A stretch of DNA of 64,000 nucleotides from Streptomyces sp. NBS 14/10. GTDB taxonomy: Bacteria > Actinomycetota > Actinomycetes > Streptomycetales > Streptomycetaceae. A model generated the notes under the pieces. It saw nothing but the letters and a program-made list of their open reading frames with translations. It was not told the DNA's origin and ran no database searches. Positions 1-64,000 of this stretch are shown piece by piece. Every line of letters starts with the position of its first letter. The stretch's first letter is position 1. The stretch spans positions 146,659-210,658 of the forward strand of contig NZ_NCSM01000012.1 of NCBI RefSeq assembly GCF_002224125.1, written 5' to 3'. The position numbers and the translations under genes are program-made.

Positions 1-1577
1 GCCTGGCCCGTGCGCTGGAGGAGCCGCTGGACCGCGAGCAGCGGACCTGGCTGAGCCTTCGGCTGGCCGCGGCCGAGGTGCTGGAGGCGCCGGAGGCCGG
101 GGACCGCCGGTTCGCCGAGATCCTTCGGTCACCGGGCACGGAGCTCGCCGGGGCGCGGCTGCGCGCCGCGGACCTGGCGCTGGCCCGCGGCGGCTCCGAT
201 GTCGTACGCCGGGCGCTGACGGAGGCGCTGCCCGCCGCGCGGGGCGGTGAACGCAGCGCCCTGACCGCCCTGTTCTGGCTCGCCGAACTGGGCCGCCACG
301 ACGACACCGACCTGCTGCTGCACGAGGTTCCCCCGCTCCCCGCCCATCCGTCCTCGCCCGCCCAGGCCGGGGCGCGCGCCTGGCAGCTGGCCCTGCTCGG
401 CGAGGACCTGCTCACCACCAGAGCGCTGGCCCGCAGCGCCTTCGCCGGCCCCGCCGACGAGGGTGGGCTGCTGCTGCCCCGGCTGGCGGCGTGCCGGGCG
501 CTGTGCCTGGCGGACGAGACGGACGAGGCCGGGCTGCGGCTGGACGAGCTGCTCACCGAGGCCCGGCGCGGCCATGCCCGCGCCGCCGCCTCGCTGGTGC
601 TGACCGGGCGCGGCGATATGAACCTGCGCCGCGGCCGGCCCGATCTCGCCGAGCGGGATGTCGCCGCCGCCGAGCGGGCCCTGCCGCACACTCATCTGCA
701 CCCCCTCTACGCCCCCTACGCGCGGGCCGTACGGATCCTCGTCGCGCTGGAGAGCGGCGACCGCAAGCAGACCGCGGCGCTCATGGCCATGCCCGACCCC
801 GACGCGTCGTGGAACACCATGGCGGGGGCCCATCTGCTGTTCGCCAGGGCCCTGGTGGACATCGCCGACGGCAAACCGGCCGAAGCGATCGATCTGCTGC
901 TCGCCGCCGGCCGACGGCTGCTGCGCCTCCAGTACGTCAACCCGGCCCTGCTGCCCTGGCGTTCCATGGCCGCCCGGGCCTGCCATGCGCTCGGCCACGC
1001 CCAGGAGGCACACCGGCTCAGCCGCGAAGAGCTCGCGCTGGCCCGGCGCTGGGGCGCGCCGAGCGCCATCGGCTGGGCCGAACTGGGCATCGGACGGGTG
1101 GCCCGCGACGGACGGGCCGCCAGACTGCGCGAGGCCGTGCGTACCCTCCAAGCGACCCCGGCCAACATGGCCTACATCGGGGCGCTGATGGAGCTGGCCA
1201 CCGTGGAGCTGGACGCGGGGCGGCGGCGGGCCGCGGAGCTCCTGATCGCCGAGGTGTCCCGGCTCACCGCGGCCCAGCCCGACAGCAGACCGGCCGCGCG
1301 GGCGCGCGCACTCGCCCAGCGGCTCGGCAGACTGCCGTCGGCCGCGGTCCGCGGACTGCACCCCGCCTGGGCCGCGCTGTCCGACGTCGAGCGGCGCACC
1401 GCCACCCTCGCGGGCCTCGGACACGGCAACCGGAACATCGCCGACATGCTCTCGGTCACCACCCGCACGGTGGAGCTGCGGCTGAGCGGGGCGTACAAGA
1501 AGCTGCGGATCAGCGGCCGGGCCGAACTGCGCGAGATGGTGCGCTCGATGGAGGGCTACGACACGGATGTTGCATGA
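1..1577 (+). CDS. LAL-family LuxR transcriptional regulator, 5'-truncated by window edge
   Basis: The frame is open from base 3 without a start, so the gene begins outside the window; about 525 C-terminal residues are visible. They are helical, Leu/Ala/Arg-rich repeats like the TPR-like middle of large ATP-binding LuxR (LAL) regulators. They end in a LuxR helix-turn-helix (LSDVERRTATLAGLG, then NIADMLSVTTRTVELRLSGAYKKL). The N-terminal ATPase part would lie upstream. The stop overlaps the start of the next LAL gene by 11 bp, so the two are translationally coupled. With the downstream PAS-LuxR gene the arrangement resembles polyene-cluster regulator sets (nysRI-RIII or fscRII-RIV types). The family call is firm; the pathway is inferred. 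Confidence 0.85.
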   Translation, partial: LARALEEPLDREQRTWLSLRLAAAEVLEAPEAGDRRFAEILRSPGTELAGARLRAADLALARGGSDVVRRALTEALPAARGGERSALTALFWLAELGRHDDTDLLLHEVPPLPAHPSSPAQAGARAWQLALLGEDLLTTRALARSAFAGPADEGGLLLPRLAACRALCLADETDEAGLRLDELLTEARRGHARAAASLVLTGRGDMNLRRGRPDLAERDVAAAERALPHTHLHPLYAPYARAVRILVALESGDRKQTAALMAMPDPDASWNTMAGAHLLFARALVDIADGKPAEAIDLLLAAGRRLLRLQYVNPALLPWRSMAARACHALGHAQEAHRLSREELALARRWGAPSAIGWAELGIGRVARDGRAARLREAVRTLQATPANMAYIGALMELATVELDAGRRRAAELLIAEVSRLTAAQPDSRPAARARALAQRLGRLPSAAVRGLHPAWAALSDVERRTATLAGLGHGNRNIADMLSVTTRTVELRLSGAYKKLRISGRAELREMVRSMEGYDTDVA

Positions 1578-4389
1578 GCGGGGCGCCGAACTGGCGCAGA
1601 TCTCCGGTGCGTTACGGACCGCCCGCGAGGGCGGGCCGTCCCTCGTCCTGCTGACCGGCCCGCTCGGCATCGGCCGGTCCGCGCTGCTCCAGCGACTGGC
1701 CGCGCGAGCCGTGCACGAGGCCGAGGACGTACGGGTGCTGCGCGCCAACGCCGCCCCGGTGGAACAGGACTTCGCCTTCGGCGTGGTGCGCCAGCTGTTC
1801 GACAGCCTGCTCGCGGGCGCCCCCGGGGAGCTGAGCGAACGCTGGACGCGCGAGAGCGCGTGCTTCGCCAACCTGGCCCTCGCCGATGAGGACATGCCCG
1901 CCGGCGACCGCTCCACCGCCGCCTACGAACCGGCGCTCAGCGGCCTGCTTTCGCTGCTGGAAAGCGTCAGCGCCGACGGCCCGCTGCTGATCCTGGTCGA
2001 CGACCTCCAATGGGTGGACACCCCCTCGCTGCGCTGGCTGGCCTACCTGGCCAAGCGGCTGCGGGGGCTGCGCGCCGTCGTGGTGTGCACCCTGCGCGAC
2101 GGGGAACCCCGGGCCCGGCACCCCCTGCTGAGCGAGGTCGTCGAGGCCGCGACACAGCGGCTGCGCCCCCGCCCGCTGTCGTCCGCGGGCACCGCGGCGC
2201 TGATCCGTGATCACTTCGGCGAGCCGGGCGACGAGGAGTTCATCCGGGCCTGTCACGAGACCTGTGCCGGCCGCCCGTTGTCGCTGAGCGCTGTGCTGCT
2301 GGACCTGGCGGCCGCCGGTCACCGGCCGACCGCCGACCGGGCCGGCGCGGTCCGCGCGGCCCGCCCCGCGGACCTGCGCGAGCGGCTGGCCAGGAGCGTA
2401 CGTCTGCAGCCTGAGCCGGTACGCCATCTGGCCGCCGCGATCGCGGCCCTCGGCGAACCGGGCGACCCCGCACTCGTCCCCCGGCTGGCCGGTCTGGACC
2501 CGATCGACTACGCGGCGGCGCTGCGCGACCTGCACGCGCTGGGGCTGGCCGCCGACGAGCGGGAGCCGCGGTTCGTCCACCCCGTCGTGGCGGACGCCGT
2601 CCAGTCGTCGCTGTCCGTCGCGGAGCGGGAGTGGCTGCACGACCACGCGGCGGAGCTGCTGTACCGCGCCGGGCGCTCCGACGAACAGGTCGCCGCCCAG
2701 CTGATGGCGGGCGTCACCTCCCGCCACGACTGGTCGGTCGGCGTGCTGCGGGCCGCCGCGGACGTCGCGCTGCGCCGGGGCGCCCCCGAGGTCGCCGTAC
2801 GCTATCTGCGGCGCGCCCTGCTGGACGCCTCCCTGGTGGGCGAGGGCCGGTCGCGGCTGCTGATCGACCTGGCCACCGCGGAGCGCGGCCTCGACCCGGT
2901 GGCGTGCGAACGCCATATCTCCCAGGCGATCCCGCTGCTCCCCACGCCCGGCCACCGGGCCGCCGCGGCGCTGCGGCTCACTCCGGCCGTCATGGGCCTG
3001 CTGCGGCCCTCCGCCGTCGATCTGCTGCGGCAGGTCGCCGACGAGCTCGGCCCGCCGGACGCGCTGGGCGGAGCGGCGCGCGAGATGGCCCTGCGGCTGG
3101 AGGCGCGGCTGCGCCAGAGCGGCATCGACGACCCGGCGGAGCTGGCCTCGGCGGTGGAGCGGCTGTACGGGATGGGGGAGGAGCCGCCGACGGCCACGGC
3201 CGCCGAGCGCGAACTGGTCGCGGTGCTGGTCAGCGCCGCCACACTCACCTGCAGACTGCCCGCGGACGAGGTCACCCGGCTGGCGATGCGCCTTCTGGAG
3301 CGCGAACCGGTCGCGTCGGCGCGGGTGTACTCCGCGCTGCCGCTGGCCACCGTCGCGCTGGTCGCCGCCGACTCCGTGGACGCCGTCGGCTCCTGGCTGT
3401 CCGTCGAGCAGCGGATCGGCCGGTCGCGCGCTTCGGTCACAGTCGCAGACGGGTTCGGCCACCTCGAGCAGGCGATGGTGTTCATGGCGCGCGGCCGGCC
3501 GACCCTGGCCCACGCCCATGCCGAGCGCGCCCTGCGGCTGTCCGACGCCCACTGGCAGGAACTCGGCCTCGCAGCCACCATCGCGCTCGTCCGTACGGCC
3601 CTGGAGATCGGCGACCCCGCGCTGAGCGAGCGGGTGCTGGACGAGGCCTCGCGACGCAGCTCCTCCTGTCTGCCCCTGGCGGTGGCGGTGCAGTTCCTCG
3701 GCGCGTCCGTGGACGCCCACCGCGGCCGCTGGGCCGCCGCCGTGGAGACCCTGATGGCCTGCGGCCGCCGGCTGGAGTCGGCGGGCTGGCGCAACCCGGT
3801 GCTGTTCCCCTGGCGGCTGCGCGCGGCCGGCCTGTACCAGCGTCTCGGCGACCCCCGCTCGGCGCTCGCGCTCGCCGAAGAGGACCGGCTGCGGGCCGAG
3901 GAGTGGGGCGCGCCGGTCGCCATGGGCCGGGCGCTGCGGCTCAAGGGCATGCTGCTGGGCGGCGAGACGGGCGAGGACCTGCTGCGCGAGGCGGTCGGCG
4001 TGCTGCGCGGCTCGGCCAATGAACTCGAACTGGCCCGCGCCCTGCTGCAGCTGGGCGGGCGCCTCGAAGGCCGTCCGGAGGCCGATGACCTGCTGCGGGA
4101 GGCGGCGGCGCTGGCAGCCGCATGCGAGGCGCCGTGGCTGGTCGAACGGGCCCGCCGCGGCGGCGGGGACGGCACCGTCCGGCTGGAGGACGCGCTGACC
4201 CGCACCGAGCGGCGGGTGGTGACCCTGGCCGGCCGGGGACTCACCAATTCAGAGATCGCCGGAGAGCTGGGCGTCACATCCCGCGCTATCGAGAAGCACT
4301 TGACGAATTCCTATCGCAAGCTGAACGTATCAGGGCGGCGTGAACTCATCGCCGCCCTGCCGCGGCTGCAGGCGGTCAAAGGAAGTTAA
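1567..4389 (+). CDS. LAL-family LuxR transcriptional regulator (full length, 940 aa)
   Basis: This is a large ATP-binding LuxR regulator of typical LAL length. A Walker A-like loop GPLGIGRS is at residues 31-38, with Arg where Lys is usual, and a Walker B LLILVDDLQW lies near residue 140. A long helical repeat middle follows, then a C-terminal LuxR HTH from about residue 878 (LTRTERRVVTLAGRGLTNSEIAGELGV). The start overlaps the preceding LAL gene by 11 bp. Codon 16 is TTA (1612-1614), the rare leucine codon read by bldA tRNA in Streptomyces, so expression may be developmentally gated. The likely role is pathway-specific activation of a neighbouring secondary-metabolite cluster. Orthology to a particular polyene regulator cannot be settled by eye. 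Confidence 0.9.
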   Translation: MLHERGAELAQISGALRTAREGGPSLVLLTGPLGIGRSALLQRLAARAVHEAEDVRVLRANAAPVEQDFAFGVVRQLFDSLLAGAPGELSERWTRESACFANLALADEDMPAGDRSTAAYEPALSGLLSLLESVSADGPLLILVDDLQWVDTPSLRWLAYLAKRLRGLRAVVVCTLRDGEPRARHPLLSEVVEAATQRLRPRPLSSAGTAALIRDHFGEPGDEEFIRACHETCAGRPLSLSAVLLDLAAAGHRPTADRAGAVRAARPADLRERLARSVRLQPEPVRHLAAAIAALGEPGDPALVPRLAGLDPIDYAAALRDLHALGLAADEREPRFVHPVVADAVQSSLSVAEREWLHDHAAELLYRAGRSDEQVAAQLMAGVTSRHDWSVGVLRAAADVALRRGAPEVAVRYLRRALLDASLVGEGRSRLLIDLATAERGLDPVACERHISQAIPLLPTPGHRAAAALRLTPAVMGLLRPSAVDLLRQVADELGPPDALGGAAREMALRLEARLRQSGIDDPAELASAVERLYGMGEEPPTATAAERELVAVLVSAATLTCRLPADEVTRLAMRLLEREPVASARVYSALPLATVALVAADSVDAVGSWLSVEQRIGRSRASVTVADGFGHLEQAMVFMARGRPTLAHAHAERALRLSDAHWQELGLAATIALVRTALEIGDPALSERVLDEASRRSSSCLPLAVAVQFLGASVDAHRGRWAAAVETLMACGRRLESAGWRNPVLFPWRLRAAGLYQRLGDPRSALALAEEDRLRAEEWGAPVAMGRALRLKGMLLGGETGEDLLREAVGVLRGSANELELARALLQLGGRLEGRPEADDLLREAAALAAACEAPWLVERARRGGGDGTVRLEDALTRTERRVVTLAGRGLTNSEIAGELGVTSRAIEKHLTNSYRKLNVSGRRELIAALPRLQAVKGS

Positions 4390-4775
4390 CGCCGCTAATG
4401 CTCCGCCGCTCGCCGTGACGCCGCCCCGGCTCCCAGGGGATCGCGCGGCGCCCCCGCACCCGGGGTACGGGGACTGTGCCCCCGTGTCCGGCGCGGCGCC
4501 CGCCATGTCTCGGGGAGGCAACCTCCTTGCCAGGTCAGGGCGTTGAGATATGGTGCGAAGCGCCCGGCGGCGACACCGAACCGAACCACCGAAACCGTGG
4601 CCCGCGGACCGAACCATCGGCCGTACGCACCACAGGATTTGCGGCGCGCCGTCAGCGGACGTTGACTCGCCCGTCCAGGGCTACCTAGTCTCCGAACTGA
4701 AATAACAAATTGCACGACCAGTATTGCGTTCCCGTGATTTCCGGGGGAACGGATCCCTGAAGGGACGGCAGGCCA
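4390..4775 (+). promoter_or_regulatory. Intergenic regulatory region before the PAS-LuxR gene
   Basis: This 386-bp gap holds a GC stem ACGGGG (4467-4472)/CCCCGT (4480-4485) that could end the LAL transcript. A promoter-like TTGACT (4662-4667), 18-nt spacer, TAGTCT (4686-4691) follows. Downstream of that promoter, in the predicted 5' leader, is an inverted repeat CGTTCCC (4727-4733)/GGGAACG (4745-4751). A smaller hairpin TCCCT-GA-AGGGA (4754-4765) overlaps the ribosome binding site. No coding frame is convincing here. The elements are read directly from the sequence; their function is inferred. Confidence 0.5.
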
Positions 4776-5456
4776 TTGGCGATTCCCGCGCCCGCAGACA
4801 CAGTGATATCCCACGACGCAGGACGTGATCAGCTCGAGTACGCCGATCTCCTCGGGCAATTCGACCAGCCAGGTGCGTGTGTGGCCCGCCTCGACCCCAA
4901 CCTGCTCGTCCAGCAGGCGAATCAGGAGTTCTTCCGGCAGTTCGGAGGCTCCTCCGCGGATGTGTGCGGCCGCGCCTTCTGCGATCTGGCCCACCCCAGC
5001 CTGCGGCAGCCGCTCAAGCATCAGCTCGGCCGGCTCGTCGACGGCAGCCGCCGCCGGTTCGCCACCCATGTCGTCGCCTTCGCGGCCGAGGGCGCGCCGT
5101 TCACCAGCGCGCTCACGGCCGTCCCGGTGCGCGGGGAGACCTCCCGGGTCGCCTCGATCCTGGTCGTGATGCGCTCCGCGGCGGGTTTCGAGGACGCGGA
5201 CGTCGTCACCCCGCACAAGAAGGTCCTCACCGAGATCGAGGCCCGCATCCTGGAAGGCATCGCCGCCGGGGTCTCGACCGTCCCGCTGGCGTCCCGGCTC
5301 TACCTCAGCCGCCAGGGGGTCGAGTACCACGTGACGCGGCTACTCCGGAAGCTGCGGGTCCCCAACCGGGCCGCCCTCGTCTCCCGCGCCTACTCCATGG
5401 GGGTGCTCGAAGTGGGCTCCTGGCCACCGAAGGTCGTCCAGGACTTCGTCAAGTGA
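4776..5456 (+). CDS. PAS-LuxR pathway regulator (PimM/NysRIV type)
   Basis: The 226-residue protein has an N-terminal PAS sensor (about residues 25-135, with LLGQFDQPGACVARLDPN and ANQEFFRQFG). A C-terminal LuxR HTH (about 150-215, ILEGIAAGVSTVPLASRLYL, then GVEYHVTRLLRKL) follows. This compact layout and wording match the PAS-LuxR activators of polyene clusters (PimM, NysRIV, AmphRIV, PteF, FscRI) from family knowledge. The start is TTG at 4776, with AGGGACGG about 8 nt upstream; no ATG in this frame fits a ribosome binding site. It lies downstream of two LAL regulators but has its own promoter region. It probably activates polyketide synthase and tailoring genes to the left of the window. 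Confidence 0.88.
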   Translation: MAIPAPADTVISHDAGRDQLEYADLLGQFDQPGACVARLDPNLLVQQANQEFFRQFGGSSADVCGRAFCDLAHPSLRQPLKHQLGRLVDGSRRRFATHVVAFAAEGAPFTSALTAVPVRGETSRVASILVVMRSAAGFEDADVVTPHKKVLTEIEARILEGIAAGVSTVPLASRLYLSRQGVEYHVTRLLRKLRVPNRAALVSRAYSMGVLEVGSWPPKVVQDFVK

Positions 5457-5526
5457 TCGCTCGTCCGCACCGCGCGCGACGCCACCCGGCCGCCGTGCGG
5501 TGAGCGCCCCCGGCGCGGCCCGGGGT

Positions 5527-6306
5527 TCAGGTGCCGGACTCCAGGTCGCGCGTACGGGACTCCAGATCGCGTCGGGTGTCGTCGCCGTACACCCCGTCCT
5601 CGTCGCCGCGGATCCCGTACCACAGCTGGAAGCGGGCCACGGCGGAGGCGAGGCTCTGGTCGTACTGGCCGTTGACCGAACCGCCCGCGTACACGTCCGG
5701 GATCCGCAGCAGCCGGGACTGGAGCTCGGAGACCTCGGGACCGCTGTCCCCCAGGGACAACACCGCGCCCCGGCCCGCGCCCTGGCCCCCCTGGCCGTCG
5801 CCGCTCGGCGCGGCGGCGGAGGCGGTGGGCGCGGCGGGGGCCGACGTACCGCCGGACGGGGTGCCGCCCCCCGGATCCGGCTGCGCCGCGGTGGAGCCGT
5901 CGGCGCCGGGGATGAGCAGCACGAGCGCGAGCGCGACGCCCGCCCCGACCGCCCCCGCGGCGGCCAGGGCGGCGGGGCGCGACCGGCGCCAGAACGGCGG
6001 CGCGGCGGGGGCGGCGTGCGCGGCGGAAGAGTCGGTTGAGCCTGTTGAGCCGTCCGGGGCCGCGGAGGCCGACGCCTCGGTGGCCGTCCGCACACCGAGG
6101 TCGAACTCCTCGGTGTCCGCGTCGCCGAGGTCGTACGCGCGGGGCGGCGTCCCCGAGACCAGCGGGCGGAAGAGGTCAAGGTCCTCCATCCAGCCGTCGT
6201 CCGGCGAGCCGCCCTCCCCGCCGGGCTTCGCAACCGCACGGAAGATCCGGGTCGGCTCGATCACCTGCCGCCCGGTGGGCCGTTCGGGATCGGTTCCGGC
6301 AGCCAT
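5527..6306 (-). CDS. Membrane-anchored peptidoglycan-binding domain protein
   Basis: The 259-residue protein has an acidic cytoplasmic N-terminus (about 1-105), one transmembrane helix (about 112-133) and a Pro/Ser/Thr/Gly/Ala-rich linker. The extracytoplasmic C-terminal domain matches the PG_binding_1 fold (LSLGDSGPEVSELQSRLLRI, then VNGQYDQSLASAVARFQ). The start ATG is preceded by GAGGAGGAGG five bases away. The protein probably tethers the membrane to the cell wall. No catalytic domain is present. It converges with the PAS-LuxR gene across 70 bp and is probably not part of the neighbouring biosynthetic regulon. Confidence 0.85.
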   Translation of the reverse strand: MAAGTDPERPTGRQVIEPTRIFRAVAKPGGEGGSPDDGWMEDLDLFRPLVSGTPPRAYDLGDADTEEFDLGVRTATEASASAAPDGSTGSTDSSAAHAAPAAPPFWRRSRPAALAAAGAVGAGVALALVLLIPGADGSTAAQPDPGGGTPSGGTSAPAAPTASAAAPSGDGQGGQGAGRGAVLSLGDSGPEVSELQSRLLRIPDVYAGGSVNGQYDQSLASAVARFQLWYGIRGDEDGVYGDDTRRDLESRTRDLESGT

Positions 6307-6397
6307 ACAGACCTCCTCCTCTTGTGCGGCGCGCCGTCGAGACCGTCGACACCGTCAAGACCGTCGGGAGGAGATACGGACGGGGAGCCCGGAAGAC

Positions 6398-6622
6398 TCA
6401 ACCGGAGAAGTTGGTGCAGGATGCGCGCACGGTGATGTCGCCCGCCGGGATCGGGGGCAGGGCCTTCACGGGCGGGGTGGAGGCCGTGGTGTCGCAGTCG
6501 CTGTGCTGCACCGGGCCGTTCGCCGTCGGCTGTGCTGCCGCGGTCCCGGCGCCTCCGGCGCCGCCGAGCACCAGGACGCTCGCCGCCACCGCCATCCGGG
6601 CCTTCTTACGAGTCACGGGCAT
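6398..6622 (-). CDS. Small secreted protein of unknown function (74 aa)
   Basis: A typical signal peptide is visible: MPVTRKKAR followed by a hydrophobic stretch VAASVLVLGGAGGAGT and an Ala-x-Ala-type cleavage zone near residue 30. The mature part is about 44 residues with two cysteines that could form one disulfide, and is otherwise Pro/Thr-rich. GGAGG lies five bases upstream of the ATG. It is upstream of and co-directional with the peptidoglycan-binding protein, about 90 bp away, and divergent from the FAD monooxygenase gene. I do not recognise a family; it is not a chaplin or a lanthipeptide by motif. Confidence 0.7.
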   Translation of the reverse strand: MPVTRKKARMAVAASVLVLGGAGGAGTAAAQPTANGPVQHSDCDTTASTPPVKALPPIPAGDITVRASCTNFSG

Positions 6623-6753
6623 GGGTGCCTCCGTCTGGATCTGTCGGGGATGCCTGCGGGTGTTTGGCTAACGAAGCTCGAGGTGGAAGGCTCCCGGTCG
6701 GCCGCCTCATTCCTCCGAATGGCCGCGGCCAGGAGTCGAAGGGAGCAAAGACG

Positions 6754-7992
6754 ATGGAACGCACGACGTGTTGTGTGGTGGGCGGCGGGCCGGCCGGGAT
6801 GGTGCTCGGGCTGCTGCTGGCGCGCGCCGGGGTGGAGGTCACGGTCCTGGAGAAGCACGGTGACTTCTTGCGTGACTTCCGCGGCGACACCGTGCATCCG
6901 AGCACACTGTCGCTCCTGGATGAACTCGGCCTGGCCGAGCGGTTCGCCGCGCTGCCGCAGCGTCATGTGCACACCATCCAGCTGCCCATCGGCCCGGGCC
7001 GCTCGCTGTTCACCGTGGGCGACATCGGCGCGCTGCCGGTCAAGTACAACTACGTCGCGATGGTGCCGCAGTGGGATCTGCTGAATCTGCTGGCGGACGA
7101 GGGCGCGCGGGAGCCCTCCTTCCGGCTGCGGATGAACACCGAGGCGACCTCCTTCCTCATGGAGCGCGGCCGGGTCGCGGGGGTGCGCTACCGCACCGCG
7201 GACGGGAGCACCGGTGAGCTGCGCGCCCAGCTGACCGTGGCCTGCGACGGCCGGGGATCGCTGGCCAGGCGGTTGCCCGAGCTGGGGCTGCGGGAGTTCC
7301 CGTGCCCGATGGACGCCTGGTGGTTCCGGGTGCCGCGGCACGAGGGCGACCCGCGGGGTCTGGTGGGGAACGCCGGTGACCGCTTTCTGACCGCGATGAT
7401 CGACCGCGGCGAGTACTGGCAGTGCGCCGCGCTGATCCCCAAGGGCACCGACGCGGCCCGGCGCGCGGCCGGCCTGGACCGGTTCATGGCCGAGTTCGCG
7501 GCGGCCGCCCCATGGCTGGCGGACCGCGCCCATGCCCTGCGGTCCTGGGACGAGGTGAAGCTGCTCGACGTACGTCTTGACCGGCTCCGGCGCTGGCACC
7601 GCCCCGGGCTGCTGTGCATCGGGGACGCGGCACACGCGATGTCGCCGGTGTTCGGGATCGGTATCAACCTCGCCGTCCAGGACGCCGTGGCAGCCGCCCG
7701 CATCCTCGCCGGGCCGCTCGCGGAGGGCGGGGGCGGGGTCGGGCTGCGGGAGGTGCGCGAGGTGCAGCGCCGCAGATGGCCGACCGCCGCGGCGACGCAG
7801 ACGCTGCAGCGGATCGCCCACGCCCGGGTCATCGAGCCGGTGCTGGCCGGCCGTACCCTGCTCGGCGACGGGTCCCGGCCGCCCGGGGTGGTGCGGGTGC
7901 TGAACGCGGCGCCCTGGCTGAAGCGGGCCCCCGCGTACTTCCTGGCGTACGGCGCACAGCGCGAGCACCCGCCCGCCGCAGCCCTGCGCTGA
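6754..7992 (+). CDS. FAD-dependent monooxygenase (UbiH/PHBH family)
   Basis: The 412-residue flavoprotein hydroxylase carries the expected motifs in order. These are the dinucleotide fold GGGPAG at residues 10-15, then VLEKH, VACDGRGS (the DG motif), and the FAD-ribityl motif GDAAHAMSPVFGIGINLAVQDA near residue 290. The substrate is probably an aromatic or polyketide-like acceptor using NAD(P)H and oxygen, but this cannot be read from sequence. I chose ATG 6754 because GGGAG lies nine bases upstream; the frame is open further upstream but without family similarity. It could be a tailoring enzyme of the cluster to the left, but intervening genes argue against a firm link. Confidence 0.85.
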   Translation: MERTTCCVVGGGPAGMVLGLLLARAGVEVTVLEKHGDFLRDFRGDTVHPSTLSLLDELGLAERFAALPQRHVHTIQLPIGPGRSLFTVGDIGALPVKYNYVAMVPQWDLLNLLADEGAREPSFRLRMNTEATSFLMERGRVAGVRYRTADGSTGELRAQLTVACDGRGSLARRLPELGLREFPCPMDAWWFRVPRHEGDPRGLVGNAGDRFLTAMIDRGEYWQCAALIPKGTDAARRAAGLDRFMAEFAAAAPWLADRAHALRSWDEVKLLDVRLDRLRRWHRPGLLCIGDAAHAMSPVFGIGINLAVQDAVAAARILAGPLAEGGGGVGLREVREVQRRRWPTAAATQTLQRIAHARVIEPVLAGRTLLGDGSRPPGVVRVLNAAPWLKRAPAYFLAYGAQREHPPAAALR

Positions 7993-8013
7993 AACGGTTC
8001 GGCACGTATGGCG

Positions 8014-8039
8014 CTGAGCGGCGGGGCCCGGCCGCTCAG
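8014..8039. terminator. Bidirectional hairpin between convergent genes
   Basis: Arms CTGAGCGGC (8014-8022) and GCCGCTCAG (8031-8039) form a perfect 9-bp stem with an 8-nt loop. They lie between the stop of the FAD monooxygenase gene and the converging S4-domain gene, whose stop codon is inside the right arm. Confidence 0.65.
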
Positions 8040-8422
8040 TGGCCGCGCAGCCGATCCATATCGCGCCGGTCGCGCTTCGTCGGGCGGCCGGCGCCGCGGT
8101 CGCGATGGCCGACCGCGGCCAGCTCCTCGCGCGGCGGCGGGGGAGGGGAGTTGTCGATGAAGCACTCGGCCGCGACGGCCGCCCCGACCCGCTTGCGCAC
8201 CAGGCGTTTCACCACGACGATCCGTTCGCGCCCGGCGTGGAAGAGCCGTACCTCGTCCCCGGGCCGCACGGCGTGGGCGGCCTTGACGTGCTCCCCGTTG
8301 ACGCGGACGTGGCCGCCGCGGCAGGCCGTGGCGGCCAGCGACCGCGTCTTCGTCAGCCGTACGGACCAGATCCAGCTGTCGACCCGCACCGGCGCGTTGT
8401 CTGAAGCCATGCCTGAAGCCAT
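8036..8422 (-). CDS. S4-domain RNA-binding protein (Hsp15/HslR-like)
   Basis: The 128-residue protein has an S4 RNA-binding domain at about residues 12-60 (VDSWIWSVRLTKTRSLAATA, then GHVRVNGEHVKAAHAVRPGDEV) and a basic, Pro-rich tail. Hsp15-type proteins bind 50S subunits carrying stalled peptidyl-tRNA, so a ribosome-rescue role is likely. Two start codons exist because the first 12 bases of the gene are duplicated (8401-8424). I use the upstream ATG at 8422, preceded by AGGAC; the second at 8410 would remove four residues. It converges with the FAD monooxygenase gene and shares its terminator hairpin. Confidence 0.85.
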   Translation of the reverse strand: MASGMASDNAPVRVDSWIWSVRLTKTRSLAATACRGGHVRVNGEHVKAAHAVRPGDEVRLFHAGRERIVVVKRLVRKRVGAAVAAECFIDNSPPPPPREELAAVGHRDRGAGRPTKRDRRDMDRLRGH

Positions 8423-8495
8423 GTCCTGACTCTATCGGCTCCGTCCAGGGCAGTACGTCCTGCTATATCCGGAATTGCTGTCTAAGGTGCGACGC

Positions 8496-9896
8496 ATGAG
8501 CGCACACTTTGACGTCGTGGTCCTGGGGGCGGGCTCGGGCGGCTATGTCGCGGCGATCCGCGCCGCGCAACTCGGTCTGTCCGTCGCCATCGTGGAGGAG
8601 CGGTTCTGGGGAGGCGTGTGCCTGAACGTGGGCTGTATCCCCTCCAAGGCCCTGCTGCGCAACGCCGAGCTGGCCCATCTGTTCACCAAGGAGGCCCAGA
8701 CCTTCGGCATCCGGGTGGACGGGCAGGTGATCCTGGACTACCAGGCCGCCTACGAGCGCAGCCGCAAGGTCGCCGACGGGCGCGTCAGGGGGATCCACTA
8801 CCTGATGAAGAAGAACGAGATCCCGCAGTACGACGGCCGGGGCACCTTCATCGACGACCGTACGCTGCGGATCGACCTGGCCGCCGGGGGAACGGAGACC
8901 CTCACCTTCGGCCACTGCGTGATCGCCACCGGCACGGTCACCAATCTGCTGCCCGGCACCTCGCTCAGCGAGCGGGTGGTGACGTACGAGGAGCGGATCC
9001 TCAGCCCGGAGCTGCCCGAGAGCGTGATCATCGCGGGGGCGGGCGCCATCGGCGTCGAGTTCGCGTACATCATGCGCAGCTACGGGGTGCGGGTGACGCT
9101 GGTGGAGTTCCTGGACCGGATCGTCCCGCTGGAGGACGAGGAGGTCTCCGCGGAGCTCGCGCGCCGCTACCGCAGGCTCGGCATCGACGTGCTCACCTCC
9201 ACCCGGGTCGAGGCGATCAACGACGCGGGCCCCTCGGTGAAGGTCATGGTGACCACGGGTGGCCAGCGGCAGACGCTGCAGGCCCAGGCGGTGCTGCAGG
9301 CGATCGGCTTCCGGCCCCGGGTCACCGGCTACGGTCTTGAGAACACCGGCGTCCGGCTGACCGACCGAGGCGCCATCGCCGTCGACGCGTACTGCCGCAC
9401 CAGCGTGCCGCATATCTTCGCGGTCGGGGACGTCACCGCGCAGCTGATGCTCGCCCACGCGGCCGAGGCGATGGGTGTGGTCGCCGCCGAGACGATCGCG
9501 GGCGCGGAGACCATGGCGCTGGAGTACGTGATGATTCCGCGGGCGACCTTCTGCCAGCCCCAGATCGCCAGCTTCGGCTGGACCGAGGCCCAGGCCCGGG
9601 AGCTGGGCTTCGATGTGCGGGTGTCCAAGTTCCCGTTCACCGCGAACGGGAAGGCCCAGGGGCTCGGGGACCCGGCCGGCTTCGTGAAGCTGATCGGGGA
9701 CGGCCGCCACGGTGAGTTGCTGGGTGGCCATCTGATCGGCCCCGAGGTCACCGAGCTGCTGCCGGAGCTGACGCTGGCGCAGCGCTGGGATCTGACCGCC
9801 CACGAGGTGGCGCGCAATATCCATGCCCATCCCACGCTCTCCGAGGCGGTGAAGGAGGCCGTGCACGGCCTCGCCGGGCACATGATCAATATGTGA
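8496..9896 (+). CDS. lpd: Dihydrolipoyl dehydrogenase
   Basis: The 466-residue flavoprotein disulfide reductase has the FAD fold GAGSGG (11-16) and the redox-active disulfide Cys42/Cys47 in [10 protein letters not shown]. The NAD-binding fold is [11 protein letters not shown], the second FAD motif is [10 protein letters not shown], and the C-terminal His445-Glu450 acid/base pair lies in HAHPTLSEA. It reoxidises dihydrolipoamide for 2-oxoacid dehydrogenase complexes. I chose ATG 8496, preceded by AAGGTG, over an upstream frame extension. No E1 or E2 gene is adjacent, so this is a free-standing copy that could serve several complexes. Confidence 0.93.
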
Positions 9897-9968
9897 GCCG
9901 CCCGGGGGCGGGCCCTGGTCACGCCGTCAGCAGCGGTGCAAATGCCGTAAACATGCTAAAAAGGCCAG

Positions 9969-12527
9969 ATGAAGGTGGGTTCGGCGCTACGCTCCCGCAG
10001 TGTCGCCGGACAGGCGTTCGCGCTGCTGCTGGCGATCACGGCGCTGCTCGTGGTCTCCGCGGGCGTCGCGCTGGTCCTGCAGGCCCGGAACAGCGGCGAG
10101 AACCAGGCCCGGGGCCGCTCGCTCGCCGTCGCCCACTCCTTCGCCCGCGCCCCGGGAGTCCTCGCCGCCCTCAGGTCCCATGACCCCAGCGCGACGCTCC
10201 AGCCCTTCACCCAGCAGGTCAGACGGGACGCCGGCGTCGACTACATCGTGGTGACCAGCCCGAGCGGCATCCGCTACACCCACCCCAACCCCCGCGAGAT
10301 CGGCAAGCACGTCGACCGCCCCCTCTACCCGGCCACGGTGGGCCGCGCCTTCACCGACAAGGTCCCGGCCGTGAGCCTCGCCGCCCCCTCCATCCGCGCG
10401 GCGGTCCCGGTCACCGACGCCAGCGGCAAGGTGATCGCCATCGTCAACGCCGGGGTCACGATCCCGAACGCACGCAGCTCGGTCGACCGCCAGCTGCCCG
10501 TCGTACTGGGCTCCCTGGGCCTGGCCCTCGGGCTCGGCGCGGGCGGGGCCGCGCTGGTGAGCCGGCGGCTGCGGCTGCAGACCCGCGGCCTCGGGCCCGC
10601 CGAGATCGCCCGGATGTACGAGCACCACGACGCCGTGCTCCGCGCCGTACGGGAAGGGGTGCTGATCGTCGACGGGGAGGGAAGGCTGCTGCTCGCCAAC
10701 GACGAGGCGCGCAGGCTCCTGACCCTGCCGCCCGACGCCCAGGGGAAGCAGGTGACCGACGTGGGCCTGCCGCCGGACACCGCCGCCCTGTTCGCCTCGG
10801 GCCGGCCGGCCACCGATGAGATCCACGAGGTGGGGGAGCGGCTGCTGGCGGTCAACCAGCGCCCCGCCTGCCGGCGCGGACAGCCCTGGGGCAGCGTCGC
10901 CACCCTGCGCGACACCACCGAGCTACAGCTCCTGACGGACAAGGCCGACCGGGCGCGGGAGCGCCTGGCGCTGCTGTACGACGCCGGCGTCGAGGTCGGC
11001 ACCACGCTCGACATGGTGCACACCGCCCAGGAACTGGCCCAGGTCGCCGTGCCGCGCTTCGCCGACGTCGTCACCGTCGACCTGTTGGAGTCGGTCCTGC
11101 GCGGCGAGGAGCCCGACCTCACCGACACCCGGATGCGCCGCGTCGCGATCAGCGGCACACAGGGGGACTCCGCACGGCAACGGCACCTGGTGGGCGAGCC
11201 GATCGGCTCGGTGACCGTGCCGCTCACCGCGCGCGGCGTCATCCTGGGCCGGGCCGAGTTCTGGCGCTCGGCGCGCGCGGCGCCCTTCGAGGACGACGAT
11301 CTCACCCTCGCCGAGGAGCTGGTCAGCCAGGCGGCCGCGTACATCGACAACGCCCGCCGCACCGGGCGCGAGCACGCCACCGCACTGGCGCTGCAGCAGA
11401 GCCTGCTGCCCCGCGAGCTGCCCGAGCATGAGGCCGTCGAGGTCGCCCACCGCTATGTGCCCGGGCACGGCGGGGTGGGCGGGGACTGGTTCGACGTCAT
11501 CCCGCTGTCCGGGGCCCGTATCGCCTTCGTCGTCGGCGATGTCGTCGGCCACGGTCTGCACGCCGCCGCCACCATGGGCCGGCTGCGCACCGCCGTGCAC
11601 AACTTCTCCTCGCTCGACCTGGCCCCGGACGAACTGCTGAGCGCCCTCGACGAGGTGGTGGAGCACCTGGACCAGGAGGAGGCCGTCGCGGACGGCGCGT
11701 CCCCCGGCGCCGGGGTCGCGGGCGCCACCTGTCTGTACGCGATCTACGACCCGGTCGTCCGGCACTGCTCCTTGGCGCGGGCCGGCCACCCGCCGCCCGC
11801 CCTGGTGCGCCCGGACGGCGCGGCGACCGTGCTTGACCTGCCCGCCGGGCCGCCGCTGGGCCTGGGCGGGCTGCCCTTCGAGGCCGCCGAGGTCGACCTC
11901 CCCGACGGCAGCCGCCTCGTGCTGTACACCAACGGGATCCTCCAGGCCGGCGGCGTCGATGTCGACACCGGTCTCGACCGGCTGCTCGGCGCGCTGGCGC
12001 GCGCCGACCCCGACCCCGAGCGCACCTGCCGAACGGTGATGGAGGCCCTGCCGCCGAGCCACCCCACCGACGACATAGCGCTGCTCGTCGCCGGCGCCAC
12101 CGGCCTGGCCGAGGACCACATCGCGTCCTGGGACCTTCCGTCGGACCCCGCGGTCGTCGCCGATATGCGGGTCGCCGTGGACCGGACCCTCGCGGACTGG
12201 GGCCTGGAGGAGGCGGCCTTCACCACCGAGCTGGTGGTCAGCGAACTGCTCGGCAACGCCATCCGCCACGCCTCCGGCCCCATCCGGCTGCGCCTGCTCC
12301 GCGACCGGGCCCTGATCTGCGAGGTCGCCGACGGCAGCACCACCGCACCGCATCTGCGCCGGGCCGCCAGCACCGACGAGGGCGGGCGGGGGCTGTTCCT
12401 GGTGGCGCAGATGGTCGACCGCTGGGGCACCCGCTACACCAGAAGGGGCAAGGTCATCTGGACCGAGCAGACGCTGCCCTTCGAGCCCTCCGCGGCGTCC
12501 CTCTCCTCCGTGTTCGCCCTCAGCTGA
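9969..12527 (+). CDS. Cache-PAS-GAF sensor with SpoIIE/PP2C phosphatase and ATPase domains
   Basis: The 852-residue membrane sensor starts with a transmembrane helix (about 13-36) and an extracytoplasmic CitA/DcuS-like Cache domain (DYIVVTSPSGIRYTHPNP) to about residue 170. A second helix (176-196), a PAS domain and a GAF domain follow. Next come a SpoIIE-type PP2C phosphatase from about 480 (GGDWFDVIPL, VVGDVVGHG) and an anti-sigma-type HATPase near 715-840 (ELLGNAIRHA, DEGGRGLFLV). The N-terminal part resembles carboxylate-sensing histidine kinases, but the output is a phosphatase. It probably dephosphorylates an anti-anti-sigma factor in response to an external ligand. Confidence 0.9.
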   Translation: MKVGSALRSRSVAGQAFALLLAITALLVVSAGVALVLQARNSGENQARGRSLAVAHSFARAPGVLAALRSHDPSATLQPFTQQVRRDAGVDYIVVTSPSGIRYTHPNPREIGKHVDRPLYPATVGRAFTDKVPAVSLAAPSIRAAVPVTDASGKVIAIVNAGVTIPNARSSVDRQLPVVLGSLGLALGLGAGGAALVSRRLRLQTRGLGPAEIARMYEHHDAVLRAVREGVLIVDGEGRLLLANDEARRLLTLPPDAQGKQVTDVGLPPDTAALFASGRPATDEIHEVGERLLAVNQRPACRRGQPWGSVATLRDTTELQLLTDKADRARERLALLYDAGVEVGTTLDMVHTAQELAQVAVPRFADVVTVDLLESVLRGEEPDLTDTRMRRVAISGTQGDSARQRHLVGEPIGSVTVPLTARGVILGRAEFWRSARAAPFEDDDLTLAEELVSQAAAYIDNARRTGREHATALALQQSLLPRELPEHEAVEVAHRYVPGHGGVGGDWFDVIPLSGARIAFVVGDVVGHGLHAAATMGRLRTAVHNFSSLDLAPDELLSALDEVVEHLDQEEAVADGASPGAGVAGATCLYAIYDPVVRHCSLARAGHPPPALVRPDGAATVLDLPAGPPLGLGGLPFEAAEVDLPDGSRLVLYTNGILQAGGVDVDTGLDRLLGALARADPDPERTCRTVMEALPPSHPTDDIALLVAGATGLAEDHIASWDLPSDPAVVADMRVAVDRTLADWGLEEAAFTTELVVSELLGNAIRHASGPIRLRLLRDRALICEVADGSTTAPHLRRAASTDEGGRGLFLVAQMVDRWGTRYTRRGKVIWTEQTLPFEPSAASLSSVFALS

Positions 12528-12558
12528 TCACTCTCAGCTATTCACTCTTAGCTGATCA
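12517..12558. repeat. Three tandem 14-bp repeats across two convergent stop codons
   Basis: Three imperfect 14-mers run head to tail at 12517-12530, 12531-12544 and 12545-12558 (consensus CTCTCAGCTGATCA). The TGA of the sensor phosphatase (12525-12527) is in the first copy. The stop of the converging 869-residue gene (12548-12550) is in the third. Confidence 0.85.
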
Positions 12559-15157
12559 CCGCCGCCGTGGTGGCCAGCAGCTCCGGGAGGGTGCCGGTGA
12601 ACTCGGGCATCAGCCGCATGGCCACCGCCCAGCCTTCCGGATCCTTGCCCAGATGGGCGGCGATCAGATCCACGGCCTCCTGGCGGACCCGGCACAGCTG
12701 CTCGTCCATGCCGTCCGGGGACTCCTGGGGGCGGTTCGACGCGTACTTCGCCAGATAGGTCGCGGCCACGCGGGCCGGCCGCGCCTCGTGGAGGATCTCC
12801 GACAGGGTCAGCTGCTCGTAGGACACCGCCGTGTTCAGCCAGTCCTGCTGGATGTACGCGGGCAGCTGGTGGTGGCGCAGCAGCTCCAGGGCGGTGGGGC
12901 GCGGGCCGGTGAGCCGGTGCGGATGGGCAGGGTGCCCCTGGCGCATCTCCGCGAGCCGCCAGTCGGGGCGCAGCTCCTCCGGGAAGTCGTCCCGCTTGGC
13001 CAGCTCGACCAGCAGCGGGTCCGGCAGCGGATCGCGGCCGTGCTCGGCCAGCAGCTCCGGCCACGGGAGGTCCGGGCCGGTCTCCTCGGACAGCCGCTCC
13101 AGCGCCGCGGCGAGCTGATCGCGCCGCCCCTCGGCCGCGCCGCGCAGATACCCCGCCTGGCTTGCGGGCGACTGGGCGTGTGCGAGCCGGTCGCGCAGCT
13201 CGGCCAGGCCGTCCGGAGCCTCGAGCGCGGCTCGGACGATCTTCTGGGTGGCCGCCGGCAGCGGGTGCTTCTTGCTGCGCCGCTCGGGGAACTCGGTCTC
13301 CTCCAGCAGCCTGTGCACCTCCTCCGCGCCGCGCCGCTCCCACAGCCGTACCAGCAGGAGCAGCTGCCCGGCGAGCGTATGCAGCTTGATCTTGCCGAGC
13401 AGGATGCGGGCCAGCCGCGGATCGCCGGCCTCGACGATCGGCAGGAGCCAGTGGCGGCGCCCGCTGTTCCGCAGCTCGATGAACACCTCCTCGGTGAGCG
13501 GCAGTGGCCCCGTACCGCTGTCGGGACGGCTGCGCCGGCCGGACAGGATCTGCCGGCGCTGCCCCGGGGTCAGCGGGGTGTTGATGTACAGCTTGGCGTT
13601 GATCTCGGGGTCGTCGTGGAGCAGCAGCTCCTCGATGATCTCCTCGGGCAGCTCCCAGCTGGAGGCGAGGCCGGCCAGCACGGACACCCCGTGCAGCGCG
13701 ATGAAGCGGTCGCGCAGGGCGGCCGAGGGCTGGTGGTGGACCAGCAGATGCTGGATGGTGCGCTGGTCCAGATGTTCCGCGAGCGCCAGCTGTACGTCCT
13801 CGGCGGCCAGCCGGTACAGCTGCAGGAACACCGCCCGGGCGCCCTCCGGGGCGCTCACCGGGTACTCGGGGGCCAGCGGCCGGGGCCAGGGCTTGTTCCG
13901 GTGCTTGGCCGTCTGCTCGCGGGCCGCGGCGACCAGCTCCGTGGGTGTTCCGGTGAAGCGGGGCAGCAGTGAGTACATGGCACGCCAGACGGCGAAGTCG
14001 TCGCCCAGCTCGGCCACCAGGCCGGTCAGCGCTTCGCGGACGGGAGCCTCCGCGTACGGCAGCGAGTTGAGCACCGTACGGGCGGGCTTGATCTCGGCCA
14101 GCACCCGTTCGATCGGATAGACCTCCTCCTGGAAGCCCCGGCGCAGCAGCTTGGACAGGTCGAAACGGGAGTAGGAGTCGCTCCAGTCGGGGACCGTCAG
14201 CAGCCGCCACGGCAGCGGAGAGGTGTCGGGGAGATGGCGGGGCGCCTTCTTGTAGGCCTCCAGCACAAGCTCCTCCGAGCAGTCCTGATTGGCCGCCAGG
14301 ACGAGAAGCGCGCCGTTCGGCAGGGGGTCGCGCTGGTGCTCGGCCAGGAGCAGATCCCAGTCCGCCCCGTCCAGCGGGACATAGTCGCGCGCCCATGTCA
14401 CCTCACGCAGGCGGGCCACCAGCTCCGGTCCGGACAGGGCCGGGGCCTTCGCCGTAGCGGCGGGGGCGGAGTCGGCGGTGTCGGCGTCGGCGGGGGTTTC
14501 GGCGTCCTGGGGGACCGAGGCGGTCTCCAGTACCGCCGCCGGGTCCGGCGCGGCCACCGCCCGGCGCACCAGCTCGACCACCGCCGGGCGCAGCACGGGC
14601 AGTTCGGTGAGCTCGGCCAGCTCGGTCACGCCGCCGTAGGTGAGTACGGCCAGGCAGGCCGCCAACTGTTCGTTCGCGTCCGCTTTGAAGCCGACGGACT
14701 TCAGGGCGTGGCGCACGACGCGGGGGAAGGGCGCGCGCAGCGCCGGGCGGAGCTCGTCCGGACCGCTGGTGTTCAGCAGATACTCCACCAGCCCGTCCGG
14801 CTCGTGCCAGTCGGGGTCGTCCAGATTCCGCTTCGCGCCCTCCAGCACCGCGGCCCGCAGTTTCCGGCGGTCGCCGTACCCCCGGTAGAGCCGTGGGCCC
14901 AGCGCCGTGTAGCCCAGCGCGGCAAGGCGCAGCAGCACCGGTTCGCGCTCGTGCGTCAGCGGGCACCCGGACAGGGCCCAGACCATTTCGGCGTCGCCGG
15001 TGGCGAACATCTCGTCCACCAGATAGTCGGGCAGCGGTTCCCGCCCGGCCATCAGCGCCATGGCCTCCTCGCGCAGCCGGGCCATCAGGTCCGGGGCGAG
15101 TGCGGGGCCGGCCAGCCGGAACGTGGCCGAGAGCAGGGATTCGTCGAGGGTCGCCAC
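12548..15157 (-). CDS. Large helical protein of unknown function linked to AAA+/VWA pair
   Basis: The 869-residue protein has no signal peptide, membrane segment or catalytic motif I recognise. The sequence is a long run of Leu/Glu/Arg-rich amphipathic helices (for example LRPALRAPFPRVVRHALKSV), suggestive of HEAT-like solenoid repeats. The start is GTG 15157, with GGAGAA nine bases upstream; the frame extends 14 residues further without a ribosome binding site. It is the last gene of a three-gene minus-strand unit behind a double AAA+ ATPase and a VWA/metallopeptidase-like protein. It could be the scaffold, adaptor or effector of that system; this is inference. Confidence 0.7.
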   Translation of the reverse strand: MATLDESLLSATFRLAGPALAPDLMARLREEAMALMAGREPLPDYLVDEMFATGDAEMVWALSGCPLTHEREPVLLRLAALGYTALGPRLYRGYGDRRKLRAAVLEGAKRNLDDPDWHEPDGLVEYLLNTSGPDELRPALRAPFPRVVRHALKSVGFKADANEQLAACLAVLTYGGVTELAELTELPVLRPAVVELVRRAVAAPDPAAVLETASVPQDAETPADADTADSAPAATAKAPALSGPELVARLREVTWARDYVPLDGADWDLLLAEHQRDPLPNGALLVLAANQDCSEELVLEAYKKAPRHLPDTSPLPWRLLTVPDWSDSYSRFDLSKLLRRGFQEEVYPIERVLAEIKPARTVLNSLPYAEAPVREALTGLVAELGDDFAVWRAMYSLLPRFTGTPTELVAAAREQTAKHRNKPWPRPLAPEYPVSAPEGARAVFLQLYRLAAEDVQLALAEHLDQRTIQHLLVHHQPSAALRDRFIALHGVSVLAGLASSWELPEEIIEELLLHDDPEINAKLYINTPLTPGQRRQILSGRRSRPDSGTGPLPLTEEVFIELRNSGRRHWLLPIVEAGDPRLARILLGKIKLHTLAGQLLLLVRLWERRGAEEVHRLLEETEFPERRSKKHPLPAATQKIVRAALEAPDGLAELRDRLAHAQSPASQAGYLRGAAEGRRDQLAAALERLSEETGPDLPWPELLAEHGRDPLPDPLLVELAKRDDFPEELRPDWRLAEMRQGHPAHPHRLTGPRPTALELLRHHQLPAYIQQDWLNTAVSYEQLTLSEILHEARPARVAATYLAKYASNRPQESPDGMDEQLCRVRQEAVDLIAAHLGKDPEGWAVAMRLMPEFTGTLPELLATTAAVIS

Positions 15158-15225
15158 GCCGGGTGTTCTCCGATCGTCGAGAAGAGTGCAGGGGAGCAAG
15201 AAGGGGGAGGGGCGGGAAGAGGGGC

Positions 15226-17061
15226 TCAGGGGGTCGCGGACAGCTCGGCCATCCTGGACAGCGCGCCGATCCAGAACCGCTGCCGCTCCGGGGTCTGCCC
15301 CACCAGATGGGCGGCGCGCAGCTTCGGCGGCATATGGCGCAACAGCCGCGCGACCACCTCGGCATGGCGCTTCAGCTGCGAGACCTCGGCGTTGGCGAAC
15401 ACCTGGTGCACCAGATCGGTGTCATTGGTGCCCTCGGACGAGCTCTCACAGGCCGCGGCCAGCCTGGCCTCCCACTCCGCCACATCGCGCGCCAACTCCT
15501 TCAGCCCGATGACCTTCTGCCCCAGGCTCTCCGACAGCCGCGCCTCGAGCTGGGACAGCGGCACCGGGGCGTACTCCCCGTCGCCGAGGTAGATCAGCCC
15601 GGTCTCCAGCGGCTGCCCGGCCAGATGCAGCTTGATCAGCCGCTCCAGGGTCCGCTTGGTGATCCACTCCCGGCCCTCGTCGTCGATATCGCTCTTCCAC
15701 CACTCCAGCGCCGTCTCGGCCACCTCGCCATAGGTGTCGATCAGCCACTGATTGGCCGGGATGTCCTGCGGGCTCACCTCGTAGCTGACCGTGAAACGGC
15801 TGGCCTGCGCCACGTTGTTGCTGCTGACCAGCAGCTTGCGGCCGAGGTGGTACGGCGGGTTCTGCAGCGCTATCTGGGCGCACAGCCCCGGAATCGGCCG
15901 GCCGGCCAGCGACCACTCCTGGGTGATCTCCATCAGCTTGGCGAAGGTGGCCTTGTCCTTGGGCCGGTTGTACTCGTCCCAGACGATCACCTTGGACTCG
16001 GGCCCCATGAACGAGCGGCTGAGCAGCGTGTCCAGGGTGCCGTCGGGCGTCGGGATCGGCACACACAGGTCCTCGACATTGGTCACCGGCAGCGAGAAAT
16101 AGACCGGGTCACGCCCCGTCTCTTCCCGGACCACCGCCTTGGTGATCTCCGTCTTGCCGCAGCCGGGCGGGCCCTGGAGCAGCACGGACCAGTTCTCCCG
16201 GACGGCGGTGCGCAAAATGGCGCGCACCGGATCCGCGATGGTCGAGGGGTTCGGGCAGCCGACGGCGGCCGCGATGCCGTCCAGGATCTCCGCCGTGCGG
16301 TCGGGCCCCGGCTTGCCGTCCGACGTCATATCCCGCAGGCGCAGCCGCTGACCGCCGACCAGCGGCAGCGCCCAGGACAGGGGAAACCCGGCGCGGGCGC
16401 AGTCCAGCACATGCTGGAGGGTGCGCGGCGACAGCAGCGAGCGCAGCCGCGGGGTCAGCCCGGCCCAGAGCCGGAACACCTCGGTCAGGTCCCAGTTCTC
16501 GTAGCGCTCGGCCAGGTTCTGCCGCCAGGCGGTGTCATTGGCGGTCACCCGCAGGGTGACCATACGGTCGAGCACGGCCAGATCGCTGCGCCGGGCGCTG
16601 GTCTCGGCCAGTGACTCGTTGTCGGCGAGGAAGACGCCGACGCAGCCGAGCTTGCGCAGATCGTGCTCGCCGAGCGTCCAGTTGCAGGCGATCTGCATCA
16701 GCTGGGACTGAATGGTCTCGCCGGCCTGCAGCGAGTCGTCGATCAGCAGCACAAAGGGCTTACCGGGGGTGAGCTGACGCATGATCAGCTGGGTGAGGAC
16801 CAGCTCACCGCTGTGCTCGTCCCGCACCGGCGCGTTGACCAGCAGATCGTCCGGGGTCAGATTGGCCGCCGGGACCAGGATCACCTCGGTGCCGGGGTGC
16901 GCCTCGGGGACGTAGGAGAGAAACGTCGACGTCTTGCCGATGCCGTGCTCGCCGAAGACCTGCCCGGTCTGCCCCATGGCGATCATCGCGCTGATGAACT
17001 GCTCCAGCCGGGCGCCGCTGCCCGGCCCGGTCCGCCGCGCCGTCTTCTGCGTGCTGCTCAC
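15226..17061 (-). CDS. MoxR-like protein with two AAA+ ATPase modules
   Basis: The 611-residue cytoplasmic ATPase has a first module with GEHGIGKT (37-44) and LLIDDS (about 105-110). A second module has a classic Walker A GPPGCGKT (297-304), Walker B KVIVWDEYNRP (357-367) and a sensor LVSSNN. I chose GTG 17061 because GAGGGA lies ten bases upstream; the open frame extends 25 residues further without similarity. MoxR-type ATPases work as chaperones with VWA proteins, and a VWA protein is encoded directly upstream. The first module has a weaker Walker B, so it may be regulatory. Confidence 0.85.
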   Translation of the reverse strand: MSSTQKTARRTGPGSGARLEQFISAMIAMGQTGQVFGEHGIGKTSTFLSYVPEAHPGTEVILVPAANLTPDDLLVNAPVRDEHSGELVLTQLIMRQLTPGKPFVLLIDDSLQAGETIQSQLMQIACNWTLGEHDLRKLGCVGVFLADNESLAETSARRSDLAVLDRMVTLRVTANDTAWRQNLAERYENWDLTEVFRLWAGLTPRLRSLLSPRTLQHVLDCARAGFPLSWALPLVGGQRLRLRDMTSDGKPGPDRTAEILDGIAAAVGCPNPSTIADPVRAILRTAVRENWSVLLQGPPGCGKTEITKAVVREETGRDPVYFSLPVTNVEDLCVPIPTPDGTLDTLLSRSFMGPESKVIVWDEYNRPKDKATFAKLMEITQEWSLAGRPIPGLCAQIALQNPPYHLGRKLLVSSNNVAQASRFTVSYEVSPQDIPANQWLIDTYGEVAETALEWWKSDIDDEGREWITKRTLERLIKLHLAGQPLETGLIYLGDGEYAPVPLSQLEARLSESLGQKVIGLKELARDVAEWEARLAAACESSSEGTNDTDLVHQVFANAEVSQLKRHAEVVARLLRHMPPKLRAAHLVGQTPERQRFWIGALSRMAELSATP

Positions 17062-17125
17062 AGTGGTCTGTTCCCTCGTTGTGTGTCTGTCGATGTCCGA
17101 AACGGCTCGCCGGCGAGCCCGGCCG

Positions 17126-18643
17126 TCAGCTGTCACCGGTGACCACCCGGTGGCAGGCCATCGGCGGATCGTGCCGCTCCGGCCAGTCGTCCCCGCCGTC
17201 CGTGATCAGCCAGATCCACCGGTCGGGGTGGGCCGGGGTGACCTTGGGCGCATAGCCGTCGGTGACCATGATCACCGCGTCGGCCCGTTCCTCGAACCGC
17301 TGCCCGTTCACCTCAAGTCGGCCCTCGACATAGTCGACGACCAGCTGGAAGTTCGTCCCGCCGCCGCCGAGCACCCGCTCCCCGGGGACGAAGGGCATCA
17401 CGGCGCCGTCGAAGCTCAGCCAGTGGCTCTCCACCCCGTCGGTCCGGCCCACCAGCGAGGTGATCCAGTCGACCACCTGCTGCGGCATCGAACCCGAGGT
17501 GTCCAGCGCGACCACCACCACCTTGGTGCGCTCCGCGCCCCGCCGGGAGAGCATCGGGTCATGGCCGAGCGCCAGCAGCACGGCCCCCTGCTTCTTCGGA
17601 TAGACCAGCCGCTCGCCCTCGCGCAGCTTGGAGGCCAGCACATCGGAGAGCCAGCGCCGCCACCACTCCACCCGCCGGGTCCGCGGGGTCTCACCGCGCA
17701 GCGCGGCCAGGCCCATCCGGCCCCACATGCGCTCCAGCCGTTTGCCGCCCCCGGCGGTGCGGTCCGCCAGGGCCAGCATCTCCTCCCGGGCGATGCCCTC
17801 GCCGCGCAGCGCCGCCCGCATCGCCTCGCTCAAGGTGGCGTCGACGATGGAGGACAGCGTCTCCTCGTCCATCGGCAGGCTACGGCCCGCCCCTTGGCCC
17901 TGCTCGGCCCCGGCCAACTGCATATGGATGCACACCGCGGGCGGTACGGGCGGCCGGCGCATCCGCTTCAGCTCCCCGTACACCCCCAGGTCGGTGTCGA
18001 CGAAGTCCCGGTAGGACAGCGGCGTCAGGCCCTGCTCGGACAGATCGGCCACATACTGCCGGTGCACCTCGCGCGGGTCGACGCCCACCGGCTCGCGGCG
18101 GGTGCCCCCGAGACCGTCCGGCACCTCCTGGGCGGGCAGCTCCGTACGCCCAAGACGGATCATGGCCACATGGTTGATCGCCACCTCGGCGGCCAACTCG
18201 AAGACCGGGTCGGCGCGCAGCTCCTCGTCCACGTACAGATGGCGGTGGATCAGATGGCGCGCCTCGTGGAACAGCACGAACCGCACGCCGCTCGGCCCGA
18301 TCCGGACGAAAAACTCCGGGTTGTAGAGCAGCAGGCAGCTGCCGTCGCCCACGGCCACCACCGCCGCCGTGTCCACCGCCGCGGTGGCGATCTGGTGGTG
18401 GCACTTGGCGTACAGCCACGAGCCCACCACGCTGTCCTTGACCCCGAAGTCCAGCAGCGCCGCCTCCTTGAGCCGACGGCCCTCCTCCGCCACCGCCGGA
18501 TCCGCCACCTGACACTCCAGCAGCGCCCGGCGGTCGCGCAGGTCGATCACCCCCCGCGCCGCGGCATGCCGACTCTCCCCCGTCACCCGTGCCACTGGCC
18601 CCCCATTTGTCCCGCACTGTTCCCGCACGCCGATTTTCCGCAT
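17126..18643 (-). CDS. VWA-like protein with putative metallopeptidase domain (DUF2201 type)
   Basis: The protein is about 505 residues. The N-terminal half holds a zinc-peptidase-like HEARH motif at residues 126-130 followed by LIHRHLYVDEE. The C-terminal third is a von Willebrand A-like domain with a MIDAS motif DTSGSM near residue 380 and a later TDGY. This pairing is typical of DUF2201 proteins encoded next to MoxR ATPases. The start is uncertain: ATG 18643 has GGAAC upstream, and GTG 18586, preceded by GGGGGG, would be 19 residues shorter. Whether the HExxH site is active cannot be judged. It is the first gene of the trio with the AAA+ and helical proteins. Confidence 0.82.
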   Translation of the reverse strand: MRKIGVREQCGTNGGPVARVTGESRHAAARGVIDLRDRRALLECQVADPAVAEEGRRLKEAALLDFGVKDSVVGSWLYAKCHHQIATAAVDTAAVVAVGDGSCLLLYNPEFFVRIGPSGVRFVLFHEARHLIHRHLYVDEELRADPVFELAAEVAINHVAMIRLGRTELPAQEVPDGLGGTRREPVGVDPREVHRQYVADLSEQGLTPLSYRDFVDTDLGVYGELKRMRRPPVPPAVCIHMQLAGAEQGQGAGRSLPMDEETLSSIVDATLSEAMRAALRGEGIAREEMLALADRTAGGGKRLERMWGRMGLAALRGETPRTRRVEWWRRWLSDVLASKLREGERLVYPKKQGAVLLALGHDPMLSRRGAERTKVVVVALDTSGSMPQQVVDWITSLVGRTDGVESHWLSFDGAVMPFVPGERVLGGGGTNFQLVVDYVEGRLEVNGQRFEERADAVIMVTDGYAPKVTPAHPDRWIWLITDGGDDWPERHDPPMACHRVVTGDS

Positions 18644-18729
18644 GCCGCGTTCCGGCGCGGCCCTGTCCGGCCCCGCTACCAAGAACGTTATCCACCGGGT
18701 CTGACAGCGCCGCTTCGGGTCCGTCGCGC

Positions 18730-20232
18730 TCAGACCACCATCGGCCGGTCGGCCGGGGTGACGGGGGCCGGGAGCGTCGTGGAGCCCGCGAGATAGCGGT
18801 CCACGGCCGCGGCGGCGGAGCGGCCTTCCGCGATGGCCCATACGATCAGCGACTGGCCGCGGCCCGCGTCACCCGCCACGAAGACGCCCTCGCAGCCGGT
18901 GGCGAACCCCTCGTCCCGGGCGATATTGCCCCGGGCGTCGAGCTCCAGGCCGAGCTGGGTGATCAGGCCGCCGTCCCGCTCAGGACCCGAGAAGCCCAGC
19001 GCCAGCAGGACCATGTCCGCCCGCAGCACCCGCTCGGAGCCCGGTTCGGGCCGCCCGTCCGCGTCGACCCCGACCAGCCGCAGCGCCCGGACAGCGCCCG
19101 TCGCGCCTCCCGGGCCAGGGTGCGCCCCCTCGAAGCGGATCGTGGCGGCCGAGAACAGCCGCGCGTCCACATCGGCGTCCGGGGACGCGCCCAGCTCCTG
19201 GGCCTCCTCATGGGCGGCGGACATCCGGTAGATCTTCGGGTGGACCGGCCAGGGCTGGTCCTCGGGCCGTTCGGTCCCGGGCCGGACGTGGATGTCCAGC
19301 TGGGTGACGGAGGCCGCGCCCTGGCGCAACACGGTGCCCAGGCAGTCCGCGCCGGTGTCCCCGCCGCCGACGATCACCACATGTCTGCCCTCGGCCGTGA
19401 CCGGCGGCCGGGCGAAATCGCCCTCCTGGACCCGGTTGGCCAGCGGCAGATACTCCATCGCCTGATGTATTCCGGCCAACTCCCGCCCGGGCACCGACAG
19501 CTCCCGCCACGCCGTCGCCCCGACCGCGATGACCAGCGCGTCGTAACGGGCCCGCAGCTCGGCGGCGTCCACGTCGGTGCCCACGCCCACGCCCGTACGG
19601 AACTTGGTGCCCTCCGCGAGGAGCTGCGCCAGCCGGCGGTCGAGGTGGCGCTTCTCCATCTTGAACTCGGGGATGCCGTAGCGCAGCAGACCCCCCACCC
19701 GGTCGGCCCGCTCGTACACCGCCACCGTGTGTCCGGCGCGGGTCAGCTGCTGGGCCGCGGCCAGGCCCGCCGGGCCCGAGCCGATGACCGCGACGGTCTT
19801 CCCGGACAGCCGCTCCGGTGGCTTCGGGGTCACATAGCCGCTCTCCCACGCCCGGTCCGCTATCGCCCGCTCGACGTTCTCTATCGTCACCGCGGGCTGG
19901 TTGATGGCCAGCACACATCCGCTCTCGCAGGGCGCGGGGCACAGCCGGCCGGTGAACTCCGGGAAGTTGTTGGTCGCGTGCAGCCGCTCGCTCGCCCGCC
20001 GCCAGTCGTCGCGCGAGACCAGCTCGTTCCACTCAGGGATCAGGTTTCCCAGCGGGCAGCCGTCGTGGCAGAACGGGATGCCGCAGTCCATGCAGCGCCC
20101 GGCCTGCGCGCCGACGATCGGCAGCAGACCGCCGGGCACCTGGACCTCGTTCCAGTCCCGCACCCGCTCGGCCACCGGGCGGCGCGGCGGAAGCCGGCGA
20201 GGTGTGAAGAGAAAGCCTTTCGGGTCGGCCAT
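18730..20232 (-). CDS. gltD: Glutamate synthase small-subunit-type NADPH oxidoreductase
   Basis: The 500-residue flavoprotein has the GltD N-terminal iron-sulfur region: Cys47, 50, 55 and 59 ([13 protein letters not shown]), then Cys98, 102 and 106 (CPAPCESGC). An FAD fold [14 protein letters not shown] and an NADPH fold [12 protein letters not shown] follow. GltD passes electrons from NADPH to the glutamine-dependent synthase subunit GltB. No gltB lies next to it here, so it is either a second, unpaired copy or serves another electron acceptor. A 15-bp palindrome lies upstream (20256-20270). Family assignment is firm; the role as a true GOGAT subunit is less so. Confidence 0.88.
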
Positions 20233-20255
20233 GGCGGCATTCCTTACCCGTGTCT

Positions 20256-20270
20256 GTCCGTGTCACGGAC
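20256..20270. promoter_or_regulatory. Palindromic operator candidate upstream of gltD
   Basis: GTCCGTG (20256-20262), a single T, then CACGGAC (20264-20270) form a perfect 7-bp inverted repeat 24 bases upstream of the gltD start codon. This is a typical position and size for a repressor site. No regulator is assigned. Confidence 0.45.
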
Positions 20271-20465
20271 CGGCCGCGTGGTGGCGGGCGCACCGTGGCA
20301 CACCACGCCTTTCCCCACTGTACGTCCGGCCGCAAGGGCGCCCGTACGGCCGCCACCTGCGGCCACCGCGCAGTCGGCGCATGCGCGATCGCCGCCCGGT
20401 GATGTTCCCCGCACGCTGGAGGAGACGCGCGAAGAGAGACGAAGAGAGACGAAGGGAGCGGCGTC

Positions 20466-20897
20466 ATGGCCTGTGGATCTCGCGGATCGACGCCCCTGTG
20501 GGCCGGCGAGGCCAGCTGGTTCTGCTGCGGCAACTCCTGGGGCCCGTGCGCGAGCACGGGTGGCGGCGCCTGTGGCACCTGCCGGTCCGGCGAGCCGCAG
20601 GCCGCGTGGCCGCACGCCTCCGAGGAGTGCTGGGAGATCACCCGGCCCGACCTGTGCGGGGAGGACATACCGAAGCGTGGCTGTGGCAGCGTACTGACCG
20701 TCCGCCACCAGTGCTCCGACGCGTCGGTGTGTGTGACGATCACCGACTGCGGCCCGCGCACCAAGAGCTTCTGCTCCGAGAAGACCTGCTGCGACGGGGT
20801 CTGCCGGACCAACCGGGTCATCGACCTCACGCCCGCGGCCTTCTCCGCCCTCGGCAGCCTCAGCTCCGGCACCCTGCCGGTGCTGATCGACGAGTGA
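20466..20897 (+). CDS. Cys-rich double-psi beta-barrel protein (RlpA/expansin-like)
   Basis: The 143-residue protein contains about 16 cysteines in its first 120 residues (for example FCCGNSWGPCAS and CSEKTCC). The C-terminal half matches double-psi beta-barrel proteins such as RlpA, barwin and expansins (VCVTITDCGPRT, then RVIDLTPAAFSAL ending with LPVLIDE). No classical signal peptide is visible, which is odd for so Cys-rich a protein. GAAGGGAG lies upstream, inside a small tandem repeat (20431-20460). It heads a plus-strand operon with a Tat-exported protein and a MauE-like membrane protein. A cell-wall-binding role is inferred. Confidence 0.75.
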   Translation: MACGSRGSTPLWAGEASWFCCGNSWGPCASTGGGACGTCRSGEPQAAWPHASEECWEITRPDLCGEDIPKRGCGSVLTVRHQCSDASVCVTITDCGPRTKSFCSEKTCCDGVCRTNRVIDLTPAAFSALGSLSSGTLPVLIDE

Positions 20898-20911
20898 CGG
20901 AGGACCCGGCC

Positions 20912-21568
20912 ATGACCCCGCCCCGACCGGCCCCCGGCCGCCTCAAAGACCCCGCGGACCACGGCAGACGGCGGTTCCTGACCACCGTGGCCCTGGGCGG
21001 CGCCACCATCGTCGGCGCGACCTCGCTGGGCGCCGTCGATGCCGACGCCGCCTTCACCGCGCCCCTTGAACCCCTGGACCCGGCCGTCGCCCGGAGCGCC
21101 TTCGTGGAGGGCCGGATCCAGCGGATCGACGGCAGTGTGCTGGACATCGCCGGATCCCACGGCGACCGGGCGCGGGTACGGCTGACCGACGCCACCAGCG
21201 TCTGGAAGGCGGGGGTCGCCACCGCCGAGCGGATCGAGGCCGGTGACGGGCTGTACGCCCGTGGTGTCCCGATGCCCGATGGCACCGTCGCTGCCGACGC
21301 GGTGTGGGTGAACATCGTGAACCTCTACGCCACCGTCCGCGGCATCGAACAGGACCGGCTCCATCTGACGCACGGAGCGCACCGGATCGTCGGCCATCTG
21401 TCCCCGGCCACCACCAGCGCCTCGTACGCGCGCACCGCCCCCACCTCCGATCTGTCCCGGCTGCGGGTGGGCGACGGCGCCCAGGTGCTCGGTGCGTGGC
21501 GGCCCGCTGACGGGGCCGTGGACATCGTCCGGGTCTCGGTCGGGCCGCCAGCGGGGAGAGTACGGTGA
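20912..21568 (+). CDS. Tat-exported protein of unknown function
   Basis: The 218-residue protein has a clear twin-arginine signal (RRRFLTTVALGG, then a hydrophobic stretch and an Ala-rich cleavage zone near residue 48). The mature part is beta-rich and looks like repeated small barrels (VEGRIQRIDGSVLDIAG, then ARGVPMPDGTVAADAVWV), similar in style to DUF5666-type proteins. The start is ATG 20912, with GGAGGA nearby and 14 bp after the upstream gene. Its stop overlaps the start of the MauE-like gene by four bases (GTGA), so the three genes are a unit. Confidence 0.72.
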   Translation: MTPPRPAPGRLKDPADHGRRRFLTTVALGGATIVGATSLGAVDADAAFTAPLEPLDPAVARSAFVEGRIQRIDGSVLDIAGSHGDRARVRLTDATSVWKAGVATAERIEAGDGLYARGVPMPDGTVAADAVWVNIVNLYATVRGIEQDRLHLTHGAHRIVGHLSPATTSASYARTAPTSDLSRLRVGDGAQVLGAWRPADGAVDIVRVSVGPPAGRVR

Positions 21569-22461
21569 TCGCCCCGCCCGCCGGGGCGGCCCCGCTGCTG
21601 ACCGCCGGGCTGCTCGGCTGGACCGGCGTGGCCAAGCTGTGGCCACGCCGCCCGACCCGCCCGGCGCCGCCCGCCGCGCTCGTCCGGCTGTCGCGCGGCG
21701 CCCGCCCGGCCGCGCTCGCCCTGCGGCTGCTCGGCGTACTGGAACTGCTGCTCGCCATCGCGCTGCTGACGCTGCCCGGGACCGTGGCCTCGGGGGTGGC
21801 GGCAGCCGTCCTCGGCGTGGGCTTCACCGGCTATCTGGGCTACGCCCGCCGGGCCGCACCAGGCTCGTCCTGCGGCTGTACGGGGAGCGGTACGGCCCCC
21901 GTCACCTGGCGCGCCTTCGCCCGCGCCACCGCCCTGGTGGCGGGTGGCGCGGTGGCGGCCGTGGCGGCGACGGCGGGGGAGCCCTGGTGGGCGGCGGTGG
22001 CGCGGCGGCCGGTCGGTTCGCTGTGCCTGGCCGGCGGCGGCGCGATCGGCCTCGTGGCGCTTTCGGCCGACGGCCGTGCGGGCTGGTGGTGGCGCGGCGT
22101 TCGGGCGCGTGGCCTTCGGCGGCGGGGCGGCGGGCCGCCGCTCGCCGAGGCTGCGGACGGCGGCGTGGTCCCGGTGGCCGCCACGGTCGAGCTGCTGGAG
22201 CGCTCGCTGGCCTGGCGGTCGGCGGCCCCGGTGGTGCGGTCCGCGCTGCTCGACCACTGGGACGACGGTGGCTGGCGCGTCCTCCAGTACTCCGGGGTGC
22301 ACGGCGGGGGCCAGGGCGCCAGGCCGGTCTTCGTGCTCTTCGCCGTGGACGCCGCGGCCAGCCTGGACACGGTGGCCGAGCCCGCGGTCCGCGTCGGTGT
22401 GGTCGACGCGGACACCGGAGAGCCGGTGGCGGCCCCCACCCGGCCGGAGCCCAGGGTCTGA
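21565..22461 (+). CDS. MauE/DoxX-like redox-associated membrane protein
   Basis: The 298-residue protein has about four N-terminal hydrophobic helices and a conserved SSCGCTG motif near residue 103, the hallmark of MauE-type proteins that help disulfide or quinone redox work in the envelope. A soluble C-terminal half of unknown fold follows. It begins with GTG overlapping the previous stop. In this operon it may supply disulfide handling for the Cys-rich partner encoded two genes upstream. Its stop abuts the stop of the converging hybrid-kinase pseudogene with no gap. Confidence 0.75.
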   Translation: MIAPPAGAAPLLTAGLLGWTGVAKLWPRRPTRPAPPAALVRLSRGARPAALALRLLGVLELLLAIALLTLPGTVASGVAAAVLGVGFTGYLGYARRAAPGSSCGCTGSGTAPVTWRAFARATALVAGGAVAAVAATAGEPWWAAVARRPVGSLCLAGGGAIGLVALSADGRAGWWWRGVRARGLRRRGGGPPLAEAADGGVVPVAATVELLERSLAWRSAAPVVRSALLDHWDDGGWRVLQYSGVHGGGQGARPVFVLFAVDAAASLDTVAEPAVRVGVVDADTGEPVAAPTRPEPRV

Positions 22462-25400
22462 CTAGGGCCCGGCCGACGCGGCGAGCAGGGCGGTGTCGTC
22501 GTCGACGCGCCCGGGGGCGTGGAGCAGGCCCATGGACCGGTCGATGATCCGCTGCGGGTCGAGCCGCTCCGGCTCGGACAGCCCCGCGCAGGTCGCCCGC
22601 AGGGCCGCCAGCCCCGCGTCGACCGAGAGCCTGCTGTTCTCCACCAGACCGTCGGTGTACAGCAGCAGCCCGGCACCGGCCGGCAGCCGCGTCGCGTGGG
22701 GTCCGCAGAAAGTCGGTGGCCTCGCCCGCCACCACCAGCGGCGGAAGGTGTCCGCCCGACGCCCACCGCAGCCGGCGGGTCCGCGGCTCGTACACCGCGT
22801 ACAGACACGTCGCGAAGTGTTCGACGTCCAGCGACCGCAGATATGCGTCCAGCTTGGCGAGCAGCGTGCCCGGGGCGGCGCGGTCGAGCGCGAAGCCGCG
22901 CAGGGCGGGCCGCAGCCGGCCCATCACGGTCGCGGCGTCCACGTCGTGGCCCATCACATCGCCGATCGCCAGCCCCATGGCCCCGCCGGGCAGCGCGATC
23001 ACGTCGTACCAGTCGCCGCCGATCTCCGTACCGGTGGTGCTGGCCCGGTAGTACGACGCGGTGCGCAGCCCGGGCACCTGGGGCAGGTGCTGGGGCAGCA
23101 GCGCCCGCTGCAGGGTCAGCGCCAGCCGGCGCTCGTTGCGGAACCGGGCGGCGTTGTCGTACGCGAGGGCCAGCCTGCCGATGAGGGATTCGAGGTGCCT
23201 CCGCTCCCCCTCGCGGTACGCCGGCCCGCGCCTGGCGACGGCCAGCGCCCCGAGCGTCCGGCCGTGGGCGACCAGCGGCATGGACAGCACGGTGTCGGGC
23301 GGGGGCGGCCCGGGACTTTCGGCGCCGAGGCTTGTCGCGAGGGCGTGCTCCAACTCCATCGGTCCGACCGTCCGCTTGCCCGCGACGACCACGGACTGCT
23401 CCGCCCGCGGGTCGGTGAAGCGGATCCGGAACTCGTCGGCGAGGGCCGGAATCAGCACCTCCTTCGCCGTCTCCAGCACCTGCGGCGGGTCGAGGCTGTC
23501 GGAGAACAGCATGCTCGCCTGGGCGAGGGAGGTGAGCGCGGCCGCGTGGCGACGGCTGTCGGTGAGCACCCGCTCGCGCAGCCGCGACAGCTCCAGGTTG
23601 GCGCGCACCCGGGCGAGCAGCTGGCGGGCGGAGAAGGGTTTGGCGAGATAGTCGTCCGCGCCCGCCCGCAGGCCCTGCACCGTCGCCTCCTCCCCGGCCC
23701 TGGCGGTCAGCAGGATGATCGGCAGGCGGGTGGTCCGGGGATCCGCGCGCAGCGCCCGTACGAGCGCGAATCCGTCCAGCCGCGGCATCATCACATCGGT
23801 CAGCACCAGGTCGACGGGGCGCGACAGGGCCGTATCCAGCGCCGCCCGGCCGTCCCCGACCAGCAGCACATCGTGGTCCGGGCCGAGCAGTTCCTTGAGG
23901 TAGCAGCGCACATCGGCGTTGTCGTCGGCGACCAGCAGCAGCGGCCGGCGGGCGCCGTCGCCCTCCGGCGGAGCCACCAGGGTCCACTCCTCGGTGGGGA
24001 CCGGGGAGGCTGGGGTGTCCTTGGCGATGTCCGCGGTCAGGTCCGTGTCGCTGCACAGCCAGTGCAGCGCCTCCCCGGCATAGGCGGCGGTGCGCTCCTG
24101 CCTGGCGGCCCCTTCATGGCCGGGAGAGCCGGCGCCGGTGGTGCCCGCCGCCAGATGGGCGGTGCCGAACGGTACCTCCACGGTGAAGGTGCTGCCCTCA
24201 CCCGGCCTGCTGCTCACCGAGACGGTGCCCGCGTGCAGCTCGACCAGGTCCTTGACGAGCGCGAGGCCGATGCCACTGCCCTCGTGCGAGCGCGAGAGCG
24301 CCCCGCGCACCTGGTGAAACCGGTCGAAGAGATACGGCAGCTCCTCCGGGGGCACCCCGGTGCCGGTGTCCGCCACGGTCAGCCGCGCCCGCTCCCCGGC
24401 CGCGACCAGCCGCACCGTGACCCCGCCCGCGAAGGTGAACTTGAGCGCGTTGCTGAGCAGATTGAGGACGATCTTCTCCCACATCTCCCGGTCCACATGC
24501 ACCGGTCCGGGCAGCGGAGGACACTCCACCCGCAGGCTGAGCCCCGCCAGGTCGAAGGCGGAGCGGAACACCGCCGCCAGCTCCGCCGTGACATGCGAGA
24601 GATCCACCGGCTCGAAGTGGCCCCTCAACCGCCCGGCCTCCGCCCGGGAGACATCGAGCAGCGTGTTGACCAGCTTCAACAGACGCAGCGCGCTGCGCTC
24701 GGCGAGCTCGAGCTGTCTGCGCCGCTCGGGTCGGTCCTCCACCGAGAGGGCCTGCTGCACCGGCCCGAGCAGCAGGGTCAGCGGGGTGCGGAACTCATGG
24801 CTGACGTTGGCGAAGAACGTCGTCTTGGCGCGGTCCAGCTCGGCCAGCGCCTCCGCGCGCAGACGGTGCTCCTGCTGGGTGTGCGCCGCCGCCAGCACCG
24901 CGCTGACACCGCGGGCGAGCACATCGTAGAAGTCCTGGTAGGAGGCGTTGACGGGCAGCTTGGGGTTGACCCCCATGACGAGTACGCCCGCCACCTCGTC
25001 CGAGCGGAGCAGCGGATGGGCCAGTGCTTTCTCCCCCGGCCACCCGAGCAGCGAACCCGGCAGCCAGGCCGGGGCGGCGCCCTGGACCACCGCGGCCAGC
25101 CGCGCCGCGAGCCCGCCCTCCGCGGCGGGCTCCTCCAGCCGTAGGTCCTCGGCCGGCCCGGCGGTGTCCGCCGCCACGGCCGTGGCGGCGGACAGCCGCA
25201 GCCTTCCGGGCCGTGGCGCCAGATAGACCGCGGTGAACGGCACGTCCTCCCGGTGGCCGTCCAGCACCTCAGCGACCGTACGGGCGACGTCCTGCGGGGT
25301 GAGCAGCCCGGCCGTCTTGGAGCCGAGGGCGGCCAGCAGCCGCAGCCGCCGCTCGCTGAGCACCCGGGCCGTGGTCTCGGTCACGACGCACAGCACCCCG

Positions 25401-25855
25401 CCCACCGAGCCGTCCGGCAGCGGCATCGGCTGGAAGGAGATGTCGTAATAGGACTGCTCCAGAAAGCCGCGCCGGATGAGCTGGAACGCCATGTCGTTGA
25501 CCAGGATCGGCTTGCGGCCGTCCACCACGGAGCGGAAGAGCGGCCCCGTGGTCTTCTCCCAGTTCTCCGGGAACACCTCGCCGCACGGCTCGCCCAGCGC
25601 CCCCGGGTGCTTGCTGCCGATGAGGGCGGCGTAGCTCGCGTTGTACAGCATCCGGAGTTCGGGGCCCCAGAACAGCGCCATCGGCTGTTCGGAGCCGAGG
25701 GTGACCCGCAGGGCCTCGGTCAGCCGGGCAGGCCACATGTCCGTACGCCCCAGGGGGGTCGCCGCCCAGTCGATGCCGCTCATCAGGCTGCCCAGCGAAC
25801 CGCCCGCGGCGAACAGCTCCTCCGCCGTTGAGTGCTGCCTCTCGGGCCCGTTCAT
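22462..25855 (-). pseudogene. Hybrid sensor kinase-receiver-SpoIIE phosphatase with frameshifting deletion
   Basis: From ATG 25855 the frame encodes a PAS-like domain, a GAF domain and a HisKA domain (FFANVSHEFRTP, His near 350) with its ATPase. A receiver (LVLTDVMMPRLDG, Asp near 684), a second GAF and a PP2C/SpoIIE domain (EIGGDWYDVIALPGG near 948) follow. Similarity stops after VVAGEATDFL. The final part (LPAGAGLLLYTDGLVEN to the stop at 22462-22464) continues in another frame. The break is near 22686-22712, where roughly 15-20 usual residues are also missing. The unbroken frame instead runs antisense through the MauE-like gene. A real lesion or an assembly error are both possible. The intact protein would be about 1,130 residues. 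Confidence 0.8.
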
Positions 25856-25924
25856 CGAGTCGGCTCTCCTCAGTCACAGTGTGGCACAGCGGTGCCGCGA
25901 TGAATCGTTGGTACGGTCTGCTGA

Positions 25925-26797
25925 GTGCGCGGGCCCACACCGCGGGACGACGGATCACCGCGAGACGACGAACCGCCGCGCGGCGGACGGGCGCGGCGGG
26001 ACCACGAATCCCCCTTCAAACGGCTGCATGAGGCCTTCCACGCCTCCCCGGTGGGGCGCGGATGGCGGCGCGGCAGCGAGTTCGAACTGCTCCACCGCGC
26101 CATGGGTTTTGCCGCGCTCGGGTTCCTCACCCTCGTACCGCTGCTGATCGTGGTCGCCGCGGCCGACCCGGTGAACCGGCAGGGGTTCGCCCAATGGCTG
26201 GCCGAAGGGCTCGGGGTGTCCGACGGGTCGCGGGACGAGGTGCGGCGGCTGTTCGCTCCGCCGCGGCAGGCGTTGGAGACCACCACGGCGTTCGGTCTGG
26301 CGACGCTGTGCGTGTTCGGCCTCCGGTTCGGGGCCGCGGTGCAGACCGGCTACGAGAAGGTGTGGGAGCTGCCCCCGGGCCGCTGGCACACCATCTGGCG
26401 CCATCTGGTGTGGCTCGCGGTGCTCATCGGCTACCTCCTGTTGTCCTCGCACCTGGGGCCGGGGTGGCGGCTGGGGATCGGGATCGTGGGGACGGTGGCG
26501 TTCTTCTGGTGGTCGCAGCGCGTGCTGCTCGGCGGGCGGATCGGCTGGGGTGCCCTGCTGCCCGGAGCGCTGGCGACCGGGCTCGGGCTGTTGGGCCTGC
26601 GGATCTTCTCCCGGCTGGTGTTCTCCCCGCTGATCGCCTCCAGCGCCGTCTCGTACGGCCCGGTCGGCACGGTCCTGGTCGTCCAGTCCTGGCTGGTCGG
26701 CGTCGGCTTCGTGGTCTTCGGCGGGGCGCTCCTCGGCAGGCTGCTGCACGAGGAGTGGGTGCTGATGACGAACCGGCACCGACACGGGAAGGGCTGA
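25925..26797 (+). CDS. YihY/BrkB-family inner membrane protein
   Basis: The protein is about 290 residues, with a charged cytoplasmic N-terminus and roughly six transmembrane helices (for example MGFAALGFLTLVPLLIVVAA and LVWLAVLIGYLLLSSHL). The layout matches the YihY/BrkB family, once misnamed ribonuclease BN. These proteins are probably transporters or envelope factors of unknown substrate. The GTG start at 25925 lacks a strong ribosome binding site, and an internal start is possible because the first 40 residues are low-complexity. It is divergent from the hybrid-kinase pseudogene. Confidence 0.75.
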   Translation: MRGPTPRDDGSPRDDEPPRGGRARRDHESPFKRLHEAFHASPVGRGWRRGSEFELLHRAMGFAALGFLTLVPLLIVVAAADPVNRQGFAQWLAEGLGVSDGSRDEVRRLFAPPRQALETTTAFGLATLCVFGLRFGAAVQTGYEKVWELPPGRWHTIWRHLVWLAVLIGYLLLSSHLGPGWRLGIGIVGTVAFFWWSQRVLLGGRIGWGALLPGALATGLGLLGLRIFSRLVFSPLIASSAVSYGPVGTVLVVQSWLVGVGFVVFGGALLGRLLHEEWVLMTNRHRHGKG

Positions 26798-26922
26798 CCG
26801 TACGGGGCGCTCGTCACACGGATGGCCAGGATCTGTCGCGGAGTCACGATCTTGATCGGATCCTCTCCTTATATGACACATGGGCATTGTTGGCCCTGTG
26901 CTTTGCAGAGGAGATAAGCGCC

Positions 26923-27420
26923 ATGCATCACCTGAAGCGTGCCGGCCTCAGCGCGGCCACCGGGCTTACCGCCCTTCTGGCCTGCGCCGCCCCGGCATCG
27001 GCCGTGGGGGACGACAACTTTGACCCGTCCCATCGAGAGACCGTCTTCAATCTGATCACACAGCCGGTCGACCAGAGCTTCCTGGACTTCGACGGCGTCG
27101 GGCCGAGCCAGGGCGACGAGCTGATCATCAGCGGAAACGTGCTGCAGAACAGCCAACAGGTGGGCACGTTCAGCGAGGTGTGCACGATCACCCGGGTCGG
27201 GGTCCCGGACGAGAGCGACCTGCTGTGCGAGGGCACTCTCGTGCTGCCGCAGGGCCAGATCACCTTCCAGGGGCGGTTCACGATCATGGCCGGCGGCCCC
27301 TCGGACGTCACTTTGGCCATCACGGGAGGCACGGGCGTCTACCGCACCGCGCACGGCTTCATCCAGGCCGTCAACCCGGGCGCAGCCCAGACGGAGATCG
27401 TCGTCCACCTCATCCCCTGA
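26923..27420 (+). CDS. Secreted allene-oxide-cyclase/dirigent-like barrel protein
   Basis: The 165-residue protein has a signal peptide (LKRAGLSAATGLTALLACAA, cleavage near residue 27). The mature domain has the pattern of AOC/dirigent-like beta-barrels: GDELIISGNVLQNSQQVG, CTITRV, GTLVLPQGQITFQGRF, then AITGGTGVYRTAHGF. In plants such barrels guide cyclisation or radical coupling of small molecules; the bacterial relatives are mostly uncharacterised. GAGGAGATAAG precedes the ATG. It stands alone and converges with the RiPP transporter operon across a strong terminator. Confidence 0.8.
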   Translation: MHHLKRAGLSAATGLTALLACAAPASAVGDDNFDPSHRETVFNLITQPVDQSFLDFDGVGPSQGDELIISGNVLQNSQQVGTFSEVCTITRVGVPDESDLLCEGTLVLPQGQITFQGRFTIMAGGPSDVTLAITGGTGVYRTAHGFIQAVNPGAAQTEIVVHLIP

Positions 27421-27440
27421 CCAGCGGAGACACACTCCCG

Positions 27441-27480
27441 TGGCGGACCCGGGCGGCCAGCGCGCGGCCCGGGTCCGCCA
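27441..27480. terminator. Strong bidirectional terminator hairpin
   Basis: A perfect 14-bp stem is formed by TGGCGGACCCGGGC (27441-27454) and GCCCGGGTCCGCCA (27467-27480) with a 12-nt loop. It separates the secreted barrel gene from the converging ABC permease gene. Confidence 0.85.
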
Positions 27481-27483
27481 GTG

Positions 27484-28293
27484 TCAGATCTCGCGGGCGC
27501 GAGCCATCAACGAGCGTCCGATGAGCGAGCAGGCGACGGCCGCGATGGCGAGCAGGGTCAGCATCCAGGGCCAGGCGGCGCCGAACCCATTGAGCGCCCC
27601 GTCGCGGATGCAGCGGATCCCGTACGTCACCGGATTGGCCCAGGACAGCCAGCGCAGCACCGGGGCCATCTGCGCCGCGGGATAGAACGAGGGGCTGGCG
27701 AACAGCAGCGTGGGCGCGAGCACGTTGATGGTCACCGTGAAGCGCTGGAAATCCTTGAACAAGGTGGCGAGCAGCAGATACAGGCCGTTGAACGCCATCG
27801 ACGCGACGGTGATCCCGCACAGGATCGCCACCCAGTGGCTGGGCGGCCAGCGGAAGGTGAACACCAGGAGGGACACCCCCAGCGCGGCCAGGCTCTGCGC
27901 GAGGATCAGCAGCGTACTGACGATGAGCTTTCCCGCCACATAGCTGCCGCGCCGCAACGGATAGGACCACAGTTCCACGTCCATCCGTCCCAGGCGCTCC
28001 TGGAAGAGGGAGGTGCCCGCGGTGGTGGCCGCCGCGAGCATCGAGGAGAGCAGCAGGGCGGGGACCGCGAATTCCGGGTAGCTGACGAGACGGCCCTCGT
28101 ACCGCACGTCCCCGATCAGACGGGACAGGGAGGTGGCGAAGAGAAGCAGGTACACGGCGCTCGGGGTGATGGCGAGCAGCAGGTTGGTGCGGTTGCGGGT
28201 GAGCAGCAGATACTCGCGGTACATCGTCGCCGCGATGTCGCCGCGCAGCAGCGTCGGCCCCGTGGCCGGTCCCGATACGAGGTCAGCCGTCAT
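27484..28293 (-). CDS. ABC-2 type transporter permease (RiPP operon)
   Basis: The 269-residue protein has about six transmembrane helices and the ABC-2 permease layout (LLLTRNRTNLLLAITPSAVY, VPALLLSSMLAAATTAGTSL, then VTYGIRCIRDGALNG), as in DrrB-type exporters. Its start overlaps the ATPase stop by 11 bp. It is the last gene of a five-gene minus-strand operon with a precursor peptide, a radical SAM maturase and a PqqD-like protein. The likely role is export of, or self-protection against, the modified peptide. Confidence 0.88.
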   Translation of the reverse strand: MTADLVSGPATGPTLLRGDIAATMYREYLLLTRNRTNLLLAITPSAVYLLLFATSLSRLIGDVRYEGRLVSYPEFAVPALLLSSMLAAATTAGTSLFQERLGRMDVELWSYPLRRGSYVAGKLIVSTLLILAQSLAALGVSLLVFTFRWPPSHWVAILCGITVASMAFNGLYLLLATLFKDFQRFTVTINVLAPTLLFASPSFYPAAQMAPVLRWLSWANPVTYGIRCIRDGALNGFGAAWPWMLTLLAIAAVACSLIGRSLMARAREI

Positions 28294-29233
28294 GTCCGGC
28301 CCCCACGAGGGTCAAAAAGGCGTCCTCCAGTGACGGTGTGCGGTACTCGACCGCCCCGATGCCGATCCCCAGCGTCTCCGCACGGGTCAGCAGCGCGGGG
28401 AGGCGGGCCCGCATGCCCTGGCCCCTGACCTCGACCTCACCCTCGCCGGTCGTCACCCGCAGCGGTGGCTGCGCCTGGCCGAGCAGGGCCAGCAACGCGT
28501 CGGTGTCCTGTGGGCGCTCCGGGCGCACCAATGCCACCTGGCCGCCGAACCGCTCGGCGAGTTCGCGCGGGGCCGCGAACTCGACCAGCCTGCCGTGGTC
28601 GACCACCAGGACCCGCCGGCAGTTGCGCTCCACCTCCTCCACGTAATGACTGGTCCACAGCATGGTGGTGCCATGTCGGCGGCGCAGTTCGTGCAGCAGC
28701 GACCACACCTGGCGGCGGGCGCCCACGTCCAGCCCGGCGGAGGGCTCGTCGAGGAGCAGCAGCGGCGGATCGCCGAGCAGCGCCCGAATGACCTGGAGGC
28801 GCCTTCTCTCCCCGCCGGAGAGGGTGAAGGTGAGCTGGCCGGTCTTGCCGTCCAGCCCGAAGGCGGTGAGCAGATCGTCCACCTGCCGCCGGACGTCGCG
28901 CCAGCGCAGCCCCTTGTATCTGGCGGCGGTCCGCAGATTGTCCAGGGCGGGCAGCATCATGTCGAACGGGCCGCTCTGGTGGACGACGCCGATACCGCGT
29001 TTCACCGCTCCCGTGGGCCCCGCGGGGTCGGCCCCGAACACCTCCACGGTGCCCCGGGTGGGCACGGTGGCCCCGCAGATCATCTTGATGAGTGTGGTCT
29101 TCCCGGCCCCGTTCGGGCCCAGCAGGCCGATGACCTCGCCCGGTTCGATGGCGAACGACAGCCGGCTCACCGCGTCGTGTGCCATGCCGTCGTACCGCTT
29201 GACCAGCTCATCCGCATGGACCGCGGGCGTCAT
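28283..29233 (-). CDS. ABC transporter ATP-binding protein (RiPP operon)
   Basis: The 316-residue ATPase has Walker A GPNGAGKT (39-46), signature LSGGERRRLQ, Walker B LLLLDEPSAGLD and a C-terminal extension of the DrrA type. It begins within the last codons of the PqqD-like gene (4-bp overlap) and overlaps the permease gene by 11 bp. It powers the ABC-2 exporter of the peptide operon. Confidence 0.92.
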   Translation of the reverse strand: MTPAVHADELVKRYDGMAHDAVSRLSFAIEPGEVIGLLGPNGAGKTTLIKMICGATVPTRGTVEVFGADPAGPTGAVKRGIGVVHQSGPFDMMLPALDNLRTAARYKGLRWRDVRRQVDDLLTAFGLDGKTGQLTFTLSGGERRRLQVIRALLGDPPLLLLDEPSAGLDVGARRQVWSLLHELRRRHGTTMLWTSHYVEEVERNCRRVLVVDHGRLVEFAAPRELAERFGGQVALVRPERPQDTDALLALLGQAQPPLRVTTGEGEVEVRGQGMRARLPALLTRAETLGIGIGAVEYRTPSLEDAFLTLVGAGHDG

Positions 29234-29607
29234 GCCGACGGGCCCGCGGCCCCGGACGGGGCGACGTCGTCGGTCACGTCGGCCATATCGGCCATATCAG
29301 TCGCGTCAGTCGCGTCAGCCGCGGCGGCCGCGTCGGTCAGCAGAAGTCCCTGCCCCGCCAGCGTGTCCAGGAACTCGTGCACATCCCGCATGACCACGGC
29401 CGCCTGCCCGGTGTCCTCGACGGCGTACCGCCGCACCATCTGGGACGCGATGCCGGCCGCGTCGGCGGGATTTCCCTCGGACACGAGGATCCACAGCTCG
29501 GCACCCGTGCTGTTGAGGGTCTGGAACTCGCCTGAATGGCCGTCGTATAGCCGCACTTCGCCGTCGTCGGCCATCCAGACGACGTCGGGGGCGATCCGGT
29601 AGCGCAT
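29230..29607 (-). CDS. PqqD-family RiPP recognition protein
   Basis: The 125-residue protein has the PqqD fold over about residues 1-92 (VVWMADDGEVRLYDGHSGEFQTLN, split here as VVWMADDGEV and HSGEFQTLNSTGAELW, later VHEFLDTLAGQGLL). Such proteins bind the leader of a precursor peptide and present it to a radical SAM enzyme. The last 30 residues are an acidic repeat tail encoded by 9-bp duplications (29283-29320), probably disordered. It sits 12 bp behind the maturase gene and overlaps the ATPase gene. Confidence 0.87.
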   Translation of the reverse strand: MRYRIAPDVVWMADDGEVRLYDGHSGEFQTLNSTGAELWILVSEGNPADAAGIASQMVRRYAVEDTGQAAVVMRDVHEFLDTLAGQGLLLTDAAAAADATDATDMADMADVTDDVAPSGAAGPSA

Positions 29608-29619
29608 GGACGTATCCCT

Positions 29620-31041
29620 TCAGTCGACGAGGGGGAGGAGGCGGCGGCCCGCGGTCTTCCAGTCCTCGTACACCGGGTGGACCGTGTCGTCCCGGACCAG
29701 ATGAGGCTGGAGCATCTGGTCCTGGTGCTCGGTGAGTTGGCGTCCGGACACCCCGGCGGCCCGCCACCAGTTGGAGATCATGGAGTGGCGCAGCATCCGG
29801 CACAGATGGCGGCCGTTGCGGTGCACATCGCCGCTCTCCGCCATGTGGTACGCCCGGCAGCCACCGCCGCAGGCCGCCCGGATGTAGCAGCGGCGGCAGT
29901 CCTTCAGATTCTCGCCGCTGAATACGCTGTTGCCGCGCATATCGGCCAGCACCGGGGCCGCGAAGAGTTCGGTCAGCCGCTGCTCCCGTACATTACCGGC
30001 CTTGTGCACCGGCTCCGTGACGAGTTTGCACGGATACACATCGCCCAGTGAATTTATATAGATCTCATTGCCGCCCATGCCGCAGTTTCCCCTGATGGTG
30101 CAGGGCTTGCTGGCCTTGGGGCCGTCGGGGAGCAGCTTGTCGGCCATCGGATTGGTCCAGAAGAATGTCTGGATCTTCTGGAAATCCCGCCATCCGAATT
30201 CATATCCGTCGGTCGCCGCGCGGCCGAGGTCCGAGTGGTACATGAGGCGCACCCGGCGCACCTTGAGATCGTCCACGAATTCGCAGACCTTCTCCAGGGC
30301 GTCCACGTTCTCCGGTGTCACCACATGATTGATGACGGGGACGACACCCGCCTCGTTGAGCAGCCCCAGACCCTTCCCGGTCCGGGCGAACGTGCCCTTG
30401 CCGCGGGTCCGCTCGTGTATCTCCGCGGTGCCGCCGTCCACGCTCACGGTCACCGTGCCGAAGATCTCGGAGATCTGCCGTGCGATCTCCGCCGTGCGGA
30501 TCATCGTGCCATTAGTGATCATGTTGACGGTCAGTCCGCGCTCGCGGGCGTGCGATGCCACCAGGAACAGGTCCTTGCGCAGCATCGGCTCGCCGCCCGT
30601 GAAGATCATCTGCCGTACGCCCATGTCCGCCGCCTGATCGACGAGGTCGAGCGATTCCTCGGTGGACAACTCCCCGGGCAGGCACTTCTCCGATGAGGCG
30701 TAGCAGTACGGGCAGCGCAGATTGCAGCCGTCGGTGATCGCGTAATAGACGGTCGTGAGGCTCGGCTCGGGCTGGCGCACCGCCGGGCGATGGCCGGGCA
30801 GATAGACGATCCACTTGAGCACGAGCTTGGCCAGGACGCGCTCCACCTCGGCGGCGGATCCGCCGCCGGACGACGGGGGCTCCTGGCCGCGGCTGAGCGA
30901 TTTCAGCACGGCGGATTCCGGTTCGGTGAGCACACACCAGGCGGCCAGTTCGGGGTTGGCGACCAGCTGCTTCTCCGCGTTCCGGAAATAGACGAGATCT
31001 TCGGGAACGATCAGGTCGGACCACTGTTCCAGTAGCTTCAT
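29620..31041 (-). CDS. Radical SAM/SPASM peptide maturase
   Basis: The 473-residue enzyme has the radical SAM cluster Cys106-x3-Cys110-x2-Cys113 in CNLRCPYCYAS and the SAM-binding FTGGEPMLR. A C-terminal SPASM/twitch region holds many cysteines (GNCGMGG, VYPCKL, KDCRRCYIRAACGGGCRAY, HLCRML) for auxiliary clusters. Such enzymes install thioether or carbon-carbon links in ribosomal peptides. I chose ATG 31041, with GGGAGG seven bases upstream; the upstream frame runs through the precursor hairpin. It lies between the precursor gene and the PqqD gene, so the 45-residue peptide is its probable substrate. Confidence 0.92.
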   Translation of the reverse strand: MKLLEQWSDLIVPEDLVYFRNAEKQLVANPELAAWCVLTEPESAVLKSLSRGQEPPSSGGGSAAEVERVLAKLVLKWIVYLPGHRPAVRQPEPSLTTVYYAITDGCNLRCPYCYASSEKCLPGELSTEESLDLVDQAADMGVRQMIFTGGEPMLRKDLFLVASHARERGLTVNMITNGTMIRTAEIARQISEIFGTVTVSVDGGTAEIHERTRGKGTFARTGKGLGLLNEAGVVPVINHVVTPENVDALEKVCEFVDDLKVRRVRLMYHSDLGRAATDGYEFGWRDFQKIQTFFWTNPMADKLLPDGPKASKPCTIRGNCGMGGNEIYINSLGDVYPCKLVTEPVHKAGNVREQRLTELFAAPVLADMRGNSVFSGENLKDCRRCYIRAACGGGCRAYHMAESGDVHRNGRHLCRMLRHSMISNWWRAAGVSGRQLTEHQDQMLQPHLVRDDTVHPVYEDWKTAGRRLLPLVD

Positions 31042-31057
31042 CCTGCACCTCCCATGA

Positions 31058-31093
31058 GCAGGCGGGGCGCCGGCCGCGCCGGGCCCCGCCTGC
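31058..31093 (-). terminator. Attenuator-like hairpin between precursor and maturase genes
   Basis: GCAGGCGGGGC (31058-31068) and GCCCCGCCTGC (31083-31093) form a perfect 11-bp stem, and the loop can form a further 4-bp inner stem. Lying just after the precursor stop and before the maturase ribosome binding site, it could end most transcripts after the precursor gene, giving more substrate than enzyme. Confidence 0.65.
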
Positions 31094-31123
31094 CGGCTGA
31101 CGGGGACTGCCGACAGCCGTCGG

Positions 31124-31261
31124 TCAGATCTCGAGTCTCGGCTCGGACTCCGCGTTACCGGACCCGGCGCCGGCACCGCCCGAACAGTCGCAGGAGCACG
31201 GCTGGTCGATGTCGAACTCGATCGGAAGCATTTCCGGCTTCACCCAGACAGGACTTTCCAT
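31124..31261 (-). CDS. RiPP precursor peptide (45 aa, Cys-x-Cys-x-Cys core)
   Basis: The 45-residue peptide starts at ATG 31261 with AAAGGACGA just upstream. The N-terminal leader (about 1-20) contains WVKPEMLPIEFDID, resembling hydrophobic leader motifs bound by PqqD-like domains. The core has Cys22, Cys24 and Cys26 in PCSCDCSGG, followed by a Gly/Ala/Ser run and an acidic tail ending LEI. The position directly upstream of a radical SAM/SPASM maturase, a PqqD protein and an exporter makes it the substrate. Sactipeptide- or ranthipeptide-type thioethers from the three Cys are plausible but not shown. Confidence 0.8.
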   Translation of the reverse strand: MESPVWVKPEMLPIEFDIDQPCSCDCSGGAGAGSGNAESEPRLEI

Positions 31262-31654
31262 GATTCGTCCTTTCTCGCGATTGGCGCTTGCGGATACCCG
31301 CTCCCGGACAGACCGGCCCTGATTTTCGGGCGCGCCGGACGATGGGGGCATGACGTATTCCCATCGCAAGGGCGGGCATGGGTTGTGCGGCAGATCGGCC
31401 GAACCCTCACAGCATTGGGGCGGTCGGTCGTAAGTGTCAACAGGAACAAAGCGATCCGGATGATCGGCGATCGGGGTGCCCGAGCGGGCACTCTATTCGC
31501 GCCATTTTCCTTCCGTCGATTTAATGGCGCCCGAGAGGCCCTTGTGCTCCGCGCGCCGATCATTTCTGTATTTCGCCGGCGAGTGACAGGAAGTGACGGG
31601 AGTGGCAGGAGTTATTGGATTTTCTTCCGGCCCGCGGCCTGGCATGCTGGCCAT
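31262..31654. promoter_or_regulatory. Divergent intergenic region between RiPP operon and Mut7-C gene
   Basis: This 393-bp gap is less GC-rich than its surroundings toward its right end. On the minus strand TTGACA (31440-31435) is followed after 17-18 nt by CAATGCT (31417-31411), a candidate promoter for the precursor operon about 150 bases upstream of its start. I see no convincing gene, repeat or promoter for the plus-strand gene beyond weak AT-rich stretches near 31605-31625. Confidence 0.4.
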
Positions 31655-32416
31655 GTGAACGGACCGGAGATCCATGTCAGCCTGGCCCCCGAACTGCGGA
31701 TGTTCGCCGTCCCCGAGCGACGCCGGGACCGGACCGCCGTCCGCACCGACGGGGCGTCCACGCTCGGACACGTCGTCGAGTCGCTGGGCGTTCCGCTCAC
31801 CGAGGTCGGCGGGCTGTTCGTGGACGGCCGCGAGACTCCGGTGTCGCATGTGCCCCGCGCGGCGGAGTCCGTTGAGGTGCGCGCGGTCGCGCGGCCGCAG
31901 CGGGTGCCGGGCGCGCCGCTGCGCTTTCTGCTCGATGTGCACCTGGGCACGCTCGCGCGGCGGCTGCGGCTGCTGGGCGTGGACGCGGCGTACGAGAGCG
32001 AGGACATCGGCGACCCCGCCTTGGCCGCGCTCTCCGCCGCTCAGCGGCGGGTGTTGCTCTCCCGGGACCGGGGGCTGCTGCGCCGGCGCGAGCTGTGGGC
32101 CGGGGCGTTCGTCTACAGCGACCGCCCCGACGATCAACTGCGCGATGTGCTCGGCCGGTTCACCCCGCGGCTCGCCCCCTGGACGCGGTGCACCGCGTGC
32201 AACGGCCCGCTCGAGGACGCCGACAAGGACGCCGTCCGCGAGCGCCTGGAGCACGGCACGCGGCGCACCTATGACGTCTTCGCCCAGTGCACGGTCTGTG
32301 AGCGCGTGTACTGGCGCGGTGCGCACCACGCCCGGCTGGAGGAGATCGTCCGGCAGGCGATGGAGGAGTTCGGCGCCCCGATTGACGACAGGCCCTCGCC
32401 TGCGCGTTTCGGTTGA
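31655..32416 (+). CDS. Mut7-C RNase-domain protein with ubiquitin-like N-terminus
   Basis: The 253-residue protein starts with a MoaD/ThiS-like domain (about 1-85, GASTLGHVVESLGVP, LFVDGRE). The Mut7-C/PIN-like domain follows, with FLLDVHLGTLARRLRLLGVD, VLLSRDRGLLRR and a C-terminal zinc ribbon (TRCTACNGPL, then CTVCERVYWRG). Mut7-C proteins are predicted RNases. The GTG start at 31655 has a poor ribosome binding site; no better start preserves the domain. It is transcribed away from the RiPP operon and toward the ATP-grasp gene but appears unrelated to either. Confidence 0.85.
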   Translation: MNGPEIHVSLAPELRMFAVPERRRDRTAVRTDGASTLGHVVESLGVPLTEVGGLFVDGRETPVSHVPRAAESVEVRAVARPQRVPGAPLRFLLDVHLGTLARRLRLLGVDAAYESEDIGDPALAALSAAQRRVLLSRDRGLLRRRELWAGAFVYSDRPDDQLRDVLGRFTPRLAPWTRCTACNGPLEDADKDAVRERLEHGTRRTYDVFAQCTVCERVYWRGAHHARLEEIVRQAMEEFGAPIDDRPSPARFG

Positions 32417-32493
32417 GGTCGGCAAAATGCAACCACCGTATGAACCCGGGCAGGAATGGACTAAACGATTCCATTCCCACCCACGGTCCGACT

Positions 32494-32509
32494 TGTGACT
32501 TGCATCACA
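32494..32509. promoter_or_regulatory. CRP-type palindrome upstream of the biosynthetic cluster
   Basis: TGTGA (32494-32498), six bases, then TCACA (32505-32509) exactly match the paired half-sites of CRP/FNR-family operators. The site lies about 110 bases upstream of the ATP-grasp start in the 202-bp gap after the Mut7-C gene. Crp of Streptomyces is known to control antibiotic genes through GTG...CAC motifs; the link here is inferred. Confidence 0.55.
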
Positions 32510-32618
32510 GCCCATCGGCAAAGGATCACAACTCTGTATCCCTGTGCGACGATGCCACGGTGTTGGCCTCGACGAAGTGACTGAGCGTTTTGGTCGGCCA
32601 TCATACGGGGAGGCAAGA

Positions 32619-33788
32619 ATGTCGACGGTAATTGTTATCGGATATAGACCCGATCTCGACCAGGCCCTGCGGCGTCGAGGTTTGGATCCCTTCTATATAG
32701 CGCAGGAACCGGCGATTCCCCCGAAGGATCGACGATTCAAGCGTGTCATCGACATCGAGAATGTCCAGGAAGTATTGCGAGCGGTGCTCTCCGCGCCCAT
32801 CGATGATGTGGTGGCGGCGCTGAGCGTCCATGAAATGGGCGTATTCGCGGCAATCTATCTGCGGCAGCAGCTGAATCTTCCCGGGAATACAGATTCAAAG
32901 ACGGCCCTTTATTTCCGGGACAAGTACCTTCAGAAGAGCAAGCTGCCGCCCCATATCAGGCGGGCTCGCTGCCGATACGTGTCACAGGACACCTCGTTCG
33001 CGGATCTCGCCGACGACCTGGGGAACGTCTTCGTGGTCAAGCCGGCTACCGGCGCCGGCTCGCTCCGTACCAGCATCGTCCGTTCCCCGGAGGAGTATTC
33101 ACGAGCCCTGGAGCCGTTCCCGGGCCACTCGGACGTCCAGATCGTCGCCGAATCCTTCATAGACGCCCCGGAAGTCTATATCGACGGGGTCTGGGAGAAC
33201 GGCGATCTCCGATGGTCGTCCATGAGCAATTACCACGTATCACCGCTGACGGCCGCGCAAGGCGGCATCATGGCCGCCTACCTGCTGGACAAAAGGCGGC
33301 ATTCAACACTGTTCCATGAGTCGGAGACACTCGCCGGCCAGGTACTCTCCAGCCTGAACGCACCTGATTGTGTATTCCACTTGGAGATCTTCACCACGGA
33401 GGCGGGGCTGACTTTCGGCGAGTGCGCCATCCGTATTCCAGGAGGGCTGACCCCTCAGATGACCCAGTTGACATTCGGCGTCGACCTCTTCGACGTCGAA
33501 ATCAGCATCGCGCTCGGGGAAGGGGCATCTAAAGAACTGAGCAAAAACAGGACGCCGGATCGATTCCACGGCTGCATTCTGCTGCGCCCTGGCAAGGACG
33601 GCAAGCTGACCCAAGCAGACTTCGAACGCAACTTCGTTTTCGATGAGATTGATTATAATTCATCTCCTGATGCGCCGATCGGGCCGTACGGCCTCGTCGG
33701 CAAGGCAATCGTATCCGACCAGGACGAGCTGAAACTGCAGAAAAAGATCGAGGACATCGTGCGCTTCAACGAGACCGGGTCCACCTGA
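32619..33788 (+). CDS. ATP-grasp family ligase, first gene of putative biosynthetic cluster
   Basis: The 389-residue cytoplasmic protein has an ATP-grasp layout: an N-terminal Rossmann-like part (VIVIGYRPDLDQALRR), an ATP-binding segment VFVVKPATGAGSLRT and a later acidic metal-binding segment (FHLEIFTTEAGLTFGECAIR). Such enzymes join a carboxylate to an amine with ATP. Start ATG 32619 follows a strong GGGGAGG. The gene is visibly less GC-rich than its neighbours (codons such as ATT, TAT, AAT), suggesting recent acquisition. It probably forms an amide bond in the product of the genes that follow. Confidence 0.85.
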   Translation: MSTVIVIGYRPDLDQALRRRGLDPFYIAQEPAIPPKDRRFKRVIDIENVQEVLRAVLSAPIDDVVAALSVHEMGVFAAIYLRQQLNLPGNTDSKTALYFRDKYLQKSKLPPHIRRARCRYVSQDTSFADLADDLGNVFVVKPATGAGSLRTSIVRSPEEYSRALEPFPGHSDVQIVAESFIDAPEVYIDGVWENGDLRWSSMSNYHVSPLTAAQGGIMAAYLLDKRRHSTLFHESETLAGQVLSSLNAPDCVFHLEIFTTEAGLTFGECAIRIPGGLTPQMTQLTFGVDLFDVEISIALGEGASKELSKNRTPDRFHGCILLRPGKDGKLTQADFERNFVFDEIDYNSSPDAPIGPYGLVGKAIVSDQDELKLQKKIEDIVRFNETGST

Positions 33789-34074
33789 TCCGCCGGCCCC
33801 CGGAGCGAGCCGTCGGCCCGGAACGTCCGGCGCCCATGAGATCACCTCGCCGCGCTCCTCTGCGCCGCGGGCGCCGAGCCGCGTCCGGCCCCGGCCACAT
33901 TCACCTGTGACGCACCACCCGTGACCCGCCCGAGATCCGTGACATCCCCAGGGTCCCCATAACCATCCGTCCGTGATGGGCATTCAGCGCCGGGCCACGT
34001 GTCGTTCGCGACACGCCGCGCCCGAGCCGCTGCTCCCTCTTGTTTTCCGTGACTTCCGATCGGAGGACTTCCCC

Positions 34075-36822
34075 ATGCCGGATCGACTTCCCGCTGCGAC
34101 GCTCCCTCAGCTGCTTGAACGTGCCGCGTCCGACGCCACGCACGGCGTTACCTTCAGCACCTTCAACGGGGGGTTGTTCCTGTCGTACGCCGAGTTGCGG
34201 GAGTGCGCCTGCCGGATTTCCCAAGGGCTGCGCGACTACGGCACCGCCCCGGGCGACCGGGTGCTGATCGAGGCCAATGATCCGGAGAATTTCTTCCGCG
34301 CCTTCTGGGGGTGTGTGCTCGCCGGTCTCGTGCCGTGCCCGATCGCACCGCCGGCCGACCCCTCCCGATGGCGCGCACAACTGGAGCATCTGCGCACCCT
34401 CTTGGGCGACCCGCTGATGGTCGTCTCCAAGGCGGCCCATGGAGACCTGCCCGATATCGGCCTGCGGACCGTGACGGTCGAGGAGTTGAGCCATGCCTCG
34501 GCCGAGCACGATCAGCTCCATACGCCCGCCCCGGACGATCTCGCCCTGCTGATGCTCACCTCCGGATCCACCGGATCGAGCAAGGCGGTCAGGCTCACCC
34601 ACGCCAATCTGCTGGCGGCTCAGGCCGGTAAGGCGGGGGCGCTGGAACTGGGGCCCGACGACAAGTCGTTGAACTGGATCTCGGCCGATCACATCGCCGC
34701 GATCGAGGCACATCTGCTGCCGATGTTCAATGGGGCCGATCAGGTCATGACGACTCCCGCCACGGTGCTGGCGGACCCCGTGGAGTTCCTGAGGCTGGTC
34801 GCGGCTCATCGGGTGCGCGTGACCTTCACCCCCAACTTCCTGTTCGGACAGATCAACCAGGCCCTCTCCGGGCGGCAGCCCGCGCCGGAGGACCTGGATC
34901 TGTCAGGGGTGCGGCACATCATCTCCGGCGGCGAGGCCACCGTGACCGCCACTGTACGGACATTCCTGGGTACGCTCGCCCGCTACGGGTTGCGCGAGGA
35001 CGTGATAGTGCCCGCGTTCGGCATGACCGAGACATGCGCGGGGTCCATCTTCAACCGCGACTTCGCCAACCAGGACCTCGAGACGGAGTTCCCTCCGCTG
35101 GGCCGCCCGGTGCGGGGCCTGCGGATCCGTATCACGGGCGGCGACGGCGCGGTGCTGGCCTCCACCGACGAGCCCGCGTCGGCCGAGCCGGGCGAGGTAC
35201 AGCTGCGCGGCACGATGGTCTCCGCCGGCTACTTCGGCAATGAGGAGGCCACCGCCCAGGCATTCACCCCCGACGGCTGGTTCCGCACCGGCGATCTGGG
35301 CTACCTCGACTCCGAGGGGCGGTTGATGCTGGTCGGCCGCACCAAGGACTCCATCATCGTCAGCGGCGTCAACTACTACAGCCACGACCTGGAAGCGGTC
35401 CTCGACGAGCTGGACGGGGTGAAGCGCGGGCAGGTCGCGGCCTTCCCGATCCGGCCGGAGGGGGCCGACTCCGAACAGCTCGCCGTCGCCTTCGTACCGG
35501 CGGGCGACCCCGCCGACGATACGGCCGTCTACCGGGCCATCGTGTCGATCCGCAGCTCCACGGTGATGCACTGGGGGTTCCGCCCGCAGCTGATCCTCCC
35601 CGTCGCCGAGGCCGATCTGCCCCGCGGCAACCTCGGCAAGATCCAACGGTCGCGGCTGCGCGCGGCCGTCGAGGACGGCGGCCTGGACGCGGCGGCCCGC
35701 CGGTCGGACGAGGTCAGCACCCGGTTCCTCGGCGGCTATGTGGCGCCGGAGGGCGACGTCGAAACCGCGCTGGCCGCCATCTACGCCCGCGTACTGAACA
35801 CCGAGAAGGTGCCGGCGACCGCCAGCTTCTTCGATCTGGGCGGGACCTCGCTGGACGTGCTGCGGCTCAAACTGGAGACCCAGCTCGAATTCGGCATCGA
35901 CGATCTGCCCATGTCGACGCTGCTGCAGGCCCCGACCGTACGAGCGCTCGCCGGCCGCCTGCGGGGCGGGGAGTGCGACGACGGGGACTCCGCCTACGAT
36001 CCGCTGGTGCCGCTGCAGGTCACCGGGGACGGGACGCCCCTGTTCTGCGTCCATCCCGGCCTGGGGGAGGTGCTGGTGTTCATCAACCTCGCCAAGTACT
36101 TCACCGGCGAGCGGCCGTTCTACGCGCTGCGGGCACGCGGGTTCGGCCAGGGCGAGACCCACTTCGGATCGTTCGACGAAATGGTGTCCACCTATGTGGA
36201 GGCCATCCGGCGAGTGCAGCCCAGCGGCCCGTACGCCGTCGCGGGGTACTCCTACGGCGGGGCGGTGGCCTTCGAGATCGCCAAGCGGCTGGAGGCCGAC
36301 GGCGACCCGGTCGACTTCGTGGGGGTCTTCAACCTGCCGCCGCGGATCTCCGGCCGCATGAACGAGATCAGCTTCACCGACGGCGCCATCAACCTGGCGC
36401 TGTTCCTGGAGTTGATCGACGCCGCCGATATCGAGGAGCTGACCGCCACGCTCCGCCCGCTGCCCGAGCCCGATCAGCTGGCCTATCTGATCGACCACGC
36501 GCCGAAGCGCCGGCTGACCGAACTGGACCTCACCCTCGAGCGGTTCACCGCCTGGGTCGACCTGGCCCAGAGCATGGTGCACCTGGGCCGCGACTACGAG
36601 CCGTCGGGGTCGGTCGGGCAGGTCAAGGTCTTCTACTGCACCCCGCTGCGCGGTACCAAACAGGAGTGGCTGGACGACCAGCTGAGCCACTGGGACGAGT
36701 TCACTCGCGACGCCAACACCTTTATCGAGGTCGACGGGGAGCACTACACCTTGATGAGCCCGCAGCATGTGCACACGTTCCAGGCGACCCTGCGGCAGGA
36801 ACTGGCCCGCGCGCTCGGCTGA
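34075..36822 (+). CDS. NRPS-like adenylation-carrier-thioesterase protein
   Basis: The 915-residue enzyme has three domains. Residues 1 to about 560 are an acyl/aryl-adenylating domain (LTSGSTGSSKAVRLTHANLL, FGMTETCAG, TGDLGYLDSEG, with the catalytic Lys in GNLGKIQR). A carrier domain has its phosphopantetheine Ser at 592 (FFDLGGTSLD). A type I thioesterase has nucleophile Ser726 (GYSYGG) and His890 (GEHYTLM). No condensation domain is present. It activates one acid, holds it as a thioester and releases it by hydrolysis, cyclisation or transfer. Start ATG 34075 has GGAGG eight bases upstream. It follows the ATP-grasp gene after 286 bp. Confidence 0.92.
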   Translation: MPDRLPAATLPQLLERAASDATHGVTFSTFNGGLFLSYAELRECACRISQGLRDYGTAPGDRVLIEANDPENFFRAFWGCVLAGLVPCPIAPPADPSRWRAQLEHLRTLLGDPLMVVSKAAHGDLPDIGLRTVTVEELSHASAEHDQLHTPAPDDLALLMLTSGSTGSSKAVRLTHANLLAAQAGKAGALELGPDDKSLNWISADHIAAIEAHLLPMFNGADQVMTTPATVLADPVEFLRLVAAHRVRVTFTPNFLFGQINQALSGRQPAPEDLDLSGVRHIISGGEATVTATVRTFLGTLARYGLREDVIVPAFGMTETCAGSIFNRDFANQDLETEFPPLGRPVRGLRIRITGGDGAVLASTDEPASAEPGEVQLRGTMVSAGYFGNEEATAQAFTPDGWFRTGDLGYLDSEGRLMLVGRTKDSIIVSGVNYYSHDLEAVLDELDGVKRGQVAAFPIRPEGADSEQLAVAFVPAGDPADDTAVYRAIVSIRSSTVMHWGFRPQLILPVAEADLPRGNLGKIQRSRLRAAVEDGGLDAAARRSDEVSTRFLGGYVAPEGDVETALAAIYARVLNTEKVPATASFFDLGGTSLDVLRLKLETQLEFGIDDLPMSTLLQAPTVRALAGRLRGGECDDGDSAYDPLVPLQVTGDGTPLFCVHPGLGEVLVFINLAKYFTGERPFYALRARGFGQGETHFGSFDEMVSTYVEAIRRVQPSGPYAVAGYSYGGAVAFEIAKRLEADGDPVDFVGVFNLPPRISGRMNEISFTDGAINLALFLELIDAADIEELTATLRPLPEPDQLAYLIDHAPKRRLTELDLTLERFTAWVDLAQSMVHLGRDYEPSGSVGQVKVFYCTPLRGTKQEWLDDQLSHWDEFTRDANTFIEVDGEHYTLMSPQHVHTFQATLRQELARALG

Positions 36823-36865
36823 GGACCGGTGCCCGGCAGGGGACCGACGTTCGGCTGAGGACCGG
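36815..36865. repeat. 15-bp direct repeat, 36-bp period, at gene end
   Basis: TCGGCTGAGGACCGG occurs at 36815-36829, across the stop of the adenylation-carrier-thioesterase gene, and again at 36851-36865 in the spacer before the epimerase gene. Confidence 0.85.
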
Positions 36866-36902
36866 CAGAGGCAACCGCTCATACGACCAGGAGCCGCTGA
36901 AC

Positions 36903-37853
36903 ATGCAAGGCAAGAAGATTCTCATCACCGGTGGAACCGGACAGGTCGCCAGGCCCGTCGCCGAGGCGCTCGCCTCGGACAACGAGGTGTGGTGCCTGGG
37001 CCGGTTCGGCGACGCGGACGCCCGTAAGGCCCTCGAAGGACTGGGCGTCCGCACCGCCACCTGGGACATGGCCACCGATGATCTGGAGGGCCTGCCGCGC
37101 GACTTCACCCACGTACTGCACTCGGCGGTGCACCGGGGCGACGGCCATGACTTCGAGGAGACCACGCGCATCAACGCCGTCGGCACCGCACGGCTGATGA
37201 CCCACTGCTCCGCCGCCGAGTCGTTCCTGTACGTATCGTCCGGCGTGGTCTACAACCGGGCCGATCGGACACATCGATACCAGGAGAGCGACCCGCTGGG
37301 CGGGGCGGCGCCGTGGCTGCCGACGTACCCCGTCGCCAAGATCACCGCCGAAGGAGTGGCGCGCGGCCTGGCCGAAACGCTTGGGCTGCCGACGGTGATA
37401 GCCCGCCTCAACATCGCCTACGGTCCGTACGGTCACGGCGGCGTGCCCATGATCCTGTTCAGGGAGATGCGCGGGGGACAGGCGTGCGCGGTGCCCCGCG
37501 AAGGGCAGAACTACTGCAACCTGCTGCACACCGATGACGTCGTCCGCCAAGTACCGCTGCTGTGGGGCGTCGCGCAGGCGCCCGCGCGGGTGGTGAACTG
37601 GGGCGGCGACGAGGAGGTCGGCATCACCGACCTGCTGGAGTACATGTCCGAGCTCACCGGAGTGCCGGTGCGGCTGGACCGCGGCGACTACAGCCGGGAA
37701 ACGGCGATCTTCGACCACGACGTCCGCCGCGGCCTGATCGGCGACTGCTCCATCGGCTGGCAGGCCGGTATCGCCCGCACTCTGTCCGACCTGTTCGAGG
37801 AGTACCGCGACCGCATCGACGAGCACATCGCCGCGCACGGAACATCCAAGTGA
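36903..37853 (+). CDS. NAD-dependent epimerase/dehydratase (extended SDR)
   Basis: The 316-residue extended short-chain dehydrogenase has the cofactor motif GGTGQVA at residues 10-16. The catalytic Ser is in YVSSGVVY, and Tyr142 and Lys146 are in the YxxxK motif TYPVAK. Such enzymes epimerise, dehydrate or reduce nucleotide sugars or thioester-bound intermediates. AGGAG lies upstream of ATG 36903. It is the third gene of the cluster, and its stop overlaps a possible GTG start of the next gene. Substrate is unknown; no sugar-nucleotide synthase is nearby, so a non-sugar substrate is possible. Confidence 0.87.
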   Translation: MQGKKILITGGTGQVARPVAEALASDNEVWCLGRFGDADARKALEGLGVRTATWDMATDDLEGLPRDFTHVLHSAVHRGDGHDFEETTRINAVGTARLMTHCSAAESFLYVSSGVVYNRADRTHRYQESDPLGGAAPWLPTYPVAKITAEGVARGLAETLGLPTVIARLNIAYGPYGHGGVPMILFREMRGGQACAVPREGQNYCNLLHTDDVVRQVPLLWGVAQAPARVVNWGGDEEVGITDLLEYMSELTGVPVRLDRGDYSRETAIFDHDVRRGLIGDCSIGWQAGIARTLSDLFEEYRDRIDEHIAAHGTSK

Positions 37854-37876
37854 CGAAGAGGAGTGGGGATTCGAGC

Positions 37877-39856
37877 ATGCGCAGGTCCGCAGATATCGAC
37901 GCGCTTGAGCAGGTACTGTGCGCGGCCCTCGGCACCAGCGCGCCTGTGTGCTCGCTGGCTCGACTGGGCCAGGGCGCCCGCGCGTTCGCCGGTCTGGACC
38001 CCGCGGTGCTCGACCGCCCCACCCTCGTCGCCGGCGGGGCCCCGTACCTTCCGACGAGCCCCGCCCCCACCGCCCAGGCCCTCGAAGAACTGCTCCGCCG
38101 CGCCGAGGCGCTGGACGTGTCCCAGATCCTGGTGCCCGGCGTGCGCCGCAGTGATGACACCGGCCCGCTGCGGGCGGCAGGGCTCATCCCCGTCGCCGCC
38201 GAAAGCGAGTGTGTCGTCCGGCTGCCCGGGGAGCCGGCGGCGGGTGCTTTGGACGATGTCCTGCGGGAGCGCCTTGGCGCCCAGCAACTCGGCGAACTGC
38301 GGCGCTGCCACGAGGAGGTGTCCCGTGGCGTCTCCTGGGAGCACATCCCGCTGAGTGACCTCGACGGGAAGCCCTGGGCGCGGGATGCCTTCGTGGAGCT
38401 CCATCAGCGCCAGGCCGAGCGCGACGAAGGCCACGACAGCCTCTACAACGCCGACGCCCTCGACGTACTGGCACAGGGAGTGCTGGCGGACCGCACCGAG
38501 ATGTTCGTGTGCCGCGGAGAGAACACCGTGGCCGGGGCCGGGCTCATCACGAGGTCCCACAACGGCAGGGGGCTCTACGTCCTCACGCAGGCCCTCGACC
38601 ACGACGATCCCGATGCGCGCCGCGACTTCTCCCTGGCGTCCGCGTACCGGCTGTACCTCCACACCCGGCACTCCGGCCTGGACTGGGTCCACCTCGGGCG
38701 GGGGGAGCCGCACCACATGCGGCGCCTCGGGGCGGACCTCTTCGTCCCCCTCGACCACTGGCTCCGCGCTCCCGGCCTCGCGGCCCCGGAGAAGGCGGAG
38801 GAGCAGGCGCTGTCGGAGTTCGCGACGCCCCCCGTCGCGGCGGTCCCGGTCCCGGGTCCGGCCCGCTTCCGAGCCGTGCCACGGTTCGACCAGATCGACC
38901 TGTCGAGCAACACCAACCCGTTCCTGGGTACCGAGGGCAACTATCCCGACCTGGACACGGCGGAGCTTGCTCACACATATCTGACGACCATCTCGCAGCT
39001 GCCCGGTCACGACGGCGTCGACGCGCTGACCGCGGAACACCTGCTGTTCACCAGCGGGGCGGTGGACGGCGTCCTGCTGCTCCTGGCAGCGCTGGCCTCG
39101 CCGGGCGAGGGCGTCTGTGTCACGCCCCCCACCTTTCCGCTCTACACCCACTTCGCCCGCGTCCTGCGCCTGCCCGTCACCGAGGTGCCGCTGGGTGGCG
39201 ACGATCTGTCCCAGGTCGACACCGAGCGGATCCTGGCGGCGGATCCGCGGGTGACCTTCCTGTGCGATCCGGGCAACCCCTCAGGCACCAGGATCGATCC
39301 CGCGCAGGTGCATGCCCTGGTGACACGCGGCCGTGGACTGGTGGTGATCGACGAGGCCTATGTCGAATTCAGCGAGAAGCCCTCGTACGCCGGGTTGGTT
39401 GCCCAGCACGACAACCTCATCGTGCTCAGGACGCTCTCCAAGGCATGGGGCCTGGCCGGAGCGCGCTGCGGGATCGCCCTGGCCGACCCCGGCATCATCG
39501 AGGCACTGCGGCGGGTGCAGGTGCCCTTCGGGTTCACCAACGCATCGCAGCGCGCCGCACGGGACCGGCTGACCAACTCCCAACCGGTGCTCGACGGCAT
39601 CCGGCGCATCCGCGCCGAGCGTGATCGGCTGGCCGGGGTACTGGTCGACCACCCCGCCGTGGACCGGGTGTTCCCCTCGGATACCAACTTCCTGCTGGTC
39701 CGGTTCCACAAGCACGAACGCGTCGTGGATCAGCTCAGCGGTGCGGGAATTCTCGTCGCCGACGTCGGGCGTCTCGTCCCCGACACCTGCCGCATCACCA
39801 TCGGCGATCAGCATGCGAACGCCGCCCTGCTCGAAGCACTCTCCTCTGCTCTGTGA
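37877..39856 (+). CDS. GNAT-like acyltransferase fused to PLP aminotransferase
   Basis: In the 659-residue fusion, residues 1 to about 300 look like a GNAT/FemAB-type acyltransferase (VHLGRGEPHHMRRLGADLF near its end). Residues from about 335 on are a fold-type I PLP enzyme of the HisC family (LSSNTNPFLG, DPGNPSGTR, DEAYVEFS). The PLP lysine is Lys522 in TLSKAWGLAGARCG, followed by FGFTNASQ. This could couple transamination or decarboxylation of an amino acid to N-acylation. ATG 37877 is chosen with GGAG upstream; an alternative GTG 37850 would overlap the epimerase stop by four bases. The fusion is unusual for either family. Confidence 0.85.
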   Translation: MRRSADIDALEQVLCAALGTSAPVCSLARLGQGARAFAGLDPAVLDRPTLVAGGAPYLPTSPAPTAQALEELLRRAEALDVSQILVPGVRRSDDTGPLRAAGLIPVAAESECVVRLPGEPAAGALDDVLRERLGAQQLGELRRCHEEVSRGVSWEHIPLSDLDGKPWARDAFVELHQRQAERDEGHDSLYNADALDVLAQGVLADRTEMFVCRGENTVAGAGLITRSHNGRGLYVLTQALDHDDPDARRDFSLASAYRLYLHTRHSGLDWVHLGRGEPHHMRRLGADLFVPLDHWLRAPGLAAPEKAEEQALSEFATPPVAAVPVPGPARFRAVPRFDQIDLSSNTNPFLGTEGNYPDLDTAELAHTYLTTISQLPGHDGVDALTAEHLLFTSGAVDGVLLLLAALASPGEGVCVTPPTFPLYTHFARVLRLPVTEVPLGGDDLSQVDTERILAADPRVTFLCDPGNPSGTRIDPAQVHALVTRGRGLVVIDEAYVEFSEKPSYAGLVAQHDNLIVLRTLSKAWGLAGARCGIALADPGIIEALRRVQVPFGFTNASQRAARDRLTNSQPVLDGIRRIRAERDRLAGVLVDHPAVDRVFPSDTNFLLVRFHKHERVVDQLSGAGILVADVGRLVPDTCRITIGDQHANAALLEALSSAL

Positions 39857-39894
39857 GCCATATCGTTCAGCCGTTCAGCCGAAAGGATCCGGTC

Positions 39895-40323
39895 GTGGGT
39901 AGCGATTCTCCCTCCGATTCCCCTCTTTCCAGCACTGTCGTCGCCGAAGGGTTCGATCGCTGGAGCCCCCCGCTGAAAGAGGATTTCGATAACAACGCCC
40001 ATAACGGCCGTGTTGGTCAGTCGCTGCTGAAAGAGACCGATTCGCTGCGCATCTGGGAGACCCATCTCCAGCCGGGAGAACGGATTTCCGTCCATCGGCA
40101 TGTCCTGCCCTACCACTGGATAGCCCTCACAGACGGCCAAGCCCGTCAGCACAACAGCGACGGCAGTACGCGGGAGATTTCCTATGTCCGCGGCCAGACC
40201 CGGTATTTTGATGTCGCGGCAGGGCGATACCACCTGCACGATCTGAAGAACATCGGCGATGAGGTTCTGTCGTTCCTGACCATTGAGACAAAGGGCGGGC
40301 CCAACGAGCCCATTCAGCTCTGA
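39895..40323 (+). CDS. Small cupin-domain protein of the biosynthetic cluster
   Basis: The 142-residue protein is a single cupin barrel with a His-rich metal site (ERISVHRHVLPYHWIAL, later GRYHLHDLKNIGDEVL). It could be an isomerase, oxygenase, or binding protein. GTG 39895 is used because AAAGGA lies seven bases upstream; a frame-extending GTG at 39853 overlaps the previous stop and would add 14 residues. It is the last plus-strand gene before a strong terminator. Some CDSs in the cluster, this one included, use less GC-biased codons than housekeeping neighbours. Confidence 0.78.
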   Translation: MGSDSPSDSPLSSTVVAEGFDRWSPPLKEDFDNNAHNGRVGQSLLKETDSLRIWETHLQPGERISVHRHVLPYHWIALTDGQARQHNSDGSTREISYVRGQTRYFDVAAGRYHLHDLKNIGDEVLSFLTIETKGGPNEPIQL

Positions 40324-40340
40324 AGAGGATTGAGATGTGC

Positions 40341-40372
40341 CGGCCCGCAGGGCGAAACCGCCCTGCGGGCCG
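40341..40372. terminator. Perfect 14-bp bidirectional terminator
   Basis: CGGCCCGCAGGGCG (40341-40354), loop AAAC, and CGCCCTGCGGGCCG (40359-40372) form a perfect stem between the converging cupin and carbamoyltransferase genes. Confidence 0.92.
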
Positions 40373-40377
40373 ACGGC

Positions 40378-42159
40378 TCAGCCCTCCTTCTTGGTGATCA
40401 CGTACCGGTCGATCACCAGGTAGTCGATCTCGGTGGCGAGGAAGCACTCCAGCGCGTCCCGCGGTGAGCAGACGATGGGCTCACCGGCCACATTGAACGA
40501 GGTGTTGAGGAGGCAGGGCACCTCCGTACGCGCCGTGAAGGCCCGCAGCAGCCGCGCGAGCTCGGGGTTCTGCAGCGCGTCGACTGTCTGGATCCGTGCC
40601 GTGCCGTCCACATGACAGGCGCCGGGGATCCGCTCCCGGTACTCCTTCCGCACCGGGAAGACGAAGGTCATATACGGGGACGAGGTCTTCTTGCCCAGCT
40701 CGAAGACGCGCGGAGCCTCGGATTCAAGGACGACGGGCGCGAACGGGCGGAAGGGCTCCCGGTGTTTCACCCGGAGATTGATGATGTCCTTGATGTCGGG
40801 GAAGGCCGGGTTGGCGAGGATGCTGCGGTTGCCCAGGGCGCGCGGGCCGAACTCGGCGCGGCCCTGGAACCAGCCCACGACGTTCTTCCCGGCCAGCAGC
40901 TCCGCCGTCCGCTCGGCGACCGCGGCGGCGTCGGGTTCCTCCTGCCATTCGACGCGATCCGCGTACTCCGCCAGCGCGTCCAGGACCTGCGTCTCGTCGT
41001 ACGAGGGCCCCAGATAGGGGGTGGTGACCGCGTCGGCGGGCCGGTTCCTGAGACCGGCGGTGTACACGGCCGCGCCGATGGCGACGCCCGGGTCGCTGGC
41101 CCCGAAGCTGACCTCCATCCCGGTGAGCGACGACCTCTCCAGCATCTTCGTATTGGCCACGCAGTTGAGCGCCAGACCGCCCTCGAAGAGCAGGGTGTCC
41201 AGATCGGAGGACGCGGTCAGGGCACGCAGCTGATGCGCGGTGATGGCCTCGACCATGTGCTGGGCAAGACCGGCGACCTTGACCCGGAAGTCGAACTGTT
41301 CGCGCTTCTCGCTGTCGCCGCCGAAGAGGCTGTCGAACAGTGCGTAGTAGGCCCCGATGTCCATGGGGATGGAGATGGTGTACGAACCGTCCTCATGCAG
41401 CCGCACCACGCGCTCGAGCAGCGGGTTGTGCTGCGGCGGCGGGCCGTACGCGGCCAGGCCCATCACCTTGTACTCGTCGTTGTTGGGCACGAACCCCAGA
41501 TAGCGGGTGATCCGCCCGTAGGCCACCCCGAGCGAACTGGTCATGGGCACGGTGCCGCCCTCGAACAGCCTGACCACGCCGTTCCGCAACTCGCCCATGA
41601 CGGCGGACAGGGTCTCCGCCCGGCCGTCGCTCACCAGGAAGGCGGCGTCGCCCCCGCCGGCCAGATAGGCCCCGCACATGAGATGGGCCAGATGGTGGGG
41701 CACCAGGGTGAGCTTGTTGGGATCCAGTTCATAGCCCGTGCGCTGGACGAAGTCGCTGTACACCGCCTCGCGGCTGAACATGCCGGCGTAGACCTCACCC
41801 GCGCTGCGCAGGGCGTCGAACTTGGCCGTGACCGGCAGGTCGGAGTCGCATATCTGGGAAATCATCTCCTCGGCCACGGTGGGCGAAAAGCGCCAGGGGA
41901 AAGCGAAAACGTCCACCTGGTCGAGGTCGACACCGGCGGAGTCCAGGCACCACTTGATTGCCTGGGCCGGAAAATCGGAGGTCTTCTTGACCCGGCTCAG
42001 CCGCTCCTCCTCGACTGCCGCAACCAACTCGCCGTCGATCACAAGAGCCGCCGCGGCGTCATGACCCACCAAAAGATTGCGGCCGACACCGGTCGCCCCG
42101 TAGAGACGTCCGAAAAGCTCCGCGCCTCTGCTGAATCCGTTGTAACCGAGCACGATCAC
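40378..42159 (-). CDS. O-carbamoyltransferase (TobZ/NodU/CmcH family)
   Basis: The 593-residue enzyme has an N-terminal Kae1-like domain (GHDAAAALVIDG, VEEERLSRVKK). The metal-binding His155 and His159 are in PHHLAHL and Asp178 is in FLVSDGR, spaced as in TobZ. The C-terminal YrdC-like motif WFQGRAEFGPRALGNRSIL follows, then a carboxy-terminal LLNTSFNVAGEPIV. It converts carbamoyl phosphate and ATP to a carbamoyl adenylate and transfers the carbamoyl group to a hydroxyl. The start is GTG 42159 with GGGAGG upstream. Although on the opposite strand, it converges on the cluster and probably tailors the same product. Confidence 0.93.
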   Translation of the reverse strand: MIVLGYNGFSRGAELFGRLYGATGVGRNLLVGHDAAAALVIDGELVAAVEEERLSRVKKTSDFPAQAIKWCLDSAGVDLDQVDVFAFPWRFSPTVAEEMISQICDSDLPVTAKFDALRSAGEVYAGMFSREAVYSDFVQRTGYELDPNKLTLVPHHLAHLMCGAYLAGGGDAAFLVSDGRAETLSAVMGELRNGVVRLFEGGTVPMTSSLGVAYGRITRYLGFVPNNDEYKVMGLAAYGPPPQHNPLLERVVRLHEDGSYTISIPMDIGAYYALFDSLFGGDSEKREQFDFRVKVAGLAQHMVEAITAHQLRALTASSDLDTLLFEGGLALNCVANTKMLERSSLTGMEVSFGASDPGVAIGAAVYTAGLRNRPADAVTTPYLGPSYDETQVLDALAEYADRVEWQEEPDAAAVAERTAELLAGKNVVGWFQGRAEFGPRALGNRSILANPAFPDIKDIINLRVKHREPFRPFAPVVLESEAPRVFELGKKTSSPYMTFVFPVRKEYRERIPGACHVDGTARIQTVDALQNPELARLLRAFTARTEVPCLLNTSFNVAGEPIVCSPRDALECFLATEIDYLVIDRYVITKKEG

Positions 42160-42574
42160 TGGCTCTCAGCCTCCCAAGCACAACAGTAGCCAAAGCTAGA
42201 ACAGGCTACTCGGCTCGCATACTTGAGGGATAGGCATGATGCGTAAACAGGTAGTGGTCCGATTTCCGGGCGACGGCGCCTCCGGGAGAAATTCGCACCG
42301 AATGTCGTACCGCTTTCCTGTGCCGACGACCGTCGGCCGGGTGCGGGGCCCGAGGTCCGGTCGGTGGGCCGGTCCGCCAACCGGTCCGTCGACCAGCCCG
42401 TCTGTTGGTCCGTCGGCCAGTGTCGATGCGGTGGCTGAATCGTGTCAACTTCTTTGGGCGGCACAACCCTTGACGCACGGCCGCATACGCCCATAGCTTC
42501 CTGGCCATCAAATCGAAACGTTTCAACTTCGGGCGGTGTTGAGCTGGGGACCGCCCTGCCCCCGAAGGAGACGC
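42160..42574. promoter_or_regulatory. Divergent promoter region, carbamoyltransferase and glycosidase operon
   Basis: The 415-bp gap contains degenerate repeats of GGTCCGTC/GGTCGGT type (about 42355-42425). A promoter TTGACG (42470-42475), 18 nt, TAGCTT (42494-42499) faces the glycosidase operon. A perfect palindrome GAAACGTTTC (42515-42524) lies just downstream of the -10, a repressing position. I could not pick out a clear promoter for the carbamoyltransferase gene. Confidence 0.6.
42515..42524. promoter_or_regulatory. LacI-family operator for the glycosidase operon
   Basis: GAAACGTTTC is a perfect 10-bp palindrome with a central CpG, flanked by T and A at matching distance, which is the standard LacI/GalR-family operator form. 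It lies 15 bases after the -10 element of the operon promoter. No lacI-type gene is in the window. Confidence 0.65.
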
Positions 42575-45175
42575 ATGCCATTGACCGGATCCGGAGCAGC
42601 CGCAGGGCCCCGTATGAGCCGCAGACGGGCGCTGGCCGCGGGTGGCGCGGCCGCCGCCGCGTGGGCCGTCGGACTGCCCACCCCCGCCTTCGCCGATGCC
42701 CCCGACCCCGCTTCTGCCGACGCCGACGCCGAGGCCGACTCCGTCGCCGCCCCCGCCCGGTTGGCGCCCTTCCCGCTCTCCGCCGTGCGGCTGCTGGAGA
42801 GCCCCTTCCTGGCCAATATGCGGCGCACCCTGTCCTATCTGCGCTTCGTCGACGCGGAGCGGCTGCTGCACACCTTCCGGCTGAACGTCCGACTCCCCTC
42901 CACCGCCCAGCCGTGCGGCGGCTGGGAGGCGCCGAACGTGCTGCTGCGCGGCCACAGCACCGGGCATCTGCTCTCCGCGCTGGCCTTCGCCCATGCGAAC
43001 ACCGGCGAGCAGACGTACGCGGACAAGGCGCGCGGAATCGTGGCGGCGCTCGCCGAGTGTCAGGCGGCCTCGCCCGGTGCGGGCTACCGGACGGGCTATC
43101 TGTCCGCGTTCCCCGAGCGGATCTTCGACGACCTCGAGGCGGGCGGCAAGCCGTGGGCCCCGTACTACACCATCCACAAGATCATGGCCGGGCTGCTCGA
43201 CCAGCACCGGCTCAGCGGAAACGACCAGGCCCTTGAGGTGCTGCGGGGGATGGCCGCGTGGGTCGACTCCCGCACCGCCCCGCTCGACGAGGCCACCATG
43301 CAGCGGCTCCTCGGCGTGGAGTTCGGCGGTATGAACGAGGTGTTGGCGGGGCTGTACCTGGTCACCGGCGACCCCGTCCAGCTGCGGACCGCGCGCCGCT
43401 TCGACCACCAGTCGCTCTACGGCCCGCTGGACGAGGGGCGCGACGAGCTCGACGGGCGCCACGCCAACACCGAGATCGCCAAGATCGTGGGCGCGGCCGA
43501 GGAGTACCGGGCCACCGGGGACCCGCGCTATCTGCGGATCGCGCGGAACTTCTGGGACTTCGTGGTGCGCGACCACTCGTATGTCATCGGCGGCAACTCC
43601 AACCAGGAGTTCTTCGGCCCGCCCGGGCAGATCGTCAGCAGGCTGTCGGAGGACACCTGCGAGAACTGCAACAGCTACAACATGCTCAAGATCGGCCGTC
43701 AGCTGTTCCTCCACGAGCCGGGCAGGGCGGCGTACATGGACCACTACGAGTGGACCCTGTACAACCAACTGCTCGGCGAGCAGGACCCCGACTCCGACCA
43801 CGGCTTCGTCACGTACTACACCGGTCTGTGGGCCGGGTCGCGCCGACAGCCCAAGGGCGGCCTCGGCTCCGCGCCCGGCAGCTACAGCGGCGACTACGAC
43901 AACTTCTCCTGCGACCACGGCACCGGGATGGAGACCCACACCAAGTTCGCGGACACCATCTACTTCCGCGACGAGGACGCCGGCGCCCTGTACGTCAACC
44001 TCTTCATCCCCTCCGAAGTGACATGGGCCGAGCGCGGATTCCGGCTGGTCCAGCGGTCCGGCTATCCCGACACCGACACCGTCCGGCTGACCGTCGCCGA
44101 AGGCGGCGGGCGGCTCGCGCTCAAGGTGCGGGTGCCCGGCTGGCTGGCGGACTCAGGACCTCGGGCCCGGGTACGGGTGGGCGGGCGGCCGGTGGACGCC
44201 ACACCGGTGCCGGGCCGCTATCTGACCCTCGACCGGCGCTGGCGCACCGGTGACACCGTCGAGCTGACCTTCCCGCGTGAGCTGGTGTGGCGCCCGGCGC
44301 CGGACAACCCGCATATCAAGGCGGTGTCGTACGGCCCGCTGGTGCTGGCCGGTGCGTACGGGGAGCAGGCCCTGAGCACCATCCCGGACATCGAGCCGTC
44401 GTCAGTGCGGCGAGTGGCGGGGCGTGGCGGGCCGGAGTTCACGGCGGTGGCCGAGGGGGAGAAGGTGCCGCTGCTGCCCTTCCACCGGGTGCACCACCAG
44501 AGCTACAACGTCTACTTCGCCGTTCCGCCGCGCGGCTCCGGGCGGCGCGAGATCGCCCACTTCCCGCTGGCCGAGGGCGCCGGGGCGACCAGCGCGGACG
44601 CGCTGCGCCGCTTCCCGGACGCCCGGCTGGCCGGCGGCGCCACCTGGACCACCGAGGGGCCGCGGGCGGTGGCGCTGGACGGGAAGGACGGCCATATCGC
44701 GCTGCCACCGGGGCTGCTGACGGGCCTGCCGCAACTCACCCTCTCGGTAAGGGTGTTCCTGGACAGCGTGGTCAACTCCGCCCGCGTCTTCGACCTCGGC
44801 TTTCACAAGAACACCTATCTGTTCCTCACCCCGCGCACCGGAGCAGGCAAGGCCCGCGCGGCGTGGAAGATCGCGGGTATGGAGGCGGAGGACTTCATCG
44901 ACGCCTCGGCCGCCCTGGAGCCGGGCCGGTGGACCCATCTGGCGCTCACCCTCGGCGGCGGCAGCGGCGTGCTGTACGTGGACGGCGCGGAGGCCGGGCG
45001 CAACGACGCGGTGGTGTCCGGACCGCTGCTGCTCGGCGCGACCACCCGCAACTACCTCGGCCGCTCCCAGAACCCCACCCACCCCTATCTGCACGGCGCC
45101 GTGGCCGACTTCCGCGTCCTGGGGCGCGCCCTGACCGCCGCCGAGGTCGCCGCGCTGCACCGCGCCAACGGCTGA
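42575..45175 (+). CDS. Secreted GH127-like beta-L-arabinofuranosidase with LamG domain
   Basis: The 866-residue protein has a Tat signal (MSRRRALAAGGAAAAAWAVG, from residue 14). An (alpha/alpha)6 catalytic domain of GH127/DUF1680 type follows (HSTGHLLSALAFAH, EFGGMNEVLAGLY, then SEDTCENCNSYNMLKIGRQL ending at Cys362 and beyond). A C-terminal concanavalin-like LamG domain spans about 670-860. Family members use zinc-bound cysteines to cleave beta-L-arabinofuranosides. The usual Cys-Cys pair appears here as Cys446-Asp447 in FSCDHGTGMETH. ATG 42575 is preceded by GAAGGAG. It is the first gene of a four-glycosidase operon behind a LacI-type operator. Confidence 0.83.
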   Translation: MPLTGSGAAAGPRMSRRRALAAGGAAAAAWAVGLPTPAFADAPDPASADADAEADSVAAPARLAPFPLSAVRLLESPFLANMRRTLSYLRFVDAERLLHTFRLNVRLPSTAQPCGGWEAPNVLLRGHSTGHLLSALAFAHANTGEQTYADKARGIVAALAECQAASPGAGYRTGYLSAFPERIFDDLEAGGKPWAPYYTIHKIMAGLLDQHRLSGNDQALEVLRGMAAWVDSRTAPLDEATMQRLLGVEFGGMNEVLAGLYLVTGDPVQLRTARRFDHQSLYGPLDEGRDELDGRHANTEIAKIVGAAEEYRATGDPRYLRIARNFWDFVVRDHSYVIGGNSNQEFFGPPGQIVSRLSEDTCENCNSYNMLKIGRQLFLHEPGRAAYMDHYEWTLYNQLLGEQDPDSDHGFVTYYTGLWAGSRRQPKGGLGSAPGSYSGDYDNFSCDHGTGMETHTKFADTIYFRDEDAGALYVNLFIPSEVTWAERGFRLVQRSGYPDTDTVRLTVAEGGGRLALKVRVPGWLADSGPRARVRVGGRPVDATPVPGRYLTLDRRWRTGDTVELTFPRELVWRPAPDNPHIKAVSYGPLVLAGAYGEQALSTIPDIEPSSVRRVAGRGGPEFTAVAEGEKVPLLPFHRVHHQSYNVYFAVPPRGSGRREIAHFPLAEGAGATSADALRRFPDARLAGGATWTTEGPRAVALDGKDGHIALPPGLLTGLPQLTLSVRVFLDSVVNSARVFDLGFHKNTYLFLTPRTGAGKARAAWKIAGMEAEDFIDASAALEPGRWTHLALTLGGGSGVLYVDGAEAGRNDAVVSGPLLLGATTRNYLGRSQNPTHPYLHGAVADFRVLGRALTAAEVAALHRANG

Positions 45176-45233
45176 CCCGTACCCCCGAACCTCCACCCCC
45201 GCCCGCACACCCTGTCCCTACGGGAGCACCCCC

Positions 45234-48200
45234 ATGTCTGAAACCGGCACCCCCGAGCCCGAAAGACCGACACAACAGACACCGCCGAGCAGACGCCACT
45301 TCGTCGTGGCCTCCGGGGCGGTCGTCGCCGCACTCGGCACCGGCCTGCCCGCGGCCCACGCGGAGTCTGCGGCCGGCTTCCCGGCCGCCCACTTCACCGA
45401 CCCCCGCCGCGACAGCCGCCCCACGGTCTACTGGTACTGGAACGGGCCGGTCACCCATGAGCTGATCGACCGGCAGCTGGCCGAGCTGCGCGACAAGGGG
45501 ATGTACGAGGTCGTCGTCTTCCCCTTCGACAACGCCGAGATGAGCCCGGTGTTCTTCAGCGAGGACTGGTTCGACGTGGTCGGACACGTCCTGGCCGTCG
45601 CCGAGCGCACCGGGATGCGGGTGTGGGTGTTCAACGACAACCACTTCCCCAGTGGCCGCGCCGCCGGGCTGATCGTGAACGGCGGCACCGTCGGGACCCG
45701 CCACTACCCCGCCCGCCCCGAGCTGCGGCTGAAAGCGCTGTGGCGGTCCACCACCGTGGTGGAGGGCCCGGCCACCGTTGATCTGTACGACACCACGGGC
45801 GTCGGCGTCGAGAGCGGCCGGCTGGTGGCGGACGCCGCGGTGCTCGACGGCGCGGCCGTGCTGCGCCGCGGGGCCCGCTGGGGGGACTGTACGGTCACCG
45901 GCAGCGCCAAGGCCGAGACGGCCGCCGCCGGTCTGCTGCTGCGCGCCTCCGCCACCGGGGAAGACGGCTATCTGGTCGAGTTCGACCAGACCGGGGTGGT
46001 CACCATCTCCCGGCGCAGCGGCGGCGAGCGGACCGAACTGGCCCGCAGCACCCGCACGGACGGTTTCAACCGGACCAAGTTCCACACCCTGCGGGTGGCC
46101 GTCAGCGGCGCCACGATCACCGTCCGGCTGGACGACAAGGACAAGGGCACGGTCACCGATGACGCCCACCCGGCCGGCAGCGTCGGTGTGCACGCCACCG
46201 GCACCCAGCGCGCCCTGTGGGAGGACCTGACCGTCACCGCGGCCGACGGCACCGTCCTCTACCGCGAGGACTTCGCCGACCCGGCCACCCCCGGCGAGTT
46301 CGCCACCCGCCGTACACCCGGCACCGCCGTGCCGGTGGCGGCCGTCGCCCGCCCGGTCGGCGCCGACGACGCCACGCGGCTGGTCGAGCTCACCGAGCGG
46401 CTGCGGACCACCCGCCGCTGGGAGGTGCCCGCGGGGCGGTGGCAGATCGATGTGTTCGGCGGGACCGTCCTGGCCGACGACACCCAGGGCTACAGCCGCG
46501 CCTACATCGACCTGCTCGACGAGGAACCCATCGAGCTGCTGCTCGACATGGTGCCCGGCGAGTACCACCGCAGATTCGGCCGCTACTTCGGCGGCGTCGT
46601 GCCCGGTTTCTGGGACGACGAGCCGTTCTTCGCCTCCGCCGAGCCGCACTTCAAACGCCTGCCCTGGTCGCCCACGCTGGAGGCGGCCCTGCGGGCGGTC
46701 GGCGCCGAGCCCGGCCGGGCGTACGCCGCGCTCTTCGACGACGGCCTCGGCCGGGAGGGGCGGGTGCTGCGCGGGCGCTTCTGGCAGGCGGTGTCCGACC
46801 GGTTCGCGCTCGCCTTCCGCAAACAGGCCCGCTGGTACGCCGAGCGGCGCGTCGCGCTGATCACCAACCCGCTCTACGACGAGACCGCCCCCGCCAAGCG
46901 CATCGCCTCCACCGGCGATCTGCACAAGATCAACCAGTGGGCGCAGATCCCCGGCGGCGACATCATCACCGCCGAGTACGAGGCGGGCAAGCCCACCATG
47001 ATCCCGCGCAACCCGGCCAGCGCCGCCCACCAGGCGGGCCGCGAGCGGGTGTTGCTGGAGGCGTTCGGCAACATGGGCTGGCAGGTCGCGCCCGCCTTCG
47101 CCCACGCGCTGCTGGGCGCGACCGCCGCCCGGGGCGTCAATCTGACCGTGCTGCACGCGCTGTGGACCGATGAGACACGGGTCTACTTCCCGCCGCCGTT
47201 CGGCCCGCGCGCCCCGTGGTGGTGGGCGATGGGCCCGCTGGCGGACTGGACCGGGCGGGTGATGGAGACCGTCCGCGGCACCTCCGCCGCCCGTACCGCC
47301 CTGATCCAGCCGCAGCGCGCCGCCGAGCAGTGGCGCGGCACCGACCGGGGCACCGCGCTGGACACCGCGTTCGGCGCCGCCGCCCGGGCGCTGGAGAGCG
47401 CCCAGACCGACTTCGACCTCGTCCACGAGGGCGCCCTGTCGGGCGACCGGGGCCTGCGGGACCACGCCAGGACCGACGGCGGCACCCTGGCCGTCGGCCA
47501 CGCCCGCTACGAGGTGGCGGTCCTGCCGAACACCCCGGTCCTGGACGCCGCCACCGCCCGTACCCTCGCCGAGTTCGCCCGCGGCGGCGGCACGGTCCTC
47601 GCCGTCGGCGAACTGCCCGACCAGGAGGCGGGCGGCGACGACGCCGCGCTGCGCCGCGCCCTGCGGGCCCTGTTCCCCGAGCGGGCCCCGGGCAGCCGCC
47701 GGGTCGGCCGGGGCCGTGCCGTGCGGGTCGTGGACCCCGCCGGCCTGGGCGAGGCGGCCCGTACCGCGGGCGCCGCGGCAGCCGTGCTCGATCCCCCCGC
47801 CGCCTCGGTGCTGGTGCTGCGCACCGCCTCAGGCCGGGACACGGCCTTCCTGCTCAACAACGAGAGCGCCGAAACCGTCGTCACCGACGCGGTGTTCCCG
47901 GTCGGCGGGGCGCCGGAGCTGCGGGACCCGGCCACCGGCGCGGTCATCCCCGCCTCCGTCCACGAGGCGGCCGGCCGGCCCGGCGCCGAGGCCACCCGGG
48001 TGCCGCTGCGCCTGCGCCCGTACGAGACGCTGGTCGTGGTGTTCCGCGCGGGCGCCACGACCCGACCCCATCTGACCCGGGCGGACCTTCCGGTCACCGC
48101 CGTGACCGCCGAAAACAACCAACTGCGCGCGAAGGCGCTGGCCGACGCCCCCGGCCGGTACGCGTTCAGTGGCACCGACGGGCGCCACACCTACGGTGGC

Positions 48201-48647
48201 GAGGCCGAGGTCACCGATCCGCTGCGGGCGATCCCGCTGGACGGCGACTGGACCGTGGCCCTGGAGCGGGACGGCGCCGAGCCCGTCGTACGGCCGCTCG
48301 GCAGCTGGACCGACCTGGACCCGCGCTTCTCCGGCAGCGCCACCTACACCAAGGACATCACCCTCACCCGGGCGGACCTGGACGGCCGTCGCATCCATCT
48401 CGACCTCGGCGAGGTGCGCGAGGTGGCCCGGGTGACGGTGGGTGGCGCCGCGCTGCCGCCCGCGCTGTGGGCCCCGTACACCGTGGACGTCACCGACCAG
48501 CTGCGCCCCGGCGTGAACACCATCGCCGTCCGCGTCGCCAACACCCTCGCCAACGAGCGCGGCAAGGCGCTGCCGTCCGGGCTGCTGGGGCCGGTGGCGC
48601 TGCGCCCGCTGCGCCCGGTGACGGTCCGGCTCATCCGCACCGCTTGA
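45234..48647 (+). CDS. Secreted GH106-like alpha-L-rhamnosidase (large, with inserted sandwich)
   Basis: The 1,137-residue protein has a Tat-like signal (SRRHFVVASGAVVAAL). A GH106-type catalytic barrel follows (VYWYWNGPVTHELIDRQL, MYEVVVFPFD, FWDDEPFF, GGDIITAEYEAG). A lectin-like sandwich (about 180-340) is inserted, and a galactose-binding-like domain is at the C-terminus (SGSATYTKDITLTRADL, LRPGVNTIAVRVANTL). The mix suggests removal of rhamnose from branched pectic or arabinogalactan chains. ATG 45234 has CGGGAG upstream and follows the GH127 gene by 58 bp. The specificity is inferred from family only. Confidence 0.75.
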   Translation: MSETGTPEPERPTQQTPPSRRHFVVASGAVVAALGTGLPAAHAESAAGFPAAHFTDPRRDSRPTVYWYWNGPVTHELIDRQLAELRDKGMYEVVVFPFDNAEMSPVFFSEDWFDVVGHVLAVAERTGMRVWVFNDNHFPSGRAAGLIVNGGTVGTRHYPARPELRLKALWRSTTVVEGPATVDLYDTTGVGVESGRLVADAAVLDGAAVLRRGARWGDCTVTGSAKAETAAAGLLLRASATGEDGYLVEFDQTGVVTISRRSGGERTELARSTRTDGFNRTKFHTLRVAVSGATITVRLDDKDKGTVTDDAHPAGSVGVHATGTQRALWEDLTVTAADGTVLYREDFADPATPGEFATRRTPGTAVPVAAVARPVGADDATRLVELTERLRTTRRWEVPAGRWQIDVFGGTVLADDTQGYSRAYIDLLDEEPIELLLDMVPGEYHRRFGRYFGGVVPGFWDDEPFFASAEPHFKRLPWSPTLEAALRAVGAEPGRAYAALFDDGLGREGRVLRGRFWQAVSDRFALAFRKQARWYAERRVALITNPLYDETAPAKRIASTGDLHKINQWAQIPGGDIITAEYEAGKPTMIPRNPASAAHQAGRERVLLEAFGNMGWQVAPAFAHALLGATAARGVNLTVLHALWTDETRVYFPPPFGPRAPWWWAMGPLADWTGRVMETVRGTSAARTALIQPQRAAEQWRGTDRGTALDTAFGAAARALESAQTDFDLVHEGALSGDRGLRDHARTDGGTLAVGHARYEVAVLPNTPVLDAATARTLAEFARGGGTVLAVGELPDQEAGGDDAALRRALRALFPERAPGSRRVGRGRAVRVVDPAGLGEAARTAGAAAAVLDPPAASVLVLRTASGRDTAFLLNNESAETVVTDAVFPVGGAPELRDPATGAVIPASVHEAAGRPGAEATRVPLRLRPYETLVVVFRAGATTRPHLTRADLPVTAVTAENNQLRAKALADAPGRYAFSGTDGRHTYGGEAEVTDPLRAIPLDGDWTVALERDGAEPVVRPLGSWTDLDPRFSGSATYTKDITLTRADLDGRRIHLDLGEVREVARVTVGGAALPPALWAPYTVDVTDQLRPGVNTIAVRVANTLANERGKALPSGLLGPVALRPLRPVTVRLIRTA

Positions 48648-48682
48648 TCCGGGCGCGTCCGCATCGCCTGACCCGGGCCCGG
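48635..48682. repeat. Imperfect 24-bp tandem duplication across a stop codon
   Basis: Two adjacent 24-bp units (48635-48658 and 48659-48682) match at 19 positions. The first contains the TGA of the GH106-like gene (48645-48647), and the second carries an equivalent out-of-use TGA. Confidence 0.7.
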
Positions 48683-48787
48683 CCTGCCCGCAGACCGTCC
48701 CCCGCCCGCCTGATGCCCGTTTCGTGTTCGAGCGTGCCCGACTTCTGCCCGTTTCCCTGCCGGGCCCCGACCACTCATGGAGAACCC

Positions 48788-51700
48788 ATGGACCGAACCC
48801 TCCGACCCCCGCGGCCACCGCTGCTCCACAGACCTCTGGCCCGGCTCGCCACCACCGCCCTCGCGGCCCTCGCCGCCCTGGCCACCACTCTGCCCTCGGC
48901 GGCCCCCGCCGAGGCGAGCGAGGCCGGCCGGCCCACCGCGCTGCGCACCGGGGCCCTGCGGCAGGCGCTCGGCATCGACGACACCACGCCCGAGCTCAGC
49001 TGGCGGCCGACCACCACCGGCCGGGACACCGTGCAGCGCGCCTACCGCGTACAGGCCGCCACCAGCGCGGCCCGACTCGACGCGGGCCGCCCCGACCTGT
49101 GGGACTCGGGCAAGGTCGGCTCCGCCGCGCCGCGGGCCGGCTACGCGGGTGACCGGCTCGGGCCGCGCACCCGCGTGTACTGGCGGGTCAAGGTGTGGGC
49201 CGGCGGCGGCGCGGGCCGGGCGTCCGGCTGGAGCGCCCCGTCCGTCTTCGAGACCGGGCTGACCTCGCCGAAGGACTGGTCCGCCCAGTGGATCGGCCAC
49301 CCCGACTGGCAGCTGAGCGGCCGCCAGGTCACCCCCGTGGTCGTCGAGCTGCCCAAGACCACCGCCCGCTATGTACGGCTCGACGTCACCCGGCTCGGAC
49401 TGCCGCTCGCCGAAGGCGACTTCCCCGCGCTCACCCGTCGGCTGCAGCTGGCCGAGGTCGAGGTGCGCGACTCCGCCGACCCCGAAGGCCCCGACCTCGC
49501 CAAGGGCGCGGCGGTCACCGCCTCGGAGAGCAACACCGTACGCAAGACCTGGGAGCCCGCCCTCGCCGTGGACGGACTCACCAACAGCGGGGCGCAGACC
49601 GCCGCCGGATACGCGAGCAAACCGCACCCCGACGCCGATGTGTCCGCCACGCCGATCACCCTCACCCTGGACCTCAAGCAGACCGCCCGCTTCGACCGGG
49701 TGCTGCTCTACCCGCGCGCCGACGTCCTCACCGCCGACGGCCGGGTGCCGGGCTTCCCCGTCGACTACACCGTCGCCACCGCGGACGCGGCCACCGGCCC
49801 GTTCACCGAGGCCGCCCGCGTCAGCGGCCAGACGCCACCGAAGCCGTACCTCCCGGCCGGACTCCCGCTGTTCGCCAAGGACTTCACCGTCTCGAAGGAC
49901 ATCCGCTCCGCCCGCCTGTACGTGACCGGCCTCGGGGTCCACGACGCCCGGATCAACGGCCGCCCGGTGGGCGACGCCGTACTGGAGCCCGCCAACACCG
50001 ACTTCGCCGACCGCGTGCAGTACGCCACCTACGACGTGACCAAACGGCTGCGGCGCGGCGCGAACACCATCGGCGTCGAACTGGGCAACGGCATGGCCAA
50101 CGTCGTGAGCACCGCCGACCGCTACCGCAAGCTCTACGGCAACCTCAGCGACCCCAAGCTGCTCGCCCAGCTGGAGATCACCCTCGCCGACGGGACCGTC
50201 CGGCGCATCGCCAGCGGCCCCGACTGGCGCACCACGCTCGGCCCCACCACCTCCTCCAACTGGTACGGGGGAGAGGACTACGACGCCCGCCGGGAGCTCC
50301 CGAACTGGGACCGGCCCGGCGGGGACCGCACCGGCTGGCGCGCCGCCACCGCCGTTGCCGCACCCGGCACCGCCACCGACCCGGCCCAGATCAGCGCCCG
50401 CGAGACCGAGCCGATCCGGGTGACCGAGACGCTGAAGAGCACCGAGGTCGCGAACTCCCCGCAGGGCAGCCGGGTGTTCGACCTCGGGCGCAACATCGCC
50501 GGCTGGCCCGAGATCACCGTGCGCGCGCCCGAAGGCACCGCGGTACGCGTCTACCCGGCCGAAAGCCTCAAGGACGGCCACGCCCACCAGTCCATCAGCA
50601 ACGTCGGCGCGCCGCTGTGGGACAGCTACACCACGGCCGGGACCGCGGCGCAGACCTGGCATCCGCGCTTCAGCTACCACGGCTTCCGCTATCTGGAGCT
50701 CAAGGGCCTGCCCGAGGGCGCCGAGGTGTCCGTACGGGGCCTCGTCCTGCACACCGACAACGCGTCCGCGGGGGAGTTCACCAGTTCCAACGAACTGCTC
50801 AACGGCATCCACGGGCTCATCAGGGGCGCCATCCAGGGCAACATGATGAGCGTCCTCACCGACTGCCCCAGCCGCGAAAAGCTCGGCTGGCTGGAGCAGG
50901 ACCAGCTGGTCTTCCCCGCCCTGGCCGCCAACTACGACATGCGGTCCCAGCTGCGCAAGATCGTCCGGGACATGGCCGACGCCCAGACCCCGGACGGCCT
51001 GATCCCCAGCACCGTGCCGGACTACACCCTGCTGCCCGGCTCCTACCGCAACGACGCCAACTGGGGCGGGGCGTTCGTCCTCGTCCCCTGGCAGCTGTAC
51101 ACCACCTACGGCGACCAGGAGACGCTGCGCGACTACTACCCGAGGATGAAGCAGTACGCGGCCTTCCTCGAGCGGCAGGTCGCCGACGGCATCCTCGACT
51201 ACGGTCTGGGCGACTGGATCACCCCCGACCGCACCTTCCCGCGCGCCGTCGCGGGCACCTACGGCTACTGGCGGGTGGTCGACGCGCTCGGCCGGATCGC
51301 CGGAGTGCTCGGCGAGCGCGAGGACGCCGCCGCGTACCAGGAGAAGGCCGACGCCTCCGTCGCCGCCCTGTCCGCGAAGTACTACGACGCCACCACCGGC
51401 ACCTTCGGCGGCGGCGGACACGGCGCGGAAGCGCTCGCGCTGGACATGGGGGCCGTGCCCGACGGCGGGCGGCAGCGGCTGCTCGACCACTTCGTGCACA
51501 GCGTCGAGCAGGCCGGCGACCATCTGGTGCTCGGCGAGATCTCGCTGCCCGCCGCCTTCCGGGTGCTCTCCGCCGCCGGGCGCGACGACGTCGTCTACCG
51601 GATCGCCACCAGGACCGACAGCCCGAGCTACGGCTACCAGGTCCAGCACGGCAACACCACGCTCGGCGAGACCTGGGACGGCGGCTCCGGCCAGTCCCAG

Positions 51701-52099
51701 AACCACTTCATGCTCGGCGTGATCGACGGCTGGTTCACCGGCTCCCTCGCCGGGATCCGGCAGACCGACGACTCGATCGGCTACCGCAGGCTGCTCTTCG
51801 CGCCCGCCGTCGTCGGCGATCTGACCTCGGCGGCAGCCTCGTACACCACGCCGTACGGCCCCGCCCGCAGCTCCTGGCGGCGCGACGGCTCCGCGTACCG
51901 GCTGACCGTGACGGTGCCCGCCGGGACCACCGCCGAGGTGCGGGTGCCCGCCACCTCCGGGGCCGTGGGCGCGCCGGACGGGGCGCGCCCGCTGCGCACG
52001 GAGGCCGGTGTGCGGGTGTACGAGGTGCCCTCCGGGACCTGGAGCTTCACTTCCGTATACCAGCCCGTATCCGAGCCGCCGACCGGGAGCGACGCATGA
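48788..52099 (+). CDS. Secreted GH78 alpha-L-rhamnosidase
   Basis: The 1,103-residue protein has a signal peptide (PLARLATTALAALAALATTL) and an N-terminal fibronectin-like domain (TPELSWRPTTTGRDTVQRAY). It contains an inserted F5/8-type sugar-binding module (about 190-350). The rhamnosidase N-domain contains RVQYATYDVTKRLRRGANTI, and the catalytic (alpha/alpha)6 barrel has DCPSREKLGWLEQDQL, NWGGAFVLVPW and GETWDGGSGQSQNHFMLG. It cleaves terminal alpha-L-rhamnose. ATG 48788 has GGAGAA upstream. Its stop overlaps the next start by four bases (ATGA). Confidence 0.92.
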   Translation: MDRTLRPPRPPLLHRPLARLATTALAALAALATTLPSAAPAEASEAGRPTALRTGALRQALGIDDTTPELSWRPTTTGRDTVQRAYRVQAATSAARLDAGRPDLWDSGKVGSAAPRAGYAGDRLGPRTRVYWRVKVWAGGGAGRASGWSAPSVFETGLTSPKDWSAQWIGHPDWQLSGRQVTPVVVELPKTTARYVRLDVTRLGLPLAEGDFPALTRRLQLAEVEVRDSADPEGPDLAKGAAVTASESNTVRKTWEPALAVDGLTNSGAQTAAGYASKPHPDADVSATPITLTLDLKQTARFDRVLLYPRADVLTADGRVPGFPVDYTVATADAATGPFTEAARVSGQTPPKPYLPAGLPLFAKDFTVSKDIRSARLYVTGLGVHDARINGRPVGDAVLEPANTDFADRVQYATYDVTKRLRRGANTIGVELGNGMANVVSTADRYRKLYGNLSDPKLLAQLEITLADGTVRRIASGPDWRTTLGPTTSSNWYGGEDYDARRELPNWDRPGGDRTGWRAATAVAAPGTATDPAQISARETEPIRVTETLKSTEVANSPQGSRVFDLGRNIAGWPEITVRAPEGTAVRVYPAESLKDGHAHQSISNVGAPLWDSYTTAGTAAQTWHPRFSYHGFRYLELKGLPEGAEVSVRGLVLHTDNASAGEFTSSNELLNGIHGLIRGAIQGNMMSVLTDCPSREKLGWLEQDQLVFPALAANYDMRSQLRKIVRDMADAQTPDGLIPSTVPDYTLLPGSYRNDANWGGAFVLVPWQLYTTYGDQETLRDYYPRMKQYAAFLERQVADGILDYGLGDWITPDRTFPRAVAGTYGYWRVVDALGRIAGVLGEREDAAAYQEKADASVAALSAKYYDATTGTFGGGGHGAEALALDMGAVPDGGRQRLLDHFVHSVEQAGDHLVLGEISLPAAFRVLSAAGRDDVVYRIATRTDSPSYGYQVQHGNTTLGETWDGGSGQSQNHFMLGVIDGWFTGSLAGIRQTDDSIGYRRLLFAPAVVGDLTSAAASYTTPYGPARSSWRRDGSAYRLTVTVPAGTTAEVRVPATSGAVGAPDGARPLRTEAGVRVYEVPSGTWSFTSVYQPVSEPPTGSDA

Positions 52100-55068
52100 G
52101 TGACGTAAGCAGGATGGGCCCGCGCCGCCGGACGCTGCTCGGTCTGGGCGCCGCGGCCGGGGCGGCGACGGTCCTCCCGACGACCGCGGCGACTGCGGCT
52201 CCCGCCGCCGCGGCGCGCGGCACGGCCCCGCGGCCCGGCTTCGCCGCCGCGTTCGCCTCGCCGGGCCGCGCCGTACGGCCCAAGTTCCGCTGGTGGTGGC
52301 CGGACGGCCTGGTGGACCCGGCCGAGCTGGCCCGGGAGGTCGACCAGATCGCCGAGGCCGGGTTCGGCGGGGTGGAGATCGCGGCCGTCACCCACAGCCT
52401 GAGCGAACCGATCGACGCCGAGCGCTACGGCTGGGGGACCGCGGCCTGGGTCGCCGGTCTGGAGAGCGCCCTGCGCCAGGCCGGCCGGCGCGGCCTCACC
52501 GTCGATGTCACCATCGGCCCGGCCTGGCCCGCCGCCGTGCCCACCGTCACCCCGGACAGCGAGGCGGCGGCCTCGGAGCTGGCCCACGGCCTGAACACCT
52601 TCCAGGGCTCCTACGCGGGCCCGGTGCCGCCGCCGGTGGTGCCCGCGGCCGAGGGCGTGACCGCCCGGCGGCTGCTGTGGGTGCAGGCGGCCCGCATCGG
52701 CGCGGCCGCCGCGGCCCCGGCGCCGCTGCAACTGGACCGGGACTCGGTGACCGACCTGACCGCGCTGGTCCGCTGCGGCGCCCTCCAGTGGACCGCGCCC
52801 GACGACGGACAGTGGGCGCTGATCTCGTACTGGGAGCGCGGCTCCGGGCAGCGGCCCGAGGGCCCCGCCCACACCTCCCCGCTCGCCTATGTCGTCGACC
52901 ACTTCAGCGCCGCCGGCACGCGCGCGGTCACCGACTTCTGGGAGCGGCGCATCCTCACCCGCCGGGTCCGCGAACTGCTGCGCCGGGCCGGGGGCGCGCT
53001 GTTCGAGGACTCCCTGGAGATCGAGACCGACGCCACTTTGTGGACCCCCGGCCTGGCCGACGAGTTCGAGCGGCGCATCGGCCACCCCCTGCTGCCGTAT
53101 CTGGCCGCGGTGATCGAGAAGGACGAGAAATACGTCTTCGCCTTCGACGCCGCCACCAACAAGGCGGTGCGCCGCGACTATATGCAGGTCGTCACCGATC
53201 TGTATCTGGAACACCACCTGCTGCCGCTGCGCGACTGGGCCCATTCGCTGGGCCTCGCCCTGCGCGTCCAGCCGTACGGCCTGGAGACCGACGCGATCCA
53301 CAGCGCCTCGCTCCTGGACATCCCCGAAGGCGAATCGCTCGGCTTCAAGAATCTCGACGACTTCCGCTGTCTGGCCGGTGGCCGGGACATGGGCGGCGGG
53401 CGGGTGCTGTCGAACGAGGCGGGCGCCACGGCGGGCGGTGCGTACGCCACCACCTGGGACGCCACGCTGCGCAAGCTGGTCACCCAGTACTGCGCGGGCG
53501 TCAACCAGGCGGTGCTGCACGGCTTCGGCTACGCGACCGCGCCCGGCGCCGCCTGGCCGGGCTTCGCCGCCTTCTCCCCGTACCACGGCGGCCCCGGATA
53601 CGGCGAGGCGTGGGGGCCGCGCACCCCGGCCTGGCGCCATGCGTCCGATGTGGCCGGATACCTCGGCCGGATCCAGGGGGTGCTCCAGTCAGGCACCCAC
53701 CGGGTCGACGTGGCCGTGCTGCGCCAGAAGGGGTACGCGGGCTCCGGGCTCGGCGCGCCCTGGTTCACCCCGGACGGGGTGCCGCTCGGCTGGACGCACA
53801 CCTTCCTCAGCCCGCGTTCGCTCGGCCTGCCGAGCGCCGTGGTGCGGGGCGGGCGGCTGGCACCCGACGGGCCCGCCTACAAGGTCCTCGTGCTGGAGGG
53901 CGACGTCATGATCGGGCGTGAGCACACCCTGGAGCTCGACACTGCCCGCAGGCTGATCGAGCTGGCCGAGGACGGCCTGCCGATGATCGTGGTGGGGGAC
54001 TGGTCGGACGGTCATGTGCCCGGGCTGCCGCACGAGGGCGACGACGAGCGGCTTCGTGCCCTGATCACCCGGCTGCTCGCCGTCCCCGGGGTGCGGCGCG
54101 TCGCCGACCGGCCCGATATCCCCGCGGCCCTGGCCGACCTGGGCATCGAGCCCGATGTAGCGTACGCGGCGCGCTCGCCGCTGCTGCACGCCCACCGGGC
54201 GGCGCGGGACGTGGCGTACCACTTCTTCGCCAACGGCTCGGCGACCGCGGCGGTGGACCACGAGGTGGCCATCGCCGCGCCGTGGGCCAAGGCCACCCCG
54301 TACGCGCTCGACGCCTGGACCGGCGAGGTGGCGCCCCTCGCCGTCCACCGCGACGACGGCGGCCGGGTCACGCTGCGGATCACCCTGGCGCCCGGGGCCA
54401 CCGCCCTGGTCGCGCTCGCGCGGGGCGCCGGGCCGCTCCACGCGCTGAGCACCGACGCCGAGTCGGCGCGGATCGCGGACGGTGTGCTGGAGGTGCTCGA
54501 CACCCGGCCCGGGGCCCGTGAGACCGTGCTGAGCGACGGCCGGAAGGTCGTCGCGCGCATCGGCGAGCTGCCCGCGCCGCTCACCTTGGACCGCTGGTCG
54601 CTGCGGGTGGCCGACTGGCGTCCTGGCCGCACGCCCGACCGCCATGTCACGGTGGACCACCGGCTGGACCTCGACGCCCTCGCGGCCTGGCCGGACCTCC
54701 CCGGTCTGGAGGACGTCTCCGGCGTCGGGCGCTACCGCGCCACCGTACGGCTGGGGCGCGGCTGGACCGGAGCCACCGGCGCCCGGCTGGAGCTCGGGGA
54801 GGTTTTCGACACCTACCGGGTCACCGTCAACGGCACCGCGCTGGGCCCGGTGGACCAGGTCACGGGCGTGGTGGACCTCGGGGGCCTGCTGCGGCGCGGG
54901 GAGAACACGATCGAGGTCGAGGTGGCCACCACGCTGCTGAACCGGCTGCGGACCGTCCGCCCGGCGGAGTTCGGGGCGGCCAAGCGGCAGCGGTACGGCC
55001 TGATCGGGCCGGTCCGCCTGGTGCCCTACGGACGGGCGGTGGTGCCCGCCGACGGAGCCGCTGACTGA
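52096..55068 (+). CDS. Secreted GH106-like glycosidase (second copy)
   Basis: The 990-residue protein has a Tat signal (RRRTLLGLGAAAGAATVLP). Its catalytic region is of the GH106 alpha-L-rhamnosidase type (PKFRWWWPDGLVDPAELARE, FGGVEIAAVTH, LFEDSLEIE, LALRVQPYG, VLSNEAGAT). A C-terminal galactose-binding-like domain (GVGRYRATVRLG, LLRRGENTIEVEVATTLLNR) follows. It differs strongly from the GH106-like protein two genes upstream, so the pair probably attacks different linkages. The start overlaps the GH78 stop. It is the last gene of the operon. Confidence 0.78.
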   Translation: MSDVSRMGPRRRTLLGLGAAAGAATVLPTTAATAAPAAAARGTAPRPGFAAAFASPGRAVRPKFRWWWPDGLVDPAELAREVDQIAEAGFGGVEIAAVTHSLSEPIDAERYGWGTAAWVAGLESALRQAGRRGLTVDVTIGPAWPAAVPTVTPDSEAAASELAHGLNTFQGSYAGPVPPPVVPAAEGVTARRLLWVQAARIGAAAAAPAPLQLDRDSVTDLTALVRCGALQWTAPDDGQWALISYWERGSGQRPEGPAHTSPLAYVVDHFSAAGTRAVTDFWERRILTRRVRELLRRAGGALFEDSLEIETDATLWTPGLADEFERRIGHPLLPYLAAVIEKDEKYVFAFDAATNKAVRRDYMQVVTDLYLEHHLLPLRDWAHSLGLALRVQPYGLETDAIHSASLLDIPEGESLGFKNLDDFRCLAGGRDMGGGRVLSNEAGATAGGAYATTWDATLRKLVTQYCAGVNQAVLHGFGYATAPGAAWPGFAAFSPYHGGPGYGEAWGPRTPAWRHASDVAGYLGRIQGVLQSGTHRVDVAVLRQKGYAGSGLGAPWFTPDGVPLGWTHTFLSPRSLGLPSAVVRGGRLAPDGPAYKVLVLEGDVMIGREHTLELDTARRLIELAEDGLPMIVVGDWSDGHVPGLPHEGDDERLRALITRLLAVPGVRRVADRPDIPAALADLGIEPDVAYAARSPLLHAHRAARDVAYHFFANGSATAAVDHEVAIAAPWAKATPYALDAWTGEVAPLAVHRDDGGRVTLRITLAPGATALVALARGAGPLHALSTDAESARIADGVLEVLDTRPGARETVLSDGRKVVARIGELPAPLTLDRWSLRVADWRPGRTPDRHVTVDHRLDLDALAAWPDLPGLEDVSGVGRYRATVRLGRGWTGATGARLELGEVFDTYRVTVNGTALGPVDQVTGVVDLGGLLRRGENTIEVEVATTLLNRLRTVRPAEFGAAKRQRYGLIGPVRLVPYGRAVVPADGAAD

Positions 55069-55089
55069 GCCGTCACCGGCCCGAGCCGC

Positions 55090-55116
55090 AGGCCCGAGCC
55101 CGCCCGGGCCGGGCCT
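55090..55116. terminator. Terminator hairpin at the end of the glycosidase operon
   Basis: AGGCCCG (55090-55096) pairs with CGGGCCT (55110-55116), continued inward by GCCCG (55098-55102) with CGGGC (55105-55109) around one bulged A. It lies between converging genes. Confidence 0.7.
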
Positions 55117-56278
55117 ATGGGTCGCCGGGCAGGACGATCCCGGGGGCCGTATCGGTCCGTTCGATGAGGATCATCGCCGCGTCGTCGGTCAGATGCCCGT
55201 CGGCGTGCCGGACCAGCGCCTGGCGCAGCCGGTCCAGGTACTCCTCCGGGGTGGCGCCGTCCAGTATCTCCAGGGTCTCCGGAAGCGGGAAGAACTCGTG
55301 GGAGCGGTTGCGCGCCTCCAGCACCCCGTCGGTGTGCAGCAGCAGCCGCTCGCCCGCGGTGAACGGGTAGCTCTCGGTGGCGATGGGCGGGCCGGTGAGG
55401 AACTCCTCCAGGCCGAGCGGGGGCAGCGGGCGGGTGGGGTCGAGAGTCCGTACGCAGCCGCCCTGGACGATCAGCGGCGGCGGATGGCCGCGGTTGATCA
55501 GCTGGATCGTCGCATCGTCCGGCACCTGCGCCAGCAGTACGGTGACGAACTGTTCGGCCTGCTCCTCCCAGTGCCGCGGATCGGCCGTCCGGTCAAGCAG
55601 CGCGTACTCCCGCTGCAGCGCGGCCGCGCAGCGGTGCATGACCTCGGCCAGGTCGCGTTCGTAGTGCACCGCCTCGCGGAAGGCGCCCAGCACCGCGGCG
55701 GCCGACCGCACGGCCGCCAGCCCTTTGCCCCGTACGTCCCCGACGATCAGTCGCACCCCGAACCGGGTGGTCATCGCCTCGTAGAGATCGCCGCCGATCT
55801 GCGCGCCCCGCTCGGCCGCCAGATACACGCTGGCGGCCATCACCATGCCCATCCGGGTGGGCAGCGGCCGCAGCACCACGTTCTGCGAGACCTCGGCGAT
55901 CCGCCGCACCTGCGTCAGCTCACGCGTTCTGCGGACCCGTACGGCGCTGCTCACCACGCTCGCGATCGCCACCAGCAGCAGCGCGGCCATGTTCGCGTAC
56001 ACCTGCTGGGTGCCCCAGGCGTGGTTGACCGTCGCGGTGGTCGAGCTCACCAGCAGGGCAAGACTGGCCACGGCGCTGGTGCCCAGCGGCCCCATGGTCA
56101 CCGCGGCCAGTGCCGGGGCCGGGGACAGCAAGGGGCCCGTGTACACCGTGTGCACCGGTGACAACTCGATCGTCACCACGGCCACCAGGGCCACGAAGGG
56201 CAGGCACCGGGCAATCACGAAGAGCTTACGGTTGTGGCCGTTGGCTCCTCGGTCCGCTGAAGAGCGGAGGAATCGCAT
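55115..56278 (-). CDS. Membrane PP2C/SpoIIE-type serine phosphatase
   Basis: The 387-residue protein has about three or four N-terminal transmembrane helices (FVALVAVVTIELS, then LAAVTMGPLGTSAVASLALLV and MAALLLVAIASVVSSAV). A cytoplasmic PP2C domain (AQIGGDLYEAMTTRFGVRLI, VGDVRGKGLAAV, LLLHTDGVLEARN, DGHLTDDAAMILIER) follows. It probably acts on an anti-anti-sigma factor in a partner-switching pathway. No kinase or sigma partner is adjacent. It converges with the glycosidase operon and is divergent from the DNA glycosylase gene. Confidence 0.9.
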   Translation of the reverse strand: MRFLRSSADRGANGHNRKLFVIARCLPFVALVAVVTIELSPVHTVYTGPLLSPAPALAAVTMGPLGTSAVASLALLVSSTTATVNHAWGTQQVYANMAALLLVAIASVVSSAVRVRRTRELTQVRRIAEVSQNVVLRPLPTRMGMVMAASVYLAAERGAQIGGDLYEAMTTRFGVRLIVGDVRGKGLAAVRSAAAVLGAFREAVHYERDLAEVMHRCAAALQREYALLDRTADPRHWEEQAEQFVTVLLAQVPDDATIQLINRGHPPPLIVQGGCVRTLDPTRPLPPLGLEEFLTGPPIATESYPFTAGERLLLHTDGVLEARNRSHEFFPLPETLEILDGATPEEYLDRLRQALVRHADGHLTDDAAMILIERTDTAPGIVLPGDP

Positions 56279-56428
56279 AACCGGCTACTTTAATCGGATT
56301 ACGTCACGTTTATGCGTTAACGGGCGGTAAAAGCAGTGAAGCATGGGAGGCGGGTGGTGTGCGGCGGCCCCGTGTCATGTCCTGCGTCTTGAGGGGTGGG
56401 GTCGGCCATTCGGGCGTAATGTAGCGCT

Positions 56429-57217
56429 ATGCCTGAACTGCCGGATGTAGAGGGTTTTCGGCGGGTTTTGGCCTCCTGTGCGGAGGGCCGCCGGGTGGAG
56501 GGCGTCGAGGTGGGCGACGCCGGGGTGCTTCGTGGGGTGACATCTCAGCGGCTGCGGCGGGAGCTGACCGGCCGCCGCTTCGACGCACCGGAGCGGCATG
56601 GCAAATGGCTGATCGCCCGCACCGACGGTCCCACCGTACTCCTGCACTTCGGGATGACCGGAGATCTGACGTGCCATGCGCACGACGACCCGCCCCATCC
56701 GCACGACCGCGTCACCATCGTCCTCGACGACGGCCATGACCTCCGCTACCGGGACCAGCGCAAGCTGCGCGGCCTGTGGCTGGCCGCCACCGACGCCGAC
56801 CTCGACCGGATCCTGGGCGACCAGGGCCCGGACGCGCTGTCCGTGAGCCGGGCCGAACTCGACAAACGGCTGGCGGGGCGGCACGGACGGGTCAAAGCGA
56901 CCCTCACCGACCAGTCCGTCGTCGCCGGGCTCGGCAATCTCCTCGGCGACGAGATCCTGTGGCGCGCCGGCATCAACCCGGCGCGGCGGACCGACGAGCT
57001 GACCCCCGAGGAACGCGCCCGGCTGGAGCGCGCGATGCGCGGTGTGCTGCTCACCTCGGTCCAGGCCGGGCACGTGCCCACCAGCCCCTCCTGGCTCACC
57101 GGCCGCCGAGACGACCCCGACCCGCACTGCCCACGGTGCGGCAGCCCGCTGCGGCGCAGCCGGATGGCCGGGCGGACCACCGCCTGGTGCCCCCACTGCC
57201 AGCCGGGCGGGACATGA
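56429..57217 (+). CDS. Formamidopyrimidine-DNA glycosylase family protein (Fpg/Nei)
   Basis: The 262-residue base-excision repair enzyme starts MPELPDVEGF, so after Met removal the catalytic Pro and Glu are in place. The helix-two-turn-helix is VVAGLGNLLGDEILWRAGINP-like (split VVAGLGNLLGDE and ILWRAGINP), and the C-terminal zinc finger is CPRCGSPL to CPHC. It removes oxidised bases and cleaves the strand. The Asp after the PELP motif, where Val-Glu often follows Glu in Fpg, and the sequence divergence mean Fpg versus Nei specificity is not decided. Its stop lies in a 14-bp tandem repeat. Confidence 0.9.
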   Translation: MPELPDVEGFRRVLASCAEGRRVEGVEVGDAGVLRGVTSQRLRRELTGRRFDAPERHGKWLIARTDGPTVLLHFGMTGDLTCHAHDDPPHPHDRVTIVLDDGHDLRYRDQRKLRGLWLAATDADLDRILGDQGPDALSVSRAELDKRLAGRHGRVKATLTDQSVVAGLGNLLGDEILWRAGINPARRTDELTPEERARLERAMRGVLLTSVQAGHVPTSPSWLTGRRDDPDPHCPRCGSPLRRSRMAGRTTAWCPHCQPGGT

Positions 57218-57250
57218 CGGGCGGGTCATGACGGGCGGGTCATGACGGGC
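57213..57250. repeat. 14-bp tandem repeat (2.7 copies) across a stop codon
   Basis: CATGACGGGCGGGT is repeated exactly at 57213-57226 and 57227-57240, with a third partial copy to 57250. The glycosylase stop codon (57215-57217) is in the first copy. Confidence 0.9.
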
Positions 57251-57274
57251 CCGGCCGGCAGTGCGGGTACGGGA

Positions 57275-59137
57275 TCAGCGCCGGAACACCGGACCCGGCT
57301 CCGCCACCGCGGGAAACGCCTCCTCCAGGTCGAACCCGGACGCGGGCGTACCGCGCAGCGCCTCCCGCGTATAGGTGCTCCAGACCTTCTCGGGGACCTC
57401 CGTCCCGGTGTCCTTCAGCCGGATCTGCTTCCGGCTCTTCGCGCCCTCCCCGAAGAAGGCGACCGTCGTGACCAGGTCGGGGGTGTAGCCGACGTACCAG
57501 GACGCCTTCTTGTCGTCGGAGGTGCCGGAGATGCCCGCGGCGGGCCGGGCGAGGGAGCGCGCCGCCCGTGGTCCCTCGTCGTTCTTCACGAGGCCGGCGG
57601 TGAGGAAGTCGGCGGTCGCGCGGGTGACCGCCTGGTCGCCGACGGCTCCCGGCGGCCCGGCCGTCTCGTCACCGCGCCGCGCGGACTTCACGACGGTCGG
57701 TGTGACGCGCTTGCCGTGGCTGTCGATCGTGGCGTAAACACCGGCCATCCGCAGCGGACTCGCGCCCGCCAGGCCCAGCGTGACCGTCGTCGGGTCGGTG
57801 AGGCCGGTGGTGTCCGGGGGCAGGCCGAGGGCCACCGCGATGTCCTTCACTTCCGTCCGGCCGCCCTTTCGCCCCTGCTTGTTCTCCAGTGCGGTGGCGG
57901 TCACCAGCGGCAGAAAGACGGGCCCCACCTGGTAGTCGGCGCGGGTGGCGTTGCTGAGGTAGTGCTTGGTGTAGTCCCGGCCGCTGTACAGCGCCAGCAC
58001 CCGGCCGCTCCCGGGGTCCACCGAGGCCGCCGCGCCCTGGGTGTCCGCGTCGCGCAGCGCCGGTTTCATCGCGCGCTCCAGGGCCCGCTGCTTGTCAGGG
58101 TCGATGTTGAGGGTGATCGTCCAGCCGCCCGCGGCCAGCTCCTGGTCGCTGACTCCGGCCGCGATGAGTTCGTTCCGTGCCGCGTCCACCAGATATCCGG
58201 CCTGTCCGCCCAGGCCCTGGGCGGGCTGCGGGGCGACCGGCACCGGGAAGCGCAGGGCCTGCCGCTCGCCCGCGTCCAGCCAGCCCATGTCGACCATGTT
58301 GTCCAGGACGTAGTTCCAGCGCCGGGTCACCAGCCGCTGCGCCGTGGGGGTCGCGACCGCCCAGTCGTACTGGCTGGGGGCCTGCACCAGCGCCGCGAGA
58401 TAGGCGCCCTCGGCGACCGTCAGTTTCTCGACGTCCTTGTCGTAGTACGCCCGGGCCGCGGCCTGGACGCCATAGGCGACCCGGCCGAAGTAGCTGGTGT
58501 TCAGATAGCCCGCGAGGATGTCGTCCTTGGAGTTCCGCTGGTCCACCTTGAGGGAGATGATCAGCTCCTTCACCTTGCGGGTGACGGTCTGCTCCTGGCT
58601 GAGGTAGTAGTTCTTGACGTACTGCTGGGTGATCGTCGAGCCGCCCTGGGTGCCCTTCCCGGTCACGGTGTTGACCAGGCCCCGCACGACGCCGACCGGG
58701 TCGATGCCCGGGTCGTCGTAGAAGGTCTTGTTCTCGGCCGCGACAAACGCGTGCTGCACGGCTTTCGGCACCCTGCTCAAGGGGACCGACTCGCGGTTGA
58801 TGTCGCCCGTGCGGGCCAGCACCGTTCCGTCGCTGTACTTGTAGACGTTGGCCTCGGCCTTCGCCAGGGCGTTGGCCTTGGGGATGTCGATGAGGTAGTA
58901 GAGGAGCGCGAAGGCCCCGACCAGCAGCGCGCACAGCGCGATGAAGTAGGCCAGGAGCCTGCGCCAGGTGAAGAAGCGCCGCAGACCGGTCCGCTTGACC
59001 CCGCCCTTCCCTCGCAGCCCCTTTCCCCGTATCCCCCGTTTCGCTCTCCTTCTGGTGCGGACCCCGGGCGTCTCCTCGTGGGCCGTCGCGCTGTCCGGCT
59101 CGCGCCGAGTGCGTAACGCCATACGCGGACCTGTCAT
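57275..59137 (-). CDS. Class A penicillin-binding protein with degenerate transpeptidase domain
   Basis: The 620-residue protein has a basic cytoplasmic tail, one transmembrane helix (about 61-82) and a GT51 glycosyltransferase domain (about 95-270). The catalytic Glu is at 135 (ENKTFYDD), with GGSTITQQ at 166-173 and YLNTSYFGRVAYGVQAAA. The transpeptidase-like domain follows, but the SxxK motif is replaced by Pro406...Leu409 (GPVFLPLV) and the KTG(T) motif by Ile-Ser-Gly-Thr (536-539). It is therefore probably a glycan polymerase with a non-catalytic or regulatory C-terminal domain. ATG 59137 is preceded by GGAGG. Confidence 0.88.
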   Translation of the reverse strand: MTGPRMALRTRREPDSATAHEETPGVRTRRRAKRGIRGKGLRGKGGVKRTGLRRFFTWRRLLAYFIALCALLVGAFALLYYLIDIPKANALAKAEANVYKYSDGTVLARTGDINRESVPLSRVPKAVQHAFVAAENKTFYDDPGIDPVGVVRGLVNTVTGKGTQGGSTITQQYVKNYYLSQEQTVTRKVKELIISLKVDQRNSKDDILAGYLNTSYFGRVAYGVQAAARAYYDKDVEKLTVAEGAYLAALVQAPSQYDWAVATPTAQRLVTRRWNYVLDNMVDMGWLDAGERQALRFPVPVAPQPAQGLGGQAGYLVDAARNELIAAGVSDQELAAGGWTITLNIDPDKQRALERAMKPALRDADTQGAAASVDPGSGRVLALYSGRDYTKHYLSNATRADYQVGPVFLPLVTATALENKQGRKGGRTEVKDIAVALGLPPDTTGLTDPTTVTLGLAGASPLRMAGVYATIDSHGKRVTPTVVKSARRGDETAGPPGAVGDQAVTRATADFLTAGLVKNDEGPRAARSLARPAAGISGTSDDKKASWYVGYTPDLVTTVAFFGEGAKSRKQIRLKDTGTEVPEKVWSTYTREALRGTPASGFDLEEAFPAVAEPGPVFRR

Positions 59138-59264
59138 ACCGGGAGCACCTCCGTCGAGCCCCGCGAGATATTCGCGGGCGGTGCCATCCTCGACAGCGAA
59201 GATCTTCAAAACCGCAAAGCCCGGTATCGGCCCCGGCTCGGCCGGGCCTCGAATACCGCTCGGC

Positions 59265-59321
59265 GGTGTATCAGTCGTGTATCGGTGCGTGTATTGGTGC
59301 CTGTAGCGGTGTCTGTATCGG
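59265..59321. repeat. 12-bp tandem repeat (4.7 copies) spanning the sensor kinase stop
   Basis: Units at 59310-59321, 59298-59309, 59286-59297 and 59274-59285, with a partial copy at 59265-59273, encode the Pro-Ile/Leu-Gln/His-Ala/Thr C-terminal tail and run into the stop codon (59271-59273). Confidence 0.85.
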
Positions 59322-60581
59322 CGCCGCTTCAGGCCCCGCGGGGAGGCGCAGCGTGGCCACCGCCCCGCCGTCCGGTGCGTTTCGGAATGCCAGCTCGGCG
59401 CCGATGACCTCCGCCTGGCCCAGCGCGATGGTCAGCCCCAGGCCGTGGCCCCGGCCGCGCTCCCGCGCCCCGGTACGGAACCGCTGCGGACCGTCCCGCA
59501 GCAGGTCGTCCGGGTAGCCGGGGCCGTGGTCGCGTACGGTCACGGTCCTGCGGTCCGGGTCCACCGTCACCTCGACCGGGGCGCGGCCGTGCCGATGGGC
59601 GTTGACGACCAGATTGGCCACGATCCGCTCCATCCGCCGCGGGTCCGTCCACACCGTCGGCCCGTCCCCGGCGCCATCCTCCGTACCTTGAGCGGTCGCT
59701 TCCCGGCCGCTGCGCAGCCGTACGTCCAGGGCGGTGCGGGCGACGGCCTCGGTCACCAGGAGCCCGAGGGGACAGGGCGACAGATCGGCCCGCTCCGCGC
59801 CGGCGTCCAGCCGGGAGATCTCCAGCAGGTCCTCGACCAGCGTGCTCAGCACCCGTACCCGGTCCCGTACATACCCGGCGGCCTCGCCCGGCGGCAGCAG
59901 TTCGGCGGCGGTCACCAGACCCATCAGCGGAGTGCGCAGCTCATGCGCCACATCGGCGGTGAACCGCTGCTCGCGGAGCAGCCGTTCCTGGAGTGCGGCC
60001 GCCATCGAGTCCACGGCCCCGGAGATCTCGGCGATCTCGTCGTGCGGGCGGGCACGGGCCGAGATACGGGCGTCCAGGTCACCGGCGGCGATCCGGCGCG
60101 CGGTCGCCGCCGCGGCGCGCAGCCGCCGGCTCATCCGCCCGGCGGTCACCACGCCGAGCGGCAGCACCACGGCGGTGGCGATCAGACCGGCCAGCACGAT
60201 GTTGGTGTCGAGCGCGCTGATGTCCCGCATCGAGGTTTCCAGGTCCACGCGGACCGACAGGACCTGGCCGTCGGCGGGTCTGGCGGCCCACATCGCGGGC
60301 CCACCGGGCCCGGTGGTGAACTCGGTGCCCCGGTGCCCCTTGCGCACCAGGGAGCGCAGCCCGCCGGGGAGCCCGGGCGCGTCCAGCGCGGCCCCGGAGC
60401 CCTCGACCTCGCCGGTACGGGCGTAGCTGACGGCGGCCCGCTCCAGCGTGGTGCGGGCGGTGTCCCGCGCCTGCGACAGCTCACGCTCCTGTGAGGCGCG
60501 GTGCACCAGTACGCCGACCGCCGCGGCGACCGCACAGGCGGCCGCCGCCACCAGAGCGGCTATCCGCCATCTCAGCGCCAT
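59271..60581 (-). CDS. Sensor histidine kinase (CseC-like)
   Basis: The 436-residue kinase has two transmembrane helices (about 8-28 and 133-157) around a short extracytoplasmic sensor and a HAMP domain. A HisKA domain with DVAHELRTPLMG and an ATPase with ANLVVNAHRHG, VRDHGPGYPDDLL and GHGLGLTIALGQ follow. It starts two bases after the response regulator stop. The lipoprotein-regulator-kinase order matches cseA-cseB-cseC of Streptomyces, which senses envelope damage. A Pro/His repeat tail at the C-terminus is encoded by a 12-bp tandem repeat and is probably dispensable. Confidence 0.9.
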   Translation of the reverse strand: MALRWRIAALVAAAACAVAAAVGVLVHRASQERELSQARDTARTTLERAAVSYARTGEVEGSGAALDAPGLPGGLRSLVRKGHRGTEFTTGPGGPAMWAARPADGQVLSVRVDLETSMRDISALDTNIVLAGLIATAVVLPLGVVTAGRMSRRLRAAAATARRIAAGDLDARISARARPHDEIAEISGAVDSMAAALQERLLREQRFTADVAHELRTPLMGLVTAAELLPPGEAAGYVRDRVRVLSTLVEDLLEISRLDAGAERADLSPCPLGLLVTEAVARTALDVRLRSGREATAQGTEDGAGDGPTVWTDPRRMERIVANLVVNAHRHGRAPVEVTVDPDRRTVTVRDHGPGYPDDLLRDGPQRFRTGARERGRGHGLGLTIALGQAEVIGAELAFRNAPDGGAVATLRLPAGPEAAPIQTPLQAPIHAPIHD

Positions 60582-60583
60582 CG

Positions 60584-61375
60584 TCAGCGCCGCAGCTTGT
60601 AGCCGAAGCCGCGGACCGTCTCGATCCGTTCCGCGCCTATCTTCGCCCGCAGCCGCTGGACATGGAGGTCGACCACGCGGGTGTCCCCGTGCCAGGCGTG
60701 GTCCCACACCCGGCTGAGCAGCGTACGGCGCTCCAGTACGACGCCCGGCGAGGCCGCGAACTCCAGCAGCATCCGCAGCTCGGTCGGCGTCAGGGCCAGG
60801 ACCCGGCCCGCGCGGCGCACCTCCATCCCGCGGGGGTCGATGGTCAGATCGCCGAAGGCGAGCGTCGCCGGCTCGTTCTCCTCGGCCGTCTCCCACTCCG
60901 CTCCGCCGGGCGCGCTCCGCTGCACAGGGGCGAAGGAGGCGCGGCGCAGCAGGGAGCGGATACGGGCCACCAGCACCGCGCTCTCACACGGCTTGACCAC
61001 ATAGTCGTCCGCTCCCGCCTCCAGGCCGGAGACCACGTCCAGGGCGTCGCCGCGGGCGGACATCATCAGAATCGGGGCCAGGCTCAGCTCGCGCACCCTG
61101 CGGCACAGCCCGATGCCGTCCAGTTCGGGGAGCATGACGTCCAGCAGCAGCAGGTCGGGCCGGCGCTCGCGGAAGAGTTCCAGACCGGTGAGGCCGTCCC
61201 CCGCGGTGGACACGGTGAAGCCGTACCGCTCCAGGAGCATCCGAACCGTATTGCGGATCACCTCGTCGTCCTCGACGAGGAGAACGTGAGCCTCGGTGGT
61301 GGGGCCGGGCGCGACGGGGCCCGGTACGGCGGGGCCCGGTTCGGCGGCCGCGGGCGGTGGGAAGGCGGAGGTCAT
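60584..61375 (-). CDS. OmpR-family response regulator (CseB-like)
   Basis: The 263-residue regulator has a receiver domain (VLLVEDDEVIRNTV, phosphoacceptor Asp in LLLLDVMLPELDG, Lys in YVVKP). A winged-helix DNA-binding domain (TPTELRMLLEFAASPG, VDLHVQRLRAKIG, ETVRGFGYKLR) follows. ATG 61375 has GAGGAC upstream and overlaps the lipoprotein stop by four bases. It is predicted to activate envelope-stress genes when phosphorylated by the kinase gene that follows. Confidence 0.93.
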   Translation of the reverse strand: MTSAFPPPAAAEPGPAVPGPVAPGPTTEAHVLLVEDDEVIRNTVRMLLERYGFTVSTAGDGLTGLELFRERRPDLLLLDVMLPELDGIGLCRRVRELSLAPILMMSARGDALDVVSGLEAGADDYVVKPCESAVLVARIRSLLRRASFAPVQRSAPGGAEWETAEENEPATLAFGDLTIDPRGMEVRRAGRVLALTPTELRMLLEFAASPGVVLERRTLLSRVWDHAWHGDTRVVDLHVQRLRAKIGAERIETVRGFGYKLRR

Positions 61376-62085
61376 GGCGTCCTCTTCGGCTTGGCACTCT
61401 CGGCCGGCACACCGCCGGGGACGGTCTCCGCGGGATCCCGCGGATCGGGGCCGCCGCGCGGTGTGACGGCGGCCATGACCTCGCCGTTCCAGCGGAAGCG
61501 CACGGTGTACCGGCCGTCGTCGCCGTTCGACGTGATGATCAGGTCGCGGCCGTACGTCTCGCCGGTGACGCCCAGCTGGCCCCAGTAGATCAGCACCGGT
61601 CTGACGGTCCGGCCCGTCGCCCGGTACACCTGGACCAGCGTCCGCTGGAACTTGGGCAGATCGACCGCGGCCACCAGCTCGTCCCGGCCGTCGCCGGTCA
61701 GATCCCGCAGCACCGGCTTGCGCAGCGGGCAGCGGGCGGCCGGACACCCGGCCAGTGACTCCTGGATCACCTTCGGCACATTGGGGTCCTTGTCCAGCAG
61801 CCGCTTGGGGGACAGCCCCGCCAGCCCGTCGGCGGGCGCGGACACGCCCTCGACGGGCAGATAGCGGACGAAGCTGGGGGCGGGCCGCACCTCTTCGGGC
61901 GTGGGCGGCGGCGTGAAGCCGGGCCACAGCGGTACGGCGCTGGTGGGCGGGGACAGCCGGGGCGCGGCGCCGTCGTCCTGGGCACCGGTCCCCGACGCGC
62001 AGCCCGCGATGCCCACGGCCGCGCCGGCGGCGACGAGAGCGGGTAACAGGAGCCGCGCCCGCCGCTGTGAGGGAGAGGAGTGCAT
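61372..62085 (-). CDS. Lipoprotein of the two-component operon (CseA-like)
   Basis: The 237-residue protein has a lipoprotein signal with lipobox GIAGC (Cys near 29). The mature domain resembles FG-GAP/VCBS-like repeats (VLRDLTGDGRDELVAAVDL, then YGRDLIITSNGDDGRYTVRF). In S. coelicolor the lipoprotein CseA dampens the SigE/CseBC response; an analogous role is likely here. It is the first gene of the operon and its stop overlaps the regulator start. Orthology to CseA itself is not certain because sequence similarity was judged by layout, not alignment. Confidence 0.75.
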   Translation of the reverse strand: MHSSPSQRRARLLLPALVAAGAAVGIAGCASGTGAQDDGAAPRLSPPTSAVPLWPGFTPPPTPEEVRPAPSFVRYLPVEGVSAPADGLAGLSPKRLLDKDPNVPKVIQESLAGCPAARCPLRKPVLRDLTGDGRDELVAAVDLPKFQRTLVQVYRATGRTVRPVLIYWGQLGVTGETYGRDLIITSNGDDGRYTVRFRWNGEVMAAVTPRGGPDPRDPAETVPGGVPAESAKPKRTP

Positions 62086-62112
62086 AGGCCGATCACCCTA
62101 CGACACCCTTGT

Positions 62113-62133
62113 GCCGCACGGATGTTGTGCGGC
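62113..62133 (-). terminator. Hairpin between sigma-factor operon and cse-like operon
   Basis: GCCGCAC (62113-62119) and GTGCGGC (62127-62133) form a 7-bp stem with a 7-nt loop, just after the CU044_5270-type gene. It may end the sigma transcript before the lipoprotein gene. Confidence 0.5.
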
Positions 62134-62149
62134 TGCGTCGAAGTGACGC

Positions 62150-63121
62150 TTACGACAACCAGGCCGTGTACGAGAACACATCGCCCGCCTTGAGCCGGTA
62201 CTCGGGGTCGTCGCGGGTGCAGGTCTCCTCCATGTCGAGCACCCTTCCGTCGTCCGGGTCGAGGACGACCATCTGCTGCAGCCCGGCGGTGGTGCGCACG
62301 AACGCCTGCCCCTCCCGGCCCATCCGGTCGGTGACCCGGCCGGCCGGGCGCAGGCCCGCGTCACGGGAGAGCAGGGTGGCCAGGTTCGCGATCTCGCGCG
62401 CGCCGGGAGTCCACACCCGGAGGAAGTCCTGGACCGCGCCCAGCAGTTCGTCCGGGTCGCGGTCCGCGCCCGGGTGCCAGACGGCGAGATAGTCGCGCAG
62501 CGCGGCGGCGCCGGCCGGCGGCGGCTCGAAGTAGCTCTCGTTCGCGCCGTCGATGCCCGGCGGGTAGCTCTCCCGGCGCACCACCTTGCCGTCGTGGACC
62601 GTACGGGGCGGATAGCCGTCGTCGATGACCGGGCGCCCCGGGTGGCGGGGGTCGGTGGCGACCACGAGCAGCGAGCCGCTGCCGTCCGCGTTCCAGCGGG
62701 TCAGCGTCTCCTGGGGGACCGTCACCGCCTCCTTGCCCGACTCCAGGCCCATCGCCCAGTCCTGGACATGGCTGCCGCGCACCGACTTCCCGGGCTCGGC
62801 GGCCGCCGCGGCCCGGGCCCGGCCGGCGATCTCCGCGAGCGACACATCGGCGGCGGAGGCGTGCGGCCGCAGCGCCACCGGGGCGGCCACGGCCGGGGAG
62901 GAGGCCGGGCCCGAGACGGTCAGGGCGATGGCGGCCACCGCCCCCGCCGTCGCCGTGGCCACGCCCATGACGACCCGCCGTACGGTACGGCGGCGCCGGG
63001 CCCCGGACACCAGCTGCCGCAGCCGCCGCTCGCCCTCGAAGTCCAGCGGCCGGTCCCGCCAGCGCTCGGCGTCGGCGGGGACGGGGTCGGCGCCGCGGAG
63101 CAGGTCGAGTTCGTCGGTCAT
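62150..63121 (-). CDS. CU044_5270-family membrane protein paired with ECF sigma factor
   Basis: The 323-residue protein has a short cytoplasmic N-terminus (LDLLRGADPVPADAERWRD), one transmembrane helix (about 48-70) and a long extracytoplasmic domain of about 250 residues. This layout is typical of CU044_5270 proteins, which are often encoded behind ECF sigma factors and are suspected to act as membrane anti-sigma-like partners. The start overlaps the sigma stop by four bases (ATGA), so the two are coupled. Confidence 0.8.
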   Translation of the reverse strand: MTDELDLLRGADPVPADAERWRDRPLDFEGERRLRQLVSGARRRRTVRRVVMGVATATAGAVAAIALTVSGPASSPAVAAPVALRPHASAADVSLAEIAGRARAAAAAEPGKSVRGSHVQDWAMGLESGKEAVTVPQETLTRWNADGSGSLLVVATDPRHPGRPVIDDGYPPRTVHDGKVVRRESYPPGIDGANESYFEPPPAGAAALRDYLAVWHPGADRDPDELLGAVQDFLRVWTPGAREIANLATLLSRDAGLRPAGRVTDRMGREGQAFVRTTAGLQQMVVLDPDDGRVLDMEETCTRDDPEYRLKAGDVFSYTAWLS

Positions 63122-63666
63122 TTCCGTTCATCCTTCGTGCTCGTCCGCGCCGGTACCGGGACGGCCCCGCGCACCGTGTCGATCTGCGCCCGCAGCCGCT
63201 GCCGGGCCCGGTGCAGCCGCATGGCCGCGGCCGACCGGCCGCACCCCAGGACGGTGGCCAGCTCCTCGACGGTCAGCTCCTCCCACGCCGTCAGCTTCAG
63301 CACCTCCTGGTCGGCCTCGGTGAGCCGGTCCAGCGCCTCCAGCACCCAGGAGCCCGGCTGCTCGGCGTCCGGGCTCGGCACGGTGCGCCGATCTCCCGTC
63401 ACCTCGTGATGGCCGAGCTTGGCGAGCAGCCTGCGGTACCGGCCGCGCCCGCGTACGGCGTTGGCCAGGCAGTTGCGCGCCACCCCGTACAGCCAGGGCA
63501 GAGGCGATTCGGGCAGCTCGCGGCGGCGCCGCCAGGCGACGGTGAACGCCTCCGCGACGACTTCCTCGACCTCGCTGGGCCGGCCGTCCAGCCGTCGGGC
63601 CACGAAGCGGCTCACCGCCCAGTAATGCTCACGGTAGGCGGTGTCGAAGGCTTCGTCGGGGCTCAT
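63118..63666 (-). CDS. ECF-family RNA polymerase sigma factor
   Basis: The 182-residue sigma factor has region 2 (YREHYWAVSRFVARRLDG, VEEVVAEAFTVAWRRRRELP, WLYGVARNCLANAVR) and region 4 (LTEADQEVLKLTAWEELTVE, LGCGRSAAAMRLHRARQRL). No C-terminal extension is present. ATG 63666 is used, although its upstream lacks a clear ribosome binding site. That upstream stretch is one arm of a long inverted repeat shared with the divergent ctaD start. It heads the operon with the CU044_5270-type protein. Confidence 0.9.
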   Translation of the reverse strand: MSPDEAFDTAYREHYWAVSRFVARRLDGRPSEVEEVVAEAFTVAWRRRRELPESPLPWLYGVARNCLANAVRGRGRYRRLLAKLGHHEVTGDRRTVPSPDAEQPGSWVLEALDRLTEADQEVLKLTAWEELTVEELATVLGCGRSAAAMRLHRARQRLRAQIDTVRGAVPVPARTSTKDERK

Positions 63667-63776
63667 GCCCGGTAGGTGTCCGGCATGCCTTCGATCATCA
63701 CACCCCCATGAAGTCTTCTTTTTTCCGCCTCCCCTGTGACGGTCGGGAGGGGTGCCGGACACCTAGCGGGCATGAG
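63662..63776. repeat. 23/24-bp inverted repeat at two divergent start codons
   Basis: The arm 63662-63685 and the arm 63753-63776 are reverse complements except for one base. Each arm includes the start codon and second codon of its gene (sigma factor left, ctaD right) plus the bases in front. The spacer is 67 bases. It may be a shared promoter/leader element or operator; see findings. Confidence 0.9.
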
Positions 63777-64000
63777 TAACAACAGTGTTGTCGCGGCACC
63801 GGCGCCCCTGCCCACGCGCCGCCCGAGCCCCGGTTCCGCGGCCGTACGGTGGCTGACGACCACCGACCACAAGACGATCGGGACGCTCTACCTCGTCACG
63901 TCGTTCGCGTTCTTCTGCATCGGCGGGATCCTGGCGCTGTTCATGCGCGCCGAGCTGGCCCGCCCGGGCCACCAGATCATGTCGAACGAGCAGTTCAACC
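63772..64000 (+). CDS. ctaD: Cytochrome c oxidase subunit I, 3'-truncated by window edge
   Basis: The first 76 residues are visible. They include the conserved WLTTTDHKTIGTLYLVTSFA that opens actinobacterial aa3-oxidase subunit I and the first transmembrane helix (about 35-58) ending MRAELARPG. ATG 63772 has no strong ribosome binding site, since the preceding bases belong to the long inverted repeat shared with the sigma gene. No other cta gene is in view, so this may be a second copy rather than the main ctaCDFE locus. Confidence 0.9.
   Translation, partial: MSNNSVVAAPAPLPTRRPSPGSAAVRWLTTTDHKTIGTLYLVTSFAFFCIGGILALFMRAELARPGHQIMSNEQFN

Follow-up and report, generated by a model that had tools for sequence, protein, structure and literature searches.

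The closest described systems are the p-terphenyl clusters of daturamycin (datABC), echoside (echABC), and terfestatin (TerB, TerC), in which an adenylation-carrier-thioesterase (A-T-TE) protein is followed by a TerB/DatB-type SDR and which also carry a TerC/DatC/EchC-type SnoaL gene. DatA makes polyporic acid, observed at [M-H]- 291.066, from phenylpyruvate without a condensation domain, and the loci of polyporic acid synthetases share the datABC/echABC order (PMC9379647). The same A-T-TE to SDR order was found in the window, that is, the whole stretch of 64,000 nucleotides from Streptomyces sp. NBS 14/10 analyzed here. Unlike the p-terphenyl clusters, however, the cluster found in the window carries no SnoaL gene and adds an ATP-grasp ligase, a GNAT-aminotransferase fusion, a cupin, and often an O-carbamoyltransferase, as follows:

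32619-33788, + strand: ATP-grasp ligase of 389 aa, akin to L-amino acid ligases (PDB 4wd3 match)
34075-36822, + strand: A-T-TE protein, 915 aa, a probable aryl-pyruvate-condensing (terphenylquinone-type) synthetase (three Pfam domains; 53-54% identical to A-T-TE proteins beside TerB/TerC-like genes)
36903-37853, + strand: TerB-like SDR reductase, 316 aa (PDB 6nd7 TerB match; YxxxK motif in the sequence)
37877-39856, + strand: fusion of a GNAT half (residues ~1-300) and a HisC-like aminotransferase (PLP, ~350-659), 659 aa
39853-40323, + strand: small cupin-like protein, 156 aa, with a GTG start and overlapping the PLP gene by 4 bases
40378-42159, - strand: O-carbamoyltransferase, 593 aa, an optional cluster member (both Pfam domains and PDB 7xb6)

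From these homologies, it seems reasonably probable that the genes form a small-molecule cluster built on p-terphenyl (polyporic-acid) logic, in which nitrogen tailoring would replace the usual dehydration.

A sequence-only reading of this DNA had proposed the same six genes, and all of its coordinates were recovered. The reading frames span 156 to 915 aa with a GC3 of 0.70-0.90, and largely the same set is kept around 22 relatives of the fusion gene in other Streptomycetaceae; frame lengths, GC3, and this conservation together show that the set is more than a chance assembly. The 22 named loci come from the best 80 of 418 fusion relatives, of which only these full-length or near-full-length cases were used. 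Most of the set thus stays together in related Streptomyces, with the cupin present in 22/22 named loci, the A-T-TE in 21/22 (one merely a fragment), and the SDR in 21/22. The fusion of L017 is cut at a contig edge, and its genome was left out of the ATP-grasp genome search and the TerC genome count; L024 is fragmentary, with only 36% of its A-T-TE covered and a long branch in the tree; and G213 is probably the same genome as L023. Simple ORF calls over flanks of ~10 kb per side, which missed some genes (SDRs were grouped from 18 loci), revealed no family beyond the six that was shared by over 5 of the 23 loci, in agreement with the single cluster and the borders drawn earlier. The radical-SAM/PqqD/ABC neighbors at 27484-31176 were rejected as cluster genes: among the 22 loci, radical SAM and PqqD recur in L030 only and the ABC ATPase matches in L014 and L023 are distant (30-35%). 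The GH127 neighbor is likewise found in L030 only. We found no open-access paper describing this gene set, the combination of terphenyl and ATP-grasp, or an NRPS-like gene with an ATP-grasp and a carbamoyltransferase in Streptomyces. Within this literature, the earlier claim that no characterized cluster has this set is supported for the set as a whole, but not for its A-T-TE/SDR pair, which has p-terphenyl relatives.

The AMP-binding, PP-binding, and thioesterase domains of the A-T-TE protein all exceeded their Pfam cut-offs, no condensation domain was found by Pfam, and the best PDB matches were McyG and 6ulw. The protein is 53-54% identical to A-T-TE proteins adjoining TerB- and TerC-like genes. 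At three such paralogous loci, namely, G000:C56 (in the window's own genome), G096, and G165, the A-T-TE (53-54%) is followed by an SDR (55%) and a SnoaL-type gene; the G000 SDR matches TerB (E 2.9e-185) and the G096 SnoaL protein matches TerC (E 3.1e-80), so that the gene order corresponds to datA-datB-datC or echA-echB-echC (PMC9379647). We also compared 58 window-type proteins with a second group of 53, called EchA-like from their 54-59% identity to the query and the three checked paralogous loci. These 111 of 120 listed proteins (2319 found; nine intermediate or partial ones were left out) differed between the groups at 11 fixed positions (93% level), all of which lie outside residues 1-339, the stretch that makes up most of the A domain. 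The serine and histidine motifs of the TE are intact, domain order and conserved residues agree with the EchA-like proteins, and A-domain and TE motifs are common to both. The A-T-TE of the window thus probably resembles EchA/DatA-type synthetases, the comparison having been made with EchA-like proteins.

This likeness bears on the route proposed in the sequence-only reading, in which the TE transfers or releases a single acid activated by the A-T-TE, the ATP-grasp enzyme forms an amide with an amine made by the PLP fusion, and carbamoylation follows. Although the kinship of the ATP-grasp protein to L-amino acid ligases, the carbamoyltransferase that travels with the cluster, and the missing condensation domain suit that route, DatA couples two keto acids without such a domain (PMC9379647), and the A-T-TE and the supposed epimerase resemble an EchA/DatA synthetase and a TerB reductase instead, making activation of one acid for an amide unlikely. 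Since A-T-TE and SDR resemble the EchA/DatA and TerB proteins of p-terphenyl biosynthesis, a carbon-carbon bond is probably formed between two alpha-keto acids, and the first step of the A-T-TE is likely the coupling of two aryl-pyruvates.

The SDR, earlier called an epimerase, has as its closest relative the p-terphenyl reductase TerB (6nd7, E 3.5e-113), whose E value is lower by roughly 100 orders of magnitude than that of any other solved protein (best non-TerB protein, E 1e-12). TerB is an enzyme of p-terphenyl biosynthesis. In 21 of the 22 named loci (from the best 80 of 418 relatives) the SDR adjoins the A-T-TE, and the remaining locus stops at a contig edge. A TerC homologue was present in all three paralogous loci, and no TerC/DatC/EchC-type SnoaL gene was found in the window or in any of the 22 named cluster loci. 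At a threshold of E 1e-30, 18 of 27 whole cluster-bearing genomes had no TerC, suggesting that the pathway is able to do without it; the gene is located elsewhere in the genome in the other nine (the window's own and 8 of the other 26), where it could act in trans. A-T-TE enzymes can also yield furanones or other dimers, and the ring type is thus not fixed by this protein. Ralfuranone is reportedly such a case, its A-T-TE RalA dimerizing to a furanone. An aryl-pyruvate dimer that is a furanone or another non-quinone, tailored afterwards, would share the domain order and keto-acid logic and would fit a TerC that lies outside the cluster and is absent from those 18 genomes; yet a reductase of the p-terphenyl type recurs in 21/22 named loci, and we accord this outcome only a small chance.

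Both carbamoyltransferase domains exceeded their cut-offs (PF16861, 240 bits; PF02543, 113 bits), and the best solved relative, matched over the full length, was PDB 7xb6 (E 1.1e-228, 763.7 bits). We take 7xb6 to be VtdB, which carbamoylates the macrolide sugar of venturicidin; no open-access paper on 7XB6 was found. Among the named genomes (from the best 80 of 418 relatives), the gene is present in 14 of 22, on another contig in two, and missing from 8, and it lies inside the flank in 11 of the 22 loci. A macrolide-type relative, the opposite strand, a variable place, and absence from eight cluster genomes would suit a chance neighbor serving another pathway. However, in a search of 246 genomes, in which the best 3-5 candidates were scored per genome, orthologues of at least 91% identity occurred in 4/7 cluster-bearing genomes (the window's own included) versus 0/239 cluster-free ones (p 2.4e-7), and still in 3/6 cluster-bearing genomes once the own genome was removed (p 8.3e-6), these p values being just a guide because the genomes are related. 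Furthermore, the gene is linked to the cluster in four different arrangements, and in one genome where it has left the cluster it stands head to head with a second cluster-type ATP-grasp copy. A chance neighbor is hence quite improbable, and the carbamoyltransferase is assigned to this locus, as first proposed. Venturicidin-type macrolide carbamoylation was rejected as its role: despite the full-length likeness to 7xb6, close orthologues track this cluster.

The ATP-grasp protein aligns over residues 50-299 with the L-amino acid ligase 4wd3 (E 2.8e-19), from which it is distant, and stays under the cut-off of PF02222 (22.5 versus 27 bits); going by the PDB match, it may nevertheless work like a ligase. 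Matches were obtained in all 22 genomes searched (the own and 21 named; one partial), and a full ATP-grasp gene lies directly 5' of the A-T-TE in 17/20 named loci with a full A-T-TE (from the best 80 of 418 relatives). The window cupin had no Pfam match, and one orthologue gave a weak Cupin_2 match. The L014 copy lies ~9.5 kb off, and the gene was also found in G118 and G136. An HRH motif is kept in 25/25 aligned cupins and is likely a metal site. Cleavage of the quinone by the cupin or an unlinked oxygenase to a pulvinic-acid type, with an amino acid coupled to the freed carboxylate by the ATP-grasp ligase, would make use of this site and supply the carboxylate that such a ligase requires, but no family match links the cupin with ring cleavage and the aminotransferase-GNAT fusion is left unexplained, so that we hold it to be very improbable.

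The aminotransferase domain of the fusion exceeded its Pfam cut-off, and its top structural matches were HisC proteins, with the phenylalanine aminotransferase Rv3772 among them. It nevertheless scored under the NCBIfam TIGR01141 (hisC) cut-off (241.2 versus 276.55 bits), appearing to work like a HisC-fold enzyme yet not classed as HisC, and it differs from HisC and Rv3772 in being fused behind a GNAT half. The latter had no Pfam match in the window protein; PF13480 matched 10/19 orthologous N-terminal halves at E up to 1 (best 5.3e-7), and a profile of this half retrieved no credible relative from the PDB (best E 0.53). In the AlphaFold model, the strand-helix order of residues 207-297 was read as GNAT-like. 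A structure search with the full fusion model (VIA list) barely tests this half, since the PLP half fills the list. A PLP domain also occurs on 85 of 86 listed relatives of the GNAT half, proteins shorter than ~362 aa being outside the candidates. In a phylum-wide search scoring the best 3-5 candidates per genome, the fusion was found in 1 of 346 genomes, namely, its own. An aminotransferase is missing from the published description of the daturamycin cluster, so that the fusion may serve either precursor supply or core amination.

On the preferred p-terphenyl logic, (1) either the HisC-like domain or housekeeping enzymes would convert phenylalanine or tyrosine to an aryl-pyruvate; (2) the A-T-TE would activate two aryl-pyruvates, and Claisen-Dieckmann condensation by the TE would give a 2,5-dihydroxy-3,6-diarylbenzoquinone or a close relative; and (3) the TerB-like SDR would turn one of the ring carbonyls into a secondary alcohol. 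With the TerC-type dehydratase outside the cluster, the ring would not simply be aromatized. Then (4) the aminotransferase half could aminate a keto group, the resulting amine perhaps being acylated by the GNAT half; (5) the ATP-grasp enzyme could add an amino acid through an amide bond; (6) the cupin could isomerize or dehydrate an intermediate; and (7) the carbamoyltransferase, where present, could cap an alcohol, perhaps that formed by the SDR. We infer every step from homology; support is strongest for steps 2 and 3, the amide and the carbamate are plausible as later steps, and the order and substrates of steps 4 to 7 are guesses. Similar enzyme classes (ATP-grasp, cupin, SDR, and aminotransferase) make up bacilysin-type clusters, to which the cluster in the window, going by this description, adds the A-T-TE, the carbamoyltransferase, and the TerB-like SDR; a bacilysin-type pathway was rejected as the SDR and A-T-TE indicate terphenyls.

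We tentatively suggest, at somewhat less than an even chance, that the cluster makes a new product family, in which a TerB-reduced dimer of the terphenylquinone type keeps its alicyclic alcohol without TerC and is aminated, aminoacylated, and, in a strain-specific manner, O-carbamoylated. To our knowledge, these would be the first aminoacyl and carbamoyl members of the p-terphenyl lineage, and an A-T-TE/TerB pair would have been captured for nitrogen-bearing products. Because two of the six enzymes can be linked to a pathway with a reconstituted first step, the hypothesis is directly testable, and a natural comparison is offered by strains that either have or lack the carbamoyl gene. A second, terphenyl-type A-T-TE was also found in 4/7 cluster-bearing genomes searched, where any cross-talk could be probed.

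All six reading frames proposed by the sequence-only reading at 32619..42159 (ATP-grasp, A-T-TE, SDR, GNAT-PLP fusion, cupin, and carbamoyltransferase, in that order) were found where it had placed them. Genes 1 to 5 are co-directional with intergenic gaps of 286, 80, 23, and -4 bases, and no TTA codon occurs across the six genes. Pfam detected AMP-binding, PP-binding, and Thioesterase domains in the A-T-TE and an SDR in the third product. It also recognised a class I/II aminotransferase in the C-terminal half of the fusion, while the sixth protein matched both carbamoyltransferase domains; the ATP-grasp scored below the Pfam cut-off, and the window cupin gave no Pfam match. The source genome measures 12.1 Mb and contains 150 carrier-domain matches.

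Related loci were then collected by using the GNAT-PLP protein as a query against the species-genome collection. The fusion was present at 22 loci among the best 80 of 418 relatives, all in Streptomyces or Wenjunlia. The cupin accompanies it in all 22 (approximately 9.5 kb away in L014), and the A-T-TE and SDR are each found in 21, the locus missing both (L017) stopping at a contig edge and the A-T-TE counted in L024 being a fragment. Where the A-T-TE is full (20 loci), a full ATP-grasp gene lies directly upstream of it in 17, the exceptions being L009, L022, and L026; in S. sparsogenes (L009), the ATP-grasp is on a separate contig. An ATP-grasp match was obtained in each of the 22 genomes searched (the source and 21 named genomes), only partially in that of L024. 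In the flanks analysed, no further gene family recurred in more than 5 of 23 loci. The six-gene border first proposed fits. The source genome also carries a second cluster-type ATP-grasp near a large carrier-domain protein (L140, G000:C65:1-19900, 10354-11576), split into two overlapping frames of 304 and 136 aa; its G603 counterpart is a single 386-aa frame. Relatives that match the fusion along almost its whole length also occur outside Streptomyces, in Nocardia (59%) and Sorangium (44-45%) (P0085, P0087, and P0088).

The carbamoyltransferase is an optional but specific partner of the cluster, given its distribution, its displaced copies, its varying place and strand, and its history on the A-T-TE tree. 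Of 246 genomes sampled evenly across the genus, seven carry the fusion, source genome included; a carbamoyltransferase of at least 91% adjoins the fusion in four of these seven versus none of the 239 fusion-free genomes, where the best match reached 67% (Fisher p 2.4e-7, or 8.3e-6 minus the source genome, a guide only as the genomes are related). This bears out its assignment to the locus; its absence from 8 of 22 named cluster genomes counts against it. The gene lies within the flank in 11 of 22 fusion loci, either downstream convergent, downstream on the same strand, upstream, or approximately 6 kb downstream. Copies of 86-88% were found in 3 of the 11 named genomes lacking a flank copy, namely, S. 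flavofungini (approximately 17 kb downstream, same contig), S. spirodelae, and NRRL B-1347 (both on other contigs). In NRRL B-1347, the unlinked copy and an additional ATP-grasp of the cluster type are arranged head to head (L108, G589:C13:99000-114000, 7066-10269), hinting that the two enzymes act in succession. With labels taken from the flanks, carbamoyltransferase presence requires six changes on the A-T-TE tree, at least four of them forced by supported branches.

The closest solved relative of the SDR is the p-terphenyl reductase TerB (6nd7, E 3.5e-113; next other PDB protein, E 1e-12). Among PDB entries, the A domain is best matched by McyG, an aryl-acid enzyme, and 6ulw, a keto-acid enzyme. 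The source genome, G096, and G165 each encode another A-T-TE (53-54%), with an SDR (55%) and then a SnoaL-type gene after it. The source copy is a terfestatin/echoside-type locus (L102, G000:C56:43000-62900, 7985-12575) whose SDR matches TerB at E 2.9e-185, and the G096 SnoaL protein matches the dehydratase TerC at E 3.1e-80. This order matches datA-datB-datC of daturamycin as given in PMC9379647, where DatA, and likewise EchA, converts phenylpyruvate to polyporic acid. In a comparison of 58 window-type with 53 second-group (EchA-like) A-T-TE proteins (111 of 120 listed, the 9 others left out), the groups differ at 11 positions that are fixed at the 93% level, all of them beyond residue 339, and have TE motifs in common. 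Because of the TerB-like SDR, the dat-order paralogues, the shared TE motifs, and the McyG and 6ulw matches, we infer that the A-T-TE would be a keto-acid-condensing synthetase. The cluster is probably a variant of the known p-terphenyl kind. The open-access literature searched yielded no paper on terphenyl together with ATP-grasp, on NRPS-like, ATP-grasp, and carbamoyltransferase in Streptomyces, or on all six genes together.

A TerC homologue is present in all three paralogous A-T-TE loci and in neither the window nor any of the 22 named cluster loci. A whole-genome search (E 1e-30) found none in 18 of 27 cluster-bearing genomes, and therefore the pathway can run without TerC. The other nine, the source genome among them, encode it elsewhere, and TerC could help in trans in the source genome.

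The nearest relative is S. milbemycinicus L030, with DNA identity of 0.92-0.99 across most of 27.7-45 kb (300-base windows) and isolated lower windows at 29.2, 33.7, 42.4, and 42.7 kb (0.907, 0.863, 0.910, and 0.893). Identity drops to 0.81-0.86 in a run at 38.2-40.3 kb, with an edge window of 0.900; the GNAT-PLP and cupin genes here differ at 14-19% of bases versus 1-8% in most flanking windows. Judging from this pattern, 38200-40300 is probably a recombination tract in which both genes were swapped as a single cassette. Such a joint exchange suggests that the two genes work together or influence the product.

Other genes of the window include the following:

12548-18841, minus strand: trio of genes for an AAA+ ATPase, a metallopeptidase-like protein (DUF2201), and an 883-aa product unmatched in Pfam
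27484-31261, minus strand: separate sactipeptide-type RiPP locus with an ABC transporter pair, PqqD-like, and radical SAM/SPASM proteins
31124-31261: its 45-aa precursor candidate, with CSCDC
42536-48647: carbohydrate genes adjoining the cluster, GH127 beta-L-arabinofuranosidase and GH106-like rhamnosidase

The AAA+ ATPase of the trio gave matches in two regions. Among the 22 loci, GH127 and the radical SAM and PqqD genes are each shared with L030 only, and the radical SAM/SPASM protein scores above the NCBIfam StsB cut-off (803 versus 625 bits).
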